Source: an uncultured Acidobacteriaceae bacterium
Lineage (GTDB): Bacteria; Acidobacteriota; Terriglobia; Terriglobales; Acidobacteriaceae
NCBI GenBank assembly: GCA_903904755.1
Contig: CAIVDV010000040.1
Span: forward strand, 122,528-186,527
Direction: 5' to 3'
Length of the DNA: 64,000 nucleotides
Positions 1-64,000 of this stretch are shown in pieces. The notes below the pieces were generated by a model. It had not been told where the DNA came from. It saw only the letters and a program-made list of their open reading frames with translations, and did no database searches. The position numbers and the translations under genes were made by a program. Every line of letters begins with the position of its first letter. Position 1 is the first letter of the stretch.

Positions 1-1
1 G

Positions 2-220
2 CACATCCCCGGCCTTGAGGCCGCCGCTCCCCTCATCATGAACCAGGAGCGCTGGATCGTCCTCATCATCGGCTTCGTCGTCTCCTTCATCGTCGCCCTC
101 GGCGTCGTGGAGTGGTTCCTCAGCTGGGTCCGCAAACACGGCCTCGTCCTCTTCGCCGTCTACCGCATCGCCCTCGCCATCTTCCTCTTCACCGCCGGCA
201 AGCACTTCATCGGCAACTAA
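2..220 (+). CDS. uppP: Undecaprenyl-diphosphatase UppP/BacA, C-terminal fragment
   Basis: The reading frame is open from the window edge, so only the last ~72 residues are present; the ATG used by the ORF track is internal. The fragment holds two hydrophobic helices (RWIVLIIGFVVSFIVALGVV and FAVYRIALAIFLFTAG) separated by a short basic loop (FLSWVRKHGL), with the 'FAVYRI' signature typical of the end of UppP. The family dephosphorylates undecaprenyl pyrophosphate at the inner membrane, recycling the lipid carrier for peptidoglycan. The catalytic motifs lie outside the window, so identity rests on the C-terminal signature only. A strong hairpin with a T-run follows the stop codon. Confidence 0.72.
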   Translation, partial: HIPGLEAAAPLIMNQERWIVLIIGFVVSFIVALGVVEWFLSWVRKHGLVLFAVYRIALAIFLFTAGKHFIGN

Positions 221-253
221 CCCGCCAAATCGGCCGCAACAACTCTCCGCGTG

Positions 254-290
254 CCCCGGTCTGGATTCTCAGACCGGGGATTCCTTTTTT
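254..290 (+). terminator. Rho-independent terminator after uppP, built from a REP-like hairpin
   Basis: A perfect 9-bp stem, CCCCGGTCT/AGACCGGGG with an 8-nt loop, is followed by TTCCTTTTTT. It sits 34 bp after the uppP stop and before ftsK. The hairpin plus its GTGCC lead is nearly identical to the element at about 5.96 kb, which has no T-run. This terminator therefore appears to be a member of a dispersed repeat family that has been put to use. Confidence 0.75.
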
Positions 291-325
291 AGCCCTCCAA
301 TCCCATCTCAAACCAACTCCCCCTC

Positions 326-378
326 CGTCCCCAGTCCCCAGTCCCTGACCCCTGACCCCTTTCCCCTGACCCCTCCCC
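326..378 (+). repeat. Heptamer minisatellite (CCCCTGA-type), copy 1
   Basis: Degenerate tandem units of about 7 bp: CCCAGTC units followed by CCCTGAC and CCCCTGA units. It lies between uppP and ftsK, about 107 bp upstream of the ftsK start, in the same orientation as that gene. It belongs to the window-wide family described in the findings. Confidence 0.7.
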
Positions 379-484
379 CAGGGGTCCATACCAAGGTTCC
401 TCCAACCCCCTTTTCCCCATCCCTCCCCCCCCGCCCCGCCCGATAATGAAACTTGACCCCGGACTCGTTCCGCAGCCGTCACCC

Positions 485-3118
485 ATGAAACCCATCCGCC
501 TCGTCCCATCGCCGACCCGCTTCCGCGCCCTCAACATCTTCCTCGGCGCGATGCTCCTGCTCGGCTCCATCTTCCTCCTTCTCGCCCTCGCCACCTGGAA
601 CCCCGCCGACCCCTCGCTCAACACCGCCACCGCCCCGCTGTTGCCCGCCGCCATCCACAACTGGATCGGCCCCGCCGGCTCCTACTCCGCTGACCTCCTC
701 TTCCAGATCTTCGGCATCACCGCCTTCGCCTTCCCTTTCTGGATCGGCGGCCTCGGCTCGCGCTGGATCAGCTCCCGCACCGGACGCCCCGCCTGGCTCC
801 GGGCCATCGGCATCCTCCTCACCCTCGCCTTCCTCCCTACCCTGCTCACCCTCAACCTCTGGCACTGGCTCTGGCGGCACGCCCTCCCCGTCGGGGGCGG
901 CATCATCGGCCCGCTCTTCTCCGATCTCCTCATCCGCTACCTCAACGTCCGCGGCACCGCCCTGCTCGCCGCCGCCTTCGCCGCCCTCGGCCTCTATCTC
1001 GGCTCCAACTTCAGCTTCCGCACCGCCTGGGAATGGCTCCAGCGCAGCCTCCTCCAGGCCGGCGCACTCGCTGACCGTTACCGCGACTGGGCCGATGCCC
1101 GCGCCGAGCACAAAGCCGAAGCCGCCGCCATCGCCGCCTACTCCCGCGAATCCCGTGGCGAGGAACCCCTCCCCAGCCCCGGCGTCTTCGCACGCCTCTT
1201 CCGCCGCCGACGCGAAGACGAGGACGAATCCGGCATCCCGCCCCTCCCTCCCGCCTCCGCAGCCGCCAATCCCTCCGACCCCACCCGCCCCAGCATATGG
1301 GAACGCCGCTCCGCCACCACCCCCGCCGGTGAAGCCGCACTCGTGCCTCCACCCGCGCCCTCACCACAGCCCAACGTCCCGATATCCGCCCGCCCCGCAG
1401 CCGACAGCCTCGCCCCCCACCCCAGCTCCGTCCCGCCTGCCCCAGCCCCTGCCGCACCCCTGGCACCCATTGCACCCATCCCCCCACCCACCTGGCAGCC
1501 CCTGCCCCCCGCGCCCGCACCTGCCCCGGCCCCCAAACCCGCTCCCCGCCCCGCTGCACAGCGACCGCCTGAGCCGGAGCCCGACCTCGCTATCGCCGAG
1601 CGCGCCGACGCTGACCTCCGCACCACCACCGTTACCGCAAAAAGCGTCCACGGCTTCCGCCTGCCCCCCTCCACCCTCCTCACCCGTGGCGAAGAACCCC
1701 TCGCCATCCGCGAAGACCAACTCCGCGAAGAGGCCCGCACCCTCGTCGAAAAGTGCGCCGAGTTCAAGGTCAACGGTCAGGTCGTCCAAATCAACCCCGG
1801 CCCCATGGTCACCACCTACGAGTTCAAGCCCGACGCCAGCGTCAAATACTCCCGCGTCGCCGGCCTCGGCGATGACCTCTGCCTCGCTATGCGCGCCGAA
1901 TCCATCCTCATCGAGCGCATGGCCGGCAAATCCACCATCGGCATCCAGGTCCCCAACCACGAGCGCGAAACCATCCACCTCCGCGACGTCATCGAGTCGG
2001 AAACCTTCACCAAGGCCAAATCCCGCCTCACCCTCGCCATGGGCAAAGACATCAACGGCCGCATCGTCGTCGCAGACCTCGCCGGCATGCCCCACGTCCT
2101 CATCGCCGGCTCCACCGGCTCCGGCAAATCCGTCGCCATCAACGCCATGATCATGAGCCTCCTCTTCCGCACCACACCGGCTCAGGTCCGCCTCATCCTC
2201 GTTGACCCCAAACGAGTCGAACTCGGCATGTACGAGGGCATCCCCCACCTCTTCACCCCCATCATCACCGAGGCCAAGCTCGCCGCCAACGCCCTCCGCA
2301 ACGCCGTCCGCGAAATGGAGCGCCGCCTCAAGCTCCTCGCCTCCCGCTCCGTCCGCAACATCGACCAGTACAACGCCAAAATCACCGAAAATCCCATCGC
2401 CAACCTCTTCAACGGCGACGACGAAGAGCAGCCCCTCCCCTACATCGTCATCATCATCGACGAGCTCGCCGACCTCATGATGCTCGACCGCGCCAACGTC
2501 GAAGAATCCATCACCCGCCTCGCCCAAATGGCCCGCGCCGTCGGCATCCACCTCATCCTCGCCACCCAGCGGCCCTCCGTCGACGTCATCACCGGCCTCA
2601 TCAAGGCCAACGTCCCCACCCGCATTTCCTTCCGCCTCGCCTCCAAGGTCGACTCCCGCACCATCATCGACGACAACGGCGCAGAATCCCTCCTCGGCCG
2701 CGGCGACATGCTCTTCCGCCCACCCGGCACCAGCCGCCTCGCCCGCCTCCACGCACCCTACGTCTCTGAGACGGAAACCGCCGCCGTCGTCGACTTCTGG
2801 AAAGCCCAGGGCGAAGCCGAGTACGCCGAAGGCTTCCTCGACGCACCCCGCGAAGAACGTAAGGAAATGGAAGGCGACGGCTCCGCCGAAGGCGACAACG
2901 ACGAACTCTTCGACGACGCCGTCCGCCTCGTCTTCGAGTTCGGCAAAGCCTCCACCTCACTCCTCCAGCGCCGCCTCCGCATCGGCTACGGCCGCGCCGC
3001 CCACCTCATCGACCTCATGGAACGCGACGGCCTCGTCGGCCCCGCGGACGGCTCCCGCCCCCGCGAACTCCTCAAATCCCCAGGCTGGCTCCACGAAGTC
3101 CCTCCCGCCGACGACTAA
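485..3118 (+). CDS. ftsK: DNA translocase FtsK/SpoIIIE family
   Basis: An 877-residue protein from the ATG at MKPIRLV; the ORF track's upstream ATG adds 13 residues without a ribosome site. Four hydrophobic segments fill residues ~15-175 (FtsK 4TM domain). A Pro/Ala-rich linker covers ~215-390. The motor domain follows, with Walker A GSTGSGKS near 541 and Walker B IIIDELADL near 655. A C-terminal winged-helix gamma domain spans ~805-870 (DDELFDDAVRLV to GLVGP). The family is a hexameric septal ATPase that pumps chromosomal DNA towards dif and activates XerCD; the gamma domain reads polar motifs (KOPS in E. coli). The length and domain order are normal. It appears to be a single transcription unit. 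Confidence 0.96.
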   Translation: MKPIRLVPSPTRFRALNIFLGAMLLLGSIFLLLALATWNPADPSLNTATAPLLPAAIHNWIGPAGSYSADLLFQIFGITAFAFPFWIGGLGSRWISSRTGRPAWLRAIGILLTLAFLPTLLTLNLWHWLWRHALPVGGGIIGPLFSDLLIRYLNVRGTALLAAAFAALGLYLGSNFSFRTAWEWLQRSLLQAGALADRYRDWADARAEHKAEAAAIAAYSRESRGEEPLPSPGVFARLFRRRREDEDESGIPPLPPASAAANPSDPTRPSIWERRSATTPAGEAALVPPPAPSPQPNVPISARPAADSLAPHPSSVPPAPAPAAPLAPIAPIPPPTWQPLPPAPAPAPAPKPAPRPAAQRPPEPEPDLAIAERADADLRTTTVTAKSVHGFRLPPSTLLTRGEEPLAIREDQLREEARTLVEKCAEFKVNGQVVQINPGPMVTTYEFKPDASVKYSRVAGLGDDLCLAMRAESILIERMAGKSTIGIQVPNHERETIHLRDVIESETFTKAKSRLTLAMGKDINGRIVVADLAGMPHVLIAGSTGSGKSVAINAMIMSLLFRTTPAQVRLILVDPKRVELGMYEGIPHLFTPIITEAKLAANALRNAVREMERRLKLLASRSVRNIDQYNAKITENPIANLFNGDDEEQPLPYIVIIIDELADLMMLDRANVEESITRLAQMARAVGIHLILATQRPSVDVITGLIKANVPTRISFRLASKVDSRTIIDDNGAESLLGRGDMLFRPPGTSRLARLHAPYVSETETAAVVDFWKAQGEAEYAEGFLDAPREERKEMEGDGSAEGDNDELFDDAVRLVFEFGKASTSLLQRRLRIGYGRAAHLIDLMERDGLVGPADGSRPRELLKSPGWLHEVPPADD

Positions 3119-3128
3119 CCACCACCCC

Positions 3129-3145
3129 ATCGAGCGCAGCTCGAT
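3129..3145. repeat. Small palindrome ATCGAGC-GCA-GCTCGAT
   Basis: A perfect 7-bp inverted repeat with a 3-nt loop, 10 bp after the ftsK stop. The same core recurs at about 29.73 kb, with variants at about 10.22 and 31.48 kb. No T-run follows, so it is listed as a dispersed repeat rather than a terminator. Confidence 0.6.
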
Positions 3146-3152
3146 AAATCAG

Positions 3153-3179
3153 ATCCCTGCCCCCTGCCCCCTGACCCCT
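3153..3179 (+). repeat. Heptamer minisatellite, copy 2
   Basis: Tandem CCCTGCC, CCCTGCC, CCCTGAC and CCCTC units directly before the start of the REC-Hpt gene (24 bp away), in the same orientation as the other copies. Confidence 0.65.
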
Positions 3180-3202
3180 CAAAACCGTGGCACAATCATC
3201 CC

Positions 3203-3943
3203 ATGCCCTCCGCGCAAAAACCCGCGCTCCTCCTCATCGACGACGACCCCATCAGCCTCGAAATCCTCTCCATGACGCTGACCATCTACGGGCATGCCGT
3301 ACAAACCGCCTCCTCTGGCGACCAGGCCCTCGCCCTCCTGGCCACCGCACCCCAGACCGGCGCTTTCCTGCCCGACGCTATCCTCATGGACACCCAGATG
3401 CCCGGCCTCTCCGGCGCCGCGCTCGTTCACGCCCTCCGCCAGGCCACCCCCGCCCGCATCCTCGCCATCAGCGGCAGCCCCATCCCCGCCTCCCTCGCCC
3501 AACTCACTGACGGCTTCCTCCTCAAGCCCTTCGACCCCGCCCAGCTCAACGCCGCCCTCAACGCCGCCCCCGCCGCGTCGCCCGCGCCCCCCCAGCCAGA
3601 CCCCGACCCCTTCATCGACCCCGCCACCCTGGCCAAACTCCGTGCCATGATGAAGCCCGCCGCCCTGCGCCAGCTCTTCCAGGCCGTCGCCGACGACCTC
3701 GGCCCTCGTCTCGCCACCCTCCAGGCCGCCATCATCGCCGCCGATCCCGCCGAAATCAGCCGCATCGCACACGCCATCAAAGGCGGTTGCGCCATGGTCG
3801 GCCTCACTCGTATTCGCAATACCGCAGCCGCGCTTGAAGCAGGTGTGCCCCGTGAAACCTGGCTCGCTCATCTCGCCGAATTGCATAACCATTTGCGCGA
3901 GCTCAACGATATCCTTATGATGGAATCCCCCGAACAAATCTAA
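3203..3943 (+). CDS. Response-regulator receiver fused to an Hpt domain
   Basis: 246 residues. The N-terminal REC domain (~7-120) has the acidic pair IDDD near 11-14, the phospho-acceptor Asp near 62 in ILMDTQMPG, and the conserved Lys in LLKPF near 110. After an Ala/Pro-rich linker, a helical Hpt domain (~135-240) carries the phosphohistidine motif AHAIKGG near 190. There is no kinase or output domain, so it probably acts as a phosphorelay intermediate. The next gene, a NarL-type regulator starting 19 bp downstream, is a natural partner. The partner kinase cannot be identified here; the PAS kinase at 17-19 kb is not adjacent. Confidence 0.88.
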   Translation: MPSAQKPALLLIDDDPISLEILSMTLTIYGHAVQTASSGDQALALLATAPQTGAFLPDAILMDTQMPGLSGAALVHALRQATPARILAISGSPIPASLAQLTDGFLLKPFDPAQLNAALNAAPAASPAPPQPDPDPFIDPATLAKLRAMMKPAALRQLFQAVADDLGPRLATLQAAIIAADPAEISRIAHAIKGGCAMVGLTRIRNTAAALEAGVPRETWLAHLAELHNHLRELNDILMMESPEQI

Positions 3944-3962
3944 CTTGTGTCGGGAGTGTAAG

Positions 3963-4664
3963 ATGGAACGTCACACCGAGGATGCCCCCCCAATGGATCG
4001 TACGGACCGCGTTATTAGCATTGTTCTGGCAGATGACCACCCCGTAGTACGCATCGGCGTTCGCAACATGCTTGCGGAAGAAGGTGGATTTTCCGTCGTC
4101 GGAGAAGCCTCAGACGGCGACGAGGCCATCACCCAGACCCTCGAACAGGAACCAGACATCCTCCTGCTCGACCTGGCCATGCCGCGCCTCCCTGGCTTGG
4201 AAGCCATGCGCGCCATCATGAACGGCACCCCCACCGTCAAAATCATCCTCCTCACCTCCACCATCACCACCCAGCAGATTATCGAGGCCCTCCAGATCGG
4301 CGCCCGCGGCATCGTCCTCAAAGACGCCCTCGCAGACCATCTCCAGACCTCCATCCGCACCGTCATGGCCGGCGACTACTGGATCGGCGGCAAACGCGTC
4401 GTCAACCTCGTCAGCGCCCTCCACTCCCTCATGCAGCAGGCCGCCACCCCCCAGAAGAAAACCTACGGCCTCACCCCTCGCGAAATGGAAGTCGTCGGCT
4501 GCATCGTCGAAGGCTGCTCAAACCGCGACATCGCCAAACAGTTCTCCCTCTCCGAAGAAACCGTCAAACGACACCTCTCCAACATCTTCGACAAAACCGG
4601 CGTCTCCACCCGCCTCGAACTCGCTCTATTCGCCATAGCCCACCACTTGGTCGAACCCCAGTAG
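3963..4664 (+). CDS. NarL/FixJ-family two-component response regulator
   Basis: 233 residues. The start was placed at the ATG preceded by GGGAG seven bases upstream; the ORF track begins 18 bp earlier at TTG. The REC domain (~10-125) has LADDH, the phospho-acceptor Asp near 69 in LLLDLAMP, and TS and KD motifs. A LuxR-type HTH (~165-228) begins LTPREMEVVGCIVEG and contains the recognition helix ETVKRHLSNIF. It is a DNA-binding regulator, probably cotranscribed with the REC-Hpt protein just upstream and possibly fed by it. The regulon is unknown. Confidence 0.92.
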   Translation: MERHTEDAPPMDRTDRVISIVLADDHPVVRIGVRNMLAEEGGFSVVGEASDGDEAITQTLEQEPDILLLDLAMPRLPGLEAMRAIMNGTPTVKIILLTSTITTQQIIEALQIGARGIVLKDALADHLQTSIRTVMAGDYWIGGKRVVNLVSALHSLMQQAATPQKKTYGLTPREMEVVGCIVEGCSNRDIAKQFSLSEETVKRHLSNIFDKTGVSTRLELALFAIAHHLVEPQ

Positions 4665-4698
4665 CGCGCGTCTTCACTCGGGCATCCTGCAAAAACTG

Positions 4699-4728
4699 AG
4701 GGGCGGTGGCTCCAAGCCACCGCCTCTC
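4699..4728. terminator. Hairpin between convergent genes
   Basis: A GGCGGTGGC-TCCAA-GCCACCGCC hairpin, extended by a GAG/CTC pair, lies between the converging regulator and DUF3037 genes. The tail CTCTCTTCATCT is only moderately T-rich. It is probably a transcription terminator. Confidence 0.55.
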
Positions 4729-4757
4729 TTCATCTCAACGATTGCTGGCCCCAGCAC

Positions 4758-5141
4758 CTACCCCAGCAACCGCTCCGCCAGCCGCTCCACCAGCCCCTCC
4801 ACCCCGTCACACACCCCCGTATGCACCGGCGAAGGCTGCAAAATCGTACTCCTCGGCGCCGTCAGCCAGTGGAACCGCTCGCTCTCGCTCAACTGCGCAA
4901 TCGGCCCCGCCCCCACATCACCCCGGCACACCCTCTCCAGCGCCCCCAAGTGCTCCCACACCAGCGCCACATCCACATCCGGCCACAGCGCCCGCAGCCG
5001 CGCCTCATCCAGCCGCACCCGCACATCCAGATACCGCTTCTCCCGGCAATACACCACCACCGCCGCGTTGATAAACTCCCCGCGGTCCACCCTCGGCACC
5101 ACCCGCAACACAGCGTAGTCAAATGAGGCGTTCTGCTGCAT
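4758..5141 (-). CDS. DUF3037 family protein
   Basis: 127 residues from the ATG at MQQNASFDYAV; the longer ORF adds an Arg-rich stretch that overlaps more of the upstream gene. The opening motif FDYAVLRVVPRVDRGEFINAAVV and the later Y-C-R-E pattern match DUF3037. The gene overlaps the 3' end of the HipA-like kinase gene by 23 bp, so the two are translationally coupled. This kinase/DUF3037 pairing is a recurrent arrangement of unknown job. The protein has no signal peptide or membrane segment and is presumably cytosolic, possibly a partner or regulator of the kinase. Confidence 0.8.
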   Translation of the reverse strand: MQQNASFDYAVLRVVPRVDRGEFINAAVVVYCREKRYLDVRVRLDEARLRALWPDVDVALVWEHLGALERVCRGDVGAGPIAQLSESERFHWLTAPRSTILQPSPVHTGVCDGVEGLVERLAERLLG

Positions 5142-5916
5142 CCCGCGCCTCCTTCTCAAACTCCCGCGCACCCTCCAGCCGCCGCGTCAGGAACTCCAAA
5201 TACACCCCTCGCTTCTCCTCCGCCGTCCCCTCCGCCGGAATCGCATCCAGCCACTCCTCCGGAACCTCCGCCACAATCCGCGCAAACACCCCGAGCCCCA
5301 GCCGCGCCGTCGCCACCTTCCCAGCCTCAGCAATCCGCCCGGCCTCCGAGCCTGCCACCCGGCTTAGCAGCACATGGTTCTGGATCGCCTCAAACCGCGC
5401 CTCAGCCTTCCCCACCATCCCCGCCCAGTCATGATGCGGATACAGCGCAGCCCCGTGGTCAATCAAATGCAGCTTCCTGTGCCACATCAGCAGGTTCGCA
5501 TTCCTGGCCGTCCGGTCCACGTTCATCACAAACGCATCCAGCCACACCACCAACCCCGCCTCTTCCGCACCCACCTCATCCTTCGCCGCCGGGTCATACG
5601 TCGTCGAACCCGGCAAATAATCCAACCCCAAATTCCTCCCCGCACTCGCCTTCAGCAACTGCCGTATCTCGTAATCCGGATCGTTCCGTCCCAGCGCCGG
5701 GTCCACTTCCGCAAACACTATCTCCGGCACCCGCAACCCCAGCGCCCGTGCAATCTCCCCCGCCACCAGCTCCGCAATCAGCGCCAGCGGACCCTGCCCC
5801 GCCCCGCGAAACTTCACCACATACATCCCCTGGTCGTCCGCCTCCAGAATCGCGGGCAAACTCCCGCCCTCTCTCAGCGGAACCACATACCGGGTTGCTC
5901 TCACCGTGCGCACCAT
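5119..5916 (-). CDS. HipA-like kinase family protein
   Basis: 265 residues; start chosen at MVRTVRATRY because GGGAG lies just upstream. The kinase hallmarks are intact. MYVVKF carries the ATP-binding Lys at about 35. FVMNVDRTARNANLL carries the catalytic Asp at about 134 with the following Asn residues. LIDHG at 152-156 gives the metal-binding Asp. The protein is shorter than E. coli HipA and lacks its N-terminal subdomain, and there is no HipB-like HTH gene beside it; the coupled neighbour is DUF3037. It could be a protein or tRNA-synthetase kinase toxin, but that is inference. Transcription is away from the oxidoreductase gene. Confidence 0.82.
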   Translation of the reverse strand: MVRTVRATRYVVPLREGGSLPAILEADDQGMYVVKFRGAGQGPLALIAELVAGEIARALGLRVPEIVFAEVDPALGRNDPDYEIRQLLKASAGRNLGLDYLPGSTTYDPAAKDEVGAEEAGLVVWLDAFVMNVDRTARNANLLMWHRKLHLIDHGAALYPHHDWAGMVGKAEARFEAIQNHVLLSRVAGSEAGRIAEAGKVATARLGLGVFARIVAEVPEEWLDAIPAEGTAEEKRGVYLEFLTRRLEGAREFEKEARDAAERLI

Positions 5917-5953
5917 ACGCTCCCATTCTAGGGCCTCAACCTCCACGAATCTC

Positions 5954-5990
5954 CGGGTGCCCCCGGTCTGGATTTTCAGACCGGGGACTC
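5954..5990 (+). repeat. REP-like hairpin, GGTCT/AGACC family, copy 2
   Basis: GGGTGCCC followed by the stem CCCCGGTCT/AGACCGGGG with loop GGATTTTC. It matches the uppP terminator element almost base for base but has no T-run, and it lies between divergent genes, where a terminator is not expected. Confidence 0.7.
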
Positions 5991-6051
5991 ACAACGGCGC
6001 CAATGGACTCCATCCTCACCAGTCACTACACTGGCTCTGGGAGCCACACAC

Positions 6052-6966
6052 ATGAACATCGCCTTCCTCGGCCTCGGCAAAATGGGCACACCCATCGCCC
6101 GCAACCTCCTCGCCGCCGGCCACTCCGTCACTCTCTGGAACCGCACGGCCCACCGCGCCCACACCCTCGCCGCCGACTTCCCCACCCTCGCCACCGTCGC
6201 CCCCACCCCCGCCGCAGCAGCAGCCAATCAATCCGCCGTCCTCACCATGCTCATGGACGACGAGGCCCACGAATCCGTCCTCTTCGGCGCAAATGGACAG
6301 GACGGCATCCTCGCCACCCTCCCCCACGGCGCCCTCCACATCTCCCTCTCCACCATCAGCGTCCCCCTCTCCCAGCGCATCGCCGCGGACCACGCCCAGC
6401 GCGACCAGCTCTTCGTCGCCGCCCCCGTCTTCGGCCGCCCCAACGTCGCCGCTCAGGCCCAGCTCTGGATCGCGGCCGCCGGCTCCCCCGCAGCCATAGC
6501 CCTCGCCCGCCCCCTTCTCGATCCCCTCTCCCGAGGCATCACAGTCGTCGGCCCCGAACCCCATCAGGCCCACGCCATCAAGCTCGGCGGCAACCTCATG
6601 ATCACCGCAATGGTCCAGACTCTCTCTGAAGCCTTCGTCTTCGCCCAATCCCAGGGCATCGACCCCGCCATCTTCCTCGAAACCGTCAACTCCGCCCTCT
6701 TCCGCTCGCCCTTTTACGAGGCCTATGGCAACACCCTCCTCCACCCACCCGAGTTCCCCGGCGCAACTGTCGACCTCGGCGCCAAAGACACCCGCCTCGC
6801 CCGCGAAGCAGCCGCCCAATCCGGCATCACCCTCGGCCTCGCCGACTACCTCGCCCACATCCTCTCGACAGCCCAATCCCAGGGCCTGGGCCCCACCGAC
6901 TGGGCCGTCGGCCAATACCGCACCGCCCAACTGTTAGCCACACGCAAGCCGTCCCAGACGGATTAG
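6052..6966 (+). CDS. NAD(P)-dependent beta-hydroxyacid dehydrogenase (3-hydroxyisobutyrate dehydrogenase-like)
   Basis: 304 residues. The N-terminal Rossmann motif is FLGLGKMGTPIARNL (GxGxMG at 7-12). The mid-protein motif HAIKLGGNLM near 174-183 supplies the catalytic Lys of the family. The C-terminal half is all-helical, ending in the usual KDTRLAREAA and GLADY segments. Members oxidise or reduce small beta-hydroxyacids or semialdehydes such as glyoxylate and succinic semialdehyde; the substrate cannot be read from sequence. An SDR gene follows 34 bp later on the same strand, so the two may form one operon. Confidence 0.9.
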   Translation: MNIAFLGLGKMGTPIARNLLAAGHSVTLWNRTAHRAHTLAADFPTLATVAPTPAAAAANQSAVLTMLMDDEAHESVLFGANGQDGILATLPHGALHISLSTISVPLSQRIAADHAQRDQLFVAAPVFGRPNVAAQAQLWIAAAGSPAAIALARPLLDPLSRGITVVGPEPHQAHAIKLGGNLMITAMVQTLSEAFVFAQSQGIDPAIFLETVNSALFRSPFYEAYGNTLLHPPEFPGATVDLGAKDTRLAREAAAQSGITLGLADYLAHILSTAQSQGLGPTDWAVGQYRTAQLLATRKPSQTD

Positions 6967-7000
6967 ACACACCCGTCGGACAGTTCGCTAAACTGTCTCC

Positions 7001-7795
7001 ATGACTCTTCAGGGAAAAACCGTCTTCATCACCGGCGCCAGCGCCGGCATCGGAGAAGCCACCGCCTACGCCTGCGCCGCCCAGGGCGCTCGCCTCCTCC
7101 TCGCCGCACGCCGCCTCGACAAGCTCTCCGCCGTCACCGAAGAGTGCATGCTCCGCGGTGCCGAAGCCGTCCACTGCTTCGCCCTCGACGTCCGCTCCCA
7201 GCCGCAGGTCGCCGCTGCCGTGGAAGGTCTCCCCGCCGACTGGGCCTCTATCGACATCCTCATCAACAACGCCGGCCTCTCCCGCGGACTCAACAAGCTC
7301 TACGAGGGCCTCATCTCTGACTGGGAAGAGATGATCGACACCAACGTCAAGGGCCTCCTCTACGTCACCCGCGCCGTCGTCCCCGGCATGGTCGCCCGCA
7401 ACTCCGGACACATCGTCAACCTCGGCTCCACCGCCGGCGAGGTCACCTACCCCGGCGGAGCCGTCTACTGCGCCACCAAGGCCGCCGAAAAAGCCATCAA
7501 CGACGGCCTCCGCCAGGACCTCCTCGGCACCTCCATCCGCGTCACCTCCGTCGAACCCGGAATGGTCGAAACCGAATTCTCCCGCGTCCGCTTCCACGGC
7601 GACGAAGAACGCGCCGCCAAAGTCTACCAGGGCCTCACCCCCCTCAGCCCCACCGACGTCGCAGACGCCATCCTCTACGCCACCAGCGCCCCCTCCCACG
7701 TCAACGTCGCCCACATCCTCCTCACCTCCATCCACCAGGCCAACTCCCTCCTCTTCCACCGCGAATCCACCGGCACCTCCGGCAACACCCGCTGA
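7001..7795 (+). CDS. SDR-family NAD(P)-dependent oxidoreductase (YdfG-like)
   Basis: 264 residues with the complete classical SDR set: cofactor motif GASAGIGEAT at 11-20, NNAG near 88, Ser in LGSTAG near 143, and the catalytic YCATK near 156-160. The EVTYPGGAVYCATKAA segment and the total length fit YdfG/serine 3-dehydrogenase-type enzymes that act on 3-hydroxy acids. The start ATG is the first in frame. It is probably cotranscribed with the upstream hydroxyacid dehydrogenase, which suggests related small hydroxyacid chemistry. Confidence 0.92.
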   Translation: MTLQGKTVFITGASAGIGEATAYACAAQGARLLLAARRLDKLSAVTEECMLRGAEAVHCFALDVRSQPQVAAAVEGLPADWASIDILINNAGLSRGLNKLYEGLISDWEEMIDTNVKGLLYVTRAVVPGMVARNSGHIVNLGSTAGEVTYPGGAVYCATKAAEKAINDGLRQDLLGTSIRVTSVEPGMVETEFSRVRFHGDEERAAKVYQGLTPLSPTDVADAILYATSAPSHVNVAHILLTSIHQANSLLFHRESTGTSGNTR

Positions 7796-7848
7796 CCCTC
7801 CCGCCCGTAACTCGGCCAGCTCACGCCCTGAAGATTTCTCTGGGGATG

Positions 7849-7880
7849 AAGTCACAAAAAACGATAGTATTGTGTGACTT
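7849..7880. promoter_or_regulatory. Inverted repeat AAGTCACA-N16-TGTGACTT, possible operator
   Basis: Two perfect 8-bp half-sites flank a spacer that contains the -10-like hexamer TAGTAT, about 60 bp before the start of the small membrane protein gene. The layout suits a regulator binding over a promoter. The binding protein is unknown. Confidence 0.5.
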
Positions 7881-7942
7881 GTTCCTCAGAAGTGCTGAAA
7901 GCTCAAAGAATCTTCACCCCTGAGCCACGGGAAGGGATAGCG

Positions 7943-8641
7943 ATGGACGCAGATACAACCCCGGTAACACCGGCAGCAGATCCAACCAGCGCAACCCCAA
8001 CCCCACCGCCTGCCAGCGCCGTCACCTCCATCTTTTCCGGCCTCGGCCTGGGACTCGTCCTCGGCATCATCGCCGGCCTCTCCGTCTCCCCCGTCATCCA
8101 AACCATCCTCGGCACCCTGGTCACCGTCGCCGCGGGCTTCCTCACCCTGCAGGCAAACTCCGCCACCTCCTCCCCAGCCGCCACCAGAACCAACGAGCTC
8201 CGCATCGGAAGCTTTGGCTTCGCCTGCGTTCTCGGCATCGTGCTCGGCCTCTTCGCCCGCAGCCACGATCTCTTCGGTGTCCCCATCCAGCAGCAGCTCG
8301 CCCGCTGGACCTCCGCCGGCTACACCCCCGCCCAGGCCCAGCAATACGTCGCCTTCGAGCGCCTTGGCATCAAGCCCGCAGGCCAGGAAATCGTCACCGG
8401 CGATCTCCAGAAAAGCCAGAGCAGCAACCTCTTTAGCGACAAGCTGTCCACCACCCTTTGCGAGCAACTCGACCCGCACCAGTTCAAGAATGCCGATGAG
8501 GCACTCAAGCAAATGACTCTGACAAATCCGCAGTTGGCCGCCCGCGCCAGCCAAATCCGCGCCACCGTCCCCGCGGACCAGCAACAAGCTGCGGTCAACG
8601 CCACATGGGAGGCTTCGTGTTCAACCCAGCCGCCAAAGTAA
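7943..8641 (+). CDS. Hypothetical membrane protein
   Basis: 232 residues from the ATG at MDADTTP, chosen because GGGAAGGGAT precedes it; the ORF track starts 69 bp earlier. A Thr/Pro-rich N-terminus leads into two adjacent hydrophobic helices (~29-72) and a third near 90-110 (FGFACVLGIVLGLF). A polar helical C-terminal half (~115-232) contains two cysteines (LCEQL, EASCST). I do not recognise the family. The gene ends 37 bp inside the next one, a secreted trypsin-like protease, so the two are probably coupled in translation; the protein may anchor or assist that protease. Confidence 0.75.
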   Translation: MDADTTPVTPAADPTSATPTPPPASAVTSIFSGLGLGLVLGIIAGLSVSPVIQTILGTLVTVAAGFLTLQANSATSSPAATRTNELRIGSFGFACVLGIVLGLFARSHDLFGVPIQQQLARWTSAGYTPAQAQQYVAFERLGIKPAGQEIVTGDLQKSQSSNLFSDKLSTTLCEQLDPHQFKNADEALKQMTLTNPQLAARASQIRATVPADQQQAAVNATWEASCSTQPPK

Positions 8642-10086
8642 GTACCACAACCATAGCCCTGCGATTCGCCGCCTTCTCCCTGCTCGCCCTCATCCTCGGC
8701 GTCACCCCCGCGCTCGCCCAGGCCCCATCCATCAACTCCCAGATCGGTGTCGCCGTCGTCCGCATCACCGCCAGCACCAACGGCGGAACCGGCTTCGTCT
8801 GGCCGAAACCCATGTACGTCGTCACCGCCCTCCACGTCGTCGCCGGCGCCAATACCATTCAGGTCTACTCGCAGGGTTCAAAAAGCGTTACCGCTGCCCA
8901 CATCAAGAGCGTGCTCCTCGAAGCTGACCTGGCTCTCCTGCAACTGGACGAGGACATCGGACTCCAGCCCCTGCCCGTTTCCCCCACTCCGCCCGCCATC
9001 ACGGAAGAACACACAATCTGGGGCTATCCCGAGGATGTCGCCAAGCTCCAGGGCGACGACATCCGCTTCTCCCAGAGCCTCGACGCCAAAACCACCTTCG
9101 ACAGCATCTTCCGCTCCCAGGCCTCCTTTGAAAACGCCATCGGCGGCGGCTCCTACCCGCAATTCTCCGCCGAAATTCTCCGCGTCAGCTCCATCCTCGT
9201 CCACGGTCACTCCGGCGCTCCCATCATCAACCGCAGCGGCCAGGTCGTCGGCATCGGCGACGGCGGACTCCACGACGGCATCGCCCGCAAAAACTGGGCC
9301 ATCCCCGCCGGCACATACCTGCAACGACTCCTCACCTCCCGGGATCCCATTCCCGGCCCATTCCGCACCGGTCCCACCCTCTTCAGTTCCCAGCTCCAGC
9401 AGCCCGCTCCAGCCCCCGTCCCCTCCACACCCTCCCCCGACCCCAACGACATCAGCCAGTTCCTCCGCCTCGTCGGCACCACCACCATCGGCGCCGTCGT
9501 GCGCTCCTGGCCTGCCAACGACCCCGTCCACAACGATCTCCGCGTCTACTTTGACTTCCTCCGTGGCCGCTTCAAAAGCCGCCAAACCGGGCCCAACTTC
9601 CGCGACTTTTACGACGAGCAAATCGACATCTATGAGGAAACCGCAACCGGAGCCACCATCGCCGTCCCTCACCGCCCCGGCCTGCGCCTCTACGCCAAAA
9701 AAGATACCGTCGTGGCACTGTCACCCGACCACCAAATCGAAATGGTCGTCCAAATCGCCGACGCCGGCACCCCCAAGGGCGCGCTCGCCTGGTACAACAA
9801 TTTCAACGACTACATGAACTCCCGCGCCAAATGGGTCAAATACGGCAACGCCGACATGGACACTCACGAAAACCAGTACCGCTACACCTGGCTCAACCGC
9901 GCCGCCTACGACCCCGAAAACCCCCAGATGATCCGCAGCGTCATGTTCGCCCGCCTCATCACCCGCGACAGCAACTTCCTCGGAACCATGGTCATCGGCT
10001 GGAACCAATCCGCTGAAACCCCCGACGACCTCGACCTCTACACCGCCATGTGCGCCTCAGTCCAACTCGCAGCCTTCGCCAATTAA
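8605..10086 (+). CDS. Exported trypsin-like serine protease with unknown C-terminal domain
   Basis: 493 residues. A signal peptide (FSLLALILGVTPALAQ, cut near 39) leads to a chymotrypsin-fold domain with His near 76 (VTALHVV), Asp near 109 (EADLALLQL) and Ser near 202 (GHSGAP). The triad looks complete. After a Pro-rich linker (~255-285), a C-terminal region of ~200 residues has no motif I recognise. The start overlaps the upstream membrane-protein gene by 37 bp and lacks its own Shine-Dalgarno, pointing to coupled translation. It is likely periplasmic or surface-exposed; its target is unknown. Confidence 0.82.
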   Translation: MGGFVFNPAAKVSTTTIALRFAAFSLLALILGVTPALAQAPSINSQIGVAVVRITASTNGGTGFVWPKPMYVVTALHVVAGANTIQVYSQGSKSVTAAHIKSVLLEADLALLQLDEDIGLQPLPVSPTPPAITEEHTIWGYPEDVAKLQGDDIRFSQSLDAKTTFDSIFRSQASFENAIGGGSYPQFSAEILRVSSILVHGHSGAPIINRSGQVVGIGDGGLHDGIARKNWAIPAGTYLQRLLTSRDPIPGPFRTGPTLFSSQLQQPAPAPVPSTPSPDPNDISQFLRLVGTTTIGAVVRSWPANDPVHNDLRVYFDFLRGRFKSRQTGPNFRDFYDEQIDIYEETATGATIAVPHRPGLRLYAKKDTVVALSPDHQIEMVVQIADAGTPKGALAWYNNFNDYMNSRAKWVKYGNADMDTHENQYRYTWLNRAAYDPENPQMIRSVMFARLITRDSNFLGTMVIGWNQSAETPDDLDLYTAMCASVQLAAFAN

Positions 10087-10219
10087 CACCGCCCCACCAC
10101 CAAAAACACCCGCGAACCAACCCACTCACAAACGCGGATTATCCTGGGCAATCAACGAATGAAGAGTCATCGCTGAGCCAGCCGCAGGCGAGTCGAAAGA
10201 CCTGCGTGTCCCAAACGCC

Positions 10220-10234
10220 ATCGAGCTCCGCTCG
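10220..10234. repeat. Variant of the GAGC..GCTC palindrome family
   Basis: ATCGAGCTCCGCTCG resembles the palindromes at 3.1 and 29.7 kb with a changed loop. Just before it, GCGAGTCGAAAGACCTGCG resembles a segment in the 14.7 kb gap (GTTTCGAAGGACCCGCG), hinting at a second short dispersed motif. Confidence 0.4.
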
Positions 10235-10256
10235 CCGCCTCCCCCCCGGGGACCGC

Positions 10257-10685
10257 TTACCTGGCCAAAATCGCCGCCCGCTTCGCCGCAACCGCCGCGC
10301 GAACCAGTTCCTCCAGCACCGCCAGATCCACATCTGCCAGCTTTTTCAGGTACAGGCATCCCTTGCCCGTCGTATGCTTTCCCAGCTTCCCCAGCAACGC
10401 TTCCGCCCCGTCCCAGCCCAGCAGCCCATACAGCACCAGTGCAGCCTTCCGCGGAGAAAAGCCCACCAGCAGCATCTCCCCTTCGCGCCCGCTTTCGTAC
10501 CGGTAGTGGTAGCGGTCAAAGCCCACAATCGCAGGCCCCCACATCATCGCCGGGCACCCGCTCACCCGCTCCATCAACCCCGCCAGGGCCTCGGCATCCC
10601 CCCGCCGCACCCCATCCTCAATCCCGCCCAGAAATGCACCAACACCGGCCCCCGTCGCCTGAGTCTTGTTCTCCGCCACGCGCAC
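10257..10685 (-). CDS. DUF1801 domain protein
   Basis: 142 residues, matching the small DUF1801 family seen in many soil bacteria: CPAMMWGPAIVGFDRYHYRY is followed by LLVGFSPRKAALVLYGL and KHTTGKGCLYLKKL. There is no signal peptide, so it is presumably cytosolic. Members have an iron-uptake-regulator-like (YdhG) fold; the function is not established. A second, larger relative (YdeI-like) lies at 62.7 kb. The gene is followed on the minus strand by the protease intergenic region and stands alone. Confidence 0.85.
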   Translation of the reverse strand: MRVAENKTQATGAGVGAFLGGIEDGVRRGDAEALAGLMERVSGCPAMMWGPAIVGFDRYHYRYESGREGEMLLVGFSPRKAALVLYGLLGWDGAEALLGKLGKHTTGKGCLYLKKLADVDLAVLEELVRAAVAAKRAAILAR

Positions 10686-10695
10686 CTCACGAATT

Positions 10696-10728
10696 GAGTC
10701 CCTGGTTCCTAGTCCCTGCGTCCCCTGG
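10696..10728 (+). repeat. Heptamer minisatellite, degenerate copy
   Basis: AGTCCCTGGTTCCTAGTCCC units of about 7 bp between two minus-strand genes. It has the same strand orientation as the other copies and is more degenerate. Confidence 0.5.
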
Positions 10729-10974
10729 TCATCCCAACTCCGCCAACTGCCCGTTCACCTGCTCCAGCGCCGCTTCCAAAGCCTGGCGGCGTCCCGGATT
10801 GCTCGTCCGCTGGCTCAAAATCAGCTCACGCTGCATCTCCAAGCCCTGCCGCTGCCGCGTTACGTCCTGTTTCGCCAAAAGTACCGCTGCCTGCTTCACC
10901 GATTCCTTGCTCATTCCGCCTCCATGCGTCTGCTGCTGCTCTTCCACGTATTTGCTTTCCCAGCCGCGCGCCAT
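10729..10974 (-). CDS. Small conserved coiled-coil protein
   Basis: 81 residues, highly charged and Gln-rich, predicted almost entirely helical (SKESVKQAAVLLAKQDVTRQ, ALEAALEQVNGQLAELG). The opening MARGWESKYVEEQ recalls small uncharacterised acidobacterial proteins, but I cannot name a family. There is no signal peptide or membrane segment. It lies upstream of the DUF1801 gene on the same strand with a 43-bp gap, so cotranscription is possible. An internal Met at residue 21 is an alternative start. Confidence 0.65.
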   Translation of the reverse strand: MARGWESKYVEEQQQTHGGGMSKESVKQAAVLLAKQDVTRQRQGLEMQRELILSQRTSNPGRRQALEAALEQVNGQLAELG

Positions 10975-11050
10975 ACTTCCATTCTACGGCTTCCGCAGCC
11001 ACGCAACTTCTCACCCCCCTCGCGCATCCCTTAAGTACGAGGTCTTTCCC

Positions 11051-12064
11051 ATGCAATCCTGGCAGATATCTTCCTTCGGCATCGACAACCTTTCCCTCGC
11101 CACCGCTCCAACACCCTCCGACCTCGCACCCCATCAGGTCCTCGTCCAGGTCCACGCCGTCTCCCTCAACTACCGCGACTACATGGTCGTCCAGGGCATC
11201 TACAACCCCAGGCTCCACACCCCCCGCATCCCCTGCTCCGACGGCGCCGGCACCGTCCTCGCCGTCGGCTCCGCCGTCACCGCCTTCCAGCCCGGCGACC
11301 GCGTCGCAGGCATCTTCATGCAGAACTGGCAAGACGGCTACCCCTCGCCCGCCGCCACCCGAGGCGCCCTCGGCGGCGACATCGACGGCATGTTGTCCAC
11401 CCACGTCGTCCTCCCCGACACCGGCCTCGTCCCCATCCCCCCACACCTCACCTTCGCCCAGGCCTCCACCCTCCCCTGCGCCGCCGTCACCGCCTGGAAC
11501 GCCCTCTTCTCCGCAGCCTCCATCGGCCCCGGCCAAACCGTCCTCATCCAGGGCACCGGCGGCGTCTCCATCTTCGCCCTCCAGTTCGCCAAGCTCGCCG
11601 GCGCGCGCGTCCTCGGCACCAGCTCCAGCGACACCAAACTCGCCCACGCCGCCACCCTCGGCCTCGATTCAGGCCTCAACTACCGCACCCACCCCGACTG
11701 GGACAAGTGGGCCCTCGACCAAACCGCCGGCCTCGGCGTCGATCTCGTCGTCGAGGTCGGCGGCGCCGGAACATTCGCCCGCTCCCTCCGCGCCACCCGC
11801 CCCCGCGGCGTCATCGCCCAAATCGGCGTACTCTCCACCACCTCTGACCCCGTCGACGTCCGCCCCATCCTCACCCGCCAGCTCCGCGTCCACGGCGTCT
11901 ACGTCGGCTCCCGGGCAAACTTCCTCGCCATGAACCAGGCCATCACCTCCAGCCGCCTCGTCCCCGTCATCGACCGCGTCTTCCCATTCGCCGACGCACC
12001 CGCCGCCTTCCACCACATGGCCTCTGCCACCCACTTCGGCAAAATCGTCATCTCCAGCGAATAG
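11051..12064 (+). CDS. Medium-chain alcohol dehydrogenase/quinone oxidoreductase-like protein
   Basis: 337 residues from the ATG at MQSWQISSFG; the ORF track's 541-residue version reads back through the minus-strand genes. The N-terminal GroES-like half has VSLNYRDYMVVQG, PCSDGAGTVLAVG and GDRVAGIF. The C-terminal Rossmann half has GTGGVSIFALQFAKLAG near 165-182. The four structural-zinc cysteines are absent, which favours a zinc-independent reductase-type member of the 'zinc-binding dehydrogenase' family. It probably uses NADP(H); the substrate is unknown. It is a single gene between oppositely oriented neighbours. Confidence 0.88.
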   Translation: MQSWQISSFGIDNLSLATAPTPSDLAPHQVLVQVHAVSLNYRDYMVVQGIYNPRLHTPRIPCSDGAGTVLAVGSAVTAFQPGDRVAGIFMQNWQDGYPSPAATRGALGGDIDGMLSTHVVLPDTGLVPIPPHLTFAQASTLPCAAVTAWNALFSAASIGPGQTVLIQGTGGVSIFALQFAKLAGARVLGTSSSDTKLAHAATLGLDSGLNYRTHPDWDKWALDQTAGLGVDLVVEVGGAGTFARSLRATRPRGVIAQIGVLSTTSDPVDVRPILTRQLRVHGVYVGSRANFLAMNQAITSSRLVPVIDRVFPFADAPAAFHHMASATHFGKIVISSE

Positions 12065-12122
12065 CCCACCCACAACCGGCAACCCCTCCCCGTGTTCTAC
12101 TGGTTAGGAAAGCGGTAACCCC

Positions 12123-12704
12123 TTGCCCCAAAACTCAGACGGCTCCCCGGCCTCACGCCAGCTCTTCACTGGTGCACTGTACCTCCTGGCGGCCGCGCTC
12201 GGTGGCCTCACCTCCTTCACCACGGCCATGCTTGGCGTCAACGGAGCTCCCTTCTCCGCCTGGATTCCCATCGCCGCCTCCGCCGCCGTCCTTCTTTTTG
12301 TCGATGGCATCAGCCTATGCCTCCCCGCCATCCCGCCTCCCTGGCGCATCGCCCTCGCTGCCATCACCCCCATCGCCGCCTGCTCGCTCTTCCTCCACTG
12401 GCCTCTCAGCCTCTGGATCGCCGCCGCCGCCCTCGCCCTCCTCGAAGCCGGCTTCCTCATCCTCGCCGCGCACACCCACATGGTCGGCGCAGCCGCTTTC
12501 GTCGCCTCCATCGTCCTCGCACTCGCCGCCGGCACCGGCTTCACCCAGCAGGTCAGCTATTACCTTGACCTCTATCAAACCGTCGGCTCCTCCATCACCA
12601 CCACCCAAATCGCCTCCGCTCTCCTCCCCTCCTTCTTCGCCATCCTCATCTTCTTCGTCACCCTCGTCCGCTCCTCCCAGGCCCTCTTCCCCACCCACCG
12701 CTAA
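12123..12704 (+). CDS. Hypothetical integral membrane protein
   Basis: 193 residues from a TTG start with AGGAAAG 13 bases upstream. The protein is mostly hydrophobic, with about six membrane segments (LYLLAAALGGLTSF, WIPIAASAAVLLFV, IALAAITPIAACSLFL, LWIAAAALALLEAGFLI, AAFVASIVLALAAGT, LLPSFFAILIFFVTLV). No charged motif or catalytic pattern stands out and I do not recognise the family. It lies between the dehydrogenase and an ABC exporter on the same strand, but a heptamer repeat separates it from the exporter. Confidence 0.7.
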   Translation: MPQNSDGSPASRQLFTGALYLLAAALGGLTSFTTAMLGVNGAPFSAWIPIAASAAVLLFVDGISLCLPAIPPPWRIALAAITPIAACSLFLHWPLSLWIAAAALALLEAGFLILAAHTHMVGAAAFVASIVLALAAGTGFTQQVSYYLDLYQTVGSSITTTQIASALLPSFFAILIFFVTLVRSSQALFPTHR

Positions 12705-12728
12705 CACCATTTTCCGTCCCGGCAAACT

Positions 12729-12759
12729 CCTGACCCCTGACCCCTGATCCCTGACCCCT
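12729..12759 (+). repeat. Heptamer minisatellite, copy 3
   Basis: CTGACCC and CTGATCC units, about four and a half copies, 55 bp before the GTG start of the ABC ATPase and in the same orientation. Confidence 0.7.
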
Positions 12760-12813
12760 CTTCTGCGTTACTCTGTCCTTGAACCCATTCCCACTTCCCC
12801 AAGCGAGCCGCCA

Positions 12814-13755
12814 GTGATTGTCCAAATTCAGGCCCTCTCCAAAATCTACGAGGGCAAAAATCGCGTCACCGCCATCGATGGCATCGACCTCGAAGTCCGC
12901 CAGGGCGAAATCTTCGGACTCCTCGGCCCCAACGGCGCAGGCAAAACCACCACCATCTCCATCTGCACCACCCGAACCCTCCCCACCGCCGGCTCCGTAC
13001 ACATCGCTGGCGTCGATGCCGTCAAAGACCCCGCAGCCGCCCGCCGCCACATCGGCGTCGTCCCCCAATACAACACCCTCGACCGCTCCCTCACCATCTT
13101 CGAAAACATCTACTTCCACTGCCGCTACTTCGGCATGGGCCATTTCGAATCCCGCGCCCGCACCACCGAGCTCCTCTCCCAGTTCCTCCTCACCGAGCGC
13201 GCCAAAGCCACCCCTAACCAGCTCTCCGGCGGCCTCGCCCAGCGCGTACAAATCGCCCGCGCCATCGCCCACCGCCCCACCGTCCTCTTCCTCGACGAGC
13301 CCTCCGCCGGCCTCGACCCACAATCCCGACTCGCCATGTGGACCGCCGTACAGGACCTCCGCAAACAGGGCATCACCGTCCTGCTCACCACCCACTACAT
13401 GGAAGAGGCTGACCAGCTCTCCGATCGCGTCGCCATCATCGACCATGGCCGCGTCCTCGCCTCCGGCTCCCCTGCCAAGCTCAAGGAAACCTTCGCCGCA
13501 CAAACCGTCATCCATCTCAAGCTCAAAGATCATGACGGCGCAGAACAGGTCGCCTCCGACCTCCGCACCCGCCCCGGCGTCAAAGCTGCTGAAGTCCTCC
13601 CCGACGGACTCCGCATCTTCACCGCCTCCGCCGAAGGCCTCCTCCCGGAAATCGTCCAGGCCACCCTCGGCCACGGACTCCTCGACATCGCCATCACCGA
13701 GCCCAGCCTCGAAACCGTCTTCATCCAGCTCACCGGGAGGGACCTCCGTGAATAG
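12814..13755 (+). CDS. ABC exporter ATP-binding protein (DrrA/CcmA-like)
   Basis: 313 residues from a GTG start. The nucleotide-binding domain is complete: Walker A GPNGAGKTT near 39-47, Q-loop VVPQYN near 84, signature LSGGLAQR near 135, Walker B VLFLDEPSAGLD near 158, and H-loop TTHYMEE near 193. A C-terminal extension (~225-313) is typical of DrrA-type drug or polyketide export ATPases. The next gene is its permease and overlaps by 8 bp. The pair resembles daunorubicin-resistance or ABC-2 exporters; the cargo is unknown. Confidence 0.93.
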   Translation: MIVQIQALSKIYEGKNRVTAIDGIDLEVRQGEIFGLLGPNGAGKTTTISICTTRTLPTAGSVHIAGVDAVKDPAAARRHIGVVPQYNTLDRSLTIFENIYFHCRYFGMGHFESRARTTELLSQFLLTERAKATPNQLSGGLAQRVQIARAIAHRPTVLFLDEPSAGLDPQSRLAMWTAVQDLRKQGITVLLTTHYMEEADQLSDRVAIIDHGRVLASGSPAKLKETFAAQTVIHLKLKDHDGAEQVASDLRTRPGVKAAEVLPDGLRIFTASAEGLLPEIVQATLGHGLLDIAITEPSLETVFIQLTGRDLRE

Positions 13756-14566
13756 CTCCAGAATCTTCTTCCTCAAAGCCTTCCTCGGCCTCTTTCAGCG
13801 CGACCTCCGCGTCCTCAGCCGCGAGCTCATCCCCTTCCTGCTCCGCGTCGGCATGCAGCCCCTCCTCTTCCTCTTCGTCTTCACCTACATCATGCCCCAC
13901 ATGTCCGGCGGCAACCCCATGGCCGCCATGGGCCCCCAGGCCGGGGCAGACTTCGGCGCCGTCCTCCTCCCCGGCCTCATGGCCGTCGCCATCATGTTCT
14001 CCGGCATCGCCGCCGTCGCACTGCCCCTCTCCACGGAATTCGGCATCACCCGCGAAATCGACGACCGCGTCATGTGCCCCATCCCCGTCTGGGCCGTCGC
14101 CGTGGAAAAGGTGGTCTTCTCCTCCGTCCAGTCCATCGTCGGAGCGCTCCTGGTCATCCCCATGGCCATCTTCATCCCCGCCCACCCCGTCTACCCCCAC
14201 ATCCACAACTGGCTCCTCTTCGCCGCCGTCATGATCATGGCCAGCCTCCTCGCTGGCTCCCTCGGCCTCGCCATTGGATCCATGGTTGGCCCCCGCCAAA
14301 TCGGCCTCGTCTTCTCCATCATTGTCGTCCCCATCACCTTCCTGGGATGCGTCTACTACCCCTGGGCCAAGCTCGAAAACGTCCGCTGGCTCCAGATCGG
14401 AGTCCTCGTCAACCCCATCGTCTACATCTCCGAAGGCCTCCGCGCCGCCGTCACTCCAGACACCCCCCACATGCCCACCTGGGCCGTCCTCGGCGCTCTC
14501 TCCATTTCCCTCATCCTCCTCGGCCGCCTCGGCCTCCGCGGCTTCCTCAAACGCGTCATCTCGTAA
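13748..14566 (+). CDS. ABC-2 type exporter permease
   Basis: 272 residues from a GTG start preceded by GGGAGGGAC; this start overlaps the ATPase stop by 8 bp. The 582-residue ORF in the track is an artefact of an open frame across the ATPase gene. About six membrane helices are visible (LLFLFVFTYIM, LLPGLMAVAIMFSGIAAV, VQSIVGALLVIPMAIFI, LLFAAVMIMASLLAGSLGLA, IGLVFSIIVVPITFLGCVYY, and a last one near 240-260). The YPWAKLENVRWLQIGVLVNP segment is typical of the ABC-2 membrane family. It forms the translocation path with the adjacent ATPase. Confidence 0.9.
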   Translation: MNSSRIFFLKAFLGLFQRDLRVLSRELIPFLLRVGMQPLLFLFVFTYIMPHMSGGNPMAAMGPQAGADFGAVLLPGLMAVAIMFSGIAAVALPLSTEFGITREIDDRVMCPIPVWAVAVEKVVFSSVQSIVGALLVIPMAIFIPAHPVYPHIHNWLLFAAVMIMASLLAGSLGLAIGSMVGPRQIGLVFSIIVVPITFLGCVYYPWAKLENVRWLQIGVLVNPIVYISEGLRAAVTPDTPHMPTWAVLGALSISLILLGRLGLRGFLKRVIS

Positions 14567-14672
14567 TCCCCTTCCGCGTTTGCCTTTGCCTTTTGGTTGT
14601 CATTCCCGCAGGGAATCCGCTGTTGTAGTTGCTTCTGCCGCTGCCTTTTCCCTCCCACACATCACCCTCCGT

Positions 14673-14720
14673 GTGCCCCATCCATTCCACAGCCCCACCG
14701 TGAAATGGGTGGGACCCACA
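14673..14720 (+). repeat. REP-like imperfect hairpin with AGCCCCAC loop, copy 1
   Basis: GTGCCCCATCCATTCCAC pairs imperfectly with GTGAAATGGGTGGGACCCAC around the loop AGCCCCAC. The element at 29.65 kb has the same loop and a similar stem. Both begin with the TGCCCC-type lead also seen in the GGTCT/AGACC family. Confidence 0.6.
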
Positions 14721-15144
14721 AATGCCCCGCCGGCTCCTCCCGACCAAGCGAAGCGTTTCGAAGGACCCGCGTTTCCCCCAACTCCCCCAGGCCCCGCCCA
14801 AAAAAATCCCCACCACCTGCATCCAATTACCCCCAAAAGGCGCACAATACACCCAGCATCCCCAAAACCCAACCCCAACCCCGGAGCCACCCTCCCAACC
14901 ATTTGCCCCTCAAAAGCGCAAAACAACGCACAAAAACACATCGGAATACACCGGAATTCCACCACCTAACCATCATGCAATCAACAGTTTGGAATCAAGA
15001 AAAGTAGCAAAACACCCCCCCTCCCCCCCCTATCATTTCCTCCCAAAAACCGCCCCAAAACGCCCCTTCCCTTCCCGCCAGAAATCCTGATCCGGCACCC
15101 AACTCCCTCCCTTCCCGGAAACGCCCGCCATCTCCCAATCACCA

Positions 15145-15222
15145 TCCCCTGATCCCTGATCCCTGATCCCTGATCCCTGATTCCTGTTCACTGATCTCTG
15201 ATCTCTGTTCTCTGATCTCTGG
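15145..15222 (+). repeat. Heptamer minisatellite, copy 4 (longest)
   Basis: About 11 tandem 7-bp units, starting as perfect CCCTGAT repeats and drifting to TCTCTGA and TCTCTGT. It ends 55 bp before the lipoprotein protease start. The progressive change from one unit type to another within a single array suggests replication slippage followed by point divergence. Confidence 0.85.
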
Positions 15223-15276
15223 AGTACCATAACCCCAGCGCACTTTCCATCCCGGCCCAAACCCGTCTAACCCCAA

Positions 15277-17211
15277 ATGGCCTTCCGCTTCCCCAACCCG
15301 CTGGCCCTCCTCGCCGCCCCGGCCATCATCCTCATCGCCGGCTGCTCCGGCGGAGTCGCGGCCTCCGGCTTCCACCTCACCGAATCCATCAAGCTCTCTT
15401 CCCCCGCCACCTCAGCCGACACCAGCCGACGCGTCCCCTTCACCGCCACCCTCTCCGGCGGAGAACCCGCCTCCGTCCGCTGGTCCCTCTCCGGCGGAGA
15501 CCCAGTCTCCGGCCCCGGCTCCATCTCCCCCGCCGGCCTCTACACCCCGCCCGCCTACCTCACCCAGGACTCCGCCACCGTCCTCATCACCGCCACATCC
15601 GCCGCCGACCCACCCCAGCCCGCATCCCTCGCCCTCACCCTCACCCCCGGATTCCTCCAGCCCCTCACCCCCGGCAACCTCGCCCTCGGCCCCGGCGCAT
15701 CCGCCGCCCTCTCTGGCTCCATCACCCAGGTCGGCGGCACCACCGGCCTCCGCTTCTCCCTCGCCGCCACCCCCACCGGCCCTTCCCAGCCCGGCCTCGG
15801 CACCCTCTCTGACCCCACCTGCCACCACGCCCCCGTCACCACCCCCACCCCCGCCTACACCACCTGCACCGTCACCTACACCGCCCCCCCCGTCCTCGCT
15901 GGCAACGCTCAGGTCTACCTCCTCGCCCAGGCGCCCGGCCAGTCCACCCCCACCCCCCGTAGTTGGACCCACATCCTCCTCAACCCCGCTGGCATCACAA
16001 GCAACCCCGTAGCCCACCAAACCCGCCTCCCCGTCCCCATCCCTCTCGGCGTCTCCAGCGGAAACAACCTCGACTACGACCAGTCCGGCGGCCAGCTCTC
16101 CGACTGCTGTGGCGGCACGCTCGGCGCGCTCGTTCAAGACACCAGCGGCAACCAGTTCGTCCTCTCCAACAACCACGTCCTCGCCCGCAGCGACCAGGCC
16201 TTCCCCGGCGAAACCATCGTCCACCCCGGCCTCATTGACAACGCCTGCACCCCCTTCGGCTACGGTCCGGGCACCAGCGCAGTCGCCTCCCTCGCCGGCT
16301 ACCCACCCCTCGCCTCACCCGCCACCAACGTCGATGTCGCGCTCGCCCGTCCGGCCCTCGGCGCAGTCGACCCCCACGGCGCCATCCTCGAGCTCGGCGC
16401 CCGCCAGCCCGACGGAACCCTCGCCCCCGCCCCCCCCGGCACCAGCTGCTCCGCCGGCCGCGGCCAGCCCCCCACCCTCGGCATGACGGTCGCCAAATCC
16501 GGCCGCACCACCGGCCTCACCTGCGCCCCCGTCACCGCCATCGCCGTCGACGTCACCATCGACTACTACTCTGACTGCGCTGAAACCCAGCACGCCTTCA
16601 CCCGCACCTTTACCAACCAGGTCGTCATCTCCGGTGCCAGCTTCTCTGACGCAGGAGACTCCGGCGCACTCGTCGTCGACGCCGCCACCGCCGAGCCGGT
16701 CGGGCTCTTCTTCGCCGGCGCCACAGACTCCAACGGCATCGAGCAGGCCATCGCCAGCCCAGCTCCAGACGTCCTCTCAGCCCTCTCCGCGCAAGTCCCC
16801 GGCCCCGCCGGCCCCACCGCCTACACCTTTGTAGGCGCCCAGGACCACCCCGTCGCCTGCCTCGCCTACTCCGCCGCCCAACCTCGGGTCGTCACAGCAC
16901 CCACCGCAGCAGCCTTGGCCCAGGCCATTGCCGTCAAGCAACGCCACGCCGCCCAACTGCTAAAAGGCAACCCCGCCATCTTCGGCATCGGCGTCGGACA
17001 AAACCCCGACAACCCCGCCGAAGCACAGATTGTCCTCTTCGTCGACCGCTCCCGCGCCCCCGGCCCCCTTCCCACCACACTCGAAGGCTTCCGCACCCGC
17101 CTTGTCCTCATGGACCGCCCCCACGTCACCCGCGCCCACGGCCAAACCCCCACCCCGCCCCACCCGGACGCCACTCCCGATTTCCGCTTCCAGCTCCCGC
17201 TCCCTCGTTAG
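15277..17211 (+). CDS. Lipoprotein with Ig-like region and trypsin-like protease domain
   Basis: 644 residues. A lipoprotein signal ends in LIAGCSGG, with the lipidated Cys at 23. Residues ~45-245 are Ser/Thr/Pro/Gly-rich with Ig-like repeats (VRWSLSGGD, TYTAPPVLAG). From ~265 a chymotrypsin-fold domain follows, with His near 299 (LSNNHVLAR), Asp near 352 (NVDVALARP) and Ser near 460 (GDSGALVVD). A C-terminal part (~545-644) contains GIGVGQNPDNP, a segment seen in such proteases. It is probably anchored in the outer membrane facing outwards or into the periplasm. The gene ends 4 bp inside the converging kinase gene. Confidence 0.82.
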   Translation: MAFRFPNPLALLAAPAIILIAGCSGGVAASGFHLTESIKLSSPATSADTSRRVPFTATLSGGEPASVRWSLSGGDPVSGPGSISPAGLYTPPAYLTQDSATVLITATSAADPPQPASLALTLTPGFLQPLTPGNLALGPGASAALSGSITQVGGTTGLRFSLAATPTGPSQPGLGTLSDPTCHHAPVTTPTPAYTTCTVTYTAPPVLAGNAQVYLLAQAPGQSTPTPRSWTHILLNPAGITSNPVAHQTRLPVPIPLGVSSGNNLDYDQSGGQLSDCCGGTLGALVQDTSGNQFVLSNNHVLARSDQAFPGETIVHPGLIDNACTPFGYGPGTSAVASLAGYPPLASPATNVDVALARPALGAVDPHGAILELGARQPDGTLAPAPPGTSCSAGRGQPPTLGMTVAKSGRTTGLTCAPVTAIAVDVTIDYYSDCAETQHAFTRTFTNQVVISGASFSDAGDSGALVVDAATAEPVGLFFAGATDSNGIEQAIASPAPDVLSALSAQVPGPAGPTAYTFVGAQDHPVACLAYSAAQPRVVTAPTAAALAQAIAVKQRHAAQLLKGNPAIFGIGVGQNPDNPAEAQIVLFVDRSRAPGPLPTTLEGFRTRLVLMDRPHVTRAHGQTPTPPHPDATPDFRFQLPLPR

Positions 17212-19073
17212 TCTTTCCCTGCCCCGCTCTCGGTCCAGTCCGGCACAAACAGCTCAAACACCGTCCCGCCATCCCGCCCCCCCTCGGCCACCCGGCTCTT
17301 CACCCGGAAGCTCCCTCCATGCTTCTCCACAATCTCGGCGCTCACCCATAGCCCCAGCCCTGTTCCCGTCACTTCCTTGGTTGTGAAGAACGCCTCAAAT
17401 ATCCTCTTCCGCACCGCCGCTGTCATTCCCGAGCCCGTATCCGCAATCACAAACCGCACGCCGCCCACCTGCGGTCTTCTCCAGTTCTGGCTCTGCCGCG
17501 CCCGCACCAGCAGCCGCCCACCCTCCGGCATTGCGTCAATCGCATTCGCAATCAAATTCGCAAACACCTGCCGCAACTCGCCAGCAAAACAGAACAGGTC
17601 AATCCCCGGCTCATACTCCCGCTCCACCCGGATGCCCTTGTTCCCCAGCCGCACCTGGTGCAGGCTCAGCACGCTGTCCAGCAACTCCTCCAGGCTCGCG
17701 CGCGCCGCCTGCGTCGACTGCCGGTAGAACCGTAGCGTCTGCTGCGTAATCTCCGCAATCCGCTTCACCTCATGCTCGGCCATCTGCACATAGCCCAATG
17801 CTGGCTCCTCCAGCCCGCTATGGTTGCTCAGCAGGTACAGCAAATTCGTAATCGCCTCCAGCGGATTGTTGATCTCATGCGCGATCGATGCCGCCAGCCG
17901 CCCCGTCGCCGCCAGCTTCTCCGTCTTCCGCAGCGCCTCTTCGCTGCGCTTGCGGTCGCTCGCATCCAGCACGATCACACCCACCCAGCGCACCTGCCCG
18001 GACGTTCCCCTGATCGGATACGCGCTCACAATCCACGTCCACGGCTGCCCCGTCCCCGCATCTGTCCCCGTCACTTCCACATTCCGTACCGGCACATTCT
18101 CGGCAAACACCAACTGCGTCGCCTGCTCCAGTTGTTCTGCCACCGCAGCCGGCAGCACTTCCCGCTTCGTCCTCCCCAGCAATCGGCTCACCGGCAACCC
18201 GTTCATCTCTCCAAATATCCGGTTCACCCGCACAAACCGACCGCGCCCATCAAGAAACGCCAACCCAATCGGCGCATTCGCCAGCATTGAATCCAGCAGG
18301 CTCAGGGTGTCGTTCAACCCCGCGCGCTGCTCTTCCAATGAAGCCACCATCCGGTTAAATGCCTCAATCAGATCCCCAATCTCGTTCTGCGTCACCACCG
18401 GCAGCGGAAACCCGCCCGCCGTCTCCGGCGCCAGCATCAGCGCTCGCGTCCCCGCATGCAGCACCCCCAGCGGCTTCGTAATCGAATACGACAAGCCCAA
18501 CGCCAGCACAATCGACCCGCCAATCCAGATCAGCCCGAAAATCGCCGTCGAACGCAGCATCAGATTTAGCTGCTCCTTGTCCCAGCTACGATCGGTCTCC
18601 ACCCATGCATATCCCCACAGCTTTCCCTGCTGGTGCACCGGGTGCACAGCCTCCCAGGCATCCTTGTCAAACCGGAATACGTGGGAGCCTCCCTCTTGCG
18701 CCTGCAATCTATGACCCAACTCGTCCGGCCCCAGCGCTCGCCAGTCGTCAGCCCCATCACTGGCAAACAGAACATTCCCCGCAAGGTCGGTTACCCGTGC
18801 GGCTTCCACGCTCGGCCCCTTCCCCATCATCCGAACTGACATCCGCACCTGGTCCCAGGAGCCCGCCTTCAACGCCTCGTCCACTTGCAGGGCCATCGAC
18901 TCAGACTCATGCGCAAGCCGTTGGGTAACACGGCTCCGAATCTCCCCAGTCTGCTGCCGCAGAATCACCAGCCCAAACAGCAGCAGGCTCATCGCCTCCA
19001 GCACCACCAAACCCACCAGCAACTGTGTCCGGATCGAACGGGAAAACACTCGGATTGTCCATCGTCGCCCCAT
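17208..19073 (-). CDS. PAS/HAMP sensor histidine kinase
   Basis: 621 residues. TM1 lies near 15-37 (LLVGLVVLEAMSLLLFGLVI), a periplasmic sensor region spans ~38-170, and TM2 lies near 175-197. A HAMP segment runs through IGDLIEAFNRMVASLEEQ. A PAS domain covers ~260-375 (LANAPIGLAFLDGRGRFVRVNR). The HisKA H-box is AASIAHEINNPLEAI near 395. The ATPase domain shows N-box NLIANAIDAMPEGG, G1 IADTGSGM and G2 TGLGLWVSAEIV. There is no receiver domain and no adjacent regulator; the REC-Hpt/NarL pair at 3-4.6 kb is a possible but unlinked partner. It follows ypdA by 23 bp on the same strand. Confidence 0.93.
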   Translation of the reverse strand: MGRRWTIRVFSRSIRTQLLVGLVVLEAMSLLLFGLVILRQQTGEIRSRVTQRLAHESESMALQVDEALKAGSWDQVRMSVRMMGKGPSVEAARVTDLAGNVLFASDGADDWRALGPDELGHRLQAQEGGSHVFRFDKDAWEAVHPVHQQGKLWGYAWVETDRSWDKEQLNLMLRSTAIFGLIWIGGSIVLALGLSYSITKPLGVLHAGTRALMLAPETAGGFPLPVVTQNEIGDLIEAFNRMVASLEEQRAGLNDTLSLLDSMLANAPIGLAFLDGRGRFVRVNRIFGEMNGLPVSRLLGRTKREVLPAAVAEQLEQATQLVFAENVPVRNVEVTGTDAGTGQPWTWIVSAYPIRGTSGQVRWVGVIVLDASDRKRSEEALRKTEKLAATGRLAASIAHEINNPLEAITNLLYLLSNHSGLEEPALGYVQMAEHEVKRIAEITQQTLRFYRQSTQAARASLEELLDSVLSLHQVRLGNKGIRVEREYEPGIDLFCFAGELRQVFANLIANAIDAMPEGGRLLVRARQSQNWRRPQVGGVRFVIADTGSGMTAAVRKRIFEAFFTTKEVTGTGLGLWVSAEIVEKHGGSFRVKSRVAEGGRDGGTVFELFVPDWTESGAGKD

Positions 19074-19096
19074 CCCGCCTCCCGCTTCGACTCAGC

Positions 19097-20107
19097 TTAC
19101 TCCCCGGACTCAACCCCCACCAACTTCAGCTTACGCCGCAAATCCCGTGCAATCTGCTCCCCGTGGAATCGCCCGTTCTCAATAAAAATCTCATTCGTCC
19201 TGGCCCCGGCCACAATCACACCAGCCAGATAAATTCCCGGCACATTGCTCTCCAGCGTCTCCGCATCACACACCGGCAGCCTGTCCGGCCCCTCTGCCTT
19301 CACTCCCAACCCCGCCAGGAACCCAAAATCCGGATGATATCCCGTCAGCGCAAAGACAAAGTCATTCTTCAGTTCCACCTCGCCCGCCGGCGTCTCCAGG
19401 ATCACCGTATCCAGCCCAATCTTCACCACACGGCTGTTGAAGTACGCCGTCACTTCCCCATTCTTGATCCGATTCTCAATGTCCGGCTTAATCCAGTACT
19501 TCACATGCCGATGCATCTCGCTGTCCCGGTGTACCAGAGTCACCCGCGCCCCATGCCGCCACAGCTCCAGCGCCGCAATCGCAGCCGAGTTCTTCCCCCC
19601 AATCACCACCACATCCATCCCCGCATAGGGGTGCGGATCATCATAGTAGTGATGCACCTTGCTCAGCTTCTCCCCCGGAATCTCCAGGTAGTTTGGCAAA
19701 TCGTAATACCCTGTCGCCACTGCCAGCTTCCGCGCCTGCAGCTCCCCACCCCGGCCAAACCGGTCCTCCGTTCCCACCCGGAAATCCCCATCCCCGCCCG
19801 TCACACCAATCACTCTGTGATACTGCCGCACATCCAGGCCGTAGTGCGCCGCCACCTGCCGGTAATACTGCAGTGCCTCATTCCGCGTCGGCTTCTGGTT
19901 CGGGCTCGGAAACGGAATCCCCCCAATCTCCAGCAACTCCGGCGTCGTAAAAAACACCATATTCGCCGGATAGTGGAACAGCGAGTTGCACAAACAACCC
20001 TTCTCCACCAGCACCACCCGGAACCCAGCCTTCTTCGCCTCTATCGCACACGCCAGCCCCGTCGGACCAGCCCCTATCACCAGCAAATCAAACACACTCT
20101 CGCTCAT
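19097..20107 (-). CDS. ypdA: YpdA-family bacillithiol disulfide (bacilliredoxin) reductase
   Basis: 336 residues from the ATG at MSESVFDLLV; the longer ORF adds 16 unconvincing residues. The FAD motif is LVIGAGPTGLACAIEA near 10. The YpdA hallmark CLCNSLFHYP is followed by MVFFTTPELLEIGGIPF. A second Rossmann motif, VVIGGKNSAAIAALEL, lies near 165. YpdA is an NADPH-dependent flavoenzyme that reduces bacillithiol disulfide. The cysteine-adding enzyme BshC is encoded at 38-40 kb, which supports a bacillithiol economy. The histidine kinase gene follows by 23 bp. Confidence 0.9.
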   Translation of the reverse strand: MSESVFDLLVIGAGPTGLACAIEAKKAGFRVVLVEKGCLCNSLFHYPANMVFFTTPELLEIGGIPFPSPNQKPTRNEALQYYRQVAAHYGLDVRQYHRVIGVTGGDGDFRVGTEDRFGRGGELQARKLAVATGYYDLPNYLEIPGEKLSKVHHYYDDPHPYAGMDVVVIGGKNSAAIAALELWRHGARVTLVHRDSEMHRHVKYWIKPDIENRIKNGEVTAYFNSRVVKIGLDTVILETPAGEVELKNDFVFALTGYHPDFGFLAGLGVKAEGPDRLPVCDAETLESNVPGIYLAGVIVAGARTNEIFIENGRFHGEQIARDLRRKLKLVGVESGE

Positions 20108-20144
20108 ACCATCAGCATAGGCGATTCCCCCCAAATCCACCGTC

Positions 20145-20206
20145 CCCCTGACCACTATTCACAGACCACTCCCCAATGACCCCTGACCCCTGACCCCTGA
20201 CCCCTA
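20145..20206 (+). repeat. Heptamer minisatellite, copy 5
   Basis: Degenerate units (TGACCAC, AGACCAC) lead into four near-perfect TGACCCC copies. It lies between divergent ypdA and vapB, 45 bp before the vapB start. Confidence 0.8.
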
Positions 20207-20211
20207 AAAAT

Positions 20212-20247
20212 GGTAGAATGGTGGAAGTAAAAGGTGGAAAGGTGGAA
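20212..20247 (+). promoter_or_regulatory. Four GGTGGAA-type direct repeats in front of vapB
   Basis: GGTAGAA, GGTGGAA, GGTGGAA and GGTGGAA start at intervals of 8, 13 and 8 bp. The first includes the -10-like TAGAAT and the last serves as the Shine-Dalgarno. This could be the operator bound by VapB/VapBC for autoregulation, as is usual in this toxin-antitoxin class. Confidence 0.5.
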
Positions 20248-20250
20248 TCC

Positions 20251-20523
20251 ATGCCCAGCCTCAATATCAAGAACGACGAAACGCACCGCCTGGCAGCCTC
20301 TCTTGCCCAATTGCGTGGAGTCAGCTTGGTCGCCGCCATCACTCAATCTGTACGGGAAGCCCTGGAAAGAGAAATGGCCGAAAGGGACCGCCGCGTAAGC
20401 CGCGAGGGACTTGCAGACCGCCTCATGGCAATCGCCTCCCGCACCGCACCGCTTATGGCCGATATGCCAGACTCCGCCCACGCTGCTGACTTCCTTTACG
20501 ACGAAGTCGGACTACCAAGATGA
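20251..20523 (+). CDS. vapB: VapB-type antitoxin (PSK operon transcription factor family)
   Basis: 90 residues from the ATG at MPSLNIKND, preceded by GGTGGA. The motif LNIKNDETHRLAASLAQLRGVS is the ribbon-helix-helix-type start of the Rv0623/PSK transcription factor family. A helical middle follows, and the acidic C-terminus HAADFLYDEVGLPR is the part that usually wraps the toxin. It overlaps the vapC start in an ATGA. In such modules the antitoxin represses its own promoter; the GGTGGAA repeats upstream are the likely site. Confidence 0.9.
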   Translation: MPSLNIKNDETHRLAASLAQLRGVSLVAAITQSVREALEREMAERDRRVSREGLADRLMAIASRTAPLMADMPDSAHAADFLYDEVGLPR

Positions 20524-20927
20524 TTGTCGACACTTCTGCCATCATCGCAATCCTCCGCAAGGAGCCGGAAGCCCTCTCCTTTTCACGCATTATCCAGGGC
20601 GCCCTTCAACCCCGAATCTCATCCGCTTCCTACCTGGAAGTCTCGATTCTCTGCGACAACCGCCGGCAATTCGATCTCTCTGCCGAACTTGACAGCTTAT
20701 TTGCTGAAATCGACTTCCTGATTGAACCTGTCACGCACGAACAGGCAAATATTGCCCGCACCGCCTACCGGCGCTATGGCAAAGGCTCAGGCCACCTGGC
20801 CAACCTGAACTTTGGTGACTGCTTCGTATACGCCCTCGCAATGGATAAAAATGAGCCTCTCCTTTTCAAAGGCGACGACTTTGTGCACACTGACCTGAAG
20901 TCCGCCACTCCCACACAAAACCTCTGA
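20520..20927 (+). CDS. vapC: VapC-type PIN-domain ribonuclease toxin
   Basis: 135 residues. The PIN-domain acidic residues are all visible: Asp4 in MIVDTSAIIAIL, Glu in SASYLEVSI near 41, Asp in NFGDCFVYALA near 99, and Asp in FKGDDFVHTDL near 118. These coordinate the metal for RNA cleavage. The ATGA overlap with vapB makes a classical coupled toxin-antitoxin pair. The codon use of the pair is less C-ending than that of the neighbours, consistent with acquisition by transfer. Confidence 0.93.
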   Translation: MIVDTSAIIAILRKEPEALSFSRIIQGALQPRISSASYLEVSILCDNRRQFDLSAELDSLFAEIDFLIEPVTHEQANIARTAYRRYGKGSGHLANLNFGDCFVYALAMDKNEPLLFKGDDFVHTDLKSATPTQNL

Positions 20928-21221
20928 ATCACCGCGTGCCCCACATCTTGCCCTCTTTTGGCCAGATGTGGGAACCAGCTATCCCCCTACCCCACCAACT
21001 CATCCCCCTCCATCGCCCCTTTCCCCCGCCCAGCCCGACGCAAAATCTCCACCGCACCCGCAACCTCCGCACGCCCACCCCGCTCCGGAAAAAACTCGCC
21101 GTCCGCATCGCCGACAACTTCTCCGCTAGTCTCAGCAACAGTCCCAGAAGCATCCTCGACCCCACCCCGCAGCCAACCCTCCCCCAAATCCTTTACCCTA
21201 GTAGCGCGCTAAAGGAGCACC

Positions 21222-22751
21222 ATGCCCACCACCATCCGCCAATCAGACTTCATCCACTCCGTCACTGCCGCACTCCAATACATCAGCTACTACCACCCCC
21301 TCGACTTCATCCAGTCCCTCGCCGAGGCCTGGGAGCGCGAACAGTCCCCCGCCGCCAAAGACGCCATGGCCCAAATCCTCATCAACTCCCGCATGTGCGC
21401 CGAGGGCCACCGCCCCATCTGCCAGGACACCGGCATCGTCAACGCCTTTATCAAAGTCGGCATGGACGTCCACTTCGCCGCCGACCCCGGCGAAATACCA
21501 CTCGACCTCCAGGCCATGGTCGACGAAGGCGTTCGCCGCGCCTACCTCGACTCCGACAACACCCTCCGCGCCTCCGTCCTCGCCGACCCCGCCGGCAAGC
21601 GGACCAACACCCGCGACAACACCCCCTCCGTCGTCACTGTCGAGCTTGTCCAGGGCTCCAAAGTCGACGTCACCGTCGCGGCCAAAGGCGGCGGTTCCGA
21701 GGCAAAATCCAAGTTCGCCATGCTCAACCCCTCCGACTCCATCGTCGAGTGGATCCTCAAGACCGTTCCCACCATGGGCGCCGGCTGGTGCCCCCCCGGC
21801 ATGCTCGGCATCGGCATCGGCGGCACCGCAGAGAAAGCCATGCTTCTCGCCAAACAATCCCTCATGGACCCCATCAACATCCATGAGCTCCAGGCCCGCG
21901 GCCCGCAGAACCGCGCCGAAGAACTCCGCCTCGAAATCTTCGACAAGGTCAATCGCCTCGGCATCGGCGCACAGGGACTGGGCGGCCTCACCACCGTCCT
22001 CGACGTCAAGGTCGTTGACTACCCCTGCCACGCCGCCAACCTGCCCATCGCCATGATCCCCAACTGCGCCGCCACCCGTCACGCCCACTTCGTCCTCGAC
22101 GGCTCCGGCCCCGTATTCCTCGACCCACCCTCCCTCAACGACTGGCCCAAGCTCACCTACGACGTCTCGAAGGCCACCCGCGTCAACCTCGACACCGTCA
22201 CCCGCGACGAAGTCGCCACCTGGAAGCCCGGTCAAGTCCTGCTGCTTTCCGGCAAGCTGCTAACCGGCCGCGACGCGGCCCACAAGCGCATGACCGACAT
22301 CCTTAGCCGCGGCGAAAAGCTCCCCGTCGACTTCAATGGCCGATTCATCTACTACGTCGGCCCTGTCGATCCCGTCCGCGACGAGGTCGTCGGCCCCGCC
22401 GGCCCCACCACCGCCACCCGCATGGACAAGTTTACCCGCCAGATGCTTGCTGAAACCGGCCTCCTCGGCATGGTCGGCAAATCCGAGCGCGGCCCCGCAG
22501 CCATCGACGCCATCCGCGAGTTCAAGGCCGTCTACCTCATGGCCACCGGCGGCGCGGCCTACCTCGTCTCCAAGGCCATCCACGGCTCCCGCGTCCTGGC
22601 ATTCGCTGACCTCGGCATGGAAGCCATCTACGAGTTCGATGTCGTTGACATGCCCGTCACCGTCGCCGTCGACTCCCTCGGCATCAGCGTGCACAACACC
22701 GGCCCCGCCGAGTGGCAGCAGCGCATCGCCGGCATCCCCATCCTCCAGTAA
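21222..22751 (+). CDS. Class I fumarate hydratase (iron-sulfur dependent)
   Basis: 509 residues with AAAGGAGCACC directly before the ATG. The alpha domain shows HRPICQDTGI (Cys near 66), WCPPGMLGIGIGGTAEKAM, YPCHAANLP and PNCAATRHAHF. The three Cys ligand the [4Fe-4S] cluster. The beta domain shows ITGR-like LLTGRDAAHKRM and PVDFNGRFIYYVGPVDP. It interconverts fumarate and malate in the TCA cycle. It is a single-chain FumA/FumB-type enzyme. The 294-bp region before it holds no gene. Confidence 0.95.
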   Translation: MPTTIRQSDFIHSVTAALQYISYYHPLDFIQSLAEAWEREQSPAAKDAMAQILINSRMCAEGHRPICQDTGIVNAFIKVGMDVHFAADPGEIPLDLQAMVDEGVRRAYLDSDNTLRASVLADPAGKRTNTRDNTPSVVTVELVQGSKVDVTVAAKGGGSEAKSKFAMLNPSDSIVEWILKTVPTMGAGWCPPGMLGIGIGGTAEKAMLLAKQSLMDPINIHELQARGPQNRAEELRLEIFDKVNRLGIGAQGLGGLTTVLDVKVVDYPCHAANLPIAMIPNCAATRHAHFVLDGSGPVFLDPPSLNDWPKLTYDVSKATRVNLDTVTRDEVATWKPGQVLLLSGKLLTGRDAAHKRMTDILSRGEKLPVDFNGRFIYYVGPVDPVRDEVVGPAGPTTATRMDKFTRQMLAETGLLGMVGKSERGPAAIDAIREFKAVYLMATGGAAYLVSKAIHGSRVLAFADLGMEAIYEFDVVDMPVTVAVDSLGISVHNTGPAEWQQRIAGIPILQ

Positions 22752-22892
22752 CCCCTACACCACGGCGGAGTCCCACCGGGACTTCGCCGCCCACCATCCC
22801 TTGAATCCACATTTCTTTCCCGCCCCGGGAACCCCGCGACACGCCCCAGCGTTCTCTGATAAAACGATTTCTTAGTCGTTTACGGAGTCCCC

Positions 22893-24095
22893 ATGCACCC
22901 CATCGCCCGCTTCATCTCCCCGCTCTCCCTCGCCCTTGTTCTCGCCACCGCTGCCGCCCAGGTACCCGCCCCCGCCCCTCCCCAATCCCCCCGCTTCCAA
23001 ATGCCCCCACCCACCCCCAATGACACCCTCACCTCCGTCGAGCTCTCCCCTGACCATCACGTCACCTTCCGCCTTTGGGCCCCCTCCGCAACCGCCGTCA
23101 AGCTCCAGGCCGAGGGCCCCGAAGCCACCCCCGGCATCACCCCCGACCAGCTCAATGCCTACAACGGCGGTGTCCCCATGACCAAAGGCGACCAGGGCAT
23201 CTGGCAGGCCACCATCGGCCCTATCGCTCCCGGCGCCTATCGCTACAACTTCCTTGTCGACGGCGTTGTCACCGTCGACCCCAAAAATCCCCTCACCTCC
23301 CAGGCCCTCGCCCAGTCCCGCAGCCTCTATGAGGTGCCCGGCGCTCCCTTTGACGAATACTCCCCCGACATACCCCACGGCGCCATCGCGACGGTCCTCT
23401 ACAACTCCTCTGTCACCCAATCCCAGCGCCGCATGACCATCTACACCCCGCCCGGATACGAAGCCGGCTCCTCCCGCCTCCCTGTCCTCTATCTGCTCCA
23501 CGGTGGCGGCGACTCCGACAACTCCTGGCCCACCGTCGGCCGCGCCGGAGCCATCCTCGACAACCTCATCGCCGCCGGCAAGGCCCGCCCCATGATTGTC
23601 GTCATGCCCGCCGGCCACCTCTCCACCAGCTTCCGCCTCACCCCCGGCACCTCCATGGGCCACGACGAGTTCAACGACGACCTCGTCTCCGTCGTCCTCC
23701 CCTACATTGACGCCCACTACCGCACCCTCGCCGACCGCTCGCACCGCGCCATCGCCGGCCTCTCCATGGGCGGTCTGCAAACCCTCACCATCGCCCTCAA
23801 CCACCCCGACAAATTTGCCTCCGTCGGCGTCTTCAGCTCCGGCTGGTTCCCTGACTCCCTCAAGGAAGCCGAAGACAAGGACATCGCCGCCTACCGCGCT
23901 GCCGGCAAATCCTACAAGCTCTTCTGGGTCGGCGTCGGCCAGTACGACATCGCCCTCGCAAACTGCCACGCCTCCGTCGAACTCCTCAAAAAGGCCGGCA
24001 TCCAGCTCGAATACCACGAATCCCCCGGCTATCACGCCTGGAACAACTGGCGCGACTACCTCGCCCTCTTCGCCCCCAAACTCTTCCTCCACTGA
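22893..24095 (+). CDS. Secreted esterase, E-set (CBM48-like) plus esterase D domain
   Basis: 400 residues. A signal peptide (LSLALVLATAAAQ) comes first. An immunoglobulin-like E-set domain (~45-130) opens SVELSPDHHVTFRLWAPSATAVKL. The alpha/beta hydrolase domain (~160-400) shows LPVLYLLHGGGDSDNSW with the oxyanion segment, nucleophile elbow GLSMGG near 290, and a probable His in PGYHAWNNW near 378. The architecture matches feruloyl/acetyl-xylan esterases of family CE1 and enterobactin-esterase-like proteins; a role in plant polysaccharide breakdown is inference. It is a single gene. Confidence 0.87.
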   Translation: MHPIARFISPLSLALVLATAAAQVPAPAPPQSPRFQMPPPTPNDTLTSVELSPDHHVTFRLWAPSATAVKLQAEGPEATPGITPDQLNAYNGGVPMTKGDQGIWQATIGPIAPGAYRYNFLVDGVVTVDPKNPLTSQALAQSRSLYEVPGAPFDEYSPDIPHGAIATVLYNSSVTQSQRRMTIYTPPGYEAGSSRLPVLYLLHGGGDSDNSWPTVGRAGAILDNLIAAGKARPMIVVMPAGHLSTSFRLTPGTSMGHDEFNDDLVSVVLPYIDAHYRTLADRSHRAIAGLSMGGLQTLTIALNHPDKFASVGVFSSGWFPDSLKEAEDKDIAAYRAAGKSYKLFWVGVGQYDIALANCHASVELLKKAGIQLEYHESPGYHAWNNWRDYLALFAPKLFLH

Positions 24096-24113
24096 TTTGC
24101 ATTTCCTGAAAGC

Positions 24114-24147
24114 ACAAGGGGCGCGGAATCCCTTCCGCGCCCCTTGT
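24114..24147. terminator. Perfect 14-bp hairpin between convergent genes
   Basis: The ACAAGGGGCGCGGA and TCCGCGCCCCTTGT arms are perfectly paired around a 6-nt loop, between the esterase and SRPBCC stops. It is probably a bidirectional terminator; neither side has a long T-run. Confidence 0.7.
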
Positions 24148-24162
24148 ACTCACTACCCGGTC

Positions 24163-24618
24163 CTACTTGTACCGCATCAGGATTATCTCCCCGGTCTCCA
24201 GCCAGCTCTTCAAATTCGACAGAATTTGAGGCCAGCCGTTGGATACTGCACCGATAAATTGAGTTCCGTCTCCTTCCATCCAGTGCCTCACCGTCAGCTT
24301 CACTGTCTCTCCAAATGGCTCCAAGTCCATCGAGCATCGGGTATATCCCTCAGCCTTGTACTCTTCCTTCCACTCGTTTCGCCATCGCAACACCAACCGA
24401 TTTGGCGCATCAAATTCAAGCACCTCGCCGGAATCCATCACCTGCCCATCCCGGCTCACCAGGCTCCAGGCCCCGCCCGCCTTCTGCTCGGGCGTTGACC
24501 GCATCCCGTACCAATACACCACGGTCTCTTCCGGATTCGTTAGAGCCTCCCACAACCGCTCCACCGTAGTCCGGATATACGTCACGTACACAAACTCACT
24601 TCGCTCTGTCGTTGTCAT
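24163..24618 (-). CDS. SRPBCC/AHSA1 (START-like) family protein
   Basis: 151 residues with the AHSA1 pattern: FVYVTYIRTTVERLWEALTNPE, WYGMRSTPEQKAGGAWSLV, GEVLEFDAPNRLVLRW, and a C-terminal amphipathic helix GWPQILSNLKSWLETGE. The fold forms a hydrophobic ligand pocket; the ligand is unknown. Its start overlaps the 3' end of the ArsR regulator by 23 bp, a very common pairing in which the regulator controls the pair. A second, reverse-ordered pair occurs at 49.5 kb. Confidence 0.9.
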   Translation of the reverse strand: MTTTERSEFVYVTYIRTTVERLWEALTNPEETVVYWYGMRSTPEQKAGGAWSLVSRDGQVMDSGEVLEFDAPNRLVLRWRNEWKEEYKAEGYTRCSMDLEPFGETVKLTVRHWMEGDGTQFIGAVSNGWPQILSNLKSWLETGEIILMRYK

Positions 24619-24940
24619 CTTCTGCCTCCAGTCTGTTTTTCAATTCCGCCAGCCCATCCAGGCGCCCGCGTTCAAATTTCTCAATCCACCGTCTCCCGAT
24701 CGCATCAATAGGAACCGGGTTCAGAAAGTGCAGCTTCTCTCGCCCGCTACGTCGCCACCACACCAGATCCGCACCTTCCAGAATCCTCAGGTGCTTTGTT
24801 ACCGCCTGCCGGCTCATTCCAAGCCCTTCCGTAAGTTCCAGCAGCGTCTGCCCACCACGCGCAAACAATCGATCCAGCAGCATTCTCCTGCTGCCATCGG
24901 CAAGTGCCTTGAATACCCGGTCTTCCCGTTCCCCTTCCAT
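24596..24940 (-). CDS. ArsR-family winged-helix regulator paired with SRPBCC protein
   Basis: 114 residues from the ATG at MEGEREDRVFKAL, with AGGAAAGG upstream; the ORF track runs 32 residues further back. The winged helix shows FKALADGSRRMLLDRLFARG, the recognition helix MSRQAVTKHLRILEGADLV and a wing WWRRSGREKLHFLNP. The metal-site CxC of arsenic sensors is absent, so it belongs to the metal-independent SRPBCC-associated group. It probably regulates itself and the overlapping SRPBCC gene. Confidence 0.9.
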   Translation of the reverse strand: MEGEREDRVFKALADGSRRMLLDRLFARGGQTLLELTEGLGMSRQAVTKHLRILEGADLVWWRRSGREKLHFLNPVPIDAIGRRWIEKFERGRLDGLAELKNRLEAEDDNDRAK

Positions 24941-25036
24941 TTCAGCCTTTCCTTGCCAACATCCACACAATAAGCAACCAAATGATTGCCTGTCAACGGA
25001 AATCCTCTGTTTTTTTTCTTCATATCCCAAACGCAC

Positions 25037-25066
25037 AAAAGGCGCGGACCTCAGCCCGCGCCTTTT
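25037..25066 (-). terminator. Terminator downstream of the beta-barrel gene
   Basis: AAAAGGCGCGG/CCGCGCCTTTT hairpin, 19 bp after the stop of the minus-strand outer-membrane-like gene; the A-run on the plus strand gives the U-run of the minus transcript. Confidence 0.75.
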
Positions 25067-25084
25067 ATCTGTCCCCGCAAATGC

Positions 25085-25828
25085 CTACTGCTTGCCGAAC
25101 CGAATCACCAAACCCGCCGTCACGCCCAGGTTGTTCTGGATCGTCGAGCCAAAGTTCGTCAGCACATACTCTGGTGTCACCCGCAGCGAAGCCGTCGGCG
25201 TCAGGTTCACTTCCACCGGCACGCCGGCGCTCAACGCCATTCCTGCGCCATCCGGATACAATCCCAGCTCGCCCGCCGTATAGCCGCCCGTATCGCCCAG
25301 GAAGTTGCCATACGCGCCGCCCGCCAGCACCCGGCCGCTCACGCTCCACCGCGGCTCCAGCACAAACCGGTAGCTTGGCCCCGCCATCAGCATGTACTGG
25401 CTGATTGCGGGCTTCACCTTGTCATACTGGTTGTTCCCGAGGTAAGCCGTCCCGTAATTCCCGCGCGCATCCACCACCACTGACGTATTCCGGCTGAAGT
25501 ACCGCGAAACGCTCACGTCCCACAGATACTCGTTCAGCTTCTGCAGCCCGCCCGTCCCGCCCGTAGCTCCCGGCCCCGGCGTAAACCGCAGAAATCCAGA
25601 CCCAAAATTCAGATCGTACAAATTGTCATAGGTGTCATGAATCGCTGCCGCACGGCGCTTCGCTCGCCGCTCCCGCACACGCGCCTGCACACTCGCTGCG
25701 CCGCTTCCCGGCTGGCTCGCAGTCGCCTGCGGTACACCCTCTGAGCTGCTGCTCGTCTGGGCACTCATACCCAGTGTTGTTGTCACGGCAAAAAATACCA
25801 GCATTGCGGCACGGCGGTGGAAAGACAT
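25085..25828 (-). CDS. Outer-membrane beta-barrel-like protein
   Basis: 247 residues. A signal peptide (RRAAMLVFFAVTTTLGMSAQ) precedes a low-complexity Ser/Gln stretch (~25-55). The rest alternates polar and hydrophobic residues as in an eight-strand barrel: TGGLQKLNEYLWDVSVSRYF, TSVVVDARGNYGTAYLGN, YMLMAGPSYRFVLEPRWSVSG, and a final strand GVTAGLVIRFGKQ. Ending in an aromatic-rich strand is typical of OmpW/OmpA-like barrels. The function is unknown. The start choice is uncertain: GGAGG lies 13 bases before this ATG and 1 base before a TTG 12 bp upstream. Confidence 0.8.
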   Translation of the reverse strand: MSFHRRAAMLVFFAVTTTLGMSAQTSSSSEGVPQATASQPGSGAASVQARVRERRAKRRAAAIHDTYDNLYDLNFGSGFLRFTPGPGATGGTGGLQKLNEYLWDVSVSRYFSRNTSVVVDARGNYGTAYLGNNQYDKVKPAISQYMLMAGPSYRFVLEPRWSVSGRVLAGGAYGNFLGDTGGYTAGELGLYPDGAGMALSAGVPVEVNLTPTASLRVTPEYVLTNFGSTIQNNLGVTAGLVIRFGKQ

Positions 25829-26027
25829 CGGTTTTGACAAGCCTCCAGAACGTTCAGGAAACGCGCACTCTCGGCAACGGCCCTCTAGGTATTAAAACAC
25901 CTCTGGCCACCGCCCTGCCCTGCCCGGCACACGATTCCACCCGCATCCCCCAGCAAAGCCACGTTTTCCCCTCATCTCTCTCAGACGCGCCACAACCCGT
26001 TTCGTCCCACAACCCAGCACACCGGGT

Positions 26028-26060
26028 GCCGCCGGTCCCTCGCTATTGGGGACCGGGGAA
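26028..26060 (+). repeat. REP-like hairpin, GGTCT/AGACC family, divergent copy
   Basis: GTGCCG then CCGGTCCC pairs with GGGGACCGG around TCGCTATT. It keeps the GGGTGCC lead and GGACCGGGG end of the family. It lies between the 3' end of one minus-strand gene and the promoter region of the next. Confidence 0.55.
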
Positions 26061-26081
26061 ACACAGCCCAGGCTGACCGCC

Positions 26082-26852
26082 CTAATGTATCTTCGCCAAA
26101 TCCGCCTTCAACTGCGTCAAATCAAACCCCGCCGGCGAACCCTGCTTCTCCAGCCAGTCCGCGCTCAGCATCACATGCGCCTCGTCCACATACTTGTGCC
26201 AGAAGGCCGGCGTCATCTTCTGCAGCACCCCCCAGGTAATGCACGTAAACCCCTCCGCGTCATACGCCGGCACAAACACCCCATGCCCGCCCCAGCTCCC
26301 CGCAACCGTATCCGCGCTCTCCGGCGTCACCAAATCCCACGGCTGCCCAGCAACAATCTGCGGACTCGCCGTATTCGGCAGGTTCACCCCAACATACACT
26401 CCGCCAAACAGCAGAATCGCCTGCCGTATCTCCTCCAGATTTCCCACCGCCGGGTCAGCAAACGCCAGCAGCTTGTGCCCCGCAAACTCGCTCTTCTTCC
26501 AAAGCTGCATCACCGTCAGTTCGGCACCCCCCTTGTCCGTGCTCTCGTCACCCGCCTTGTACCCGCCCCACTTCTCGTAGTAGCTCAGCACCACATCATC
26601 CGGCACCGTCACCTCGCCCGTCGTGTTCGCTGACCACACCTGAATCGCGTGGCCCAGCCCCGCAATCGTGCAATCATGCAGATCCCGGTTCAGCATCATC
26701 CCCCACTCCGTAATACCCTTGGTCCAGTCCACCTTCGGCGGCGCAGGAGGCAGCTGCTTCATATACTTCTCCAGCTTCAGCGTCCGACTGTCCGTCTTGA
26801 TCGTCTTGCGGCCCAGCTTCATAGCTCCATGGTGCAGTGGGGGATGCGGCAT
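26082..26852 (-). CDS. Papain-like cysteine protease-like protein (candidate)
   Basis: 256 residues from MPHPPLHHGAMK; other possible starts are the ATGs for MQAPTRKG (51 bp upstream) and MKLGRKT (27 bp downstream). NRDLHDCTIAGLGHAI (Cys near 61) resembles the Cys-containing helix of papain-fold proteins, and SWGGHGVFVPAYD (His near 185) resembles the His motif with a following CITWG in place of the usual N-S-W-G. The classical Q-G-x-C-G-S-C-W is not present, so catalysis is unproven. There is no signal peptide. The protein is otherwise unrecognised; it stands alone on the minus strand. Confidence 0.6.
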   Translation of the reverse strand: MPHPPLHHGAMKLGRKTIKTDSRTLKLEKYMKQLPPAPPKVDWTKGITEWGMMLNRDLHDCTIAGLGHAIQVWSANTTGEVTVPDDVVLSYYEKWGGYKAGDESTDKGGAELTVMQLWKKSEFAGHKLLAFADPAVGNLEEIRQAILLFGGVYVGVNLPNTASPQIVAGQPWDLVTPESADTVAGSWGGHGVFVPAYDAEGFTCITWGVLQKMTPAFWHKYVDEAHVMLSADWLEKQGSPAGFDLTQLKADLAKIH

Positions 26853-27028
26853 TGTGCTCTCAGTCTCCTCGTTCTCCCCGCCCTTCCGGGTGGGTGCCTG
26901 CATACTATCGACTTTCCCGCCCGCTGCAAAGCAGTTTCTTCCCGCCCTCCATGACGGAAATATCACCCCCCACCCACCCCAAGCACCCCCTCCCCTGCGT
27001 ATCATTGACCAACGGAGGTTTCACCCAA

Positions 27029-27628
27029 ATGGTCCGCATCTTCCTCGGATTCGTCCTCGGTCTCCTCATTCTCCCCATCGTGGCCTTTGTCTACATCCAC
27101 CACGGCCACCCGCCCGTCGCCGTCGCTGACCAGCCCTTCCCCATGGAGCGCCAAATCGCGCACGCGGTCCTCAACCAGCGCATTGACGCCGAGGCCCCCG
27201 CCAAGGCCCTCGCCGAAGCCAATGAGGCCACCTTCATCGCCGGCGCGCACATCTACCGCGAGCAGTGCGCCTTCTGCCACGGCCTCAGCGGACAGCCCTC
27301 CAACGTCGGCAAAAACATCTTCCCGGACGCTCCTCCCCTCTGGGAAAAGCACCACCATGGCGATGTCGTCGGCGTCAGCGATGACCCCCCGGGAGAAACC
27401 TACTGGAAAGTCGCCAACGGCATCCGCCTCACCGGCATGCCCGCCTACAAGTCCTTCCTGACGGAAACCCAGATGTGGCAGGTCACCATCCTCCTCGCCA
27501 ATGCCGACAAGCCTCTGCCCCCCGCGGCCCTGGCCATCCTCAAGGAACCCCTGTCGCTCGACATTCCGACTGCCGCCATCCCAACCGCTCCCTCGGCTGT
27601 GAAGCCGGCCAAGCCCGCGGCCAAATAG
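27029..27628 (+). CDS. Membrane-anchored cytochrome c (single heme)
   Basis: 199 residues from the ATG preceded by GGAGG; the ORF track extends 64 residues upstream without support. An N-terminal membrane anchor (IFLGFVLGLLILPIVAFVYI) is followed by a single heme-binding motif CAFCH near 81-85, a probable axial Met in TGMPAYKSF near 138, and a Pro/Ala-rich tail (~170-199). It is a periplasm-facing electron carrier similar to cytochrome c553-type domains. No oxidase or reductase gene is adjacent, so its partners are unknown. Confidence 0.88.
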   Translation: MVRIFLGFVLGLLILPIVAFVYIHHGHPPVAVADQPFPMERQIAHAVLNQRIDAEAPAKALAEANEATFIAGAHIYREQCAFCHGLSGQPSNVGKNIFPDAPPLWEKHHHGDVVGVSDDPPGETYWKVANGIRLTGMPAYKSFLTETQMWQVTILLANADKPLPPAALAILKEPLSLDIPTAAIPTAPSAVKPAKPAAK

Positions 27629-27728
27629 TCCCCGCACCAACCCTGCTCCACTTTCCCCGCCTGGCCAGACTGCCCTTCCGGTAATCTGGTCAGGCATTTA
27701 CTTTTTCCCTACAAGCGAGCCACTCATC

Positions 27729-28226
27729 ATGCGCCTTCTTCCCCGCCTCACCCTTGCCGCCATCCTCTGCCTCCCCACCCTCGCCCTCCACGCCCAGGCT
27801 CCCGCAGCCACTCCTACCCTCTCCGGCGACCCGGCCCACCCCGACGCCACCCAGGGATGGGTCTCCACCCAGCTCTTCTTCGGCCTCGGCCTCTACCAGC
27901 CCGCCAACACCCAGCCCCCTCCCGCCCCCGCCCCCGCCACCAAACCAGCCCGCAAAGGCGTCACCGAAGTCCAGTGGCTCAGCTTCCTCGACCACGAGGT
28001 CACCCCCCGCTTCCCCTACGGCCTCAGCGTACAGGACATCTACGGCCAGTGGCAGGGCAAGCAGCAGGGCCAGCCCGTCCGCCTCCGCTCCAAGGTCCTC
28101 ATCATCGTCTACGCCAACACCCCGGAAAATCAGGCCGCCATCGAAGCCATCCGCACCGCCTGGAAGCGCATCACCGGCGACCAGTCCGTTCTCAAAGTCA
28201 CCACCCCGGCCGACGTCTCCTTCTAG
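27729..28226 (+). CDS. DUF3574 family secreted protein
   Basis: 165 residues with a clear signal peptide (LAAILCLPTLALHAQ). The mature part opens WVSTQLFFGLGLYQP, then has a Pro-rich insert, EVQWLSFLDHEVTPRFPYGLSV and YGQWQGKQQGQP, and ends DQSVLKVTTPADVSF. This order of motifs matches DUF3574. The family's role is unknown. A 42-residue ORF follows 56 bp later. Confidence 0.85.
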   Translation: MRLLPRLTLAAILCLPTLALHAQAPAATPTLSGDPAHPDATQGWVSTQLFFGLGLYQPANTQPPPAPAPATKPARKGVTEVQWLSFLDHEVTPRFPYGLSVQDIYGQWQGKQQGQPVRLRSKVLIIVYANTPENQAAIEAIRTAWKRITGDQSVLKVTTPADVSF

Positions 28227-28282
28227 CCGCCCCCCGCCCGTGCCATACTGAATCCATCCCATCTCCGCACAAGGACCACCCA

Positions 28283-28411
28283 ATGAGCATCCTCTCCGGC
28301 GTAAAAAAGGTCTTCAAAATCTTCCTCATGAGCCTCGGCGCCTCCAGCTACGACAAAAAACCCGCGCCCCCCAAGTCCGCACCCGCCAAACCCCAGCCTC
28401 CCGCCAAATAA
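28283..28411 (+). CDS. Small hypothetical protein, 42 residues
   Basis: Too short for the track as its own entry; it is the tail of an ORF that shadows DUF3574. MSILSGVKKVFKIFLMSLG is a basic amphipathic or short membrane helix, and the rest is a Lys/Pro/Ala tail (KKPAPPKSAPAKPQPPAK). AAGGACC sits 8 bases before the ATG. The amphipathic helix suggests membrane association. No family is recognised. Coding status rests on the ribosome site and on the spacing after DUF3574. Confidence 0.5.
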   Translation: MSILSGVKKVFKIFLMSLGASSYDKKPAPPKSAPAKPQPPAK

Positions 28412-28484
28412 CTTTTCACCCCCGCCAAACTCCATCCCGCCCCCAGCTCTCCCTCTTGAGCCGCTGACCCGCTAAAATAGATCC

Positions 28485-29531
28485 ATGCCGATCTCCCGCC
28501 AGCAGGCCCTCGACTACTTCCACTCCGACGACCTCATCGGCCTTGGCATGGATGCCGACGCCGTCCGTCGCCGCCTCCATCCCGAGGGCGTGGTCACCTA
28601 CATCATCGATCGCAACATCAACTACACCAACTTCTGCACAGAGTACTGCACCTTCTGCGCCTTCTACCGCCCCCTCAAGGGACCCCAGGCCAAAGAGGGC
28701 TACATCCTCGACCGCGAAACCATCTACGAGAAAATCGCCGAAACCCGGGACCTCGGCGGCACCGGCGTGCTCATGCAGGGCGGCATCCATCCCGACCTCA
28801 AAATCGACTGGTTTGAGAGCCTCTTCACCGGCATCAAGCAGCGCTTCCCCAACATCTGGCTCCACTGCCTCTCCGCCTCTGAAATCCTCGCCATCGCCGA
28901 GTACTCTGAAATCTCCCTGCGCGAAACCATCGCCCGCCTCCGCGACGCCGGCCTCGACTCCATCCCCGGCGGCGGCGCTGAAATCCTCGACGACGACGTC
29001 CGCAAGCGCATCGCCCGCCTCAAGTGCCGCACCCAGGACTGGCTCGACGTCCACCGCACCGCTCACGAACTCGGCATGAGAACCACCGCCACCATGATGT
29101 TCGGCGTCGGCGAAACCTTTGATCAGCGCATCAACCACTTCGAAGTCGTCCGCCAACTCCAGGAAGAAACCGGCGGCTTCACCGCCTTCATCCCCTGGAG
29201 CTTCCAGCCCCACAACACCGCCCTCGGCGGCCGCGGCTGGGACGAAGCCACCTCCGTCGAGTACCTCAAGACCCTCGCCATCAGCCGCCTCTACCTCGAC
29301 AACATCGAAAACGTGCAGGCCAGCTGGGTCACACAGGGCCTCAAAGTCCTCGAAGTCGCCCTCAACTTCGGCGGCAACGACGTCGGCTCCGTCATGCTCG
29401 AAGAGAACGTCGTCAAAGCCGCTGGCACTTCCAACTGCACCACCGAAGAGGAACTACGCCGCATCATCCGCGATGCCGGCTTCAAACCCGTCCAGCGCGA
29501 CACCCTCTACCGCACCATGTTCCTCAACTAA
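28485..29531 (+). CDS. mqnC: Cyclic dehypoxanthinyl futalosine synthase MqnC
   Basis: 348 residues. The radical-SAM cysteines are at 51, 55 and 58 in NFCTEYCTFCAFYR, the arrangement of MqnC/MqnE-type enzymes. GVLMQGGIHPDL, SIPGGGAEIL, TATMMFGVGET and FIPWSFQPHNT are family motifs. The length is normal for MqnC. The enzyme cyclises dehypoxanthine futalosine in the futalosine route to menaquinone. No other mqn gene is in the window, so the pathway genes are dispersed. Confidence 0.93.
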   Translation: MPISRQQALDYFHSDDLIGLGMDADAVRRRLHPEGVVTYIIDRNINYTNFCTEYCTFCAFYRPLKGPQAKEGYILDRETIYEKIAETRDLGGTGVLMQGGIHPDLKIDWFESLFTGIKQRFPNIWLHCLSASEILAIAEYSEISLRETIARLRDAGLDSIPGGGAEILDDDVRKRIARLKCRTQDWLDVHRTAHELGMRTTATMMFGVGETFDQRINHFEVVRQLQEETGGFTAFIPWSFQPHNTALGGRGWDEATSVEYLKTLAISRLYLDNIENVQASWVTQGLKVLEVALNFGGNDVGSVMLEENVVKAAGTSNCTTEEELRRIIRDAGFKPVQRDTLYRTMFLN

Positions 29532-29564
29532 TTCCGGCCCCCCTTCAAATTCCCACAAACCTCC

Positions 29565-29596
29565 GGGTGCCCCAGGTCTCGCTTCTGAGACCGGGG
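29565..29596 (+). repeat. REP-like hairpin, GGTCT/AGACC family, copy 4
   Basis: GGGTGCCCC lead, then AGGTCTC/GAGACC around GCTTCT. It has the same orientation as the other copies and lies 34 bp after mqnC. Confidence 0.65.
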
Positions 29597-29644
29597 ACGG
29601 ACCACTTCCTCGACCTGACTTCTCCGACATCAACCAAACTCCGG

Positions 29645-29692
29645 GTTCCCCATCCCTTCCAAAGCCCCACCTTGGAATGTGTGGGAGGCACA
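29645..29692 (+). repeat. REP-like imperfect hairpin with AGCCCCAC loop, copy 2
   Basis: TTCCCCATCCCTTCCAA pairs imperfectly with TTGGAATGTGTGGGAGGCA around AGCCCCAC, the same loop as the 14.68 kb copy. Confidence 0.6.
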
Positions 29693-29722
29693 ACTCACGC
29701 GTCCTCACCGCCCCAACTCCCC

Positions 29723-29738
29723 ATCGAGCGCAGCTCGA
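29723..29738. repeat. Palindrome ATCGAGCGCAGCTCGA
   Basis: Same sequence as the 3.13 kb element apart from the final T. A shorter related core (GAGCGCAGCTC) occurs just beyond the far end of the ORF that follows. Confidence 0.6.
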
Positions 29739-29854
29739 CCTCCCGGTACCTTTAAAAAGGAATCTGCGAAGGTTAACTCACCCGATTCCGTCGCAGCTTG
29801 AGTGAAATGCAAATAGGCAAGACCGCCCGGCTCCGGCTTATTCCTGGGACCGAG

Positions 29855-29860
29855 TATAAT
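29855..29860 (+). promoter_or_regulatory. Consensus -10 box TATAAT
   Basis: A perfect TATAAT, 51 bp before the GTG start of the unrecognised ORF. There is no good -35 at 16-18 bp spacing (TCCGGC lies at 17), so it may need an activator. Perfect -10 hexamers are rare in this GC-rich window. Confidence 0.5.
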
Positions 29861-29910
29861 GCCTCTTAAATTGCAAGCTGTACAGATCTTTGTTCCAGCA
29901 AGGATTCACC

Positions 29911-31410
29911 GTGCAGGCCTACTGCCTCCCGCTTCACAAGGTCGTTCTTCAAAACCTCTATAGTACAAAGTGCGGCTGGTCGAAATCGCTCTGTCACGGT
30001 TACTCGATCGCTCAGGCCCGATCCGATGTGTTTTTCTCCCTGCTCTTCGGCGGTCAGATTTGTGCCTCAGCCGGGGCTTTCTTCGATTCCCCGATCGCCC
30101 TGCGTGTCATCGGAGAGCTATCTTCCCACCCCCTTTTTCTTAACTCCTGCCGTTTGTATGGTTGGCGTCCACTGGCCCTTAACACTGACATGCTGGTGAA
30201 CAACAGCACCGATCCCAATCCGATCGATTACATCGTCAGCCGATGGCGTAATCCGAAGACTACATTTGGATTCTTTCGAGATGGAGAGCCCGGTTTCGAA
30301 GATTTGGAGGCTACACGCCCAATAAAACTCTTGGCCTGCATGAGCTTGGAGAAAGGGCATTTCGAGAACCTTGAGCATCAGTTCGAAACGCTCTATAAGG
30401 ACCACCATACTGACCTCTTCGACCCAGATTGGGAGCGGCATCAGGCCGAAGGGTTCGCCTCCCCTCGGCCTGCCACGACGCCAGCAATACTCACCCCCGA
30501 TACATGGATCTGGCTGAAGGCGATCCTTGGTTATATCCATGAATTCCAGATGATGAAGCACCGCAATAGTGCGGAGCACCCTGAGGTTTTGGATTCCTTC
30601 AGGCCAATGCAAGCCATTATCGAGCGCACGGCCACCATGTGGAAAGATACGCCAAACTATAAAAAAGAAGAGCTAGAGGGACTCAATCGGGAGTTCCTCG
30701 GGCGCATTGGCAATCCAGTCGCGATGAACCCGATTCACAACGAAGCACCTTCACACTACGGGCATTACTATCCGCTGATCGCTTACTGGATGGAAACCGA
30801 GTGGCACCAGGTGCGCCAACGCACCTATGGTGCCAAAACCTGCATCCTTTCCTCTGACTGGATGATTCGAGAAGTGCAGGATTTCGATGAGCTTTCCAAG
30901 GCAACCTATCTTCGCGATGAGCGCGTCGATGATTCGCTGCGAATGGCTCAAGAGCAGTTTGGAGAAATAAGCTGGGATCTCTTGTTTGAGGTGGTGAGCA
31001 ATCCACGCTGGCGTTCACTCGTGCAATCAATGCACGACCCCACCGCGACCACCAAACAGGAAGCCATTGGAGAAGAAATTCTCGGTCTCCTGGCTGCATC
31101 GTTTGGTCAATTCCACATCACAAATGAAAAGGGGTTTGTCCATTGCGCGGTGAAAAAGACTGCATTGGCTTCAAGTTTGCTCGCCTACACCGGATTGGCG
31201 TCTGACTTCTGCGGCTCACTGCACGGAGCACTGGGCCTGCCACAAAGCATGGCGCCCCTCTCTTCAGGTGGCATCTCGCATGCTTTCCTGGCTGCGGCAC
31301 CCTTGCTTGGAGCCTTTGGGCACCTGCTGAAAGGGACAAAGCACATCTATGTCCCTTTCAAAGAGCGGCAGTTGCGGCGGGTGATCGTGCCTGATATTTA
31401 TGGTGCCTGA
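29911..31410 (+). CDS. Unrecognised 499-residue protein with atypical codon use
   Basis: I do not recognise this protein. The start is set at GTG (MQAYCLPLHKVV) because AAGGA lies six bases before it; the track's TTG is 21 bp upstream. The protein looks mixed alpha/beta and mostly soluble, rich in Trp, His and Cys, with features such as RSDVFFSLLFGGQICA near 40-60, HYGHYYPLIAYWMETEWH near 285 and LRDERVDDSLRMAQEQFGEI near 340. Two hydrophobic stretches lie near the C-terminus (ALASSLLAYTGLASDF, AFLAAAPLLGAFGHLL). Codons mix T-, A- and G-ending types, unlike the C-ending neighbours, and the gene lies between palindromic repeats. Acquisition by transfer is likely; a defence or toxin role is only a guess. 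Confidence 0.75.
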   Translation: MQAYCLPLHKVVLQNLYSTKCGWSKSLCHGYSIAQARSDVFFSLLFGGQICASAGAFFDSPIALRVIGELSSHPLFLNSCRLYGWRPLALNTDMLVNNSTDPNPIDYIVSRWRNPKTTFGFFRDGEPGFEDLEATRPIKLLACMSLEKGHFENLEHQFETLYKDHHTDLFDPDWERHQAEGFASPRPATTPAILTPDTWIWLKAILGYIHEFQMMKHRNSAEHPEVLDSFRPMQAIIERTATMWKDTPNYKKEELEGLNREFLGRIGNPVAMNPIHNEAPSHYGHYYPLIAYWMETEWHQVRQRTYGAKTCILSSDWMIREVQDFDELSKATYLRDERVDDSLRMAQEQFGEISWDLLFEVVSNPRWRSLVQSMHDPTATTKQEAIGEEILGLLAASFGQFHITNEKGFVHCAVKKTALASSLLAYTGLASDFCGSLHGALGLPQSMAPLSSGGISHAFLAAAPLLGAFGHLLKGTKHIYVPFKERQLRRVIVPDIYGA

Positions 31411-31472
31411 CACACGTAGCACATGCTCCGCGCGCCCAGAGATTCCCCACCCTCATCCCATCAATCCCCACA

Positions 31473-31483
31473 GAGCGCAGCTC
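31473..31483. repeat. Short copy of the GAGC-GCA-GCTC palindrome
   Basis: GAGCGCAGCTC in a CCCCACA..CACCCC context, 63 bp after the unrecognised ORF and partner to the copy before it. Confidence 0.4.
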
Positions 31484-31488
31484 ACCCC

Positions 31489-34137
31489 CTACTCCCACCC
31501 CCCCGACGCCACAAACCCCGCCCAATACCACGGCTGCGTACTCTGCCCCGCCGCACGCCGCTCCGCCAGCACCACCCTTGCCGCCAGCCACGCTGCCTCC
31601 GCCGCGCTTCGGTGCAGTTGCAGATGCTCCCGGTACAGCGCCCGCACATACTTCCGCGTCGCCTCATCCTCCACCGGCCACAGCGCCATCACAATCGACC
31701 GCGCCCCGGCAATGCGAAACGCCCGCTGCAGCCCCAGAACGCCTTCGTTGTCGCTCAACTCCCCGTTCCCCGTATTGCATCCCGAAAGCACCGCCCACTC
31801 CACCCCATGCAGATTCAGAGACGCAATCTGCTGCGCCGTCAGAATCGCGTCCTTCCGCCCGCTGTTCGCGCCCGCAAACACCAGCCCCGAATTCAGCAGC
31901 GGATTCCCGTTCCCGCAACTCTTGTTCAGCAGAAACGTATGCGTGGCAACGTGCAGCACCCGCGCATGCTCCGTCGCCCGCACAAATGCCTCAGCCGTCG
32001 CCGCCTGCCCCGTCAACACCGCCACCGCCTCACTCCCCTCCCAACGCTTCCACTCCGACGACAAATCCGTTGCCTCCTGCGCCGCCCCCGGCAGCAGCGG
32101 AAAGCGAACATTTTTCAAATCCTCACACGTCGCCGCCCCGCCCCGCAGTGTTGAGCCGGCCGCAGCAATCTCCTTGTCATCAAATGCCGGCCCACCCAAC
32201 ACCATCAGCCCGGCCTTCTTGGCAGCCGGCGCACTCGGCAACAAATCCCGCTCGCTTGAAAGCACATGCACCACCGGCCCCTTCTCCACCAGATAGCCGT
32301 CCCCCTCCGGCAAACTCGCAAACGGAACCAGATTCAGCAGCCTGTCCGGCACCACCATCACGATTCGCGCGCCCTTCCGCGCCTCAGCCAATGGATCCCA
32401 AATCGCCTTCCGCAGCTGCAGGCCCGCCTCCCGGTATGCCCGCTCATTCTGTGTCGAGCCCAGCCCCCCACTACTGGATTCCCGGTCTACACTCTTCCGC
32501 ATCGCCAGAACCAGTTCATCCACCGGCTTCAACGGCCCCAGATCAACCACCTGCACTTTCTCCCCGTCGCGGCGCATCACAAATGCTATGTAGCTGGTAG
32601 TAAACGTCCGCGCCGGGTCCACCTTGTCCACCACCGTTTTCGCATACGCCAAGTACGAAACCAGCACAGCTCCCGGCGGCAAACTGGCGCGCAACTCCTT
32701 CACCGTTGCCGCGTCCTGTCGCTCATCGGCCCGCACCGCCGCACTGTGCTCGGCCAGTTGCCGCTCAATCTTCTCCATCTGCGCATTCGCCGTCGCCAGC
32801 ACCTTGCTCTTGTCCTTCGTACCGGGTTTTATCCCGTCTGCTTCCAGAACCTGATTCCGCGCATGGTTCAGCGCCTCCAGCAGCCGCCCCACCTCCGGGT
32901 CGTGCGAAGCGTTCAGGTTTCGCTGCCGCCGCGCCATCTCATCGGCCACCAGCGCCCGCGACCGAATCACCTCATGGTACGTTTCGTCGACGGCCATCTC
33001 CGGATGCTTTGCCAGCACCGAAAGTGCAACGTTCAGCCCCATCGGCCGCCGCTTGAAATACTCCAAAGCCTGCCGCTCCGGCAATATACGAGCCTGTAAA
33101 ACAACCTTCTCGCGCCCCAGCCGCGAAGCCGTAAGCCCTTCCGCAACCGCACGCTGCAACTCGCCACCCGAAGCCAGCGAACGCGCATACCCAAAGTGGT
33201 CCCACGCCAGTGAATCCGAATTCAGCAGTGGATTCGCCAGGGCTAGCCGATAGTCATTCCATGCTGACTCAAACTCGCCCGTACGCGTATACAACTCCGC
33301 CAAGTTCGCTTGAATATTGGCCAGCAGCGAACTCTCCGGCCCATTGGCCCGCGTAATCAGCTCAACTGCGTTGTTGTAGTGCTCAATGGCCTTGGGCAAA
33401 TCCTGCGCCCACATATACTGCGTCGCAGTATCACTTTCCACAGTGCCAAGCAGAACATCGTCAACCTTCGCACTGCGGGCAATCTCCAGCGCCTCCTGTT
33501 GATCCGCGAGCGCACCCGTCTGGTCATGGACAAGGTACTTCAGCTGGGCCCGGTCGCTCAGCGATTCAATCACCAGCCCTTCGTTACCGGCCCTGCTCTT
33601 TTTGCCTGCATCCACCGCTTTCGTGGAGACCCTCAAGCCCACGGCATAATCGCCCAGAGACCGGCAAAGCTGCGCCAGCGTGTTCACCGCATACAGATAC
33701 GTCCCCGAATCAGGAAAACGCTTCTCGGCCGCTTCCATTGCCTGCTCTGCAAGTGGTCGCCCCTCTGCGGCCCGGTCCAACCTATCCAGAACCCGCGCAG
33801 CGTCCGTCAACGCTTCCAGCCACAATTCGCTTTCTTTCCCGGCTACCGCCTCGGAAACTGCCATCTCCCGGTGCGCGCTGTCCAGCGTCTCGGCGGTCGC
33901 CTCTTCCTCATCCACCTCAGCCTGAATCATCGCATGCAGCGCTCGAGCCACCTCCGCCGAGTTACCAGGATGCGCAACTTCCGCCGCTTTCACCGCCGCC
34001 GCTGCAACAACCGTCTTGCTGGCCGACGCTGCCCCCGGCTGCTGCGCCTCCGCCGGTCGCCCACCGGCAATCATCGCCGTCACTGCAACCAGCGCCAATC
34101 CAAATACCTGGACCTGTATTCTTGCTCGTATGCTCAT
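31489..34137 (-). CDS. Exported TPR-CHAT (caspase-like) protease
   Basis: 882 residues. A signal peptide (FGLALVAVTAMIAGGRPAEA) comes first. Helical TPR-like repeats fill ~40-450 (for example LLANIQANLAELYTRTGEF, LVIESLSDRAQLKYLVHDQ). The CHAT domain covers ~560-882, with the catalytic His near 731 in HVATHTF and the Cys near 787 in VLSGCNTGNGEL; the end LPWYWAGFV-like pattern is present as QPWYWAGFVASGG. CHAT is a caspase-like cysteine protease fold; TPRs usually sense partners. An exported form would act in the periplasm. It is the third gene of a same-strand set after a Sel1 protein and an MscS-like channel (139-bp gap). Confidence 0.88.
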   Translation of the reverse strand: MSIRARIQVQVFGLALVAVTAMIAGGRPAEAQQPGAASASKTVVAAAAVKAAEVAHPGNSAEVARALHAMIQAEVDEEEATAETLDSAHREMAVSEAVAGKESELWLEALTDAARVLDRLDRAAEGRPLAEQAMEAAEKRFPDSGTYLYAVNTLAQLCRSLGDYAVGLRVSTKAVDAGKKSRAGNEGLVIESLSDRAQLKYLVHDQTGALADQQEALEIARSAKVDDVLLGTVESDTATQYMWAQDLPKAIEHYNNAVELITRANGPESSLLANIQANLAELYTRTGEFESAWNDYRLALANPLLNSDSLAWDHFGYARSLASGGELQRAVAEGLTASRLGREKVVLQARILPERQALEYFKRRPMGLNVALSVLAKHPEMAVDETYHEVIRSRALVADEMARRQRNLNASHDPEVGRLLEALNHARNQVLEADGIKPGTKDKSKVLATANAQMEKIERQLAEHSAAVRADERQDAATVKELRASLPPGAVLVSYLAYAKTVVDKVDPARTFTTSYIAFVMRRDGEKVQVVDLGPLKPVDELVLAMRKSVDRESSSGGLGSTQNERAYREAGLQLRKAIWDPLAEARKGARIVMVVPDRLLNLVPFASLPEGDGYLVEKGPVVHVLSSERDLLPSAPAAKKAGLMVLGGPAFDDKEIAAAGSTLRGGAATCEDLKNVRFPLLPGAAQEATDLSSEWKRWEGSEAVAVLTGQAATAEAFVRATEHARVLHVATHTFLLNKSCGNGNPLLNSGLVFAGANSGRKDAILTAQQIASLNLHGVEWAVLSGCNTGNGELSDNEGVLGLQRAFRIAGARSIVMALWPVEDEATRKYVRALYREHLQLHRSAAEAAWLAARVVLAERRAAGQSTQPWYWAGFVASGGWE

Positions 34138-34276
34138 GCTCTAAGTCACGCCTTCACTCACAGGAGTCTGACAGAAGAAACTCCCCCAAGGCAATGGTCA
34201 CTGGGAACTCATCCTCTTTCGGGCAAGTGGCTCCTCGCAAGCTGGCAACTATCCCCAGCCAGCCCCGCCGGACCCC

Positions 34277-36100
34277 CTACTCTCCCTCCCCTGCCTTCCC
34301 CTCCTGCTGCAAGTCAATCGCCCGCTGATACAGCCGGTTCCGCACCCCAAACCGCTCTGAAGCCCGGGTCACATACCGCACATGCACCTCAATCCCAGCC
34401 CCCGCTGGCCGCAGATTCACGGTCGGCGCAGCGCTGAACAGGCTCAATCCGTCATCCCGCGAACCCCGCTTCCACTCCTGCTCCGCCACCTGCGTACTCT
34501 CCGCCGTCTCCTCCTCCACCGCCTCCCGTATCCGCTCCACCACCTCATGCATCTTCTCCGACGAGGGAATCGTCACCCGTACCTCATCCCACATCCACTG
34601 CCCTTCCGTAGAGAAGTTGAAGTATTGCCCACGAATGGCAAAGTTGTTCAGGAACGTAATCCGCCGCCCCGTCGGGTGCCCCTTCTCGGCCAGCGCCCCA
34701 GTCTCCAGCAGCGTCGTGCTCATCAGCCCGATATCGGTTACCTCGCCACCCACCCCGTTGATCTCCACCCAGTCGCCCACCCGAATTCCATTCCGCCCCA
34801 TCAGCACAAACCACCCAAAAAACGCCAGAATAAAGTCCTGCAGCGCAATCGTCAGCCCCGCCGTGGACAACCCCAGCACCGTGCTCATCTGCCTCGGCCA
34901 CCCAAACACCACCAGCAATATCAGCAGCCCGCCCACCAGTTGTATCGCCAGCCGAAGCACGGAGTGCAGCGTCCGCATCTGCCGCCTGTCCAGACCCGGC
35001 CTCCCCATCACATGCCGTACCAGCCCGTCGCACAGTACCACGCAAATCAGCAGAAACGCAATCACGCCTACCGACCGCAGCATCAGGTGTAGCAAAATCC
35101 GCCGCTGCAGCACCAGTTGCGCCCCCCACTTCCCATACTCCGCCGCCAGCTTCTCCTCGGTCTCTATCCGGTCGTTCAAAATGCTCTGCAGTTGCCGCTC
35201 CAGCCCGCGCGCCTTCAAATTCGCCAGCTTCGATTGCCCACCCTCACCAGCCGCCGCCGCGCCCGCCTTCTGCCCCACCTCGCTCTGCTTTGCTTTCAGC
35301 TCCGCAATATCCGCCTCTGCCTGCTGCTGCGCTTGCCGAATCAGCCCAGACCGCTCCATCAGACCCTGCCACGCCTGAACCCTGCTCGCCAGCGTCCCTT
35401 TCTGCTTGGCAGACTCCACCGCCACTTCGCCCGCCCCATGCAGGCCGCTGTCATACTTGCTCATCAGCGCCTCGTGCGCCGCCAACTCCCCCTGGATCTG
35501 CGAAGCGTTGTCGCCCGACACCCGGTCCAGTTCCTCCCGCGCATCTGTCAACTGGTCGCTGTCCAGCCCCAATTGCGCCTTCGCAACCTCCAGATCATCG
35601 CCGCCCTCCGCCGCCTTCGCCGTCCCTGCCTTCGGAGTCAACCGGTCCAACTCTGCCTGGTCTTCCTTCACCAGCTCCGCCAGTTGGTCCACCCGCTGCG
35701 ACAGCGCAATCGCAGGCCCCGTCAAATTCACCTGCTGCACCTGTGCAGCCGCCTGCCGCAGCGCAAACGCAAACGCCTGGTCCACCTCGTGGTCCGCCAG
35801 CCGCTCCGCCTCGCGGGCATGCTCCTTCTCTTCCACCGTCACAGCCAGCCCAGCCAGCGCCTCCGCCGTCTGCCACGGACGCAGATCCACCAGCGTCTTC
35901 TGCGCCCCCGACAAACTCTGCCCACTTGCCCGGGCCCGAAGAAACGGCAAATTCGCCATTGCATCCCGCGTCGTCCACGTCAATGCCAGGCACGCCCCCA
36001 GCACCCCCACCAGTACCGCCAGCAGAATCACACTTGCCGGGCTGAACAGGCGTTTCTTCGCCACTGCATCGGAAATCGGGGGAGAGGGAATCTTTGCCAT
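34277..36100 (-). CDS. MscS-family mechanosensitive channel with long periplasmic coiled coil
   Basis: 607 residues. A first membrane helix lies near 20-42 (VILLAVLVGVLGACLALTW). A long Ala/Glu/Gln-rich coiled coil (~65-325) follows, then three further helices (~335-440). The MscS pore/beta domain is recognisable by TVLGLSTAGLTIALQDFILAFFG-type pore helix and GDWVEINGVGGEVTDIGLMSTTL. It is built like the larger MscK/YbiO/YnaI group rather than small MscS. It releases ions on membrane tension. It is flanked by Sel1 and CHAT genes on the same strand. Confidence 0.9.
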   Translation of the reverse strand: MAKIPSPPISDAVAKKRLFSPASVILLAVLVGVLGACLALTWTTRDAMANLPFLRARASGQSLSGAQKTLVDLRPWQTAEALAGLAVTVEEKEHAREAERLADHEVDQAFAFALRQAAAQVQQVNLTGPAIALSQRVDQLAELVKEDQAELDRLTPKAGTAKAAEGGDDLEVAKAQLGLDSDQLTDAREELDRVSGDNASQIQGELAAHEALMSKYDSGLHGAGEVAVESAKQKGTLASRVQAWQGLMERSGLIRQAQQQAEADIAELKAKQSEVGQKAGAAAAGEGGQSKLANLKARGLERQLQSILNDRIETEEKLAAEYGKWGAQLVLQRRILLHLMLRSVGVIAFLLICVVLCDGLVRHVMGRPGLDRRQMRTLHSVLRLAIQLVGGLLILLVVFGWPRQMSTVLGLSTAGLTIALQDFILAFFGWFVLMGRNGIRVGDWVEINGVGGEVTDIGLMSTTLLETGALAEKGHPTGRRITFLNNFAIRGQYFNFSTEGQWMWDEVRVTIPSSEKMHEVVERIREAVEEETAESTQVAEQEWKRGSRDDGLSLFSAAPTVNLRPAGAGIEVHVRYVTRASERFGVRNRLYQRAIDLQQEGKAGEGE

Positions 36101-36200
36101 GCCTCCATCCTCGCAGGTCTGCCGCGTTCCTTCGGTTCAAATAAGGTCAATCCCGGCCTCTGTCACCAGCCCACAGATTCCCAGCGACAACGGAATCCCC

Positions 36201-36980
36201 CTACTTCTGGCGCTCCCCCAGCCACTTCGCAGCCCGCGCCTTGGCCACCGCCAAATCCGCCGCCGCCAGCCGAGCCCCCACACTGTCCCGCGCCTTCGTG
36301 GCCTCCTGCTGCCGCGCCCCTGCCGAGGAGCCAGCGGCAATATCAAACCAGAAATACGCCTCAACATAGTCCTTCGCAACCCCCTGGCCAGACACATACA
36401 TCGCGCCAAGGTTGTATTGCGCCCGCGCCAGACCCTGTTCGGCCGCCTTCCGGTACCACCCTGCCGCCTGAGCATAATCCTGCTCAACACCTGTTCCGTT
36501 GTCGTACAGCAGCGCCAGGTTAAACTGCGCAGCGGCATTGCCCCGCCCCGCCGCTCTGCGATACAAATCCAGCGCCTGCGTCGCATCCTGCGGCACACCC
36601 AGCCCACGCTCGTACAGTGAACCCAGGTTAAACTCCGCCTCTGAGACTCCCTGCAGCGCCGCCTTCCGATACCACCCCGCAGCCTGTGCGTAGTTCTGCG
36701 TTACCCCCACACCCTTGTCATACATCAAGCCAAGATTCAACTCCGCCTGGGCATTGCCCTGCGCCGCAGCCTTCCCGAACCACAGCACCGCCTTCGCATC
36801 ATCTGCCTCAACCCCATTGCCCTGCGAGTACGCCACCCCCACCAGGTATTGCGACTGCGCATCCCCGCCATCCGCCTTCGCCTGCAAGGCCGCATCCATC
36901 CCCTTCCCCTGCGCCAATACGACAGTTCCCATCAACACAATCACAGCAACACAAACCATCCACCCAAAGCGCGCCTTCAT
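36201..36980 (-). CDS. Secreted Sel1-repeat protein
   Basis: 259 residues. A signal peptide (WMVCVAVIVLMGTVVLAQG) precedes about five 36-residue Sel1-like repeats (YLVGVAYSQGNGVEADDAKA, LNLGLMYDKGVGVTQNYAQA, FNLGSLYERGLGVPQDATQA, FNLALLYDNGTGVEQDYAQA, YNLGAMYVSGQGVAKDYVEA). Such solenoids act as adaptors in periplasmic or cell-surface complexes. The gene comes first in the minus-strand series Sel1-MscS-CHAT, with a 100-bp gap before the channel. Its partner is unknown. Confidence 0.92.
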   Translation of the reverse strand: MKARFGWMVCVAVIVLMGTVVLAQGKGMDAALQAKADGGDAQSQYLVGVAYSQGNGVEADDAKAVLWFGKAAAQGNAQAELNLGLMYDKGVGVTQNYAQAAGWYRKAALQGVSEAEFNLGSLYERGLGVPQDATQALDLYRRAAGRGNAAAQFNLALLYDNGTGVEQDYAQAAGWYRKAAEQGLARAQYNLGAMYVSGQGVAKDYVEAYFWFDIAAGSSAGARQQEATKARDSVGARLAAADLAVAKARAAKWLGERQK

Positions 36981-37144
36981 CTACCCCTCCAAAACTCAAT
37001 CAACAGACTAATCCTCCTGCCCGCCATCCGTTTGTCTCCACCGTCACACTCCCCACGGCACCTGCCCAAACCACCTGGCCGAAATAACAATCTTTTGATA
37101 TTTCCTGTTATTCCGGCGCATCCTCAAGGGCACTGGAAAACCCC

Positions 37145-37404
37145 ATGAAGGTCTCGCTTACCCCTGAACTCGAGCAGTTCGTCGCAGCCAAAGTCGATTC
37201 CGGCCGCTACACCTCCGCCAGCGAGGCCGTCCGCGAAACCCTCCGCCTCCTCGAAGATCAGGACCTCGACCGCCGAGCCCCCTCCCCGCATTCCAGCAGG
37301 AACTCGACGCCCGCATCGCCGCCCTCGACCGCGGCGAATATCTGACCCCGGAATCTCTTCGCGAGCGCATCCGTCAAAAATCCGCCCAGCGGCGCGCAAT
37401 CTAG
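37145..37404 (+). pseudogene. parD: ParD-family antitoxin, frameshifted and without a toxin
   Basis: The first ~42 residues read as a good ParD (MKVSLTPELEQFVAAKV, SASEAVRETLRLLEDQD). At about 37,275, in the C-rich run GAGCCCCCTCCCC, the frame is lost. The expected continuation (FQQELDARIAALDRGEYL to RIRQKSAQRRAI) appears in the frame one base back and ends at a TAG, consistent with a single-base deletion. No ParE/RelE gene follows; the next gene is on the other strand. It is either a decayed orphan antitoxin or a sequencing error in a homopolymer. Confidence 0.8.
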
Positions 37405-37409
37405 CTAGC

Positions 37410-38348
37410 CTACTTCCCCACCAACCCCCGCCCCCGCAGCCACGTCTCCAGCAGCCCCGGCCACTGGTCCAGCGACGGATTCCCCATCCCCAGCCCGCTC
37501 CCATGCTGCCCATGGGCAAAGATATGCATCTCCACCGGAACCCCGGCCCCCAGCAGCGCCTCGTAGTACTTCAGCGCCTGCTCCACCGGAACCACACTGT
37601 CATCGGTCGTGTGGTAGATAAACGTCGGCGGAGTATCCTTCGTCACAAACATGTCCGGCGAATATGCCTTCTGCAGCGCCTCGCACTGGTCCATCACATC
37701 GGCCAGTACGCAATACGTCAGGTGCGCCTTGTTCGTCGAAACCCCGCCAATCCACGGATACCCCAGCACTGCAAAATCCGGCCGGCTCGACTCCCGCTCA
37801 ATCGGGTCCTCCGCATCCGCCTTCCCCGCCACAAACTGCGTCGAGCTCAACCCCGCCAAATGCCCGCCCGCCGAGAACCCAATCACCCCAATCTGGTCCG
37901 CCTTCAGGTGATAATCCCGCGCACGCGCACGCACCAGTTGCACCGCCCGCCGCGCATCCACCAGCGGCACCGGCAGCAGATACTTCTTCCCCAGCCGGTA
38001 GTGCAGCACAAACGCCGTAAACCCACGGCTCGTAAACCAGTTCGCCACCTGCCGCCCTTCCAGGTTGCTGGCCTCCATCATGTACGCCCCACCCGGAAAC
38101 ACAATCACCGCCGACCCGTTCCCCTGGCCCTCCTGTGGCGGCAGCACCGTCAGCCACGGCACATCCTCGCACGCCGTTCCCTTCGCTCCCGGCGCATCTC
38201 CCGCCCACAGTCGAATCGTCGAAACCTGAAGAAAATCATTCTTCGCAGCCGCCTCCGGACACCCCGCCGCCGCGCCCTGGGCAACACCGATCCCCAAACC
38301 CAAAGCCAGCCCAAACGCCAGCACCGTCAATCCACGCCAAACTCTCAC
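37410..38348 (-). CDS. Secreted alpha/beta hydrolase (acetyl-xylan esterase/lipase-like)
   Basis: 312 residues. A signal peptide (LTVLAFGLALGLGIGVAQG) is followed by an oxyanion segment IVFPGGAYMMEA (in place of HGGG), nucleophile elbow GFSAGGHLAG near 160, acid in TTDDSVVPVEQ near 250, and His in FAHGQHGSGLG near 285. This is the order of BD-FAE/XynB-type acetyl-xylan esterases. It is likely periplasmic and active on acylated sugars, but the substrate is inferred. It stands alone between parD and bshC. Confidence 0.87.
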   Translation of the reverse strand: MRVWRGLTVLAFGLALGLGIGVAQGAAAGCPEAAAKNDFLQVSTIRLWAGDAPGAKGTACEDVPWLTVLPPQEGQGNGSAVIVFPGGAYMMEASNLEGRQVANWFTSRGFTAFVLHYRLGKKYLLPVPLVDARRAVQLVRARARDYHLKADQIGVIGFSAGGHLAGLSSTQFVAGKADAEDPIERESSRPDFAVLGYPWIGGVSTNKAHLTYCVLADVMDQCEALQKAYSPDMFVTKDTPPTFIYHTTDDSVVPVEQALKYYEALLGAGVPVEMHIFAHGQHGSGLGMGNPSLDQWPGLLETWLRGRGLVGK

Positions 38349-38410
38349 AGTGAGCCTCCAGCGCCGGTCGGCGCATCGGCCAAATCATACGGAAGCAGCC
38401 CATCCACTGG

Positions 38411-40024
38411 CTACAAGCGAATCTCCACATGCCCCGGCCCGCCCGCTCCAGCCGTCACCATCGCGTCCACCAGCGGCTCCCCATACCGGGCGATAAAGTA
38501 CGCTGCCCCAATCAGCCGCTCCTGCAATCCCCCATGCGGATACAGCGCATTCGTCACCGCCTCCGCATGCCGCCCCAGGCTCTCATCGCGCTGCAGTTGA
38601 TGGTTCGCCGCCATCCGCCGCAGCCGGTTCATCTGGTACCGCATCTTGTTCGCAGAAATCCCCGCCGACCGCCCCAGATCCGCATCCAGCCTGCCCATGT
38701 ACTCGGTCAGCGCCGTCAGCTCCGCGTCCAGCGCATTCCCCGCGTTGGCCAGCATCCGCTTGCCCTCAATCGGCATCGCCCGCGCCGCCAGCCGCTGCGC
38801 CAGCGCATCCGCCGTATGCTCAAACACCGTCTCCAGCGTCAGATCATGCCGCGCCATCACCTCGGCAATTCCCGGCTCAATCAGCGTCGCGCTCAGCCGC
38901 GGCACCACCGGCGTCTTCCGCCCCAGCACCCGTTCAAACAGCACCGCCGACTGAGCAAAATACGCAATCTCCGCCGGCCCGCCCACATACACCGCCGTCG
39001 GCAAAATCGTGTCTTCAAACAACGGCCGCAACAGCGCACTCGGCGATATCCGCTCCGGCTCCGACTCCAATATCCCCAGCAGCTCCCCGGTCGAGTAGGT
39101 CGCCTTCCCCGCCTGCCACAATCCCTGCGGCTCTTCCGCTGTCGCCCGCGTCCGCTTCAGCGCAACCCGCGCTCCCGTGCCCTCTTCCAGCAGAAACAGC
39201 AAGCTCCCCCGCTCCTGCACCGCCACCTGCGCATGATATCCAGCCGCCACAATCGCCCGGTTCTGCTCCACCAGCGCGTCATGCAGTTCGTCGGCCCGCT
39301 CCAGGGCCGCCCGCAGCACCGGCGCGCCCAGCCGGTGCGCCTCCCGCCCGCTCGGGTCCAGCACCAGCAACCCATGGCTAGCAAACACCTTCCGGTAAAA
39401 CTCCTGGAAGGCCCCCGCCAGGGTATTTCCCGGCCGGTAAGCCGCCGTCAGCCACTCCATTGCGTCACTGTAGCCCAGCAGTTCCCACGCCTCATCCAGC
39501 AGCGGCCCAATCGTCTCGTCCAGCACCACGCCGCCCACCGGCACCGCTGCCTTGGGAGTCTGTCCATAAACCAGCCGCTTCAGCGCCCGCCGCTGCGGAA
39601 ACGTCACATGGTTGATCTCGGCAAAGTCATGGTCTTCGCTCGCCAGCCAGAACACCGGCAAGTGCTCCTGCCCCGCCGCTGTCGCCTCCTTCGCCAGCGC
39701 AATCGCCGTCGCAGCCTTCAGCGGAGTAAATCCCGGCCCACCAAACAGCCCCACCTGCTGGCCCGTCACCACCACATTCGCCCCGGCCTTCAGCTTCTCC
39801 AGTTGCGCTTCGCTGCCAGGATTCTGCTCCAGCAGCACCGCAGCCAGCGCCCCTCGCTCCGCCGCCGTATGCGGCAGCTTTGCCGTCTCCCAGCCCCGGT
39901 CCGTAGGCCCCGCGGCGTACCACGCAGCAGTCGCATCCTTCCGCGCCAACTCCCCGGCACAGAAGTCCAAAAATATCCGGTGCAACCCCGGAATCACGTC
40001 AATCGGATGCGTCTCTACCGTCAA
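38411..40024 (-). CDS. bshC: Bacillithiol biosynthesis cysteine-adding enzyme BshC
   Basis: 537 residues from a TTG start (MTVETHPIDVIPGL) with GAGAG seven bases upstream; the track's TTG 51 bp earlier adds MGISVACWGG, which does not resemble a BshC start. Family motifs are VVVTGQQVGLFGGPGFTPLKA, LPVFWLASEDHDFAEIN, and the C-terminal AYFIARYGEPLVDAM. BshC adds cysteine to glucosamine-malate in the last step of bacillithiol synthesis. Together with ypdA it indicates bacillithiol use; bshA and bshB are not in the window. Confidence 0.93.
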   Translation of the reverse strand: MTVETHPIDVIPGLHRIFLDFCAGELARKDATAAWYAAGPTDRGWETAKLPHTAAERGALAAVLLEQNPGSEAQLEKLKAGANVVVTGQQVGLFGGPGFTPLKAATAIALAKEATAAGQEHLPVFWLASEDHDFAEINHVTFPQRRALKRLVYGQTPKAAVPVGGVVLDETIGPLLDEAWELLGYSDAMEWLTAAYRPGNTLAGAFQEFYRKVFASHGLLVLDPSGREAHRLGAPVLRAALERADELHDALVEQNRAIVAAGYHAQVAVQERGSLLFLLEEGTGARVALKRTRATAEEPQGLWQAGKATYSTGELLGILESEPERISPSALLRPLFEDTILPTAVYVGGPAEIAYFAQSAVLFERVLGRKTPVVPRLSATLIEPGIAEVMARHDLTLETVFEHTADALAQRLAARAMPIEGKRMLANAGNALDAELTALTEYMGRLDADLGRSAGISANKMRYQMNRLRRMAANHQLQRDESLGRHAEAVTNALYPHGGLQERLIGAAYFIARYGEPLVDAMVTAGAGGPGHVEIRL

Positions 40025-40452
40025 TGCGCTGCTCTCATATCTCTGCCCGCCCCAGCAGGCTACTGAAATACCCAATGGGAAATGACTTGTGAAAAGTACA
40101 GCCTTCCCGTGCCACCCAAAAACTCAAATACGCCGAGCTTTGTGAAAGGGCACGACTTCAGTCGTGCCGAAAATGCCTGACAAAAAGAATGTGGGCCGTA
40201 GCCCCTGAGGGATGCTCTTTCTCTGCCTTCCCCAAATTCTCACCTTCCAAGGCCCAAACTACATCCCAGTGTATCGCCTCACGCTGCATACACTTCCCGC
40301 GCAACCCACTCCTCCAGATGCACCACCGCCCCTCTGGGATGCAACCTTCCCACCCCCAAAACTGTCTTCCTTTGCACTCGCCCGACCTCTCTCTTGGTGT
40401 TACCGTTATCGGGACAGCACTTTCAATCCGTAGCACTTCAAGGACAACACCC
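40025..40452. other. 428-bp interval between bshC and the NUDIX gene
   Basis: Divergent promoter region. It holds a GGCACGAC-TTCA-GTCGTGCC hairpin and, 22 bp later, GTGGGCCGTAGCCCCTGAGGG, which together look like one composite dispersed repeat. The right 200 bp are pyrimidine-rich with no recognised site. No gene is seen. Confidence 0.55.
40149..40213 (+). repeat. Composite palindromic repeat (GGCACGAC hairpin + TAGCCCCTGAGGG arm)
   Basis: A perfect 8-bp stem with loop TTCA is followed by a second short inverted arm GGGC..GCCC ending TGAGGG. The arrangement resembles two-hairpin REP/BIME elements of other genomes; there is a single copy here. Confidence 0.55.
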
Positions 40453-41262
40453 ATGGCAACCAAAAAGTCCACGCCCGAAGCCACCCAGCCCGCCGTTTCT
40501 CCCACCTCGGAGCCAGCTCCCGCAGCCGCGCCAGCCCCCGCCAAAAGGCCCGCTAAGAAAGCTCCCGCCAAGCCCCGTGCAGCCAAGGCCCCAACCCCGC
40601 CGGCAAAGAAAGCTCCAGCCAAAAGAGCAGCCACCAAAGCCGCTCCCACCAAGGCCGCCAAGGCTCCCAGGCCCGCCGCCCTCAAAGCCCCCAAACCCGC
40701 CCAAACCGCCCAAATCCTCGACTCCAAGGTCGTCTACGAAGGCCGCCTCTTCCGCGTCCTCCAGGACCACATCATCGAGCCAGGCGGCGTCGAGTCCACC
40801 AAGGACATCATCCGCCACAACGGCTCCGTCGTCATCCTCGCCACCAACCCCGGTAAAAGCAAAAAGAACCCCTGGGTCGTCGTCGAGCGCCAGTACCGCC
40901 ACGCCGCCAACCAGTTCCTGTGGGAACTGCCCGCCGGCAAACTCGACCCCGGCGAAATCCCCCTCGTCGGCGCCAAACGCGAACTCGCCGAAGAAACCGG
41001 ATACCAGGCCACCAAGTGGTCCCCCCTCGTCAAGTACTACGCCAGCCCCGGCTTCCTCGGCGAAGCCATGATCGTCTTCCACGCTGAAGGCCTCATCGCC
41101 GGCGACGCCCACCCCGAAGAGGACGAGAAAATCGACTTCCGTCTCGTCAAGCTCTCCGACCTGCTCGAAATGATCGACAAGGGCAAAATCATCGACGGCA
41201 AAACCCTCACCTCCGTCCTCCTCTATGCCCGCCAACTCGGCATCAAGCCCAAAAGGAAATAG
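40453..41262 (+). CDS. NUDIX hydrolase (ADP-ribose pyrophosphatase-like) with histone-H1-like N-terminal tail
   Basis: 269 residues from the ATG with AAGGAC upstream; the track's earlier start lies in the divergent promoter region. Residues 1-~85 are almost only Ala, Lys and Pro (AKRPAKKAPAKPRAAKAPTP), like the tail of histone H1 or bacterial H1-like proteins. The NUDIX domain follows (~90-269), with box GKLDPGEIPLVGAKRELAEE-TG near 161 matching GX5EX7REUXEEXGU. ADP-ribose pyrophosphatases convert ADP-ribose to AMP and ribose-5-phosphate. A nucleic-acid-binding tail on such an enzyme is unusual. Confidence 0.87.
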   Translation: MATKKSTPEATQPAVSPTSEPAPAAAPAPAKRPAKKAPAKPRAAKAPTPPAKKAPAKRAATKAAPTKAAKAPRPAALKAPKPAQTAQILDSKVVYEGRLFRVLQDHIIEPGGVESTKDIIRHNGSVVILATNPGKSKKNPWVVVERQYRHAANQFLWELPAGKLDPGEIPLVGAKRELAEETGYQATKWSPLVKYYASPGFLGEAMIVFHAEGLIAGDAHPEEDEKIDFRLVKLSDLLEMIDKGKIIDGKTLTSVLLYARQLGIKPKRK

Positions 41263-41285
41263 CCCCCAGACACTCTCCAACATGC

Positions 41286-41314
41286 AAAAAGGCACCCATC
41301 GCTGGGTGCCTTTT
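41286..41314. terminator. Bidirectional terminator between NUDIX and citrate synthase genes
   Basis: AAAAAGGCACCCA-TCGC-TGGGTGCCTTTT lies between convergent stops, with A- and T-runs suited to both directions. Confidence 0.85.
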
Positions 41315-41333
41315 CCATTCGCTTTCCTTCCGC

Positions 41334-42467
41334 CTACCGGTCCTTCATCGGGATATAAGGCGCCGGATACCCTGGCCCAATATACTCCGCACGCGGACGA
41401 ATCAGCCGGTTGTCATCCAGTTGCTCAATCACGTGCGCCGCCCAGCCCGAAATCCGGCTCACCGCAAACACCGGCGTAAACAGATCCACATCCAGCCCCA
41501 GCATCGTGTACGTTGAGGCCGAGTAGAAGTCCACATTCGCGTTCAGCTTCTTCTCCGCCTTCACATACAGCTCAATCTGCCGCGACCACGGATACCAGCG
41601 CGTCTCGCCTGAATCCAGGCTCAGCTTCTCGCTCATCGCCCGCAGATGCGTCGCCCGAGGGTCTTCCGTCTTGTACACGCGATGCCCGAATCCGAAAATC
41701 TTCTTCTTCGCCGCCAGCAGCTCCTTCACATACTCCACCGGATCCTGTCCGCTCTTATCAATCGCATACAGCATCCGCATCGTCGCTTCATTCGCGCCGC
41801 CATGCAGCGGCCCCTTCAGCGCGCCAATCGCGCCCGTGACCGCCGAGTGGATATCCGACAGCGTCGCCGCAATCACCCGCGCCGCAAACGTCGAAGCATT
41901 CAGCTCGTGGTCGGCATGCAGAATCAGCGCCACATCCAGCGTCTTCGTCGCCGTCTCGCTTGGCACTTCCCCGTTCAGCATCCACAGGAAGTTGCCTGCA
42001 TGAGTCAAACTCGGGTCTGCCGGAACAATCTCCTTGCCCTTCCGCAGCCGGTCATAAATCGCCACAATCATGGCAATCTGGCTCGTCAGGTTGAACGCCT
42101 TCCGCACATTCGCCTGGTGAGAATTATCCTGCTCGTCCGCATCGTAAAAGCTCAGCGCGCTCACCGCAGTGCGCAGCACTTCCATCGGCGTCGCCGACGT
42201 CGGAAAACTCTTCAGCAGGCTCAGAATTCGCTCATCCAGCACCCGCGAGGCTGCCAGCGTCGTCGAAAACTCCTCCAGCTCCGCTGCGTTCGGCAACCGG
42301 CCGTTCCACAGCAGAAACGTCGTCTCCTCAAACATGGAGCGCACCGCCAGCTCGTGAATATCAATCCCGCGGTACGACAAAATCCCGGCATCGCCGTCAA
42401 TCCAGCAAATGCCCGAGTTGGCAGCGACAATCCCCTCAAGTCCCTTACCCGAAGTCGAGGTCGACAT
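41334..42467 (-). CDS. Citrate synthase
   Basis: 377 residues. The catalytic regions are HADHELNAS (His near 185), GPLHGGANEATM (His near 222), FGFGHRVYKTEDPRA (near 260) and NVDFYSASTY with the catalytic Asp near 315. The short length and absence of the Gram-negative N-terminal extension place it with the dimeric type, as in Bacillus CitZ or thermophiles; a 2-methylcitrate synthase activity cannot be excluded. It condenses acetyl-CoA with oxaloacetate in the TCA cycle. AGGGAG lies 13 bases before the ATG. Confidence 0.95.
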   Translation of the reverse strand: MSTSTSGKGLEGIVAANSGICWIDGDAGILSYRGIDIHELAVRSMFEETTFLLWNGRLPNAAELEEFSTTLAASRVLDERILSLLKSFPTSATPMEVLRTAVSALSFYDADEQDNSHQANVRKAFNLTSQIAMIVAIYDRLRKGKEIVPADPSLTHAGNFLWMLNGEVPSETATKTLDVALILHADHELNASTFAARVIAATLSDIHSAVTGAIGALKGPLHGGANEATMRMLYAIDKSGQDPVEYVKELLAAKKKIFGFGHRVYKTEDPRATHLRAMSEKLSLDSGETRWYPWSRQIELYVKAEKKLNANVDFYSASTYTMLGLDVDLFTPVFAVSRISGWAAHVIEQLDDNRLIRPRAEYIGPGYPAPYIPMKDR

Positions 42468-42898
42468 ATGTATAGCGTTCTCCCTGTCCGTATAGTGCGC
42501 CGGTGAAACGCCTGAGACAGCGATTCCATGCGGAATATTCCTATCTCAGAAAAAAAGGATGGCACCCCTTTTATAGCGCAGCGATTCCATGCTTGTCACT
42601 TTCCCCGCCCGCCTGCCCTCAAACCCCGCTCGTAGCGCGGCAATCCTTACTCTCCCCGCACCTCGCCCGCCAACCGCTTTCCCGCTACCGTATCCATTCC
42701 AGCTCGCCGATTTCCCCTTCCCAACCACCGTTCTCGCCGTCCAATTGAGTATGCTTGTACGCAGGTGCCCAAACGCCCCGCAGACAGGCCGAAATCTCAG
42801 CCGACCTGCCCGGCAATGGCAATAGACCGGCGCGGCCCTACTGCATCTGCCTCACCTCTGGCTCCTGCAACACGGCCCATCCGGCGAAAGGTGAACAC
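42468..42898. other. 431-bp divergent intergenic region with a 14-bp direct repeat
   Basis: It separates citrate synthase (minus) from the coiled-coil membrane protein (plus). The part next to citrate synthase is relatively AT-rich and contains two copies of CAGCGATTCCATGC. The right part is C-rich with no recognised motif and no gene. Confidence 0.55.
42518..42592. promoter_or_regulatory. Direct repeat CAGCGATTCCATGC x2 upstream of citrate synthase
   Basis: Two identical 14-mers start 61 bp apart and bracket an A-run and TATAG-containing segment, 51-125 bp before the citrate synthase start. They could be regulator sites or a small duplication. Confidence 0.45.
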
Positions 42899-43729
42899 AT
42901 GAGCGAGTTGGAAACTCCCAACTCCCGGTCAATTTCGGGAGCTTTTCTTGGAGTAGTCGCCGTAGCGCTGGTCCTGGCGCTGGCAGGCTTGATTTGGACC
43001 TACACCCTGGCCGGCAGGCTCACCCACGCGGAAACCGCCCTCACTGAGGCAAACCAGCAGAACTCCAAGCTGGCCGCCGACCTCCGCGAAACCAACGCCC
43101 GCCTCAAAGTCACCAACGAAGAGCTCGGCGAAAAACTCGGACTCACCCAGAAGCAGCTCGAAGCACGCGCCCAGGACATCCTCCGCCGCGAAGAAGCCGA
43201 CAGCCAGCGTCTCGAATCCGCTCAGGCCGCCACCAACCAAAAGGTCACCGCCGTCTCCTCCGAAGTCTCCTCCGTCAAAACCGATGTCGGCGGCGTCAAA
43301 ACCGATGTCGCAAAAACCCAGAGCGACCTCGCCTCCACCATCGCCCAGCTCCAGTCCATCAAGGGCGACGTCAGCGACCACTCCTCCCTCATCGCCCGCA
43401 ATCACGACGAGCTGGAAATCCTCAAGCACCGCGGAGACCGCAACATCTACGAGTTCACCATCACCAAGGGCCAGCGTAAACCCGTCGGCACCATCAGCCT
43501 CGAACTCAAAAAGGCCGACAACAAAAAGAGCCGCTTCACCCTCGATGTCTTCTCTGACGACAAGCTCTACGAAAAGAAGGACCGCAACCTCAACGAGCCC
43601 CTGCAGTTCTACTCCGGCAAGGACCCCCTCCTTTTCGAGATCGTAGTCAACTCCGTCAGTGCCAAAAACACCGTCACCGGCTACCTCTCCACTCCCAAAA
43701 ACGCCCCCGCCCCGGCCAACATCCAGTAA
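42899..43729 (+). CDS. Membrane-anchored coiled-coil protein, unrecognised
   Basis: 276 residues from the ATG preceded by AAAGGTG. One membrane helix near 14-40 (GAFLGVVAVALVLALAGLIWTY) is followed by a long coiled coil (~42-175), with heptads and a short internal repeat VSSVKTDVGGVKTDVAKTQS. A beta-rich C-terminal domain (~185-260, IYEFTITKGQRKPVGTISLE) ends in a Pro/Ala tail. It probably faces the periplasm. No family is recognised; the build recalls proteins that span or organise the envelope. A strong terminator follows. Confidence 0.82.
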   Translation: MSELETPNSRSISGAFLGVVAVALVLALAGLIWTYTLAGRLTHAETALTEANQQNSKLAADLRETNARLKVTNEELGEKLGLTQKQLEARAQDILRREEADSQRLESAQAATNQKVTAVSSEVSSVKTDVGGVKTDVAKTQSDLASTIAQLQSIKGDVSDHSSLIARNHDELEILKHRGDRNIYEFTITKGQRKPVGTISLELKKADNKKSRFTLDVFSDDKLYEKKDRNLNEPLQFYSGKDPLLFEIVVNSVSAKNTVTGYLSTPKNAPAPANIQ

Positions 43730-43754
43730 CCGGGCACCCGGCAAATAGTCCAAC

Positions 43755-43790
43755 GCACGAGGGCCGCTCCACCCGGAGCGGCCCTCGTGC
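43755..43790. terminator. Perfect 16-bp hairpin terminator
   Basis: GCACGAGGGCCGCTCC-ACCC-GGAGCGGCCCTCGTGC, between convergent genes; the stem is long and perfect, with no T-run. A heptamer repeat follows immediately. Confidence 0.75.
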
Positions 43791-43795
43791 ATCTA

Positions 43796-43830
43796 ACCCC
43801 TGACCCCTGATCACTGACCACTGGCCACTA
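43796..43830 (+). repeat. Heptamer minisatellite, copy 7
   Basis: CCCCTGA, CCCCTGA, TCACTGA, CCACTGG and CCACTA units between two convergent genes. It is one of the two copies not upstream of any plus-strand gene start. Confidence 0.7.
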
Positions 43831-43833
43831 CAC

Positions 43834-44460
43834 TCACTTCAACTCCGTCACCACCCCAGGCGCCGGCACCAGCACCAGATTCGGATGCATCTGGATATCC
43901 AGCGTGATATTCATATCCCGTTGCGCGGCCCATTCCGTCTGGTTCACGTGGTACGCCGTCACCACTTGCCCGTCCAGCACCTCGCCCGGCTTAATCACCG
44001 TATCCCTCACCAGCGTCTTGGCATGCACACCGCTCAGTTGCGGATACGCCACAAAAATCCGCTCATAGTCCGTCGCCGTCACGCCCATGCTTGAGTGCAG
44101 CCCGTCGGCAAAGTTGATGTTGCTGCTCATGTCGTGCAGCACAATCGGCTCATCGCTCTGGTTCCGCACGCGCACCAACGCAAATACCAGCACCTGGTCA
44201 AATTGCTGCTTCGCCAGCGCCACGCCCGCCGCGTCATGCGGCGCAGATATTGTGTGCACCGGATACACATACACATGCGTAATTTCCCCGGCCGCTACCG
44301 GCGGCTTGTGCGCCGTGATGTAGAAAATCCAGATTCCCATGCAGAGAATCACCACCGAAAACGTCACGGCGATAAAGAAATGACCGCTGCCCTTGGCCAA
44401 ATCTTCCCCGTGCGCGCTCGCGTCGTCGGCTTGCAGTGCGTCTTCTTTTAACAGGCTCAT
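43834..44460 (-). CDS. Single-pass membrane protein, hypothetical
   Basis: 208 residues. A cytosolic acidic N-terminus (~1-27) leads to one membrane helix (HFFIAVTFSVVILCMGIWIFYI, ~28-50) and a periplasmic beta-rich domain with ITHVYVYPVHTIS, LVFALVRVRNQSDEPIVLHDM and VIKPGEVLDGQVV. The latter pattern resembles DUF4352/telomeric-repeat-like Ig domains that respond to or stabilise envelope proteins, but I cannot assign a family. It lies 80 bp downstream of polX on the same strand reading away from it. Confidence 0.7.
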   Translation of the reverse strand: MSLLKEDALQADDASAHGEDLAKGSGHFFIAVTFSVVILCMGIWIFYITAHKPPVAAGEITHVYVYPVHTISAPHDAAGVALAKQQFDQVLVFALVRVRNQSDEPIVLHDMSSNINFADGLHSSMGVTATDYERIFVAYPQLSGVHAKTLVRDTVIKPGEVLDGQVVTAYHVNQTEWAAQRDMNITLDIQMHPNLVLVPAPGVVTELK

Positions 44461-44539
44461 AGCGAGCTAATCTTAACCTGAATCGCACCCTCCCTGCGCA
44501 GGAAACTCTCCGCAAATCCTGAAATTCCATCCGCCCCGC

Positions 44540-46306
44540 TCACGGCCGCTTCCGTAACGCCGCCAAAAACGCATCCGCCTCCAGCGTATTCAGCACCTCA
44601 CCCGCCGTCAGCCAGGCCCGCCGCAACTGCCTCACTCCAAAGCTCATCTTCTCCAAATGCCGCCAGTCGTGCGCATCCGTATTCACCACCACCTTGCAGC
44701 CCAGTTCCTTCGCCAGCCGCAAATCCCGCTCGTTCAGGTCCAGCCGCTCCGGCGCGGCATTATGCTCCACTGCCACACCCAGTTCCGCGCACCGCTTCAG
44801 CACCGACGGCAGGTCCAGCGCAAAAGCCTCCCGCTTCAGCAGCAACCTTCCCGTCGGATGCCCCAGCACCCGAACATAAGGGTTCTCTACCGCCCGCAGC
44901 ACCCGCGCCGTCATCTCTTCCCTCGGCTGCTGGAACAGCGTGTGCACGCTCGCAATCACCACATCCATCTCCGCCAGCACCTCGTCCGGCAGGTCCAGCG
45001 TCCCATCGCCCAGAATGTCCACCTCAATCCCGGCAAACACCCGGATCCGCCCCTCCATCTCTCGGTCCACCGCCCGTATCTGCCGCACATGCTCCACCGC
45101 CCGCGCCTCATCCAGCCCATTCGTCATCGCCAGATTCTTGCTGTGGTCGGTGATCGCTATATACCCATACCCCCGCGCCAGCGCCGCATCCGCCATCTCA
45201 CGTATGGAGTTGTGACCATCCGTCGCATGCGTATGCATATGCACATCCCCGCGGATATCCCCCACCTCAATCAGCTTCGGTAGCCGGCTCCTCCCTCCCC
45301 CTTCAAGAATCGCCGCTTCTATCTCGCCCAGGTTCTCCCGCATCTCCGGTGGAATCCACGACAGCCCCAGCGCCCCGTAAATCTCCTCTTCCGTCGCCGC
45401 CGCCACCACACTCTCGTCATCCAGCCGCGCCAGCGACCACTCGCTCAGCGTGTACCCCAGCTTCAGCGCCCGCTGCCGCAGCGCCACGTTATGCGCCTTG
45501 CTCCCGGTAAAGTACTGCAGCGCCGCCCCAAAACTCCTCGCCGGAAGCAGCCGCACATCCACCTGCAAACTGTTCTGCAGATAAAAACTCACCTTGTTCT
45601 CGCCCTTCGCAATCAAATCCCGCATCCCCGAATACGCCGCCACATACTCCACCATCGCAACCGTTTGTCTCGGCTCGCACGCCGTCCCCGTCACCAGCAG
45701 ATCCAGGTCCCCATTTGTCTCCCGCCCGCGCCGCAGGCTCCCCGCCGGCGTCACCCGCGCCACCGTTCCCGGTCCCGGATACGCCATCAGATATGCCACC
45801 AGCTGCCCCGCCGCTGCCTCCGCATGGTCTATCCGGAACCGCCCCGCGCTCTTCCGAAAATCCTCAATCCCCTTTTTCAGCTTCTCAATCTGCTTCTCGC
45901 CCATCCGCGGCAGCCCCTTCAGCCGCCCTGCATCAATCGCCGCCGCCAGCCCGTCAATCGAGGCAATCTGCGCCGCATCCCACAGCAGCGCCACCGTCTT
46001 CGGCCCCATCCCCGGCAACTGCAGCAAATCCAATATCCCCGCCGAGTACTTCGCCAGCAGCTCATCCCGCAACGGCAAACTCCCCGTCTCCACCGCCGCC
46101 TGGATATTCGCCGCCATCCCCTTCCCAATACCCGGAATCTCCAGCAGCCGCGCCGTATCCGCAGCCAGCGCCGCCAGCTCCGCCGTACTCTGCTCCGCAG
46201 CCTCCGCCGCCCGCCGATAACTCCGTATCCGGAACCCGTCCCCGCCTGAAATCTCCAGCAAATCCCCCGTCTCCGTCAGCAGCCGCGCAATCGTCGCATT
46301 CTCCAT
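44540..46306 (-). CDS. polX: PolX-type DNA polymerase/3'-5' exonuclease
   Basis: 588 residues. The N-terminal helix-hairpin-helix region contains LLEIPGIGKGMAANIQ and LLQLPGMGPKTVALLW. The X-family nucleotidyltransferase motif GSLRRGRETNGDLDLLV near 190-205 carries the metal Asp pair. The C-terminal PHP domain (~345-588) shows DVHMHTHATDGHNSI, YIAITDHSKNL, EVDILGDG and VVNTDAHDW, supplying the metal-dependent exonuclease. The length and order are those of bacterial PolX enzymes such as Bacillus YshC, acting in gap-filling repair. It is a single gene. Confidence 0.95.
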   Translation of the reverse strand: MENATIARLLTETGDLLEISGGDGFRIRSYRRAAEAAEQSTAELAALAADTARLLEIPGIGKGMAANIQAAVETGSLPLRDELLAKYSAGILDLLQLPGMGPKTVALLWDAAQIASIDGLAAAIDAGRLKGLPRMGEKQIEKLKKGIEDFRKSAGRFRIDHAEAAAGQLVAYLMAYPGPGTVARVTPAGSLRRGRETNGDLDLLVTGTACEPRQTVAMVEYVAAYSGMRDLIAKGENKVSFYLQNSLQVDVRLLPARSFGAALQYFTGSKAHNVALRQRALKLGYTLSEWSLARLDDESVVAAATEEEIYGALGLSWIPPEMRENLGEIEAAILEGGGRSRLPKLIEVGDIRGDVHMHTHATDGHNSIREMADAALARGYGYIAITDHSKNLAMTNGLDEARAVEHVRQIRAVDREMEGRIRVFAGIEVDILGDGTLDLPDEVLAEMDVVIASVHTLFQQPREEMTARVLRAVENPYVRVLGHPTGRLLLKREAFALDLPSVLKRCAELGVAVEHNAAPERLDLNERDLRLAKELGCKVVVNTDAHDWRHLEKMSFGVRQLRRAWLTAGEVLNTLEADAFLAALRKRP

Positions 46307-46369
46307 CGTCCCCTCCCGCCCCCAGTATCACCCGCGCCGCACGACCCACTCCACCCCAAAAAACAAAAC

Positions 46370-46398
46370 CGCCGGCCCCGTTTCTCACAGGGCCGGCG
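46370..46398 (-). terminator. Terminator downstream of the cold-shock gene
   Basis: On the minus strand CGCCGGCCCTGTGAGAAACG pairs into a 9-bp stem followed by GTTTTGTTTTTTGG. It is 126 bp beyond the csp stop, leaving an untranslated 3' segment with no recognised content. Confidence 0.75.
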
Positions 46399-46523
46399 AT
46401 TCTCTGGGGAAGGCGTCTACCCCTCGCAGATCAATCCATCCATCAACCGGGCAACACAGGGAAATCCCGCGCTGCCCGCTCGGCAGTGTTCCTATTCCGG
46501 ATACCTTGCACCAAACCGCCTCG

Positions 46524-46751
46524 TCAGGCTGCGGCTTCAGTGTCCTTTGCGCGTACGACTCCGTCTGCCTGGGGACCCTTGTTGCCCGTCACGATGTCAA
46601 ACTCCACCGCGTCCCCTTCCTTCAGCGACTTGTAGCCGTCCACCTGGATTGCCGAATAATGCACAAAAACATCAGGCCCATCTTCTCTTCCGATAAACCC
46701 GAAACCTTTGGCATTGTTGAACCACTTCACTGTTCCTTTGTATTGACCCAC
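46524..46751 (-). CDS. Cold-shock domain protein
   Basis: 75 residues, a single OB-fold cold-shock domain with RNP1 KGFGFIG and RNP2 VFVHYSAI. It binds single-stranded RNA and DNA and melts RNA structure. The normal size is ~66-70; a short Ala-rich tail (AKDTEAAA) is added. A purine-rich untranslated leader (GGAAGGAAGAAAG) lies just upstream, with a possible -10 TAGAAT about 55 bp before the ATG. It is monocistronic. Confidence 0.96.
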
Positions 46752-46893
46752 CGTCTTTCTTCCTTCCTGAAACGAACGATTGCGACGTTTTGGGGAAGCC
46801 GCTGTATTCTATGACGCTCTTTTTACCGGAAAGGTTTTTCATACCTCCGCAAAAAGCCTCCGCCCTCGCACCCCACACCTCCCCGCCAACCCT

Positions 46894-46930
46894 CTTCACT
46901 AACCTCTGTCCACTGTCCACACTCCACTCG
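46894..46930 (+). repeat. Heptamer minisatellite, degenerate copy 8
   Basis: TTCACTAACCTCTGTCCACT-type units of about 7 bp, 31 bp before the cysteine desulfurase start. It resembles the decayed right half of the 15.1 kb array. Confidence 0.55.
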
Positions 46931-46961
46931 CCGTAGAATGAATCAGGAGACACATCTCACC

Positions 46962-48122
46962 ATGCCCCGCATCTATATGGACGCCAACGCCACCACCCCC
47001 CTCCTTCCAGAAGTCATCGACGCCATGCGTCCCTACTGGCTTGAGGCTTACGGCAATGCCAGCTCCATCCACCGCGAAGGCCAGACGGCCCGCAAGGGCG
47101 TCGAGCACGCCCGCGCCGCCGTCGCTGAGCTACTCAACTGCCGCGACGCCGAAGTTGTCTTCAACTCCGGCGGCACCGAAGGCGACAACGCTGCCATCTT
47201 TGGCCTCATGCGCCCTGGCGACCACCTCATCACCACCTCCATCGAGCACTCAGCCGTCCTCGCCCCCGCCCGCAAACTCGCCGAGTCTGGTCAGGACGTC
47301 ACCTTCATCGACCCCCTCCCCAGCGGCCTTATCTCCCCCAAGTCCATCCAGGCCGCCCTGCGCCCCAATACCCGCCTCATCTCCGTCATGCTCGCCAACA
47401 ATGAGACCGGCGTCCTCCAGCCCATCCGCGAAATCGCTGCCATCGCCCGCACCGCCGGCGCATTCCTTCACGTCGATGCCGTACAGGCCGCCGGCAAAAT
47501 CCCCATCGATGTCGAAGCCCTCGGCTGCCACCTCCTCTCCATCAGCGGCCACAAAATGCACGCCCCCAAGGGCGTCGGCGCACTCTTCGTCCGCCGAGGA
47601 ACCCCCCTCGACCCCGTCCAGATTGGCGGTAGCCACGAGCGCCGCCGTCGCGCCGGCACTGAGAATGTCCCCGGCATCGTGGCCCTCGGCCGCGCCGCCG
47701 AGCTCGCACTCAACTCCCTCGCCGACGGCGCAATGCTCCGCCTCGCCCAACTCCGCGACCGCCTCGAAGCCGGCATCCTCGCCCAAATCCCCCGCACCGG
47801 CGTCAACGGAGCTGGAGCCCCCCGCGTCGCCAACACCACCAACATCTGGTTCGACCTCGTTGATACCGAGGCCCTCGTCATAGCCCTCGACCTCAAGGAC
47901 ATCGCCGTCTCTGGCGGCTCCGCATGCGCCTCCGGCTCCACCGATCCATCCCACGTCCTCATGGCCATGGGCCTCGATAAAACCCGCGCCCGCGGCAGCC
48001 TCCGCTTCAGCCTCCTCAAAACCATCACCGAGGCCGAAATCGACCGCGCCCTCGCCATCGTTCCCGCCGCCGTACTCCACCTCCGCGCCCTTTCCCCGCA
48101 GGAAGCAGGTACCGCCGGATGA
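46962..48122 (+). CDS. Cysteine desulfurase (NifS/IscS family)
   Basis: 386 residues from the ATG at [12 protein letters not shown], with AGGAG 12 bases upstream; the earlier in-frame ATG adds eight residues and has no ribosome site. The PLP Lys lies in [12 protein letters not shown] near 199, and [13 protein letters not shown] and [11 protein letters not shown] are family motifs. The catalytic Cys in [10 protein letters not shown] near 322 sits on the flexible loop. The ATGA overlap with mnmA makes it the likely sulfur donor for tRNA thiolation, as in Bacillus YrvO-MnmA; there is no iscU or suf gene beside it. Confidence 0.93.
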
Positions 48123-49261
48123 CCACCACCCCCGAAATCATCGCCGTAGCCATGTCCGGTGGCGTCGACTCCTCCACCGTCGCCGCCATGCTCACCCGTG
48201 ACGGCGCACAGGTCATCGGCCTCACCCTACAGCTCTGGGACCAGAACCGCCTCGCCGGAAAGCCCGGGACCCCCGACGCCCCCAAAACCGGCCGCTGCTG
48301 CTCCCTCGACGACGTCTACGACGCCCGCCGTGTCGCCGAGACCCTTGGCATCCCTTACTATGTCGTCAACCAGCAGGAGCGCTTCGAGCAGGACGTCGTC
48401 CGCCCCTTCGTCAACGACTACCTCAACGGACGCACCCCCATCCCTTGCTCCCTCTGCAATAACCACCTCAAGTTCGACCAGCTCCTCATCACCGCCCGCC
48501 AAATCGGCGCAACCCACATCGCCACCGGCCACTACGCCCGCAACCACTACGACCCCATCCGCGGCCGCTGGATCCTCTCCCGCCCCGCCGACCGCGCCAA
48601 AGACCAGACCTGGTTCCTCTTCGGCCTCACTCAGGACCAGCTCGCCCACACCCTCTTCCCCCTCGGTAACCTCACCAAGCCTGAGGTCCGCGACATCGCG
48701 CGCACCAGTAAGCTCGCCCTCGCCGATAAGCCCGACTCCCAGGAAATCTGCTTCATCCCCGGCGGCGACTACAAGCAGTTCATCGCAAACTACCTCGAAG
48801 AGCAGGGCCTGCCCCTCCCCGATACCTCCGGCACCCTCGTCTCCACCACCGGTGCCCCACTCGGCCAGCACTCCGGCGTCCACAACTTCACCATCGGCCA
48901 GCGCAAGGGCCTCGGCGTCACCGCCCCCAACCCCCTCTACGTCCTCAACATCGACAAGGCCACCCGCCAGGTCACCGTCGGCCCCGAGTCCTCGCTCAAC
49001 ATCTCCACCCTCACCGTCCACCGAATCAACTGGGTCTCCATCCCCGGCATCTCCGGCCCCACACGCGCCCAGGTCAAAATCCGCCACGTCCACGAGCCCG
49101 CCCCCGCTCTCCTCGAACTCCTCCCCCCCGACCCCGCCTCCTCCGAGACCGGCCAGCTCCTCCGCGTCACCTTCGACACTCCCCAGCGCGCCATCACCCC
49201 CGGCCACTCCGCCGTCTTCTATAAAGGCGACGAAGTCCTCGGCGGCGGCTGGATCGTCTAA
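48119..49261 (+). CDS. mnmA: tRNA 2-thiouridylase MnmA
   Basis: 380 residues. The PP-loop [16 protein letters not shown] (SGGVDSS near 12-18) binds ATP. The catalytic Cys lies in [11 protein letters not shown] near 112, the second in [15 protein letters not shown] near 211. C-terminal beta domains show GQRKGLGV and [13 protein letters not shown]. It thiolates U34 of tRNA Lys, Glu and Gln, with sulfur from the cysteine desulfurase encoded four bases upstream in an overlapping stop-start. An insert [20 protein letters not shown] carries an unusual Cys pair. Confidence 0.95.
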
Positions 49262-49336
49262 GAGCCTATCCCAGAAACACCCCCAATCCTCTCGACGCGG
49301 CAGCTCACACCGCCTCAATCCTCACCAGTCAAGCCA

Positions 49337-49377
49337 ACTTGCTGACTTGCTAGGTCGCAAAGCGACGCTAACTTGCT
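49337..49377 (+). repeat. ACTTGCT heptamer x3 around a GTCGC-AAA-GCGAC hairpin
   Basis: Two ACTTGCT copies 8 bp apart, a small perfect hairpin, then a third copy. The sequence is unlike the CCCCTGA family but has the same unit length. It lies after mnmA. Confidence 0.5.
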
Positions 49378-49407
49378 ACACCGTACCCAAGCCCATCCCA
49401 GACCAAA

Positions 49408-49474
49408 ATACTTAAATTTTCACTTGACTATCCACCCCATATCGCCCAATACTTAATCGAAAACTTAACTATCC
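49408..49474 (+). promoter_or_regulatory. 26-bp direct repeat pair, likely operator of the SRPBCC/ArsR operon
   Basis: ATACTTAA-N6-ACTTGACTATCC and ATACTTAA-N6-ACTTAACTATCC start 41 bp apart, about four helical turns. Each contains two ACTTRA hexamers 12 bp apart. The second copy ends 15 bp before the ATG, so a bound protein would cover the promoter and ribosome site. TTGACT in the first copy may be a -35. This AT-rich island is exceptional in the window. Confidence 0.65.
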
Positions 49475-49489
49475 CGAGGGAGTACACCC

Positions 49490-49957
49490 ATGCCCAAACC
49501 CGTGGAACACGCCACCTACGTCATCGAGCGCAACTTCCCCACCGACCCCGCCACCGTCTTCCTGGCCTTCGCCGACCCCGCCAAAAAGGCCGCCTGGTTC
49601 TCCGCCCCCGAAGGCACCCACTCCCTCGACTTCCGCCCCGGCGGCCACGAAGTCACCACCCGCCCCACCCCCATCGACAGCCCCATGAAGGGCGCACCCC
49701 TCACCAACCACACCTGCTATCAGGACATCCAGCCCGACGAGCGCATCGTCTTCGCCTACACCATGTCCGTCGGCGACCTCCGCATCTCCGCCTCCCTCGT
49801 CACCGTCCAGTTTGTGCCCACAGCCGACGGCACCTCGCTCATCTTCACCGAGCAGGCCGCCTTCTTCCCCTGGTCCGACGGCCTCGCCATCCGCCGCGCC
49901 GGCTGGGAGGCCATCCTCGAAACCCTTGGCAAGTTCCTCCAGGCCCACAAATCATGA
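49490..49957 (+). CDS. SRPBCC/AHSA1 family protein, second copy
   Basis: 155 residues with the START-like pattern: TYVIERNFPTDPATVFLAFADPAKKAAWF, LDFRPGGHEV, DIQPDERIVFAYTM, GTSLIFTEQAAFFPW and a closing helix GWEAILETLGKFLQAH. CCGAGGGAG precedes the ATG. The 3' end overlaps the ArsR gene in an ATGA. Here the SRPBCC gene comes first, the reverse of the 24 kb pair, and the two proteins differ widely, so they are not a recent duplication. The ligand is unknown. Confidence 0.92.
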   Translation: MPKPVEHATYVIERNFPTDPATVFLAFADPAKKAAWFSAPEGTHSLDFRPGGHEVTTRPTPIDSPMKGAPLTNHTCYQDIQPDERIVFAYTMSVGDLRISASLVTVQFVPTADGTSLIFTEQAAFFPWSDGLAIRRAGWEAILETLGKFLQAHKS

Positions 49958-50298
49958 CCGCCCCGGCACTCGCAGCCCGCGCCCGCCTCTTCGCCGCCCT
50001 CGGCGACCCCGCGCGCCTGGCCATGGTCGAGCGCGTCGCCGCAGGCCCCGTCTCGGTCTCTGCCCTCGCCCGCCCGCTCTCCCTTTCTTTGGCCGCCGCC
50101 GTCCAGCACATCCAAATCCTTGAGCGCACCGGCCTCCTCCGCACAGAAAAACAGGGCCGGGTCAGGCTTTGCCGCCTTGAACCCCAGGCCCTGCGTACGG
50201 TCGAAGACTGGCTCACAGAGCGCCGCACCGCATGGAACTCCGCCTTCGACCGCCTCGCTGACCTGCTCACTCAGCCTGAACCCTCCCGCCCCGAGTAA
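49954..50298 (+). CDS. ArsR-family winged-helix regulator, second copy
   Basis: 114 residues. The winged helix shows ARLFAALGDPARLAMVERVAAG, recognition helix SLAAAVQHIQILERTGLL and wing RTEKQGRVRLCRLEPQALR. No ArsR metal-site cysteines are present. It is encoded by the second gene of a two-gene operon and probably binds the paired direct repeats ahead of the operon. A hairpin terminator follows. Confidence 0.93.
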   Translation: MTAPALAARARLFAALGDPARLAMVERVAAGPVSVSALARPLSLSLAAAVQHIQILERTGLLRTEKQGRVRLCRLEPQALRTVEDWLTERRTAWNSAFDRLADLLTQPEPSRPE

Positions 50299-50310
50299 CC
50301 CAAAACAAAA

Positions 50311-50341
50311 GCCCCAGCGCGGCATCCATCCGCACTGGGGC
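50311..50341. terminator. Hairpin between convergent genes
   Basis: GCCCCAGCGCG and CGCACTGGGGC pair over 11 bp with one G-T pair, between the ArsR and propeller gene stops; AAAACAAAA precedes it, suiting the minus-strand transcript. Confidence 0.7.
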
Positions 50342-50358
50342 ATTCCATCCTTTACCGT

Positions 50359-51456
50359 CTACTTCTGCACCGCCCACGCCAGCCCATCCGGCTCACCCCC
50401 GGCGTCAATGTGCCCGGCCACCGTCAGCGTCTTCAGGTCAATCACCGCTACGTAGTTGTCCGGTCCGCACGAAACAAACGCCCGCGCCCCGTCCGGCTGC
50501 ATCTGGATCCCCGCCGCCCCGTGCCCAATCGCCACCCGCTTCACCACCTTGCGGCTCGCCACGTCCACCACCGTCAGGTTGCCTCCGCGCAGGGTCGACA
50601 CCAGCGCCAGCTTCCCATCCGGCGTAAACTTCAGCCGGTTCGCGCTCGGCACACTCGCATCCAGCGTCGCCACCACGGCCTTGGTTCCCAGGTCGATTAC
50701 GGAAATCGTCCCATCCTGCGCATTCGCAGTCCACACCTCTTTCCCGTCCGGTGTCACATCAAATCCCTCATCGCCCTTGCCCACCGGAATCACCGTCTGC
50801 ACCCAGCTCGTCCGCGGCATCCCCGGCATCCCTGGCGGCCCGCCCGGCCCCGCTGGCGCTCCCGGTGGCGGCCCGCCCATGCCCGGCCCGTTTCCCGGTG
50901 GTGGTGGCCCCATTGGCGGCATATCCGTCAGCTCCAGCACGCTCACCGTCCCGCTGGCCACATTCGTCGTGTACACCTGCTTCTCATCCGCCGTCACAAA
51001 CACCATGTGCGTCCGGTTCTGGCCGGTCCCCATCACCCAGTCCACCTTGTTCGTCGCCGGGTCCAGCCGCCCCACCACCTTTGCGCCTTCTGCCGTGAAC
51101 CACAGCTTCCCGCCTTCAAACATCAGCCCATGCGGCCCATTCAGAGCGCCCAGGTCATAGCTCGGCAGCGCCTTCTGTCCCGCCAGATCCAGCACGCTCA
51201 GCTCGTGAAAGCCCCCGCCCCCATAAATCGACACCCACGCCGTCTTGCCATCGGCTGAGGCCACAACCTCGTGCGGGTCCGCCCCCACCGGCATCTTCGC
51301 CACCACCTTCAGCGTCGCCGGATCCACAATCGCCAGCGTATGCTCCCGCTTCGACAGCACCAGCAAGCTCTCCTTCGGCGTCGCCTGACCCTGCACCACC
51401 GGCACCGCACCCATCAAAACCACGGCTGCCATCGCAACCCACACACTCTTGCGCAT
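50359..51456 (-). CDS. Secreted YncE-like beta-propeller with Pro/Gly-rich insert
   Basis: 365 residues from the ATG at MRKSVWVAMAAV, with GGGGAGAGG upstream; the track adds 35 unsupported residues. A signal peptide (VAMAAVVLMGAVPVVQG) precedes repeated blades such as TLAIVDPATLKVVAKMPVG, KQVYTTNVASGTVSVLEL, KEVWTANAQDGTISVIDLG and ARAFVSCGPDNYVAVIDL. Between two blades lies a ~37-residue insert of Pro, Gly and Met (MGPPPPGNGPGMGGPPPGAP). YVTN-type propellers bind partners or DNA in the periplasm; the function is unknown. Confidence 0.87.
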   Translation of the reverse strand: MRKSVWVAMAAVVLMGAVPVVQGQATPKESLLVLSKREHTLAIVDPATLKVVAKMPVGADPHEVVASADGKTAWVSIYGGGGFHELSVLDLAGQKALPSYDLGALNGPHGLMFEGGKLWFTAEGAKVVGRLDPATNKVDWVMGTGQNRTHMVFVTADEKQVYTTNVASGTVSVLELTDMPPMGPPPPGNGPGMGGPPPGAPAGPGGPPGMPGMPRTSWVQTVIPVGKGDEGFDVTPDGKEVWTANAQDGTISVIDLGTKAVVATLDASVPSANRLKFTPDGKLALVSTLRGGNLTVVDVASRKVVKRVAIGHGAAGIQMQPDGARAFVSCGPDNYVAVIDLKTLTVAGHIDAGGEPDGLAWAVQK

Positions 51457-51574
51457 ATTCCTGACCTCTCCCCGTTCGACGGAAGACCCTCGCCAAAAGA
51501 CGCCACAAACAGAAGCGGGGGACGCTTGCCTTCGCAAACTCCCCCAACATCTCTCCCGCAAACTCTTCTAAAGC

Positions 51575-52093
51575 CTACACAAACATATCCCGGTCTTCGG
51601 CAACATGGGTCCTTGCAGGCTTCGGTTCAAACTGGAAGTACCGCTCCACCGCCGCCTTAACACCCTGCACCACGCCATTCACCTGTTTCACCGGCGTCGT
51701 CACTGCGGCTTCCACCAGCGCGCTCACCTGCTCCACCTTGTCCAGGCTGGTCGAAACCATCGCATCCACGCGCACCACCTGCCGCACCACGCGCTCCCGC
51801 AACTCGGCCGTCGTCTCGCGAAGATCCGCCGTCTCGTCCTTCAGGTCACGCGTCACATGCACCAGGTTCGTGCAAACCTCAATCGCCTGCGGCCCCAGCC
51901 GGTCCAGCAGCTCGCGCGACTGCTGCGCCAGCGGCACAATCGTCGAACGCAAATCCTCGGCCAGCTCCAGCGACTGCTTTGCGGTCTTCTTCAGCGATAC
52001 CAGAATACCCACCAGCACAAACGCCTGCAGCAGTACCGCAAGGCCTGTCACCGCGACAAAGAGAATCATGATTGTCTGACTATTCCACGCCAT
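51575..52093 (-). CDS. DUF948-like membrane-anchored coiled-coil protein
   Basis: 172 residues. One N-terminal membrane helix (TIMILFVAVTGLAVLLQAFVLVGILV, ~7-32) is followed by an amphipathic helical or coiled-coil body (~35-150: LELAEDLRSTIVPLAQQSRELL, LKDETADLRETTAELRERV). This architecture is that of DUF948/YtxG-type proteins. It lies directly downstream of the YtxH gene (79-bp gap), and YtxG-YtxH pairs are also found together in Bacillus as general-stress proteins. Confidence 0.75.
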   Translation of the reverse strand: MAWNSQTIMILFVAVTGLAVLLQAFVLVGILVSLKKTAKQSLELAEDLRSTIVPLAQQSRELLDRLGPQAIEVCTNLVHVTRDLKDETADLRETTAELRERVVRQVVRVDAMVSTSLDKVEQVSALVEAAVTTPVKQVNGVVQGVKAAVERYFQFEPKPARTHVAEDRDMFV

Positions 52094-52172
52094 ACCCGGA
52101 ATCTCGCTTGGGGGGGGTTATGCTGCAAATCGCGGGGGAAGGATGCAATGCACCCTCCCCCCGGTCCTTTGA

Positions 52173-52574
52173 TTAAATTCCGGAACCTTCGCCGGTCTCG
52201 CTTGTCGCAGTCGTGTACGCCTGCTTGCCGGCTTCCACTGCGGCCGCTACCCGGCTCGCCTGGTCCGTGACAAAGTCCTTACCCTTGTCCACAAACTCTT
52301 CCCACTGCGCACGGCCCTGGTCCACAACTTCCTTGCCGCGCTTCACATAGGTCGTCGCCTGGCCCTTGCCGCGGTCAATCAGTTCGCCCGCCTGCCCCAC
52401 CACTTCCCGGGCCCGCACGCGAACATACTCCGTGCCGTCCTTGGCCGTGGAAATCAAATCTTCCCGAGTTTCCCGGCCGCTCTTCGGCGCGTACAAAACT
52501 CCCAGCAGAGCTCCCAAACCCAGCCCCGCAATAAACCAGCCCAACGCTGCATTGTTGTTGTTTTCGTTCGACAT
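52173..52574 (-). CDS. YtxH-domain protein
   Basis: 133 residues. AALGWFIAGLGLGALLGVLYAPKSGRETREDL is the YtxH signature: a membrane helix, then the A-P-K-S-G-R motif. The remainder is helical with repeated KGK/KGR turns (LIDRGKGQATTYVKRGKEVV). AAAGGAGCC lies before the ATG. It is probably cotranscribed with the DUF948-like gene and involved in envelope stress, by analogy with Bacillus. Confidence 0.88.
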   Translation of the reverse strand: MSNENNNNAALGWFIAGLGLGALLGVLYAPKSGRETREDLISTAKDGTEYVRVRAREVVGQAGELIDRGKGQATTYVKRGKEVVDQGRAQWEEFVDKGKDFVTDQASRVAAAVEAGKQAYTTATSETGEGSGI

Positions 52575-52827
52575 AAAAAGGCTCCTTTCGGAATCAACAC
52601 TGTTGAGTCAGCAATCAACCGACGGCACTCTGCAAATCGTGCTCGCAGGCATCACTGACTTCATGCTGCAAGTGTAGTCCAAAACTCCGCCCCGCGGTGT
52701 ATCACCCGGCTCACGAACTTTTGAATTTCCACCCGCTCCTGCCCTCTTCCAACAGAAGCCGCCCGCACCTGCCATCCCTTCCTGGCGGCAGATACGGGCG
52801 GCATCTTCAAGCCACCATCACTCTCGC

Positions 52828-55800
52828 TTACGGAACCTTCACAACCACGGTTGCCGTCTGCGTGTTGGTCGCATTCTTTGAGTCAACACCCGTAATCGTG
52901 AAGGTATACGTTCCGCCCGACACGAACTTCGGCTGCGTAATGCAGGCCGTGAAGCTGAACAACGCTCCAGCCAGCAGCACTGCTCCAAGAACATTCCGCC
53001 ACGCCCGCCGCCGCGCCGGAATCCCGACCAGCAGGCAGCATGCCAGCACCGCAGTCCCACCAACCCACGGCCCAATGCTGCCAGCCGTAACTCCCGGCGG
53101 CAACGTCGAACCCTTTCCGTATACAAGAAAGAGGGTCTGATTCTTGCTGTTCGCCGTCAGGTTCACCGCATCTCCTTCAAACCCGCACTGCGGCGGAGCC
53201 TTTGCTCCCGATCCACCCGAAGTCAGCGCGCAAGTCAGGTTCACCGTGCCCAGGTATCCACCATCGGAAGCCAGTTTCACGTAGAACGCGCCAGTCGAGT
53301 GCTCGGATGTCAGCGAGAACGCGCCTCCCGTTATCGTGAAGGTCGGACGCCCCTTCACATAGATCGTGTTGGAGGTCGAACCGTTGTAGTTCCCATCCCC
53401 CTCATAAATCGCATGGATCGGATGCTTGCCCCAATGCGATGCCAGGGTCGTGATTACGGCCTCACCGGTCGCCGTCCCTGAACCGGAACCAGCTACGCCA
53501 ACCACTGTCCCGCTGGCAAACTCCTGGCCCAGTTCCCACAGGCTTACCTTGCCCGTCGGTCCCGCGCCTGCACTGTTGGTGCTGATGTCCACCGTGTAGG
53601 TAATCGGGTTCTTTCCCAATACGGCTGAACTCTTCAGCACCGCCGTCGTGCTCCCCTTGCCTACCGTAACCGACGCTTGTCCAACGCTCGGGTTGAAGCT
53701 CCGGTCTCCACCATAGCTTGCAGAAATGATCGATGTGCCGGCCGGCAACAGGAATGTCGGCGTCGCTGCCTGACCGCTCAGGCTCAGCGTCGAAGACGGA
53801 AGCGTCTTGCCCGCGACCGTGAACGTAACCTTTCCGGTCGCAATTCCATCCGGCTTCACAACTCCACCTGCATTCGGAGAGTTCACCCCGTACGGCGCTG
53901 CGGTCGCCTGGAAAATTAACCCGTACCGTGCTCCTGACAACGACACAGGATTCCCGGAAATCGGGTTGTACGCCGCCACCTGCGGCACCGTCTTGCTGTC
54001 TTCCGGAGAAATCGTTACCGATACCGCATTCGAAGTGCTCCCCGAAAGCGTCGCCGAACCCCCATAGGTCGCCTGCAAATCATAGCTCCCACCCGGCAGG
54101 CTATTCAGGCTCAACGTCGCAATCTTGCCGCCCGAAACCAGCGGATAGGTCCCAATCGCAACTCCGTTCGCTGCCGACCCGGATCCCGGCTCAGCCACCA
54201 GCGCCACATTGCCAGTAGCCGTCGGCACTCCCGTCACGCTCACGTTCACCGTCACCGGAATCCCGTGCTCCACCGTCGTAGGAGTCGCCGTCAGCACCGT
54301 CGCGCTTGTGTTCAGCCCCGCAGCGGCCCAGTTCATTACCAACTGCGTCGCATCCACGCTGCCCCAGCCTGAAGCCAGGTCATAGCCTGCCGTTGCGTCC
54401 CAACCCGTCGTAAACAGGTTTCCTTCCGCATTCTTCCGGCAGTTCGGTGTTCCGGCAAAGCATGGCTGGCCAATATTGCCCGTCGTCACATCATGGAAGC
54501 CGACGCCCAGCCGCGCCAGGTTGTACAGCACATAGTTCGCCTGCCCCAGCCGGCTACCCGAGTGCTCGGTCGCCAGTGCCAGGATGCCGGCAAACGCCGG
54601 CGTCGATGCGGAGGTTCCACCCACGCCCGCCAGGTAAAAGTCCCCTGCCGGCAGTCCATCTGAGCCCGGCACGCAATCGGAAACAGGATTCCCGCTGGCG
54701 TCCCCGTCCATATTTGTGCAGATTCCCCACGTCGCATAGTTAAACCCGTTGTCCGCCAGCAGCGATACATCGGGCAGGTCGCGCGCCGCGTCCGCTGGAA
54801 CTCCCGCCCCGGCCTGCCAACTCGGCTTCCCATACCCCGAAAGGCACGTATACGTCGTGCTCGTCGTCGTGCTCCGAACGCAACTGCTCTTGCCGCCTCC
54901 CGCTCCGGCAAAATACCCCGACCCGCCATTCTCGCTCCACGTCGTCGGCGGAAAATTCGCAATCGAGATATTCCAGGGCGTCTCCGGGATATATCCCAGA
55001 GCCGACTCATAGGTCGTCGGTGCGCTCGTCAGAGAAACGTAGTTCGGAAAATCCGCCCCGCTTCCATCCGGCCCGCCCAGCGCGCTGTACTCCGTTCCGC
55101 CCACTGCCACGTTGAATGGCGTGGATGCCAGTCCATTCACTGTCAGACCAAACTCGGCCGCCGGCAAACCCGATCCCTGATCGCAGTCCGCAGACCCACC
55201 GTCTCCCGATGCCACCACAACCGAAATTCCCTGCGCCGCTGCCTGCTTCCACAGCGCATACTCAAACGCGTTGCCCGAACTGCCCAGAAACAGCTCGCAA
55301 AGACCCCAGCTCACGCTCAGGATATCCACGTTGTTGTCATTCACAGCCCGGGTAGATGCCAGATCGATGCCGTCATTCAGCATCGTGTCCCCTGCCACGT
55401 AATACACAATCTGAGCCTGCGGCGCCAGACCACCCGACACTTCCAGGTCCAGATACGCCTCATACTCGGCTCCATCATAGGTCTGGCCTGGGTCCGGCCC
55501 TACCGTCACCACCTGAATCCCCTTGGCCGGCAATCCAAAAAGCGACCGGTAGTGGGCAACCTGGCTCGCATCAACGTTGGACTTGCCGACAATGCCTATC
55601 CTCACACCCTTGCCAACAACCTGCGTTCCCGCAAAATTGCGGTTCAGCCCCTTCACCGGGGTGTTGTAAATTGTCGCCGCATCTCCCGGCATCACATACA
55701 GAAAGTCTCCGCCCGCAGTCGACGTCAGCGCCGGACGAACCTTGTTCGCGGCCGAATCAAAATGGCCCCGAGGCCCGCGGTCCATCATCGGATGCTTCGC

Positions 55801-56415
55801 AAAATCATTCAGCGATGCCACTCCGGCCACCATCGCCGCAAGCGCAGACGGAATCTGCGGATCGCTCGCGTTGGCGTGGTGTACCTCACCATTCACCTTG
55901 TAGGCATGCATCTCCGTCCGGAACGCATCCCGAACCTGCCCCATCGTGCCGCTGAACTCCACCATCGTCCGGCCAGGCAGCGTCTCCTCCACCGTAAAAC
56001 CGTGAGACTCCAGCCAGCTCTTCACCGCTGCTAAATCAGAGTCCACAGCACCCCAGCGCGCACCAAACTGCTCCGGCGTCAGCCACTGGTGATAGTTCGA
56101 CGAATTCGGATCCTGCAGCGACTGAAGATACCCTTCCAGCGCCTGCTCTTCCAGCGGACTCCGCTTCAGCACCAGCGTCATCTGTCCAGTCGGCGTCTCA
56201 TCCGGCAAACGGCCCAAATCCGTCGCATGGGCAATCTGCGGATGCGTGTTGCCGGCCAGCGTCACACGGCTCGCATCATTCACCGTCTCGCGCACCATGG
56301 CACTGCGTGCCTGCGCCCGGACATATGCCGGAGACAATAGGAAGGCTACCGTCAGCAGAATCACAAAAACTGCCGACACACGACGAGCGGGGGAATACTT
56401 GGGGGAGTAGAACAT
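52828..56415 (-). CDS. S53 (pro-kumamolisin/sedolisin) peptidase with Ig-like repeats and C-terminal anchor
   Basis: 1195 residues from MFYSPKYSPAR. A signal peptide (VFVILLTVAFLLSPAYVRAQ) precedes the activation prodomain (~60-200: SNYHQWLTPEQFGARWG). The catalytic domain covers ~235-660, with Glu and Asp in YEAYLDLEVS near 335 and the Ser in GGTSASTPAFAG near 600. Ig-like repeats fill ~665-1075 (ATVLTATPTTVEHGIPVTVNVSV). A C-terminal membrane helix (GTAVLACCLLVGIPARRR) and a Cys-containing second one follow. S53 enzymes work at acid pH outside the cell; acidobacteria carry many. Confidence 0.93.
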   Translation of the reverse strand: MFYSPKYSPARRVSAVFVILLTVAFLLSPAYVRAQARSAMVRETVNDASRVTLAGNTHPQIAHATDLGRLPDETPTGQMTLVLKRSPLEEQALEGYLQSLQDPNSSNYHQWLTPEQFGARWGAVDSDLAAVKSWLESHGFTVEETLPGRTMVEFSGTMGQVRDAFRTEMHAYKVNGEVHHANASDPQIPSALAAMVAGVASLNDFAKHPMMDRGPRGHFDSAANKVRPALTSTAGGDFLYVMPGDAATIYNTPVKGLNRNFAGTQVVGKGVRIGIVGKSNVDASQVAHYRSLFGLPAKGIQVVTVGPDPGQTYDGAEYEAYLDLEVSGGLAPQAQIVYYVAGDTMLNDGIDLASTRAVNDNNVDILSVSWGLCELFLGSSGNAFEYALWKQAAAQGISVVVASGDGGSADCDQGSGLPAAEFGLTVNGLASTPFNVAVGGTEYSALGGPDGSGADFPNYVSLTSAPTTYESALGYIPETPWNISIANFPPTTWSENGGSGYFAGAGGGKSSCVRSTTTSTTYTCLSGYGKPSWQAGAGVPADAARDLPDVSLLADNGFNYATWGICTNMDGDASGNPVSDCVPGSDGLPAGDFYLAGVGGTSASTPAFAGILALATEHSGSRLGQANYVLYNLARLGVGFHDVTTGNIGQPCFAGTPNCRKNAEGNLFTTGWDATAGYDLASGWGSVDATQLVMNWAAAGLNTSATVLTATPTTVEHGIPVTVNVSVTGVPTATGNVALVAEPGSGSAANGVAIGTYPLVSGGKIATLSLNSLPGGSYDLQATYGGSATLSGSTSNAVSVTISPEDSKTVPQVAAYNPISGNPVSLSGARYGLIFQATAAPYGVNSPNAGGVVKPDGIATGKVTFTVAGKTLPSSTLSLSGQAATPTFLLPAGTSIISASYGGDRSFNPSVGQASVTVGKGSTTAVLKSSAVLGKNPITYTVDISTNSAGAGPTGKVSLWELGQEFASGTVVGVAGSGSGTATGEAVITTLASHWGKHPIHAIYEGDGNYNGSTSNTIYVKGRPTFTITGGAFSLTSEHSTGAFYVKLASDGGYLGTVNLTCALTSGGSGAKAPPQCGFEGDAVNLTANSKNQTLFLVYGKGSTLPPGVTAGSIGPWVGGTAVLACCLLVGIPARRRAWRNVLGAVLLAGALFSFTACITQPKFVSGGTYTFTITGVDSKNATNTQTATVVVKVP

Positions 56416-56632
56416 TGCGGAGAGCCTCACCAAACTATAGGGGGACGAACCCAATCATCGTTTCACAGGTAGGGTAGCCTGCACGGAAGTTGCAACACGA
56501 GATCAGGTGCTACCGCATGACTGTCCGCGGGTCGCGACCAGAGAAGGCGGGAGCCTCGAACTCCCGAGTACCCTGCCACCGTTGTAGCGCGGGGCCAACT
56601 CTGAGTCAAGTACTTCCTTTGTAAAAGGTTAA

Positions 56633-58438
56633 CTACACGATACGGTATCGTCCCGTTTCAAAGCACTTTGCCGCAATCCTCCGGCTCACCGCTATCGCAT
56701 CCGAAGGCCCATTCCGCGCAAACCGGCGTAGCACCGTCAGTTGAATTCCCAGCGCATCTCCCTCCGCAGAAGCCGCCAGAACCCGCCGCGCCGCCTGCTC
56801 CGTTAACCCCAGCGCCTCATCCGCATACGCCGTCACAATCTCCGCAGCAAACCCCGCCGTCGACGACCCCGCCGCCAGCAGCTTCCGCGCCCGCAGCAAA
56901 CTCGACTCCAGCCCGTACACCGCCGTGATGCACTCCGACAGGTCCGCCATAATCTCCTGCTGCTGCTCCAGCTCCATCATCCACCGCTGGCTCGCCGCTC
57001 CTGCCGCCAGCAGCGTTATCTTCCGTAAATTCCCCAGAATCTTCTCTTCCCGCGCCAGCGCAACCTCCTCGCCCGTTTCCTCGTCAAAACTCGGCGGCTG
57101 CATCAGCTCGTCCATCAGCTTTTTCATCGCTGGCAGCAGCGGAAGTTGCCCGCTCAGCGCCCGCTTCATCAGCCAGCCAGTAATAATCATCCGGTTGATC
57201 TCGTTCGTTCCCTCAAAAATCCGGTTGATCCGCGCATCCCGGTACATCCGCTCGGCAGGATAATCCTCCACATACCCAAACCCGCCCATCGTCTGTACCA
57301 GCTCGTCGGCCACATAGCCCAGCGTCTCCGATCCATACACCTTCAGAATCGAGCACTCCACCGCATACTCCTCAATCCGCTTCTGAATCTCCCTCGGCGA
57401 GTGCGCCTGCTCGGCCGGCAGCGCCGCCAGTGCCGCATCCATCATTCCCGTCGTCCGGTACAGCATCGACTCGGCCACAAACGTCCGCACCGCCGCCTCT
57501 GCCACCTTCCGCTGAATCAACCCAAACTGCGACAGCGTCTTGCCAAACGCCGTCCGCTCCCTGGCATACTTCACCATCAGCTCAATGCCCACCCGGCTGC
57601 CGCCCACGCAGCTCGCGCCCAGCTTCAGCCGCCCCATGTTCAGCACGTTAAAAGCGATATGGTGCCCCTTGCCCGCCTCGCCCAGCAGATTCCCCACCGG
57701 TATCCGGCAGTCATTCAAAATCAGCGGGCACGTCGACGACCCCCGAATACCCAGCTTGTGTTCTTCCTTGCCCACGCTCAGCCCCGGCGTATCACGCTCC
57801 ACCAGGAAGGCCGAGAACTTCTCCCCGTCAAGCTTGGCAAACACCGTGTACAGATTCGCCGTCGCCCCGTTGGTAATCCACATCTTCTCGCCGTTCAGGA
57901 TGTACTCTGTCCCGTCGGCCGACAAGCTCGCCCGCGCCCGGATATTCATCGCATCCGACCCCGATGTCGCCTCCGACAAACAGTACGCGCTCACCCACTC
58001 CATCGACGCCAGCTTCGGCAGATACTTCCGCTTCTGCGCCTCGGTCCCGTACCAAACCAGCGGCAGTGTCCCAATGCACGTGTGCGCCCCAAATCCCGTC
58101 GAAAAGCTCGACACCATCGACAAATGGTCCGCCACCAGCGCCGAGGTCGTCTTGTCCAGACCCAGCCCCTCGTACTCCTCCGGCGTGTCCACTGCGGCAA
58201 AGCCCAGTTCCCCAGCCTCCCGCATCAGCCCCACCATCACCCCCGGCTCCTTGGCCTCAATCGCAGCCACCGCCGGCAACACCCGCTCCTTGGCAAACTT
58301 CGACGCCGTCTCGGCAATCTGCCGCTGCTCTTCGCTCAAATCCTCATGCGTAAATACTTCCGCAGGCAGCCGTGTTTCCAGCAAAAAACTGCCGCCCTTG
58401 GCGGCCACAATGGGGGTAGAAATCGATGTCGCGCTCAT
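56633..58438 (-). CDS. Acyl-CoA dehydrogenase (very-long-chain type)
   Basis: 601 residues, longer than the ~380 of short/medium-chain enzymes because of a C-terminal extension, as in VLCAD/ACAD9. Motifs are YCLSEATSGSDAMN, KMWITNGATANLYTVFAKL, ARERTAFGKTLSQFGLIQ, QTMGGFGYVEDYPAERMYRDARI and FEGTNEINRM. The catalytic base Glu lies in EYAVECSILKVYGSE near 375-390. It performs the first step of fatty-acid beta-oxidation, passing electrons to ETF. It is a single gene; a heptamer repeat lies in the divergent region with the GT2 gene. Confidence 0.94.
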   Translation of the reverse strand: MSATSISTPIVAAKGGSFLLETRLPAEVFTHEDLSEEQRQIAETASKFAKERVLPAVAAIEAKEPGVMVGLMREAGELGFAAVDTPEEYEGLGLDKTTSALVADHLSMVSSFSTGFGAHTCIGTLPLVWYGTEAQKRKYLPKLASMEWVSAYCLSEATSGSDAMNIRARASLSADGTEYILNGEKMWITNGATANLYTVFAKLDGEKFSAFLVERDTPGLSVGKEEHKLGIRGSSTCPLILNDCRIPVGNLLGEAGKGHHIAFNVLNMGRLKLGASCVGGSRVGIELMVKYARERTAFGKTLSQFGLIQRKVAEAAVRTFVAESMLYRTTGMMDAALAALPAEQAHSPREIQKRIEEYAVECSILKVYGSETLGYVADELVQTMGGFGYVEDYPAERMYRDARINRIFEGTNEINRMIITGWLMKRALSGQLPLLPAMKKLMDELMQPPSFDEETGEEVALAREEKILGNLRKITLLAAGAASQRWMMELEQQQEIMADLSECITAVYGLESSLLRARKLLAAGSSTAGFAAEIVTAYADEALGLTEQAARRVLAASAEGDALGIQLTVLRRFARNGPSDAIAVSRRIAAKCFETGRYRIV

Positions 58439-58509
58439 GGAACCTCGTTCCTCCGAACCCCATCACCTTACGCCCCGCCCCTCTCCCCCGGCAACTCCTC
58501 AACTCCAGG

Positions 58510-58550
58510 CCTGACCCCTGACCCTGACCCCTGATCCCTGATCTCTGTCC
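58510..58550 (+). repeat. Heptamer minisatellite, copy 9
   Basis: CCTGACCCCTGACCC units shifting to CTGATCC and CTGATCT, 41 bp before the GT2 start and in the same orientation as all other copies. Confidence 0.75.
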
Positions 58551-58590
58551 CGCTGTATCATGGTCTGGTACCACTTCCGGGAGGTCCCGC

Positions 58591-60276
<1,686 letters not shown>

Positions 60277-60285
60277 GACACTTCC

Positions 60286-60579
60286 ATGGAAGAGCCTTTC
60301 GAAGAAATTCAGATTCTATGGGACCCGCAAAAGGCTTGGGCCAATATCCGCAAGCACAAAGTATCCTTTGAGGAAGCTGAAACCGTCTTCTTCGACCCAT
60401 TGATGACCACCAAGCAAGACCCCGACCACTCAATTTCTGAGCGCAGATTTCTTACACTTGGGCTATCATGCAACCAGCGAATGCTGCTGATTACCCACAC
60501 AGATGACCCTGGCCAGATCCGAATTATCAGCGCACGCCAACCGACGCGGAGTGAACGAAATGACTACCAAAACGACTGA
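60286..60579 (+). CDS. brnT: BrnT-family ribonuclease toxin
   Basis: 97 residues. ILWDPQKAWANIRKHKVSFEEAETVFFDP is the canonical BrnT opening, and RRFLTLGLSCNQRMLLITHTDD and RIISARQPTRSERNDY complete the RelE-like fold with its basic active site. The start lies 9 bp after the glycosyltransferase stop. The partner gene begins 20 bp inside the brnT end and is not a BrnA-type RHH protein. The codon use is less C-ending than that of its neighbours. Confidence 0.93.
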   Translation: MEEPFEEIQILWDPQKAWANIRKHKVSFEEAETVFFDPLMTTKQDPDHSISERRFLTLGLSCNQRMLLITHTDDPGQIRIISARQPTRSERNDYQND

Positions 60580-60784
60580 GTCCGACCGCCTCAAAGACAC
60601 CATGCGTCCTGAATATGACATGAGCGGCGGTGTGCGCGGGAAGTATTTCGGCCGCATAAAGGGTAGTATTCACCGCGTCTCCCTTGCGCCCGATGTGGCC
60701 GCTTCGTTCCCCGACGACGATTCCGTCAACGAAGCTCTCCGCCTCCTGATCAAGGCCGCCGCCAAAGCCAAACCCGCTGCCTGA
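60560..60784 (+). CDS. Putative BrnT antitoxin (MRPEYDMSGGVRGKY type)
   Basis: 74 residues from the ATG at MTTKTTESDRLKD, 20 bp inside brnT, so coupled in translation. MRPEYDMSGGVRGKYFGRI occurs in a family of small proteins found beside toxins; the second half HRVSLAPDVAASFPDDDSVNEALRLLIKAA is an RHH-like or helical segment. It lacks the BrnA-type C-terminal RHH with its usual Lys-rich start, so it is a different antitoxin by position. It is partly duplicated 116 bp downstream. Confidence 0.8.
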   Translation: MTTKTTESDRLKDTMRPEYDMSGGVRGKYFGRIKGSIHRVSLAPDVAASFPDDDSVNEALRLLIKAAAKAKPAA

Positions 60785-60900
60785 GTTCGTCCGCCCCTCA
60801 GGAACGAAGCCGTAAGTCTGGCGCAGGGTCTGCCTGATGCCAGCCCTCCAAAACCCAAATAACCATCCAAATTCAAAATTCCGAACTCCTCGACGACGAG

Positions 60901-61083
60901 ATGCAATCCGAATACGACTTCAGCATCGGCGTTCGCGGCAAATACGCTGGCCGTTTCGCCAAAGACACCGTCCTCGTCCCCCTCGATCCCGATGTCGCCG
61001 CCGTCTTCCACACCGCCGCCGAAGTCAATGAAGCCTTGCGTCTCCTCATCAAGGCCACCGCCAAAGCCCAACCCGCCGCGTAA
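60901..61083 (+). CDS. Orphan duplicate of the BrnT antitoxin
   Basis: 60 residues. MQSEYDFSIGVRGKYAGRF and the end PLDPDVAAVFHTAAEVNEALRLLIKATAKAQPAA mirror the upstream antitoxin over the whole shared length. The similarity continues upstream of the ATG in frame (SELLDDEM versus SDRLKDTM) but with no usual start codon, so the N-terminus is lost or uses a rare codon. No second BrnT accompanies it. It is a tandem duplicate, either decaying or acting as an extra antitoxin. Confidence 0.72.
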   Translation: MQSEYDFSIGVRGKYAGRFAKDTVLVPLDPDVAAVFHTAAEVNEALRLLIKATAKAQPAA

Positions 61084-61126
61084 GTCGTTCCCCCGACGCC
61101 TTGCCCTTCGCCCACAAGAGACCAAA

Positions 61127-61600
61127 TTGTCCGGCCGAAACCCCAAATACCGAGCCTTCTTCCAAGCCCTCGCCGCCGAACTCGCAGCCCAGGGCGTCAC
61201 CGGCATCGGCACCGTCTCCGGCGGAAACTGGCTCCGCATCGCCGCCGGCCCCAAAGCCATCTACCACTACGCCATCGTCTTCAACGGCGGCAAAAAACTC
61301 ACCGCCGAGCTCTACATCGGCGGCTCCCGCAAAAAGAAAAACGAAGAACTCTTCGACGCCCTCTCCCTCGTCAAAGCAGAAATCCACGCCGACTTCGGCG
61401 AAACCCTCCTCTGGGACCGCCTCGACTCCGAGGCCTGCTGCCGCATCTCCATCACCCGACCCGGCTCCATCGACGACCCCGACCTCACCGATATCTCCGC
61501 CTGGGCCATCTCCCGCATCCTCGCCTTCCGCCGCGTCTTCCCTCCCCACATCGCCGCCGCAGCCTCCCGGCACCCTTCCGCACCCATTCCCTCCGCCTGA
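61127..61600 (+). CDS. DUF4268-like protein
   Basis: 157 residues from a TTG start (LSGRNPKYRAFFQAL); the track's earlier start lies in the shadow of the antitoxin. NWLRIAAGPKAIYHYAIVFNGG, LTAELYIGGSRKKKNEELFDAL, ADFGETLLWDRLDSEACCRIS and ISAWAISRILAFRRVF follow the order of DUF4268, a domain often attached to nuclease-like proteins and found alone in defence or repair contexts. No catalytic motif is seen. It lies between the antitoxin copy and the ATP-grasp gene on the same strand. Confidence 0.75.
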   Translation: MSGRNPKYRAFFQALAAELAAQGVTGIGTVSGGNWLRIAAGPKAIYHYAIVFNGGKKLTAELYIGGSRKKKNEELFDALSLVKAEIHADFGETLLWDRLDSEACCRISITRPGSIDDPDLTDISAWAISRILAFRRVFPPHIAAAASRHPSAPIPSA

Positions 61601-61670
61601 TACCGTCTCCTCCTCCGCTCCGGCGTACACTGGTGGGGAGCGCACATCCGCGCCTCCCAAGGAGATAGGT

Positions 61671-62642
61671 ATGAAGACCATCGGCGTCCTATTCGGCATG
61701 GAGAACAGCTTCCCCGGTGCCCTCGTCGAACACATCAACTCACGCAACCTGCCCGACGTTCGCGCCGAGTTCGTACATACTTCCGCCATTCATCTCGATA
61801 AGGCCCCCCGCTACGCCGTCATCGTTGACCGCATCTCCCACGACATCCCCTTCTATCGCGCCTTCATGAAGCACGCCGCCCTCAACGGCACCATCATCAT
61901 CAACAACCCCTTCTGGTGGTCCGCCGACGACAAATTCTTCAACTACTCCCTCGCCGAAAAACTCGGCGTCGCCGTCCCCGCCACCGTCATCCTCCCCCAC
62001 AAAATCCACCCCGAGGGCACCACAGACCGCTCCATGCGCAACCTCGAATACCCCCTCAACTGGGATGCAGTATTCGACTACGTCGGCGAGCACGGATTCA
62101 TGAAGCCCATCGACGGCGGCGGCTGGCGCGACGTCTACCACATCCACAATCGCCGCGAGTTCTTTGAGGCCTACGACCAGTCCCGCGACCTCTGCATGAC
62201 CTACCAGAAGGCCGTCAACTTCAACGAGTACTTCCGCTGCTACGTCGTCGGCCAAAAGAAGGTCCACATCATGCCCTACGACCCGCGCCTGCCCCACGCC
62301 CAGCGCTACGTCCTCAACCCGCCCGCATACGACCCCAAACTTCTCGCCCGCGTCGAAAAGGACGCCATCACCCTCTGCCAGGCCCTCGGATACGACCTCA
62401 ACACCGTCGAGTTCGCCGTCGAAGACGGCATCCCCTACGCCATCGACTTCATGAACCCCGCACCCGACGCCGACCTCCACTCCGTCGGCCCCGACAACTT
62501 CAAATGGATCATCACCGAAGTCGCCAACCTCGCCATCGAAAAGGCCCGCCTCTACCCCCAACTCCCCGACCTCAAATGGTCCAGCTTCTTCCACCCCGAA
62601 GCCCCCAAAACCGCAAAAAAGGCCACTCCTAAAAAGAAGTAG
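61671..62642 (+). CDS. ATP-grasp-like ligase
   Basis: 323 residues from the ATG with AAGGAGATAGGT directly before it; the 513-residue ORF is a shadow of DUF4268 joined to it. MKTIGVLFGMENSFPGALVE opens a pre-ATP-grasp domain. HGFMKPIDGGGWRDVYHI gives the ATP-binding Lys and loop near 145-160. VEFAVEDGIPYAIDFMNPAPDADL (~255-280) supplies the metal-binding Glu/Asp/Asn set. The Lys-rich tail (AKKATPKKK) resembles that of the NUDIX protein. Members ligate carboxylates to amines; the substrate is unknown. Confidence 0.82.
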   Translation: MKTIGVLFGMENSFPGALVEHINSRNLPDVRAEFVHTSAIHLDKAPRYAVIVDRISHDIPFYRAFMKHAALNGTIIINNPFWWSADDKFFNYSLAEKLGVAVPATVILPHKIHPEGTTDRSMRNLEYPLNWDAVFDYVGEHGFMKPIDGGGWRDVYHIHNRREFFEAYDQSRDLCMTYQKAVNFNEYFRCYVVGQKKVHIMPYDPRLPHAQRYVLNPPAYDPKLLARVEKDAITLCQALGYDLNTVEFAVEDGIPYAIDFMNPAPDADLHSVGPDNFKWIITEVANLAIEKARLYPQLPDLKWSSFFHPEAPKTAKKATPKKK

Positions 62643-62653
62643 CCTCCCTTTCG

Positions 62654-62685
62654 GTACCCCGGTCTCGCCCCTGAGACCGGGGTAC
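62654..62685 (+). repeat. REP-like hairpin, GGTCT/AGACC family, copy 5
   Basis: GTACCCCGGTCTC-GCCCCT-GAGACCGGGGTAC: a perfect 13-bp stem, the longest of the family, placed between convergent genes where it may terminate transcription. Confidence 0.75.
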
Positions 62686-62695
62686 AACGCCACCC

Positions 62696-63271
62696 CTACT
62701 CCGCAAACCCCTTCCCCGCCAATATCCGCTCCATACAAGCCTCCACCCGCGCCTCCCGCGTCTTCGCCTGCTTCGCCCCGCCAATATGGTAGTAGTACCC
62801 CCGCTGCCGGCCCGGCGTCAGCGCCTCAAACGCCCGCTTCAGCTCCCCATCCGCCTCCAGCCTCCGCGTAAGCTCCTCCGGCACCGCATACTCGTCGTGC
62901 GCCTTCAGCTCCACCTTCATCCCCGCCTGCTCCACGGCAATCGCCTCAGCCACATACCGCCGCACCGTCGCCTCCATCGCGACAATCTGCTCCATACTCG
63001 TGAATTGCAGCGTCCGCCCCGCCTGCGTCTGCCCGTGCGTCCTCAGCAGCCCCTCCGCATTTGTCAGCAGCGCGCCTTTCACAAACAGCAGGCTGCAGTA
63101 CTCCTTGAAGCACCCTATCAGCACCACATTCTTGTCTCCCACCGTGTAACAGGGCTGCCCCCACTTCAGCTCCTCCGTCAGCCCAAACCCCAGCACAATC
63201 TCCCGCAGCTTCTCCTGCTCTCCCCGCCAACCATCCTGCCGCTCCATGTACTTGTCCACCTTCGAATTCAT
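62696..63271 (-). CDS. YdeI/OmdA-like protein with DUF1801 domain
   Basis: 191 residues. KVDKYMERQDGWRGEQEKLREIVLGF and EELKWGQPCYTVGDKNVVLIGCFKEYCSLLF are the DUF1801 part; LKRAFEALTPGRQRGYYYHIGGAKQAKTREARVEACMERI is the YdeI C-terminal segment. E. coli-group homologues (YdeI/OmpD-associated) have been linked to resistance to polymyxin and bacteriocin-like stress, but the mechanism is unknown. It is cytosolic by sequence and a single gene. Confidence 0.9.
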   Translation of the reverse strand: MNSKVDKYMERQDGWRGEQEKLREIVLGFGLTEELKWGQPCYTVGDKNVVLIGCFKEYCSLLFVKGALLTNAEGLLRTHGQTQAGRTLQFTSMEQIVAMEATVRRYVAEAIAVEQAGMKVELKAHDEYAVPEELTRRLEADGELKRAFEALTPGRQRGYYYHIGGAKQAKTREARVEACMERILAGKGFAE

Positions 63272-63390
63272 CCCCGACCTCCTGCGTCAATCGCATGCTC
63301 TTTGCCGCAAACATCTTCCCACACCGCCCCCGCCCCGGCACAGAAAACTCTCCTCCCCTGCGCATTTGCACCTCTGCTACACTCCCACCC

Positions 63391-63825
63391 ATGCCAATCT
63401 TTCTTCAGAAGGCCCTGGCTTACCTCTTCCTCGGCCTTATCGTCTCCATCGGCCTCGTAAACGCCGCCCGCCGTGCCATCTTCCTCGCCCAGGCTCAGGC
63501 CACCACCGGCGAGGTCATCGCACTCCGCCAGGCCCCCTCCAAAAGCTCCAACCGACGCTCCTATTTCCCCATCTTCCGCTTCACTGCCCCCAATGGAGAA
63601 ACCATCACCGTCACCTCCAACATCGGCGGCAAATACAACTCCTGGCTCGGCAAGCCCGTCCCCGTCCTCTACCTGCCGGCAAACCCGCAGGAAGCACACA
63701 TACGCTCCTTCGGCCAGCTCTGGGAGTCCTCCCTCGTCCCCTCCATCGTCGGCGGCACCTTCTCCGTCATCCCCGTCCTCATCTTCCTGCGCCGCCGCAA
63801 CCCCGCCTCCCTCCCCCGTTCCTGA
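63391..63825 (+). CDS. DUF3592-type membrane protein
   Basis: 144 residues from the ATG at MPIFLQKALAYLF; the track adds 32 residues with no support. A first membrane helix (~10-30, LFLGLIVSIGLVNAARRAI) is followed by a beta-rich extracytoplasmic domain with ATTGEVIALRQAPSKSSNRRS and FRFTAPNGETITVTSN, then PVPVLYLPANPQEAHI and a second helix (~115-135). This sandwich between two helices is the DUF3592 pattern. The function is unknown. Confidence 0.82.
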   Translation: MPIFLQKALAYLFLGLIVSIGLVNAARRAIFLAQAQATTGEVIALRQAPSKSSNRRSYFPIFRFTAPNGETITVTSNIGGKYNSWLGKPVPVLYLPANPQEAHIRSFGQLWESSLVPSIVGGTFSVIPVLIFLRRRNPASLPRS

Positions 63826-63879
63826 GCGCACTTCGCCATGCCCGCCACAGCTCCCGCCAGCTAACCCGCATTTCTCACC

Positions 63880-64000
63880 ATAGCGTCAGTATCGAGATAT
63901 AGAAATATTCAAAAAAAGCTGGAAAGGCCTTCGAATGTGTGTCATAACTGCTTTGTCTAGAAGTAGTTTTTACACCCAGACAGAGGCCTTTCACATGACA
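63880..64000 (+). promoter_or_regulatory. AT-rich leader of a gene starting at the window edge
   Basis: Base composition drops sharply. ATG at 63995-63997 (then ACA) has GAGG eight bases before it, so a further gene probably starts here. AAAGGCCTT and AGGCCTTT occur 65 bp apart, each followed by a TGTCAT/ATGACA-type segment, an inverted arrangement that could be an operator or the edge of a mobile element. Only two codons of the gene are visible, so the product cannot be named. Confidence 0.4.

What the first reader, a model, noticed from the sequence alone, without database searches (positions are those of the whole stretch)
29911..31410. Unrecognised 499-residue ORF with foreign codon use, bracketed by matching palindromes
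The gene uses T-, A- and G-ending codons freely, against the strong C-ending bias of its neighbours. It has a consensus TATAAT and a good ribosome site before a GTG start, so it is probably expressed. ATCGAGCGCAGCTCGA lies 170 bp before it and GAGCGCAGCTC 63 bp after, and two other REP-type hairpins sit on its left. The protein matches no family I know and has two hydrophobic C-terminal stretches. It is the best candidate in the window for a recently gained, undescribed function such as a single-gene defence or toxin protein; the role is a guess.
Basis: partly seen in the sequence, partly recalled or inferred. Interest (0 to 1): 0.75.

Follow-up and report, generated by a model that had tools for sequence, protein, structure and literature searches.

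The report
Recently acquired orphan gene, function unknown
A soil bacterium of the Acidobacteria carries a foreign-looking, single-gene insert encoding a 499-residue protein with no detectable relative in any collection searched; it sits at a chromosomal spot where its sister species carry different accessory genes or almost nothing, so it is probably recent cargo whose job is still unknown.

Summary
The ORF is real (GTG 29911, stop 31410, 499 aa, 56.6 kDa, Shine-Dalgarno AAGGA) and foreign in composition: GC 53.5% against 63%, flat third-position use, and GC skew -0.05, higher than in all 1,250 1.5-kb windows tested. A Markov scan puts the foreign segment at 29751-31410: promoter plus this gene alone. 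No curated family or solved structure matches. No convincing relative turned up in about 1,800 genomes, plasmids, phages or viral contigs. In six sister species mqnC is followed directly by the hydrolase gene of window 37410; the gap is 79 bp in one and holds other cargo in the rest, including a toxin-antitoxin pair. Recent gain in a variable site is supported. The palindromes belong to a dispersed repeat (41 exact copies in the genome against 2 for a control); the left one lies at the composition boundary, the right one about 60 bp beyond the gene; the segment missing in relatives is larger (7.9 kb). A defence or toxin role remains a guess: no motif, profile, fold or partner supports it. A weak lead to the actinomycete telomere protein Tap does not survive correction for the number of families searched. 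An ORFan cargo gene, cleanly documented, of modest interest.

The parts
29911..31410 (+). orphan gene, GTG start, 499 aa, 56.6 kDa, pI 6.2
29900..29904 (+). Shine-Dalgarno AAGGA, 6 nt before the GTG
29855..29860 (+). TATAAT, possible -10 element; no -35 match
29751..31410 (.). segment of foreign composition (left edge 29723-29798, right edge 31399-31445)
   Evidence: Markov log-odds segment, score 100.7
29726..29736 (+). left palindrome core GAGCGCAGCTC, inside ATCGAGCGCAGCTCGA; member of a dispersed repeat
31473..31483 (+). right palindrome core GAGCGCAGCTC, without the ATC/GAT extensions
28485..29531 (+). mqnC-like radical SAM gene, conserved left flank of the variable site
   Evidence: Radical_SAM and CofH_C; orthologue in congeners
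29532..37409 (.). whole segment absent from the syntenic site in six congeners
31489..34137 (-). TPR-CHAT protein, host-like composition, inside the variable segment
   Evidence: no syntenic copy in congeners
34277..36100 (-). MscS-type mechanosensitive channel, host-like composition
36201..36980 (-). Sel1-repeat protein, host-like composition
37410..38348 (-). alpha/beta hydrolase, conserved right flank of the variable site

Best explanation
The finding is a recently gained, self-contained one-gene insert (about 1.66 kb: leader with TATAAT, ribosome site, one 499-codon gene) placed in a variable site between mqnC and a convergent hydrolase gene. It encodes a probably soluble 56.6-kDa accessory protein that works alone, since no partner gene shares its strand, operon or composition. 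Foreign composition and variable site are shown. Expression is inferred from the signals. The biochemical role is not shown; the most likely class, from the company such sites keep, is a stand-alone effector of the defence or toxin type (I give that role about 0.25 on its own). Entry through recombination between copies of the dispersed palindromic repeat is possible but only inferred.
For: Foreign GC, codon use and skew limited to 29751-31410. Absent from all 14 other genomes of the genus and from several hundred Acidobacteriota genomes. Six congeners show mqnC followed by the hydrolase gene with 79-2,578 bp between them, none of it related to the orphan. Cargo there differs by species: a Gp49/HI1420 addiction pair in G011, a proteasome-like protein in G001; a truncated ParD lies at about 37145-37290 of the window. 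No library matched.
Against: No homologue, motif, fold or partner supports an effector role. Both AlphaFold models were unusable (pLDDT 36 and 34). Parts of the same genome have near-zero skew, so the skew alone could come from a move within the genome, though the low GC would still need explaining. Expression is untested. Without relatives, selection on the protein cannot be measured.
Confidence: 0.6

Rival explanations
1. The protein descends from a replication protein of a mobile element: residues 73-125 match the C-terminal region of Tap, the telomere-associated protein of actinomycete linear replicons, so the gene would be a remnant or re-used piece of such a protein.
For: NCBIfam Tap (NF047542) E=0.028, residues 76-141; a genome search in Actinomycetota also brought up a Tap gene beside a Tpg-like gene (L167, E=0.0023 for one genome); a profile of 11 Tap relatives scores the protein above 3,000 shuffles.
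Against: E-values are marginal once about 88,000 models in four libraries and 327 genomes are counted; a noise hit of E=0.039 to an unrelated family appeared for Tap itself. 413 plasmids carry a Tap relative, yet none matched the orphan at E<=10. Only about 50 of 499 residues align, and the orphan starts too late to hold the rest of Tap.
Confidence: 0.08
2. A household or metabolic gene of an unsampled soil lineage that arrived by chance and is drifting, with no role under selection here.
For: No relative found at all; the low adaptation to host codon use fits a young arrival; the frame could be intact simply because it is recent.
Against: The frame is intact over 499 codons with a good ribosome site, and leader and gene share the foreign composition. 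No known household family matches.
Confidence: 0.25
3. The palindromes are the ends of a small mobile element that carried the gene.
For: 19-bp direct repeat, 89% identical, 1,747 bp apart; the left compositional edge 29723-29798 includes the palindrome, the right edge lies about 30-75 bp short of it.
Against: The repeat has 41 exact copies in the genome, dispersed over many contigs in similar C-rich context; congeners lack the enrichment; the segment missing in congeners extends 6 kb further right; no transposase or integrase was recognised in the segment.
Confidence: 0.12

Closest known systems
ORFan cargo genes at variable chromosomal sites between conserved genes
   Same: Foreign composition, one species only, conserved flanks, different cargo or none in sister species
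   Different: No integrase, tRNA or other mobility gene is seen in the segment; the foreign part is a single gene
Telomere-associated protein Tap of Streptomyces (NCBIfam NF047542)
   Same: About 50 residues align (P-x-A-x3-D, then P/N-P-x-D)
   Different: Marginal score, no helix-turn-helix match or Tpg partner, only a tenth of the protein aligned
REP-type dispersed palindromic repeats
   Same: Short palindromes in many copies, apparently mostly between genes
   Different: The motif is enriched only in this genome of the genus; no associated transposase was looked for genome-wide

Membership tests
Known anti-phage defence protein | match to a PADLOC model | tested here: not met
   none at E<=10; defence families described after 2023 are not in that library
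Known anti-phage defence protein | neighbouring defence genes | tested here: inconclusive
   Pfam on ten neighbours shows none typical of defence apart from a TPR-CHAT protein on the other strand; PADLOC was not run on neighbours
HEPN ribonuclease toxin | Rx4-6H motif in a HEPN domain | tested here: inconclusive
   RNSAEH at residue 218, but 24% of shuffles hold such a motif; no Pfam HEPN match
Tap telomere-associated protein | score above the family cut-off (600 bits) | tested here: not met
   13.1 bits
Tap telomere-associated protein | adjacent tpg gene | tested here: not met
   next gene is a convergent TPR-CHAT gene
Phage-derived protein | match to a PHROG or to a phage genome | tested here: not met
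Recent insertion at a variable site | flanks adjacent in a relative lacking the gene | tested here: met
   79-bp gap in G009; 609-2,578 bp of other sequence in five more congeners
Recent insertion at a variable site | composition unlike the surroundings | tested here: met

The most novel reading that the evidence does not exclude
The gene founds a new protein family that acts alone as an anti-phage or anti-competitor effector, carried as a promoter-plus-gene module that moves between chromosomes through dispersed palindromic repeats.
Probability: 0.1. Interest if true: 0.65.

Novelty: new member of a known kind. Interest (0 to 1): 0.35.

Why it matters
Variable spots between conserved genes are where many single-gene defence systems and toxins were first found, and a 499-residue protein with no detectable relative is a fair candidate for a new activity. 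What is shown so far is that it is foreign-looking, intact and confined to one species of those searched, which is common among ORFan genes; its value depends on an experiment or on finding relatives.

Tried and rejected
Weak genome hits in Acidobacteriota (L002-L012, L047, L048) were aligned and rejected as chance: short, in other frames, or with stops. L168 (also a weak hit) looks like a metal-type P-type ATPase by inspection of its sequence; L169-L171 were not opened. The HEPN-like motif is at chance level. A made-up degenerate alignment (P0001 plus five synthetic variants, alignment A1, used only to widen search patterns) found nothing in viral contigs. Three searches failed because locus ids were not accepted as centres. 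AlphaFold of the whole protein and of residues 1-175 gave no confident residue; no fold search was made on such models. Rfam: nothing at gathering score in 24000-40000; one chance plant-miRNA match below threshold. No tRNA in the window. Terminator-like sites listed by the scan lie inside the gene or on the other strand and were not used. Paper searches on ORFans and Acidobacteria islands gave nothing specific.

Full report
Observation. The ORF runs from GTG 29911 to the stop at 31410 (499 aa), with AAGGA six bases before the start. In 2,000 shuffles of the region the longest stop-free run was 330 codons, so the frame is not chance. Position-specific GC (0.57/0.42/0.61 over the slightly longer 506-codon frame) has the coding pattern.

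Foreign composition. GC is 53.5% against 63.0% for the window. Its skew of -0.05 is above every one of 1,250 windows of 1.5 kb. A Markov comparison places the foreign segment at 29751-31410, with edges uncertain by tens of bases, and it is by far the strongest such segment in the window (score 100.7 against 25.3 for the next two; the model was trained on the orphan itself, so the score is descriptive and the edges are what matter). CHAT, MscS and Sel1 genes to the right follow the host pattern. Caveat: other contigs of the same genome have near-zero skew, so skew alone does not prove a foreign source; the low GC adds to it.

Empty site. mqnC is found in the genus, with full-length orthologues at 88-93% identity. 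In six congeners whose loci were read, mqnC is followed by the hydrolase gene that lies at 37410-38348 here, with 1,546, 609, 2,578, 1,026, 721 and 79 bp between the aligned parts. In two more (L042, L043) only mqnC aligned, and in L046 the fetched stretch ends about 3 kb after mqnC, so nothing can be said there. None of the fetched congener loci encodes a relative of the orphan. Cargo differs: a Gp49-like/HI1420-like addiction pair in G011 and a proteasome-like protein in G001. Here a truncated ParD reading frame is left near the right end. So the site is variable, and the segment missing from relatives is 29532 to about 37409, not the palindrome interval. I infer two steps: host-like genes first, the orphan later.

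Palindromes. GAGCGCAGCTC occurs 41 times in the genome against 2 for the pattern read backwards, and 2-10 times in congeners, whose control counts are 0-9. Most of twenty other copies viewed share the wider form ATCGAGCGCAGCTCGAT or close to it, often after other hairpin-like sequence. It is thus a dispersed repeat enriched in this species. Two copies flanking one given gene is unusual for that gene, but across a genome with 41 copies about half a gene would be expected by rough reckoning (my estimate, assuming about 3,700 intergenic regions). The left copy is at the compositional edge; the right copy is a short form about 60 bp beyond the gene.

Homology. Pfam, PHROGs and PADLOC gave nothing at E<=10; NCBIfam gave Tap at 0.028; PDB nothing below 1. 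Six exact 8-residue patterns in 84,980 species genomes found no relative; this reaches close relatives only. Whole-genome protein searches covered 100 relatives, 396 of the phylum, 398 of the family (these sets overlap), 379 of the phylum of a Paraburkholderia, 327 of that of a Streptacidiphilus and 324 of a planctomycete's. Weak hits that were opened are chance, apart from a Tap gene. Plasmids and phages: one meaningless hit. Viral contigs: none. An empty answer in these collections is not proof that relatives do not exist; large metagenome collections could not be searched.

Tap lead. Two searches pointed to the same stretch, residues about 73-125, of Tap proteins. A profile from 11 Tap relatives gives E=0.00025 for a single comparison, above 3,000 shuffles; hhalign gives probability 8%. 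Because the family was chosen among tens of thousands, I keep this at about 8%. A paper states that Tap has no DNA polymerase motif although it adds nucleotides to the terminal protein (PMC4513846).

Function. No partner, motif or fold is established. The reading that best fits the anatomy is a stand-alone accessory protein in a cargo site; the defence or toxin class is favoured only by the company such sites keep. Shown: real ORF, foreign composition, variable site, no detected relatives in what was searched. Inferred: expression, recent horizontal gain, effector role.

Noticed in passing
window 1-64000; L202-L216: Extreme regional strand asymmetry: GC skew about -0.33 throughout the window and about +/-0.25-0.34 in 9 of 15 other 20-kb samples of the genome, but weak or near zero (|skew| 0.02-0.15) in the other six. 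Most congeners have weaker skew at the same locus. Cause not examined.
   Followed up: partly
about 37145-37290: N-terminal part of a ParD antitoxin frame (Pfam E 1.3e-9 for 47 residues) at the right end of the variable segment, apparently a broken toxin-antitoxin module.
   Followed up: partly
L038 6191-7737: Congener G011 carries a Gp49-like toxin and an HI1420-like antitoxin at the same site.
   Followed up: partly
L040 and L041, gap after mqnC: Two congeners share a similar 294-300-aa protein of no Pfam family at this site (Pfam was run on the L040 copy only).
   Followed up: no
20205-20900 and 60274-60670: Two further short segments score as orphan-like in composition (25.3 each).
   Followed up: no
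L167, L192-L201: Tap proteins show stretches reminiscent of family-B polymerase palm motifs (for example GLDLNTAFL and a late D-containing strand); by eye only, Pfam finds nothing.
   Followed up: partly
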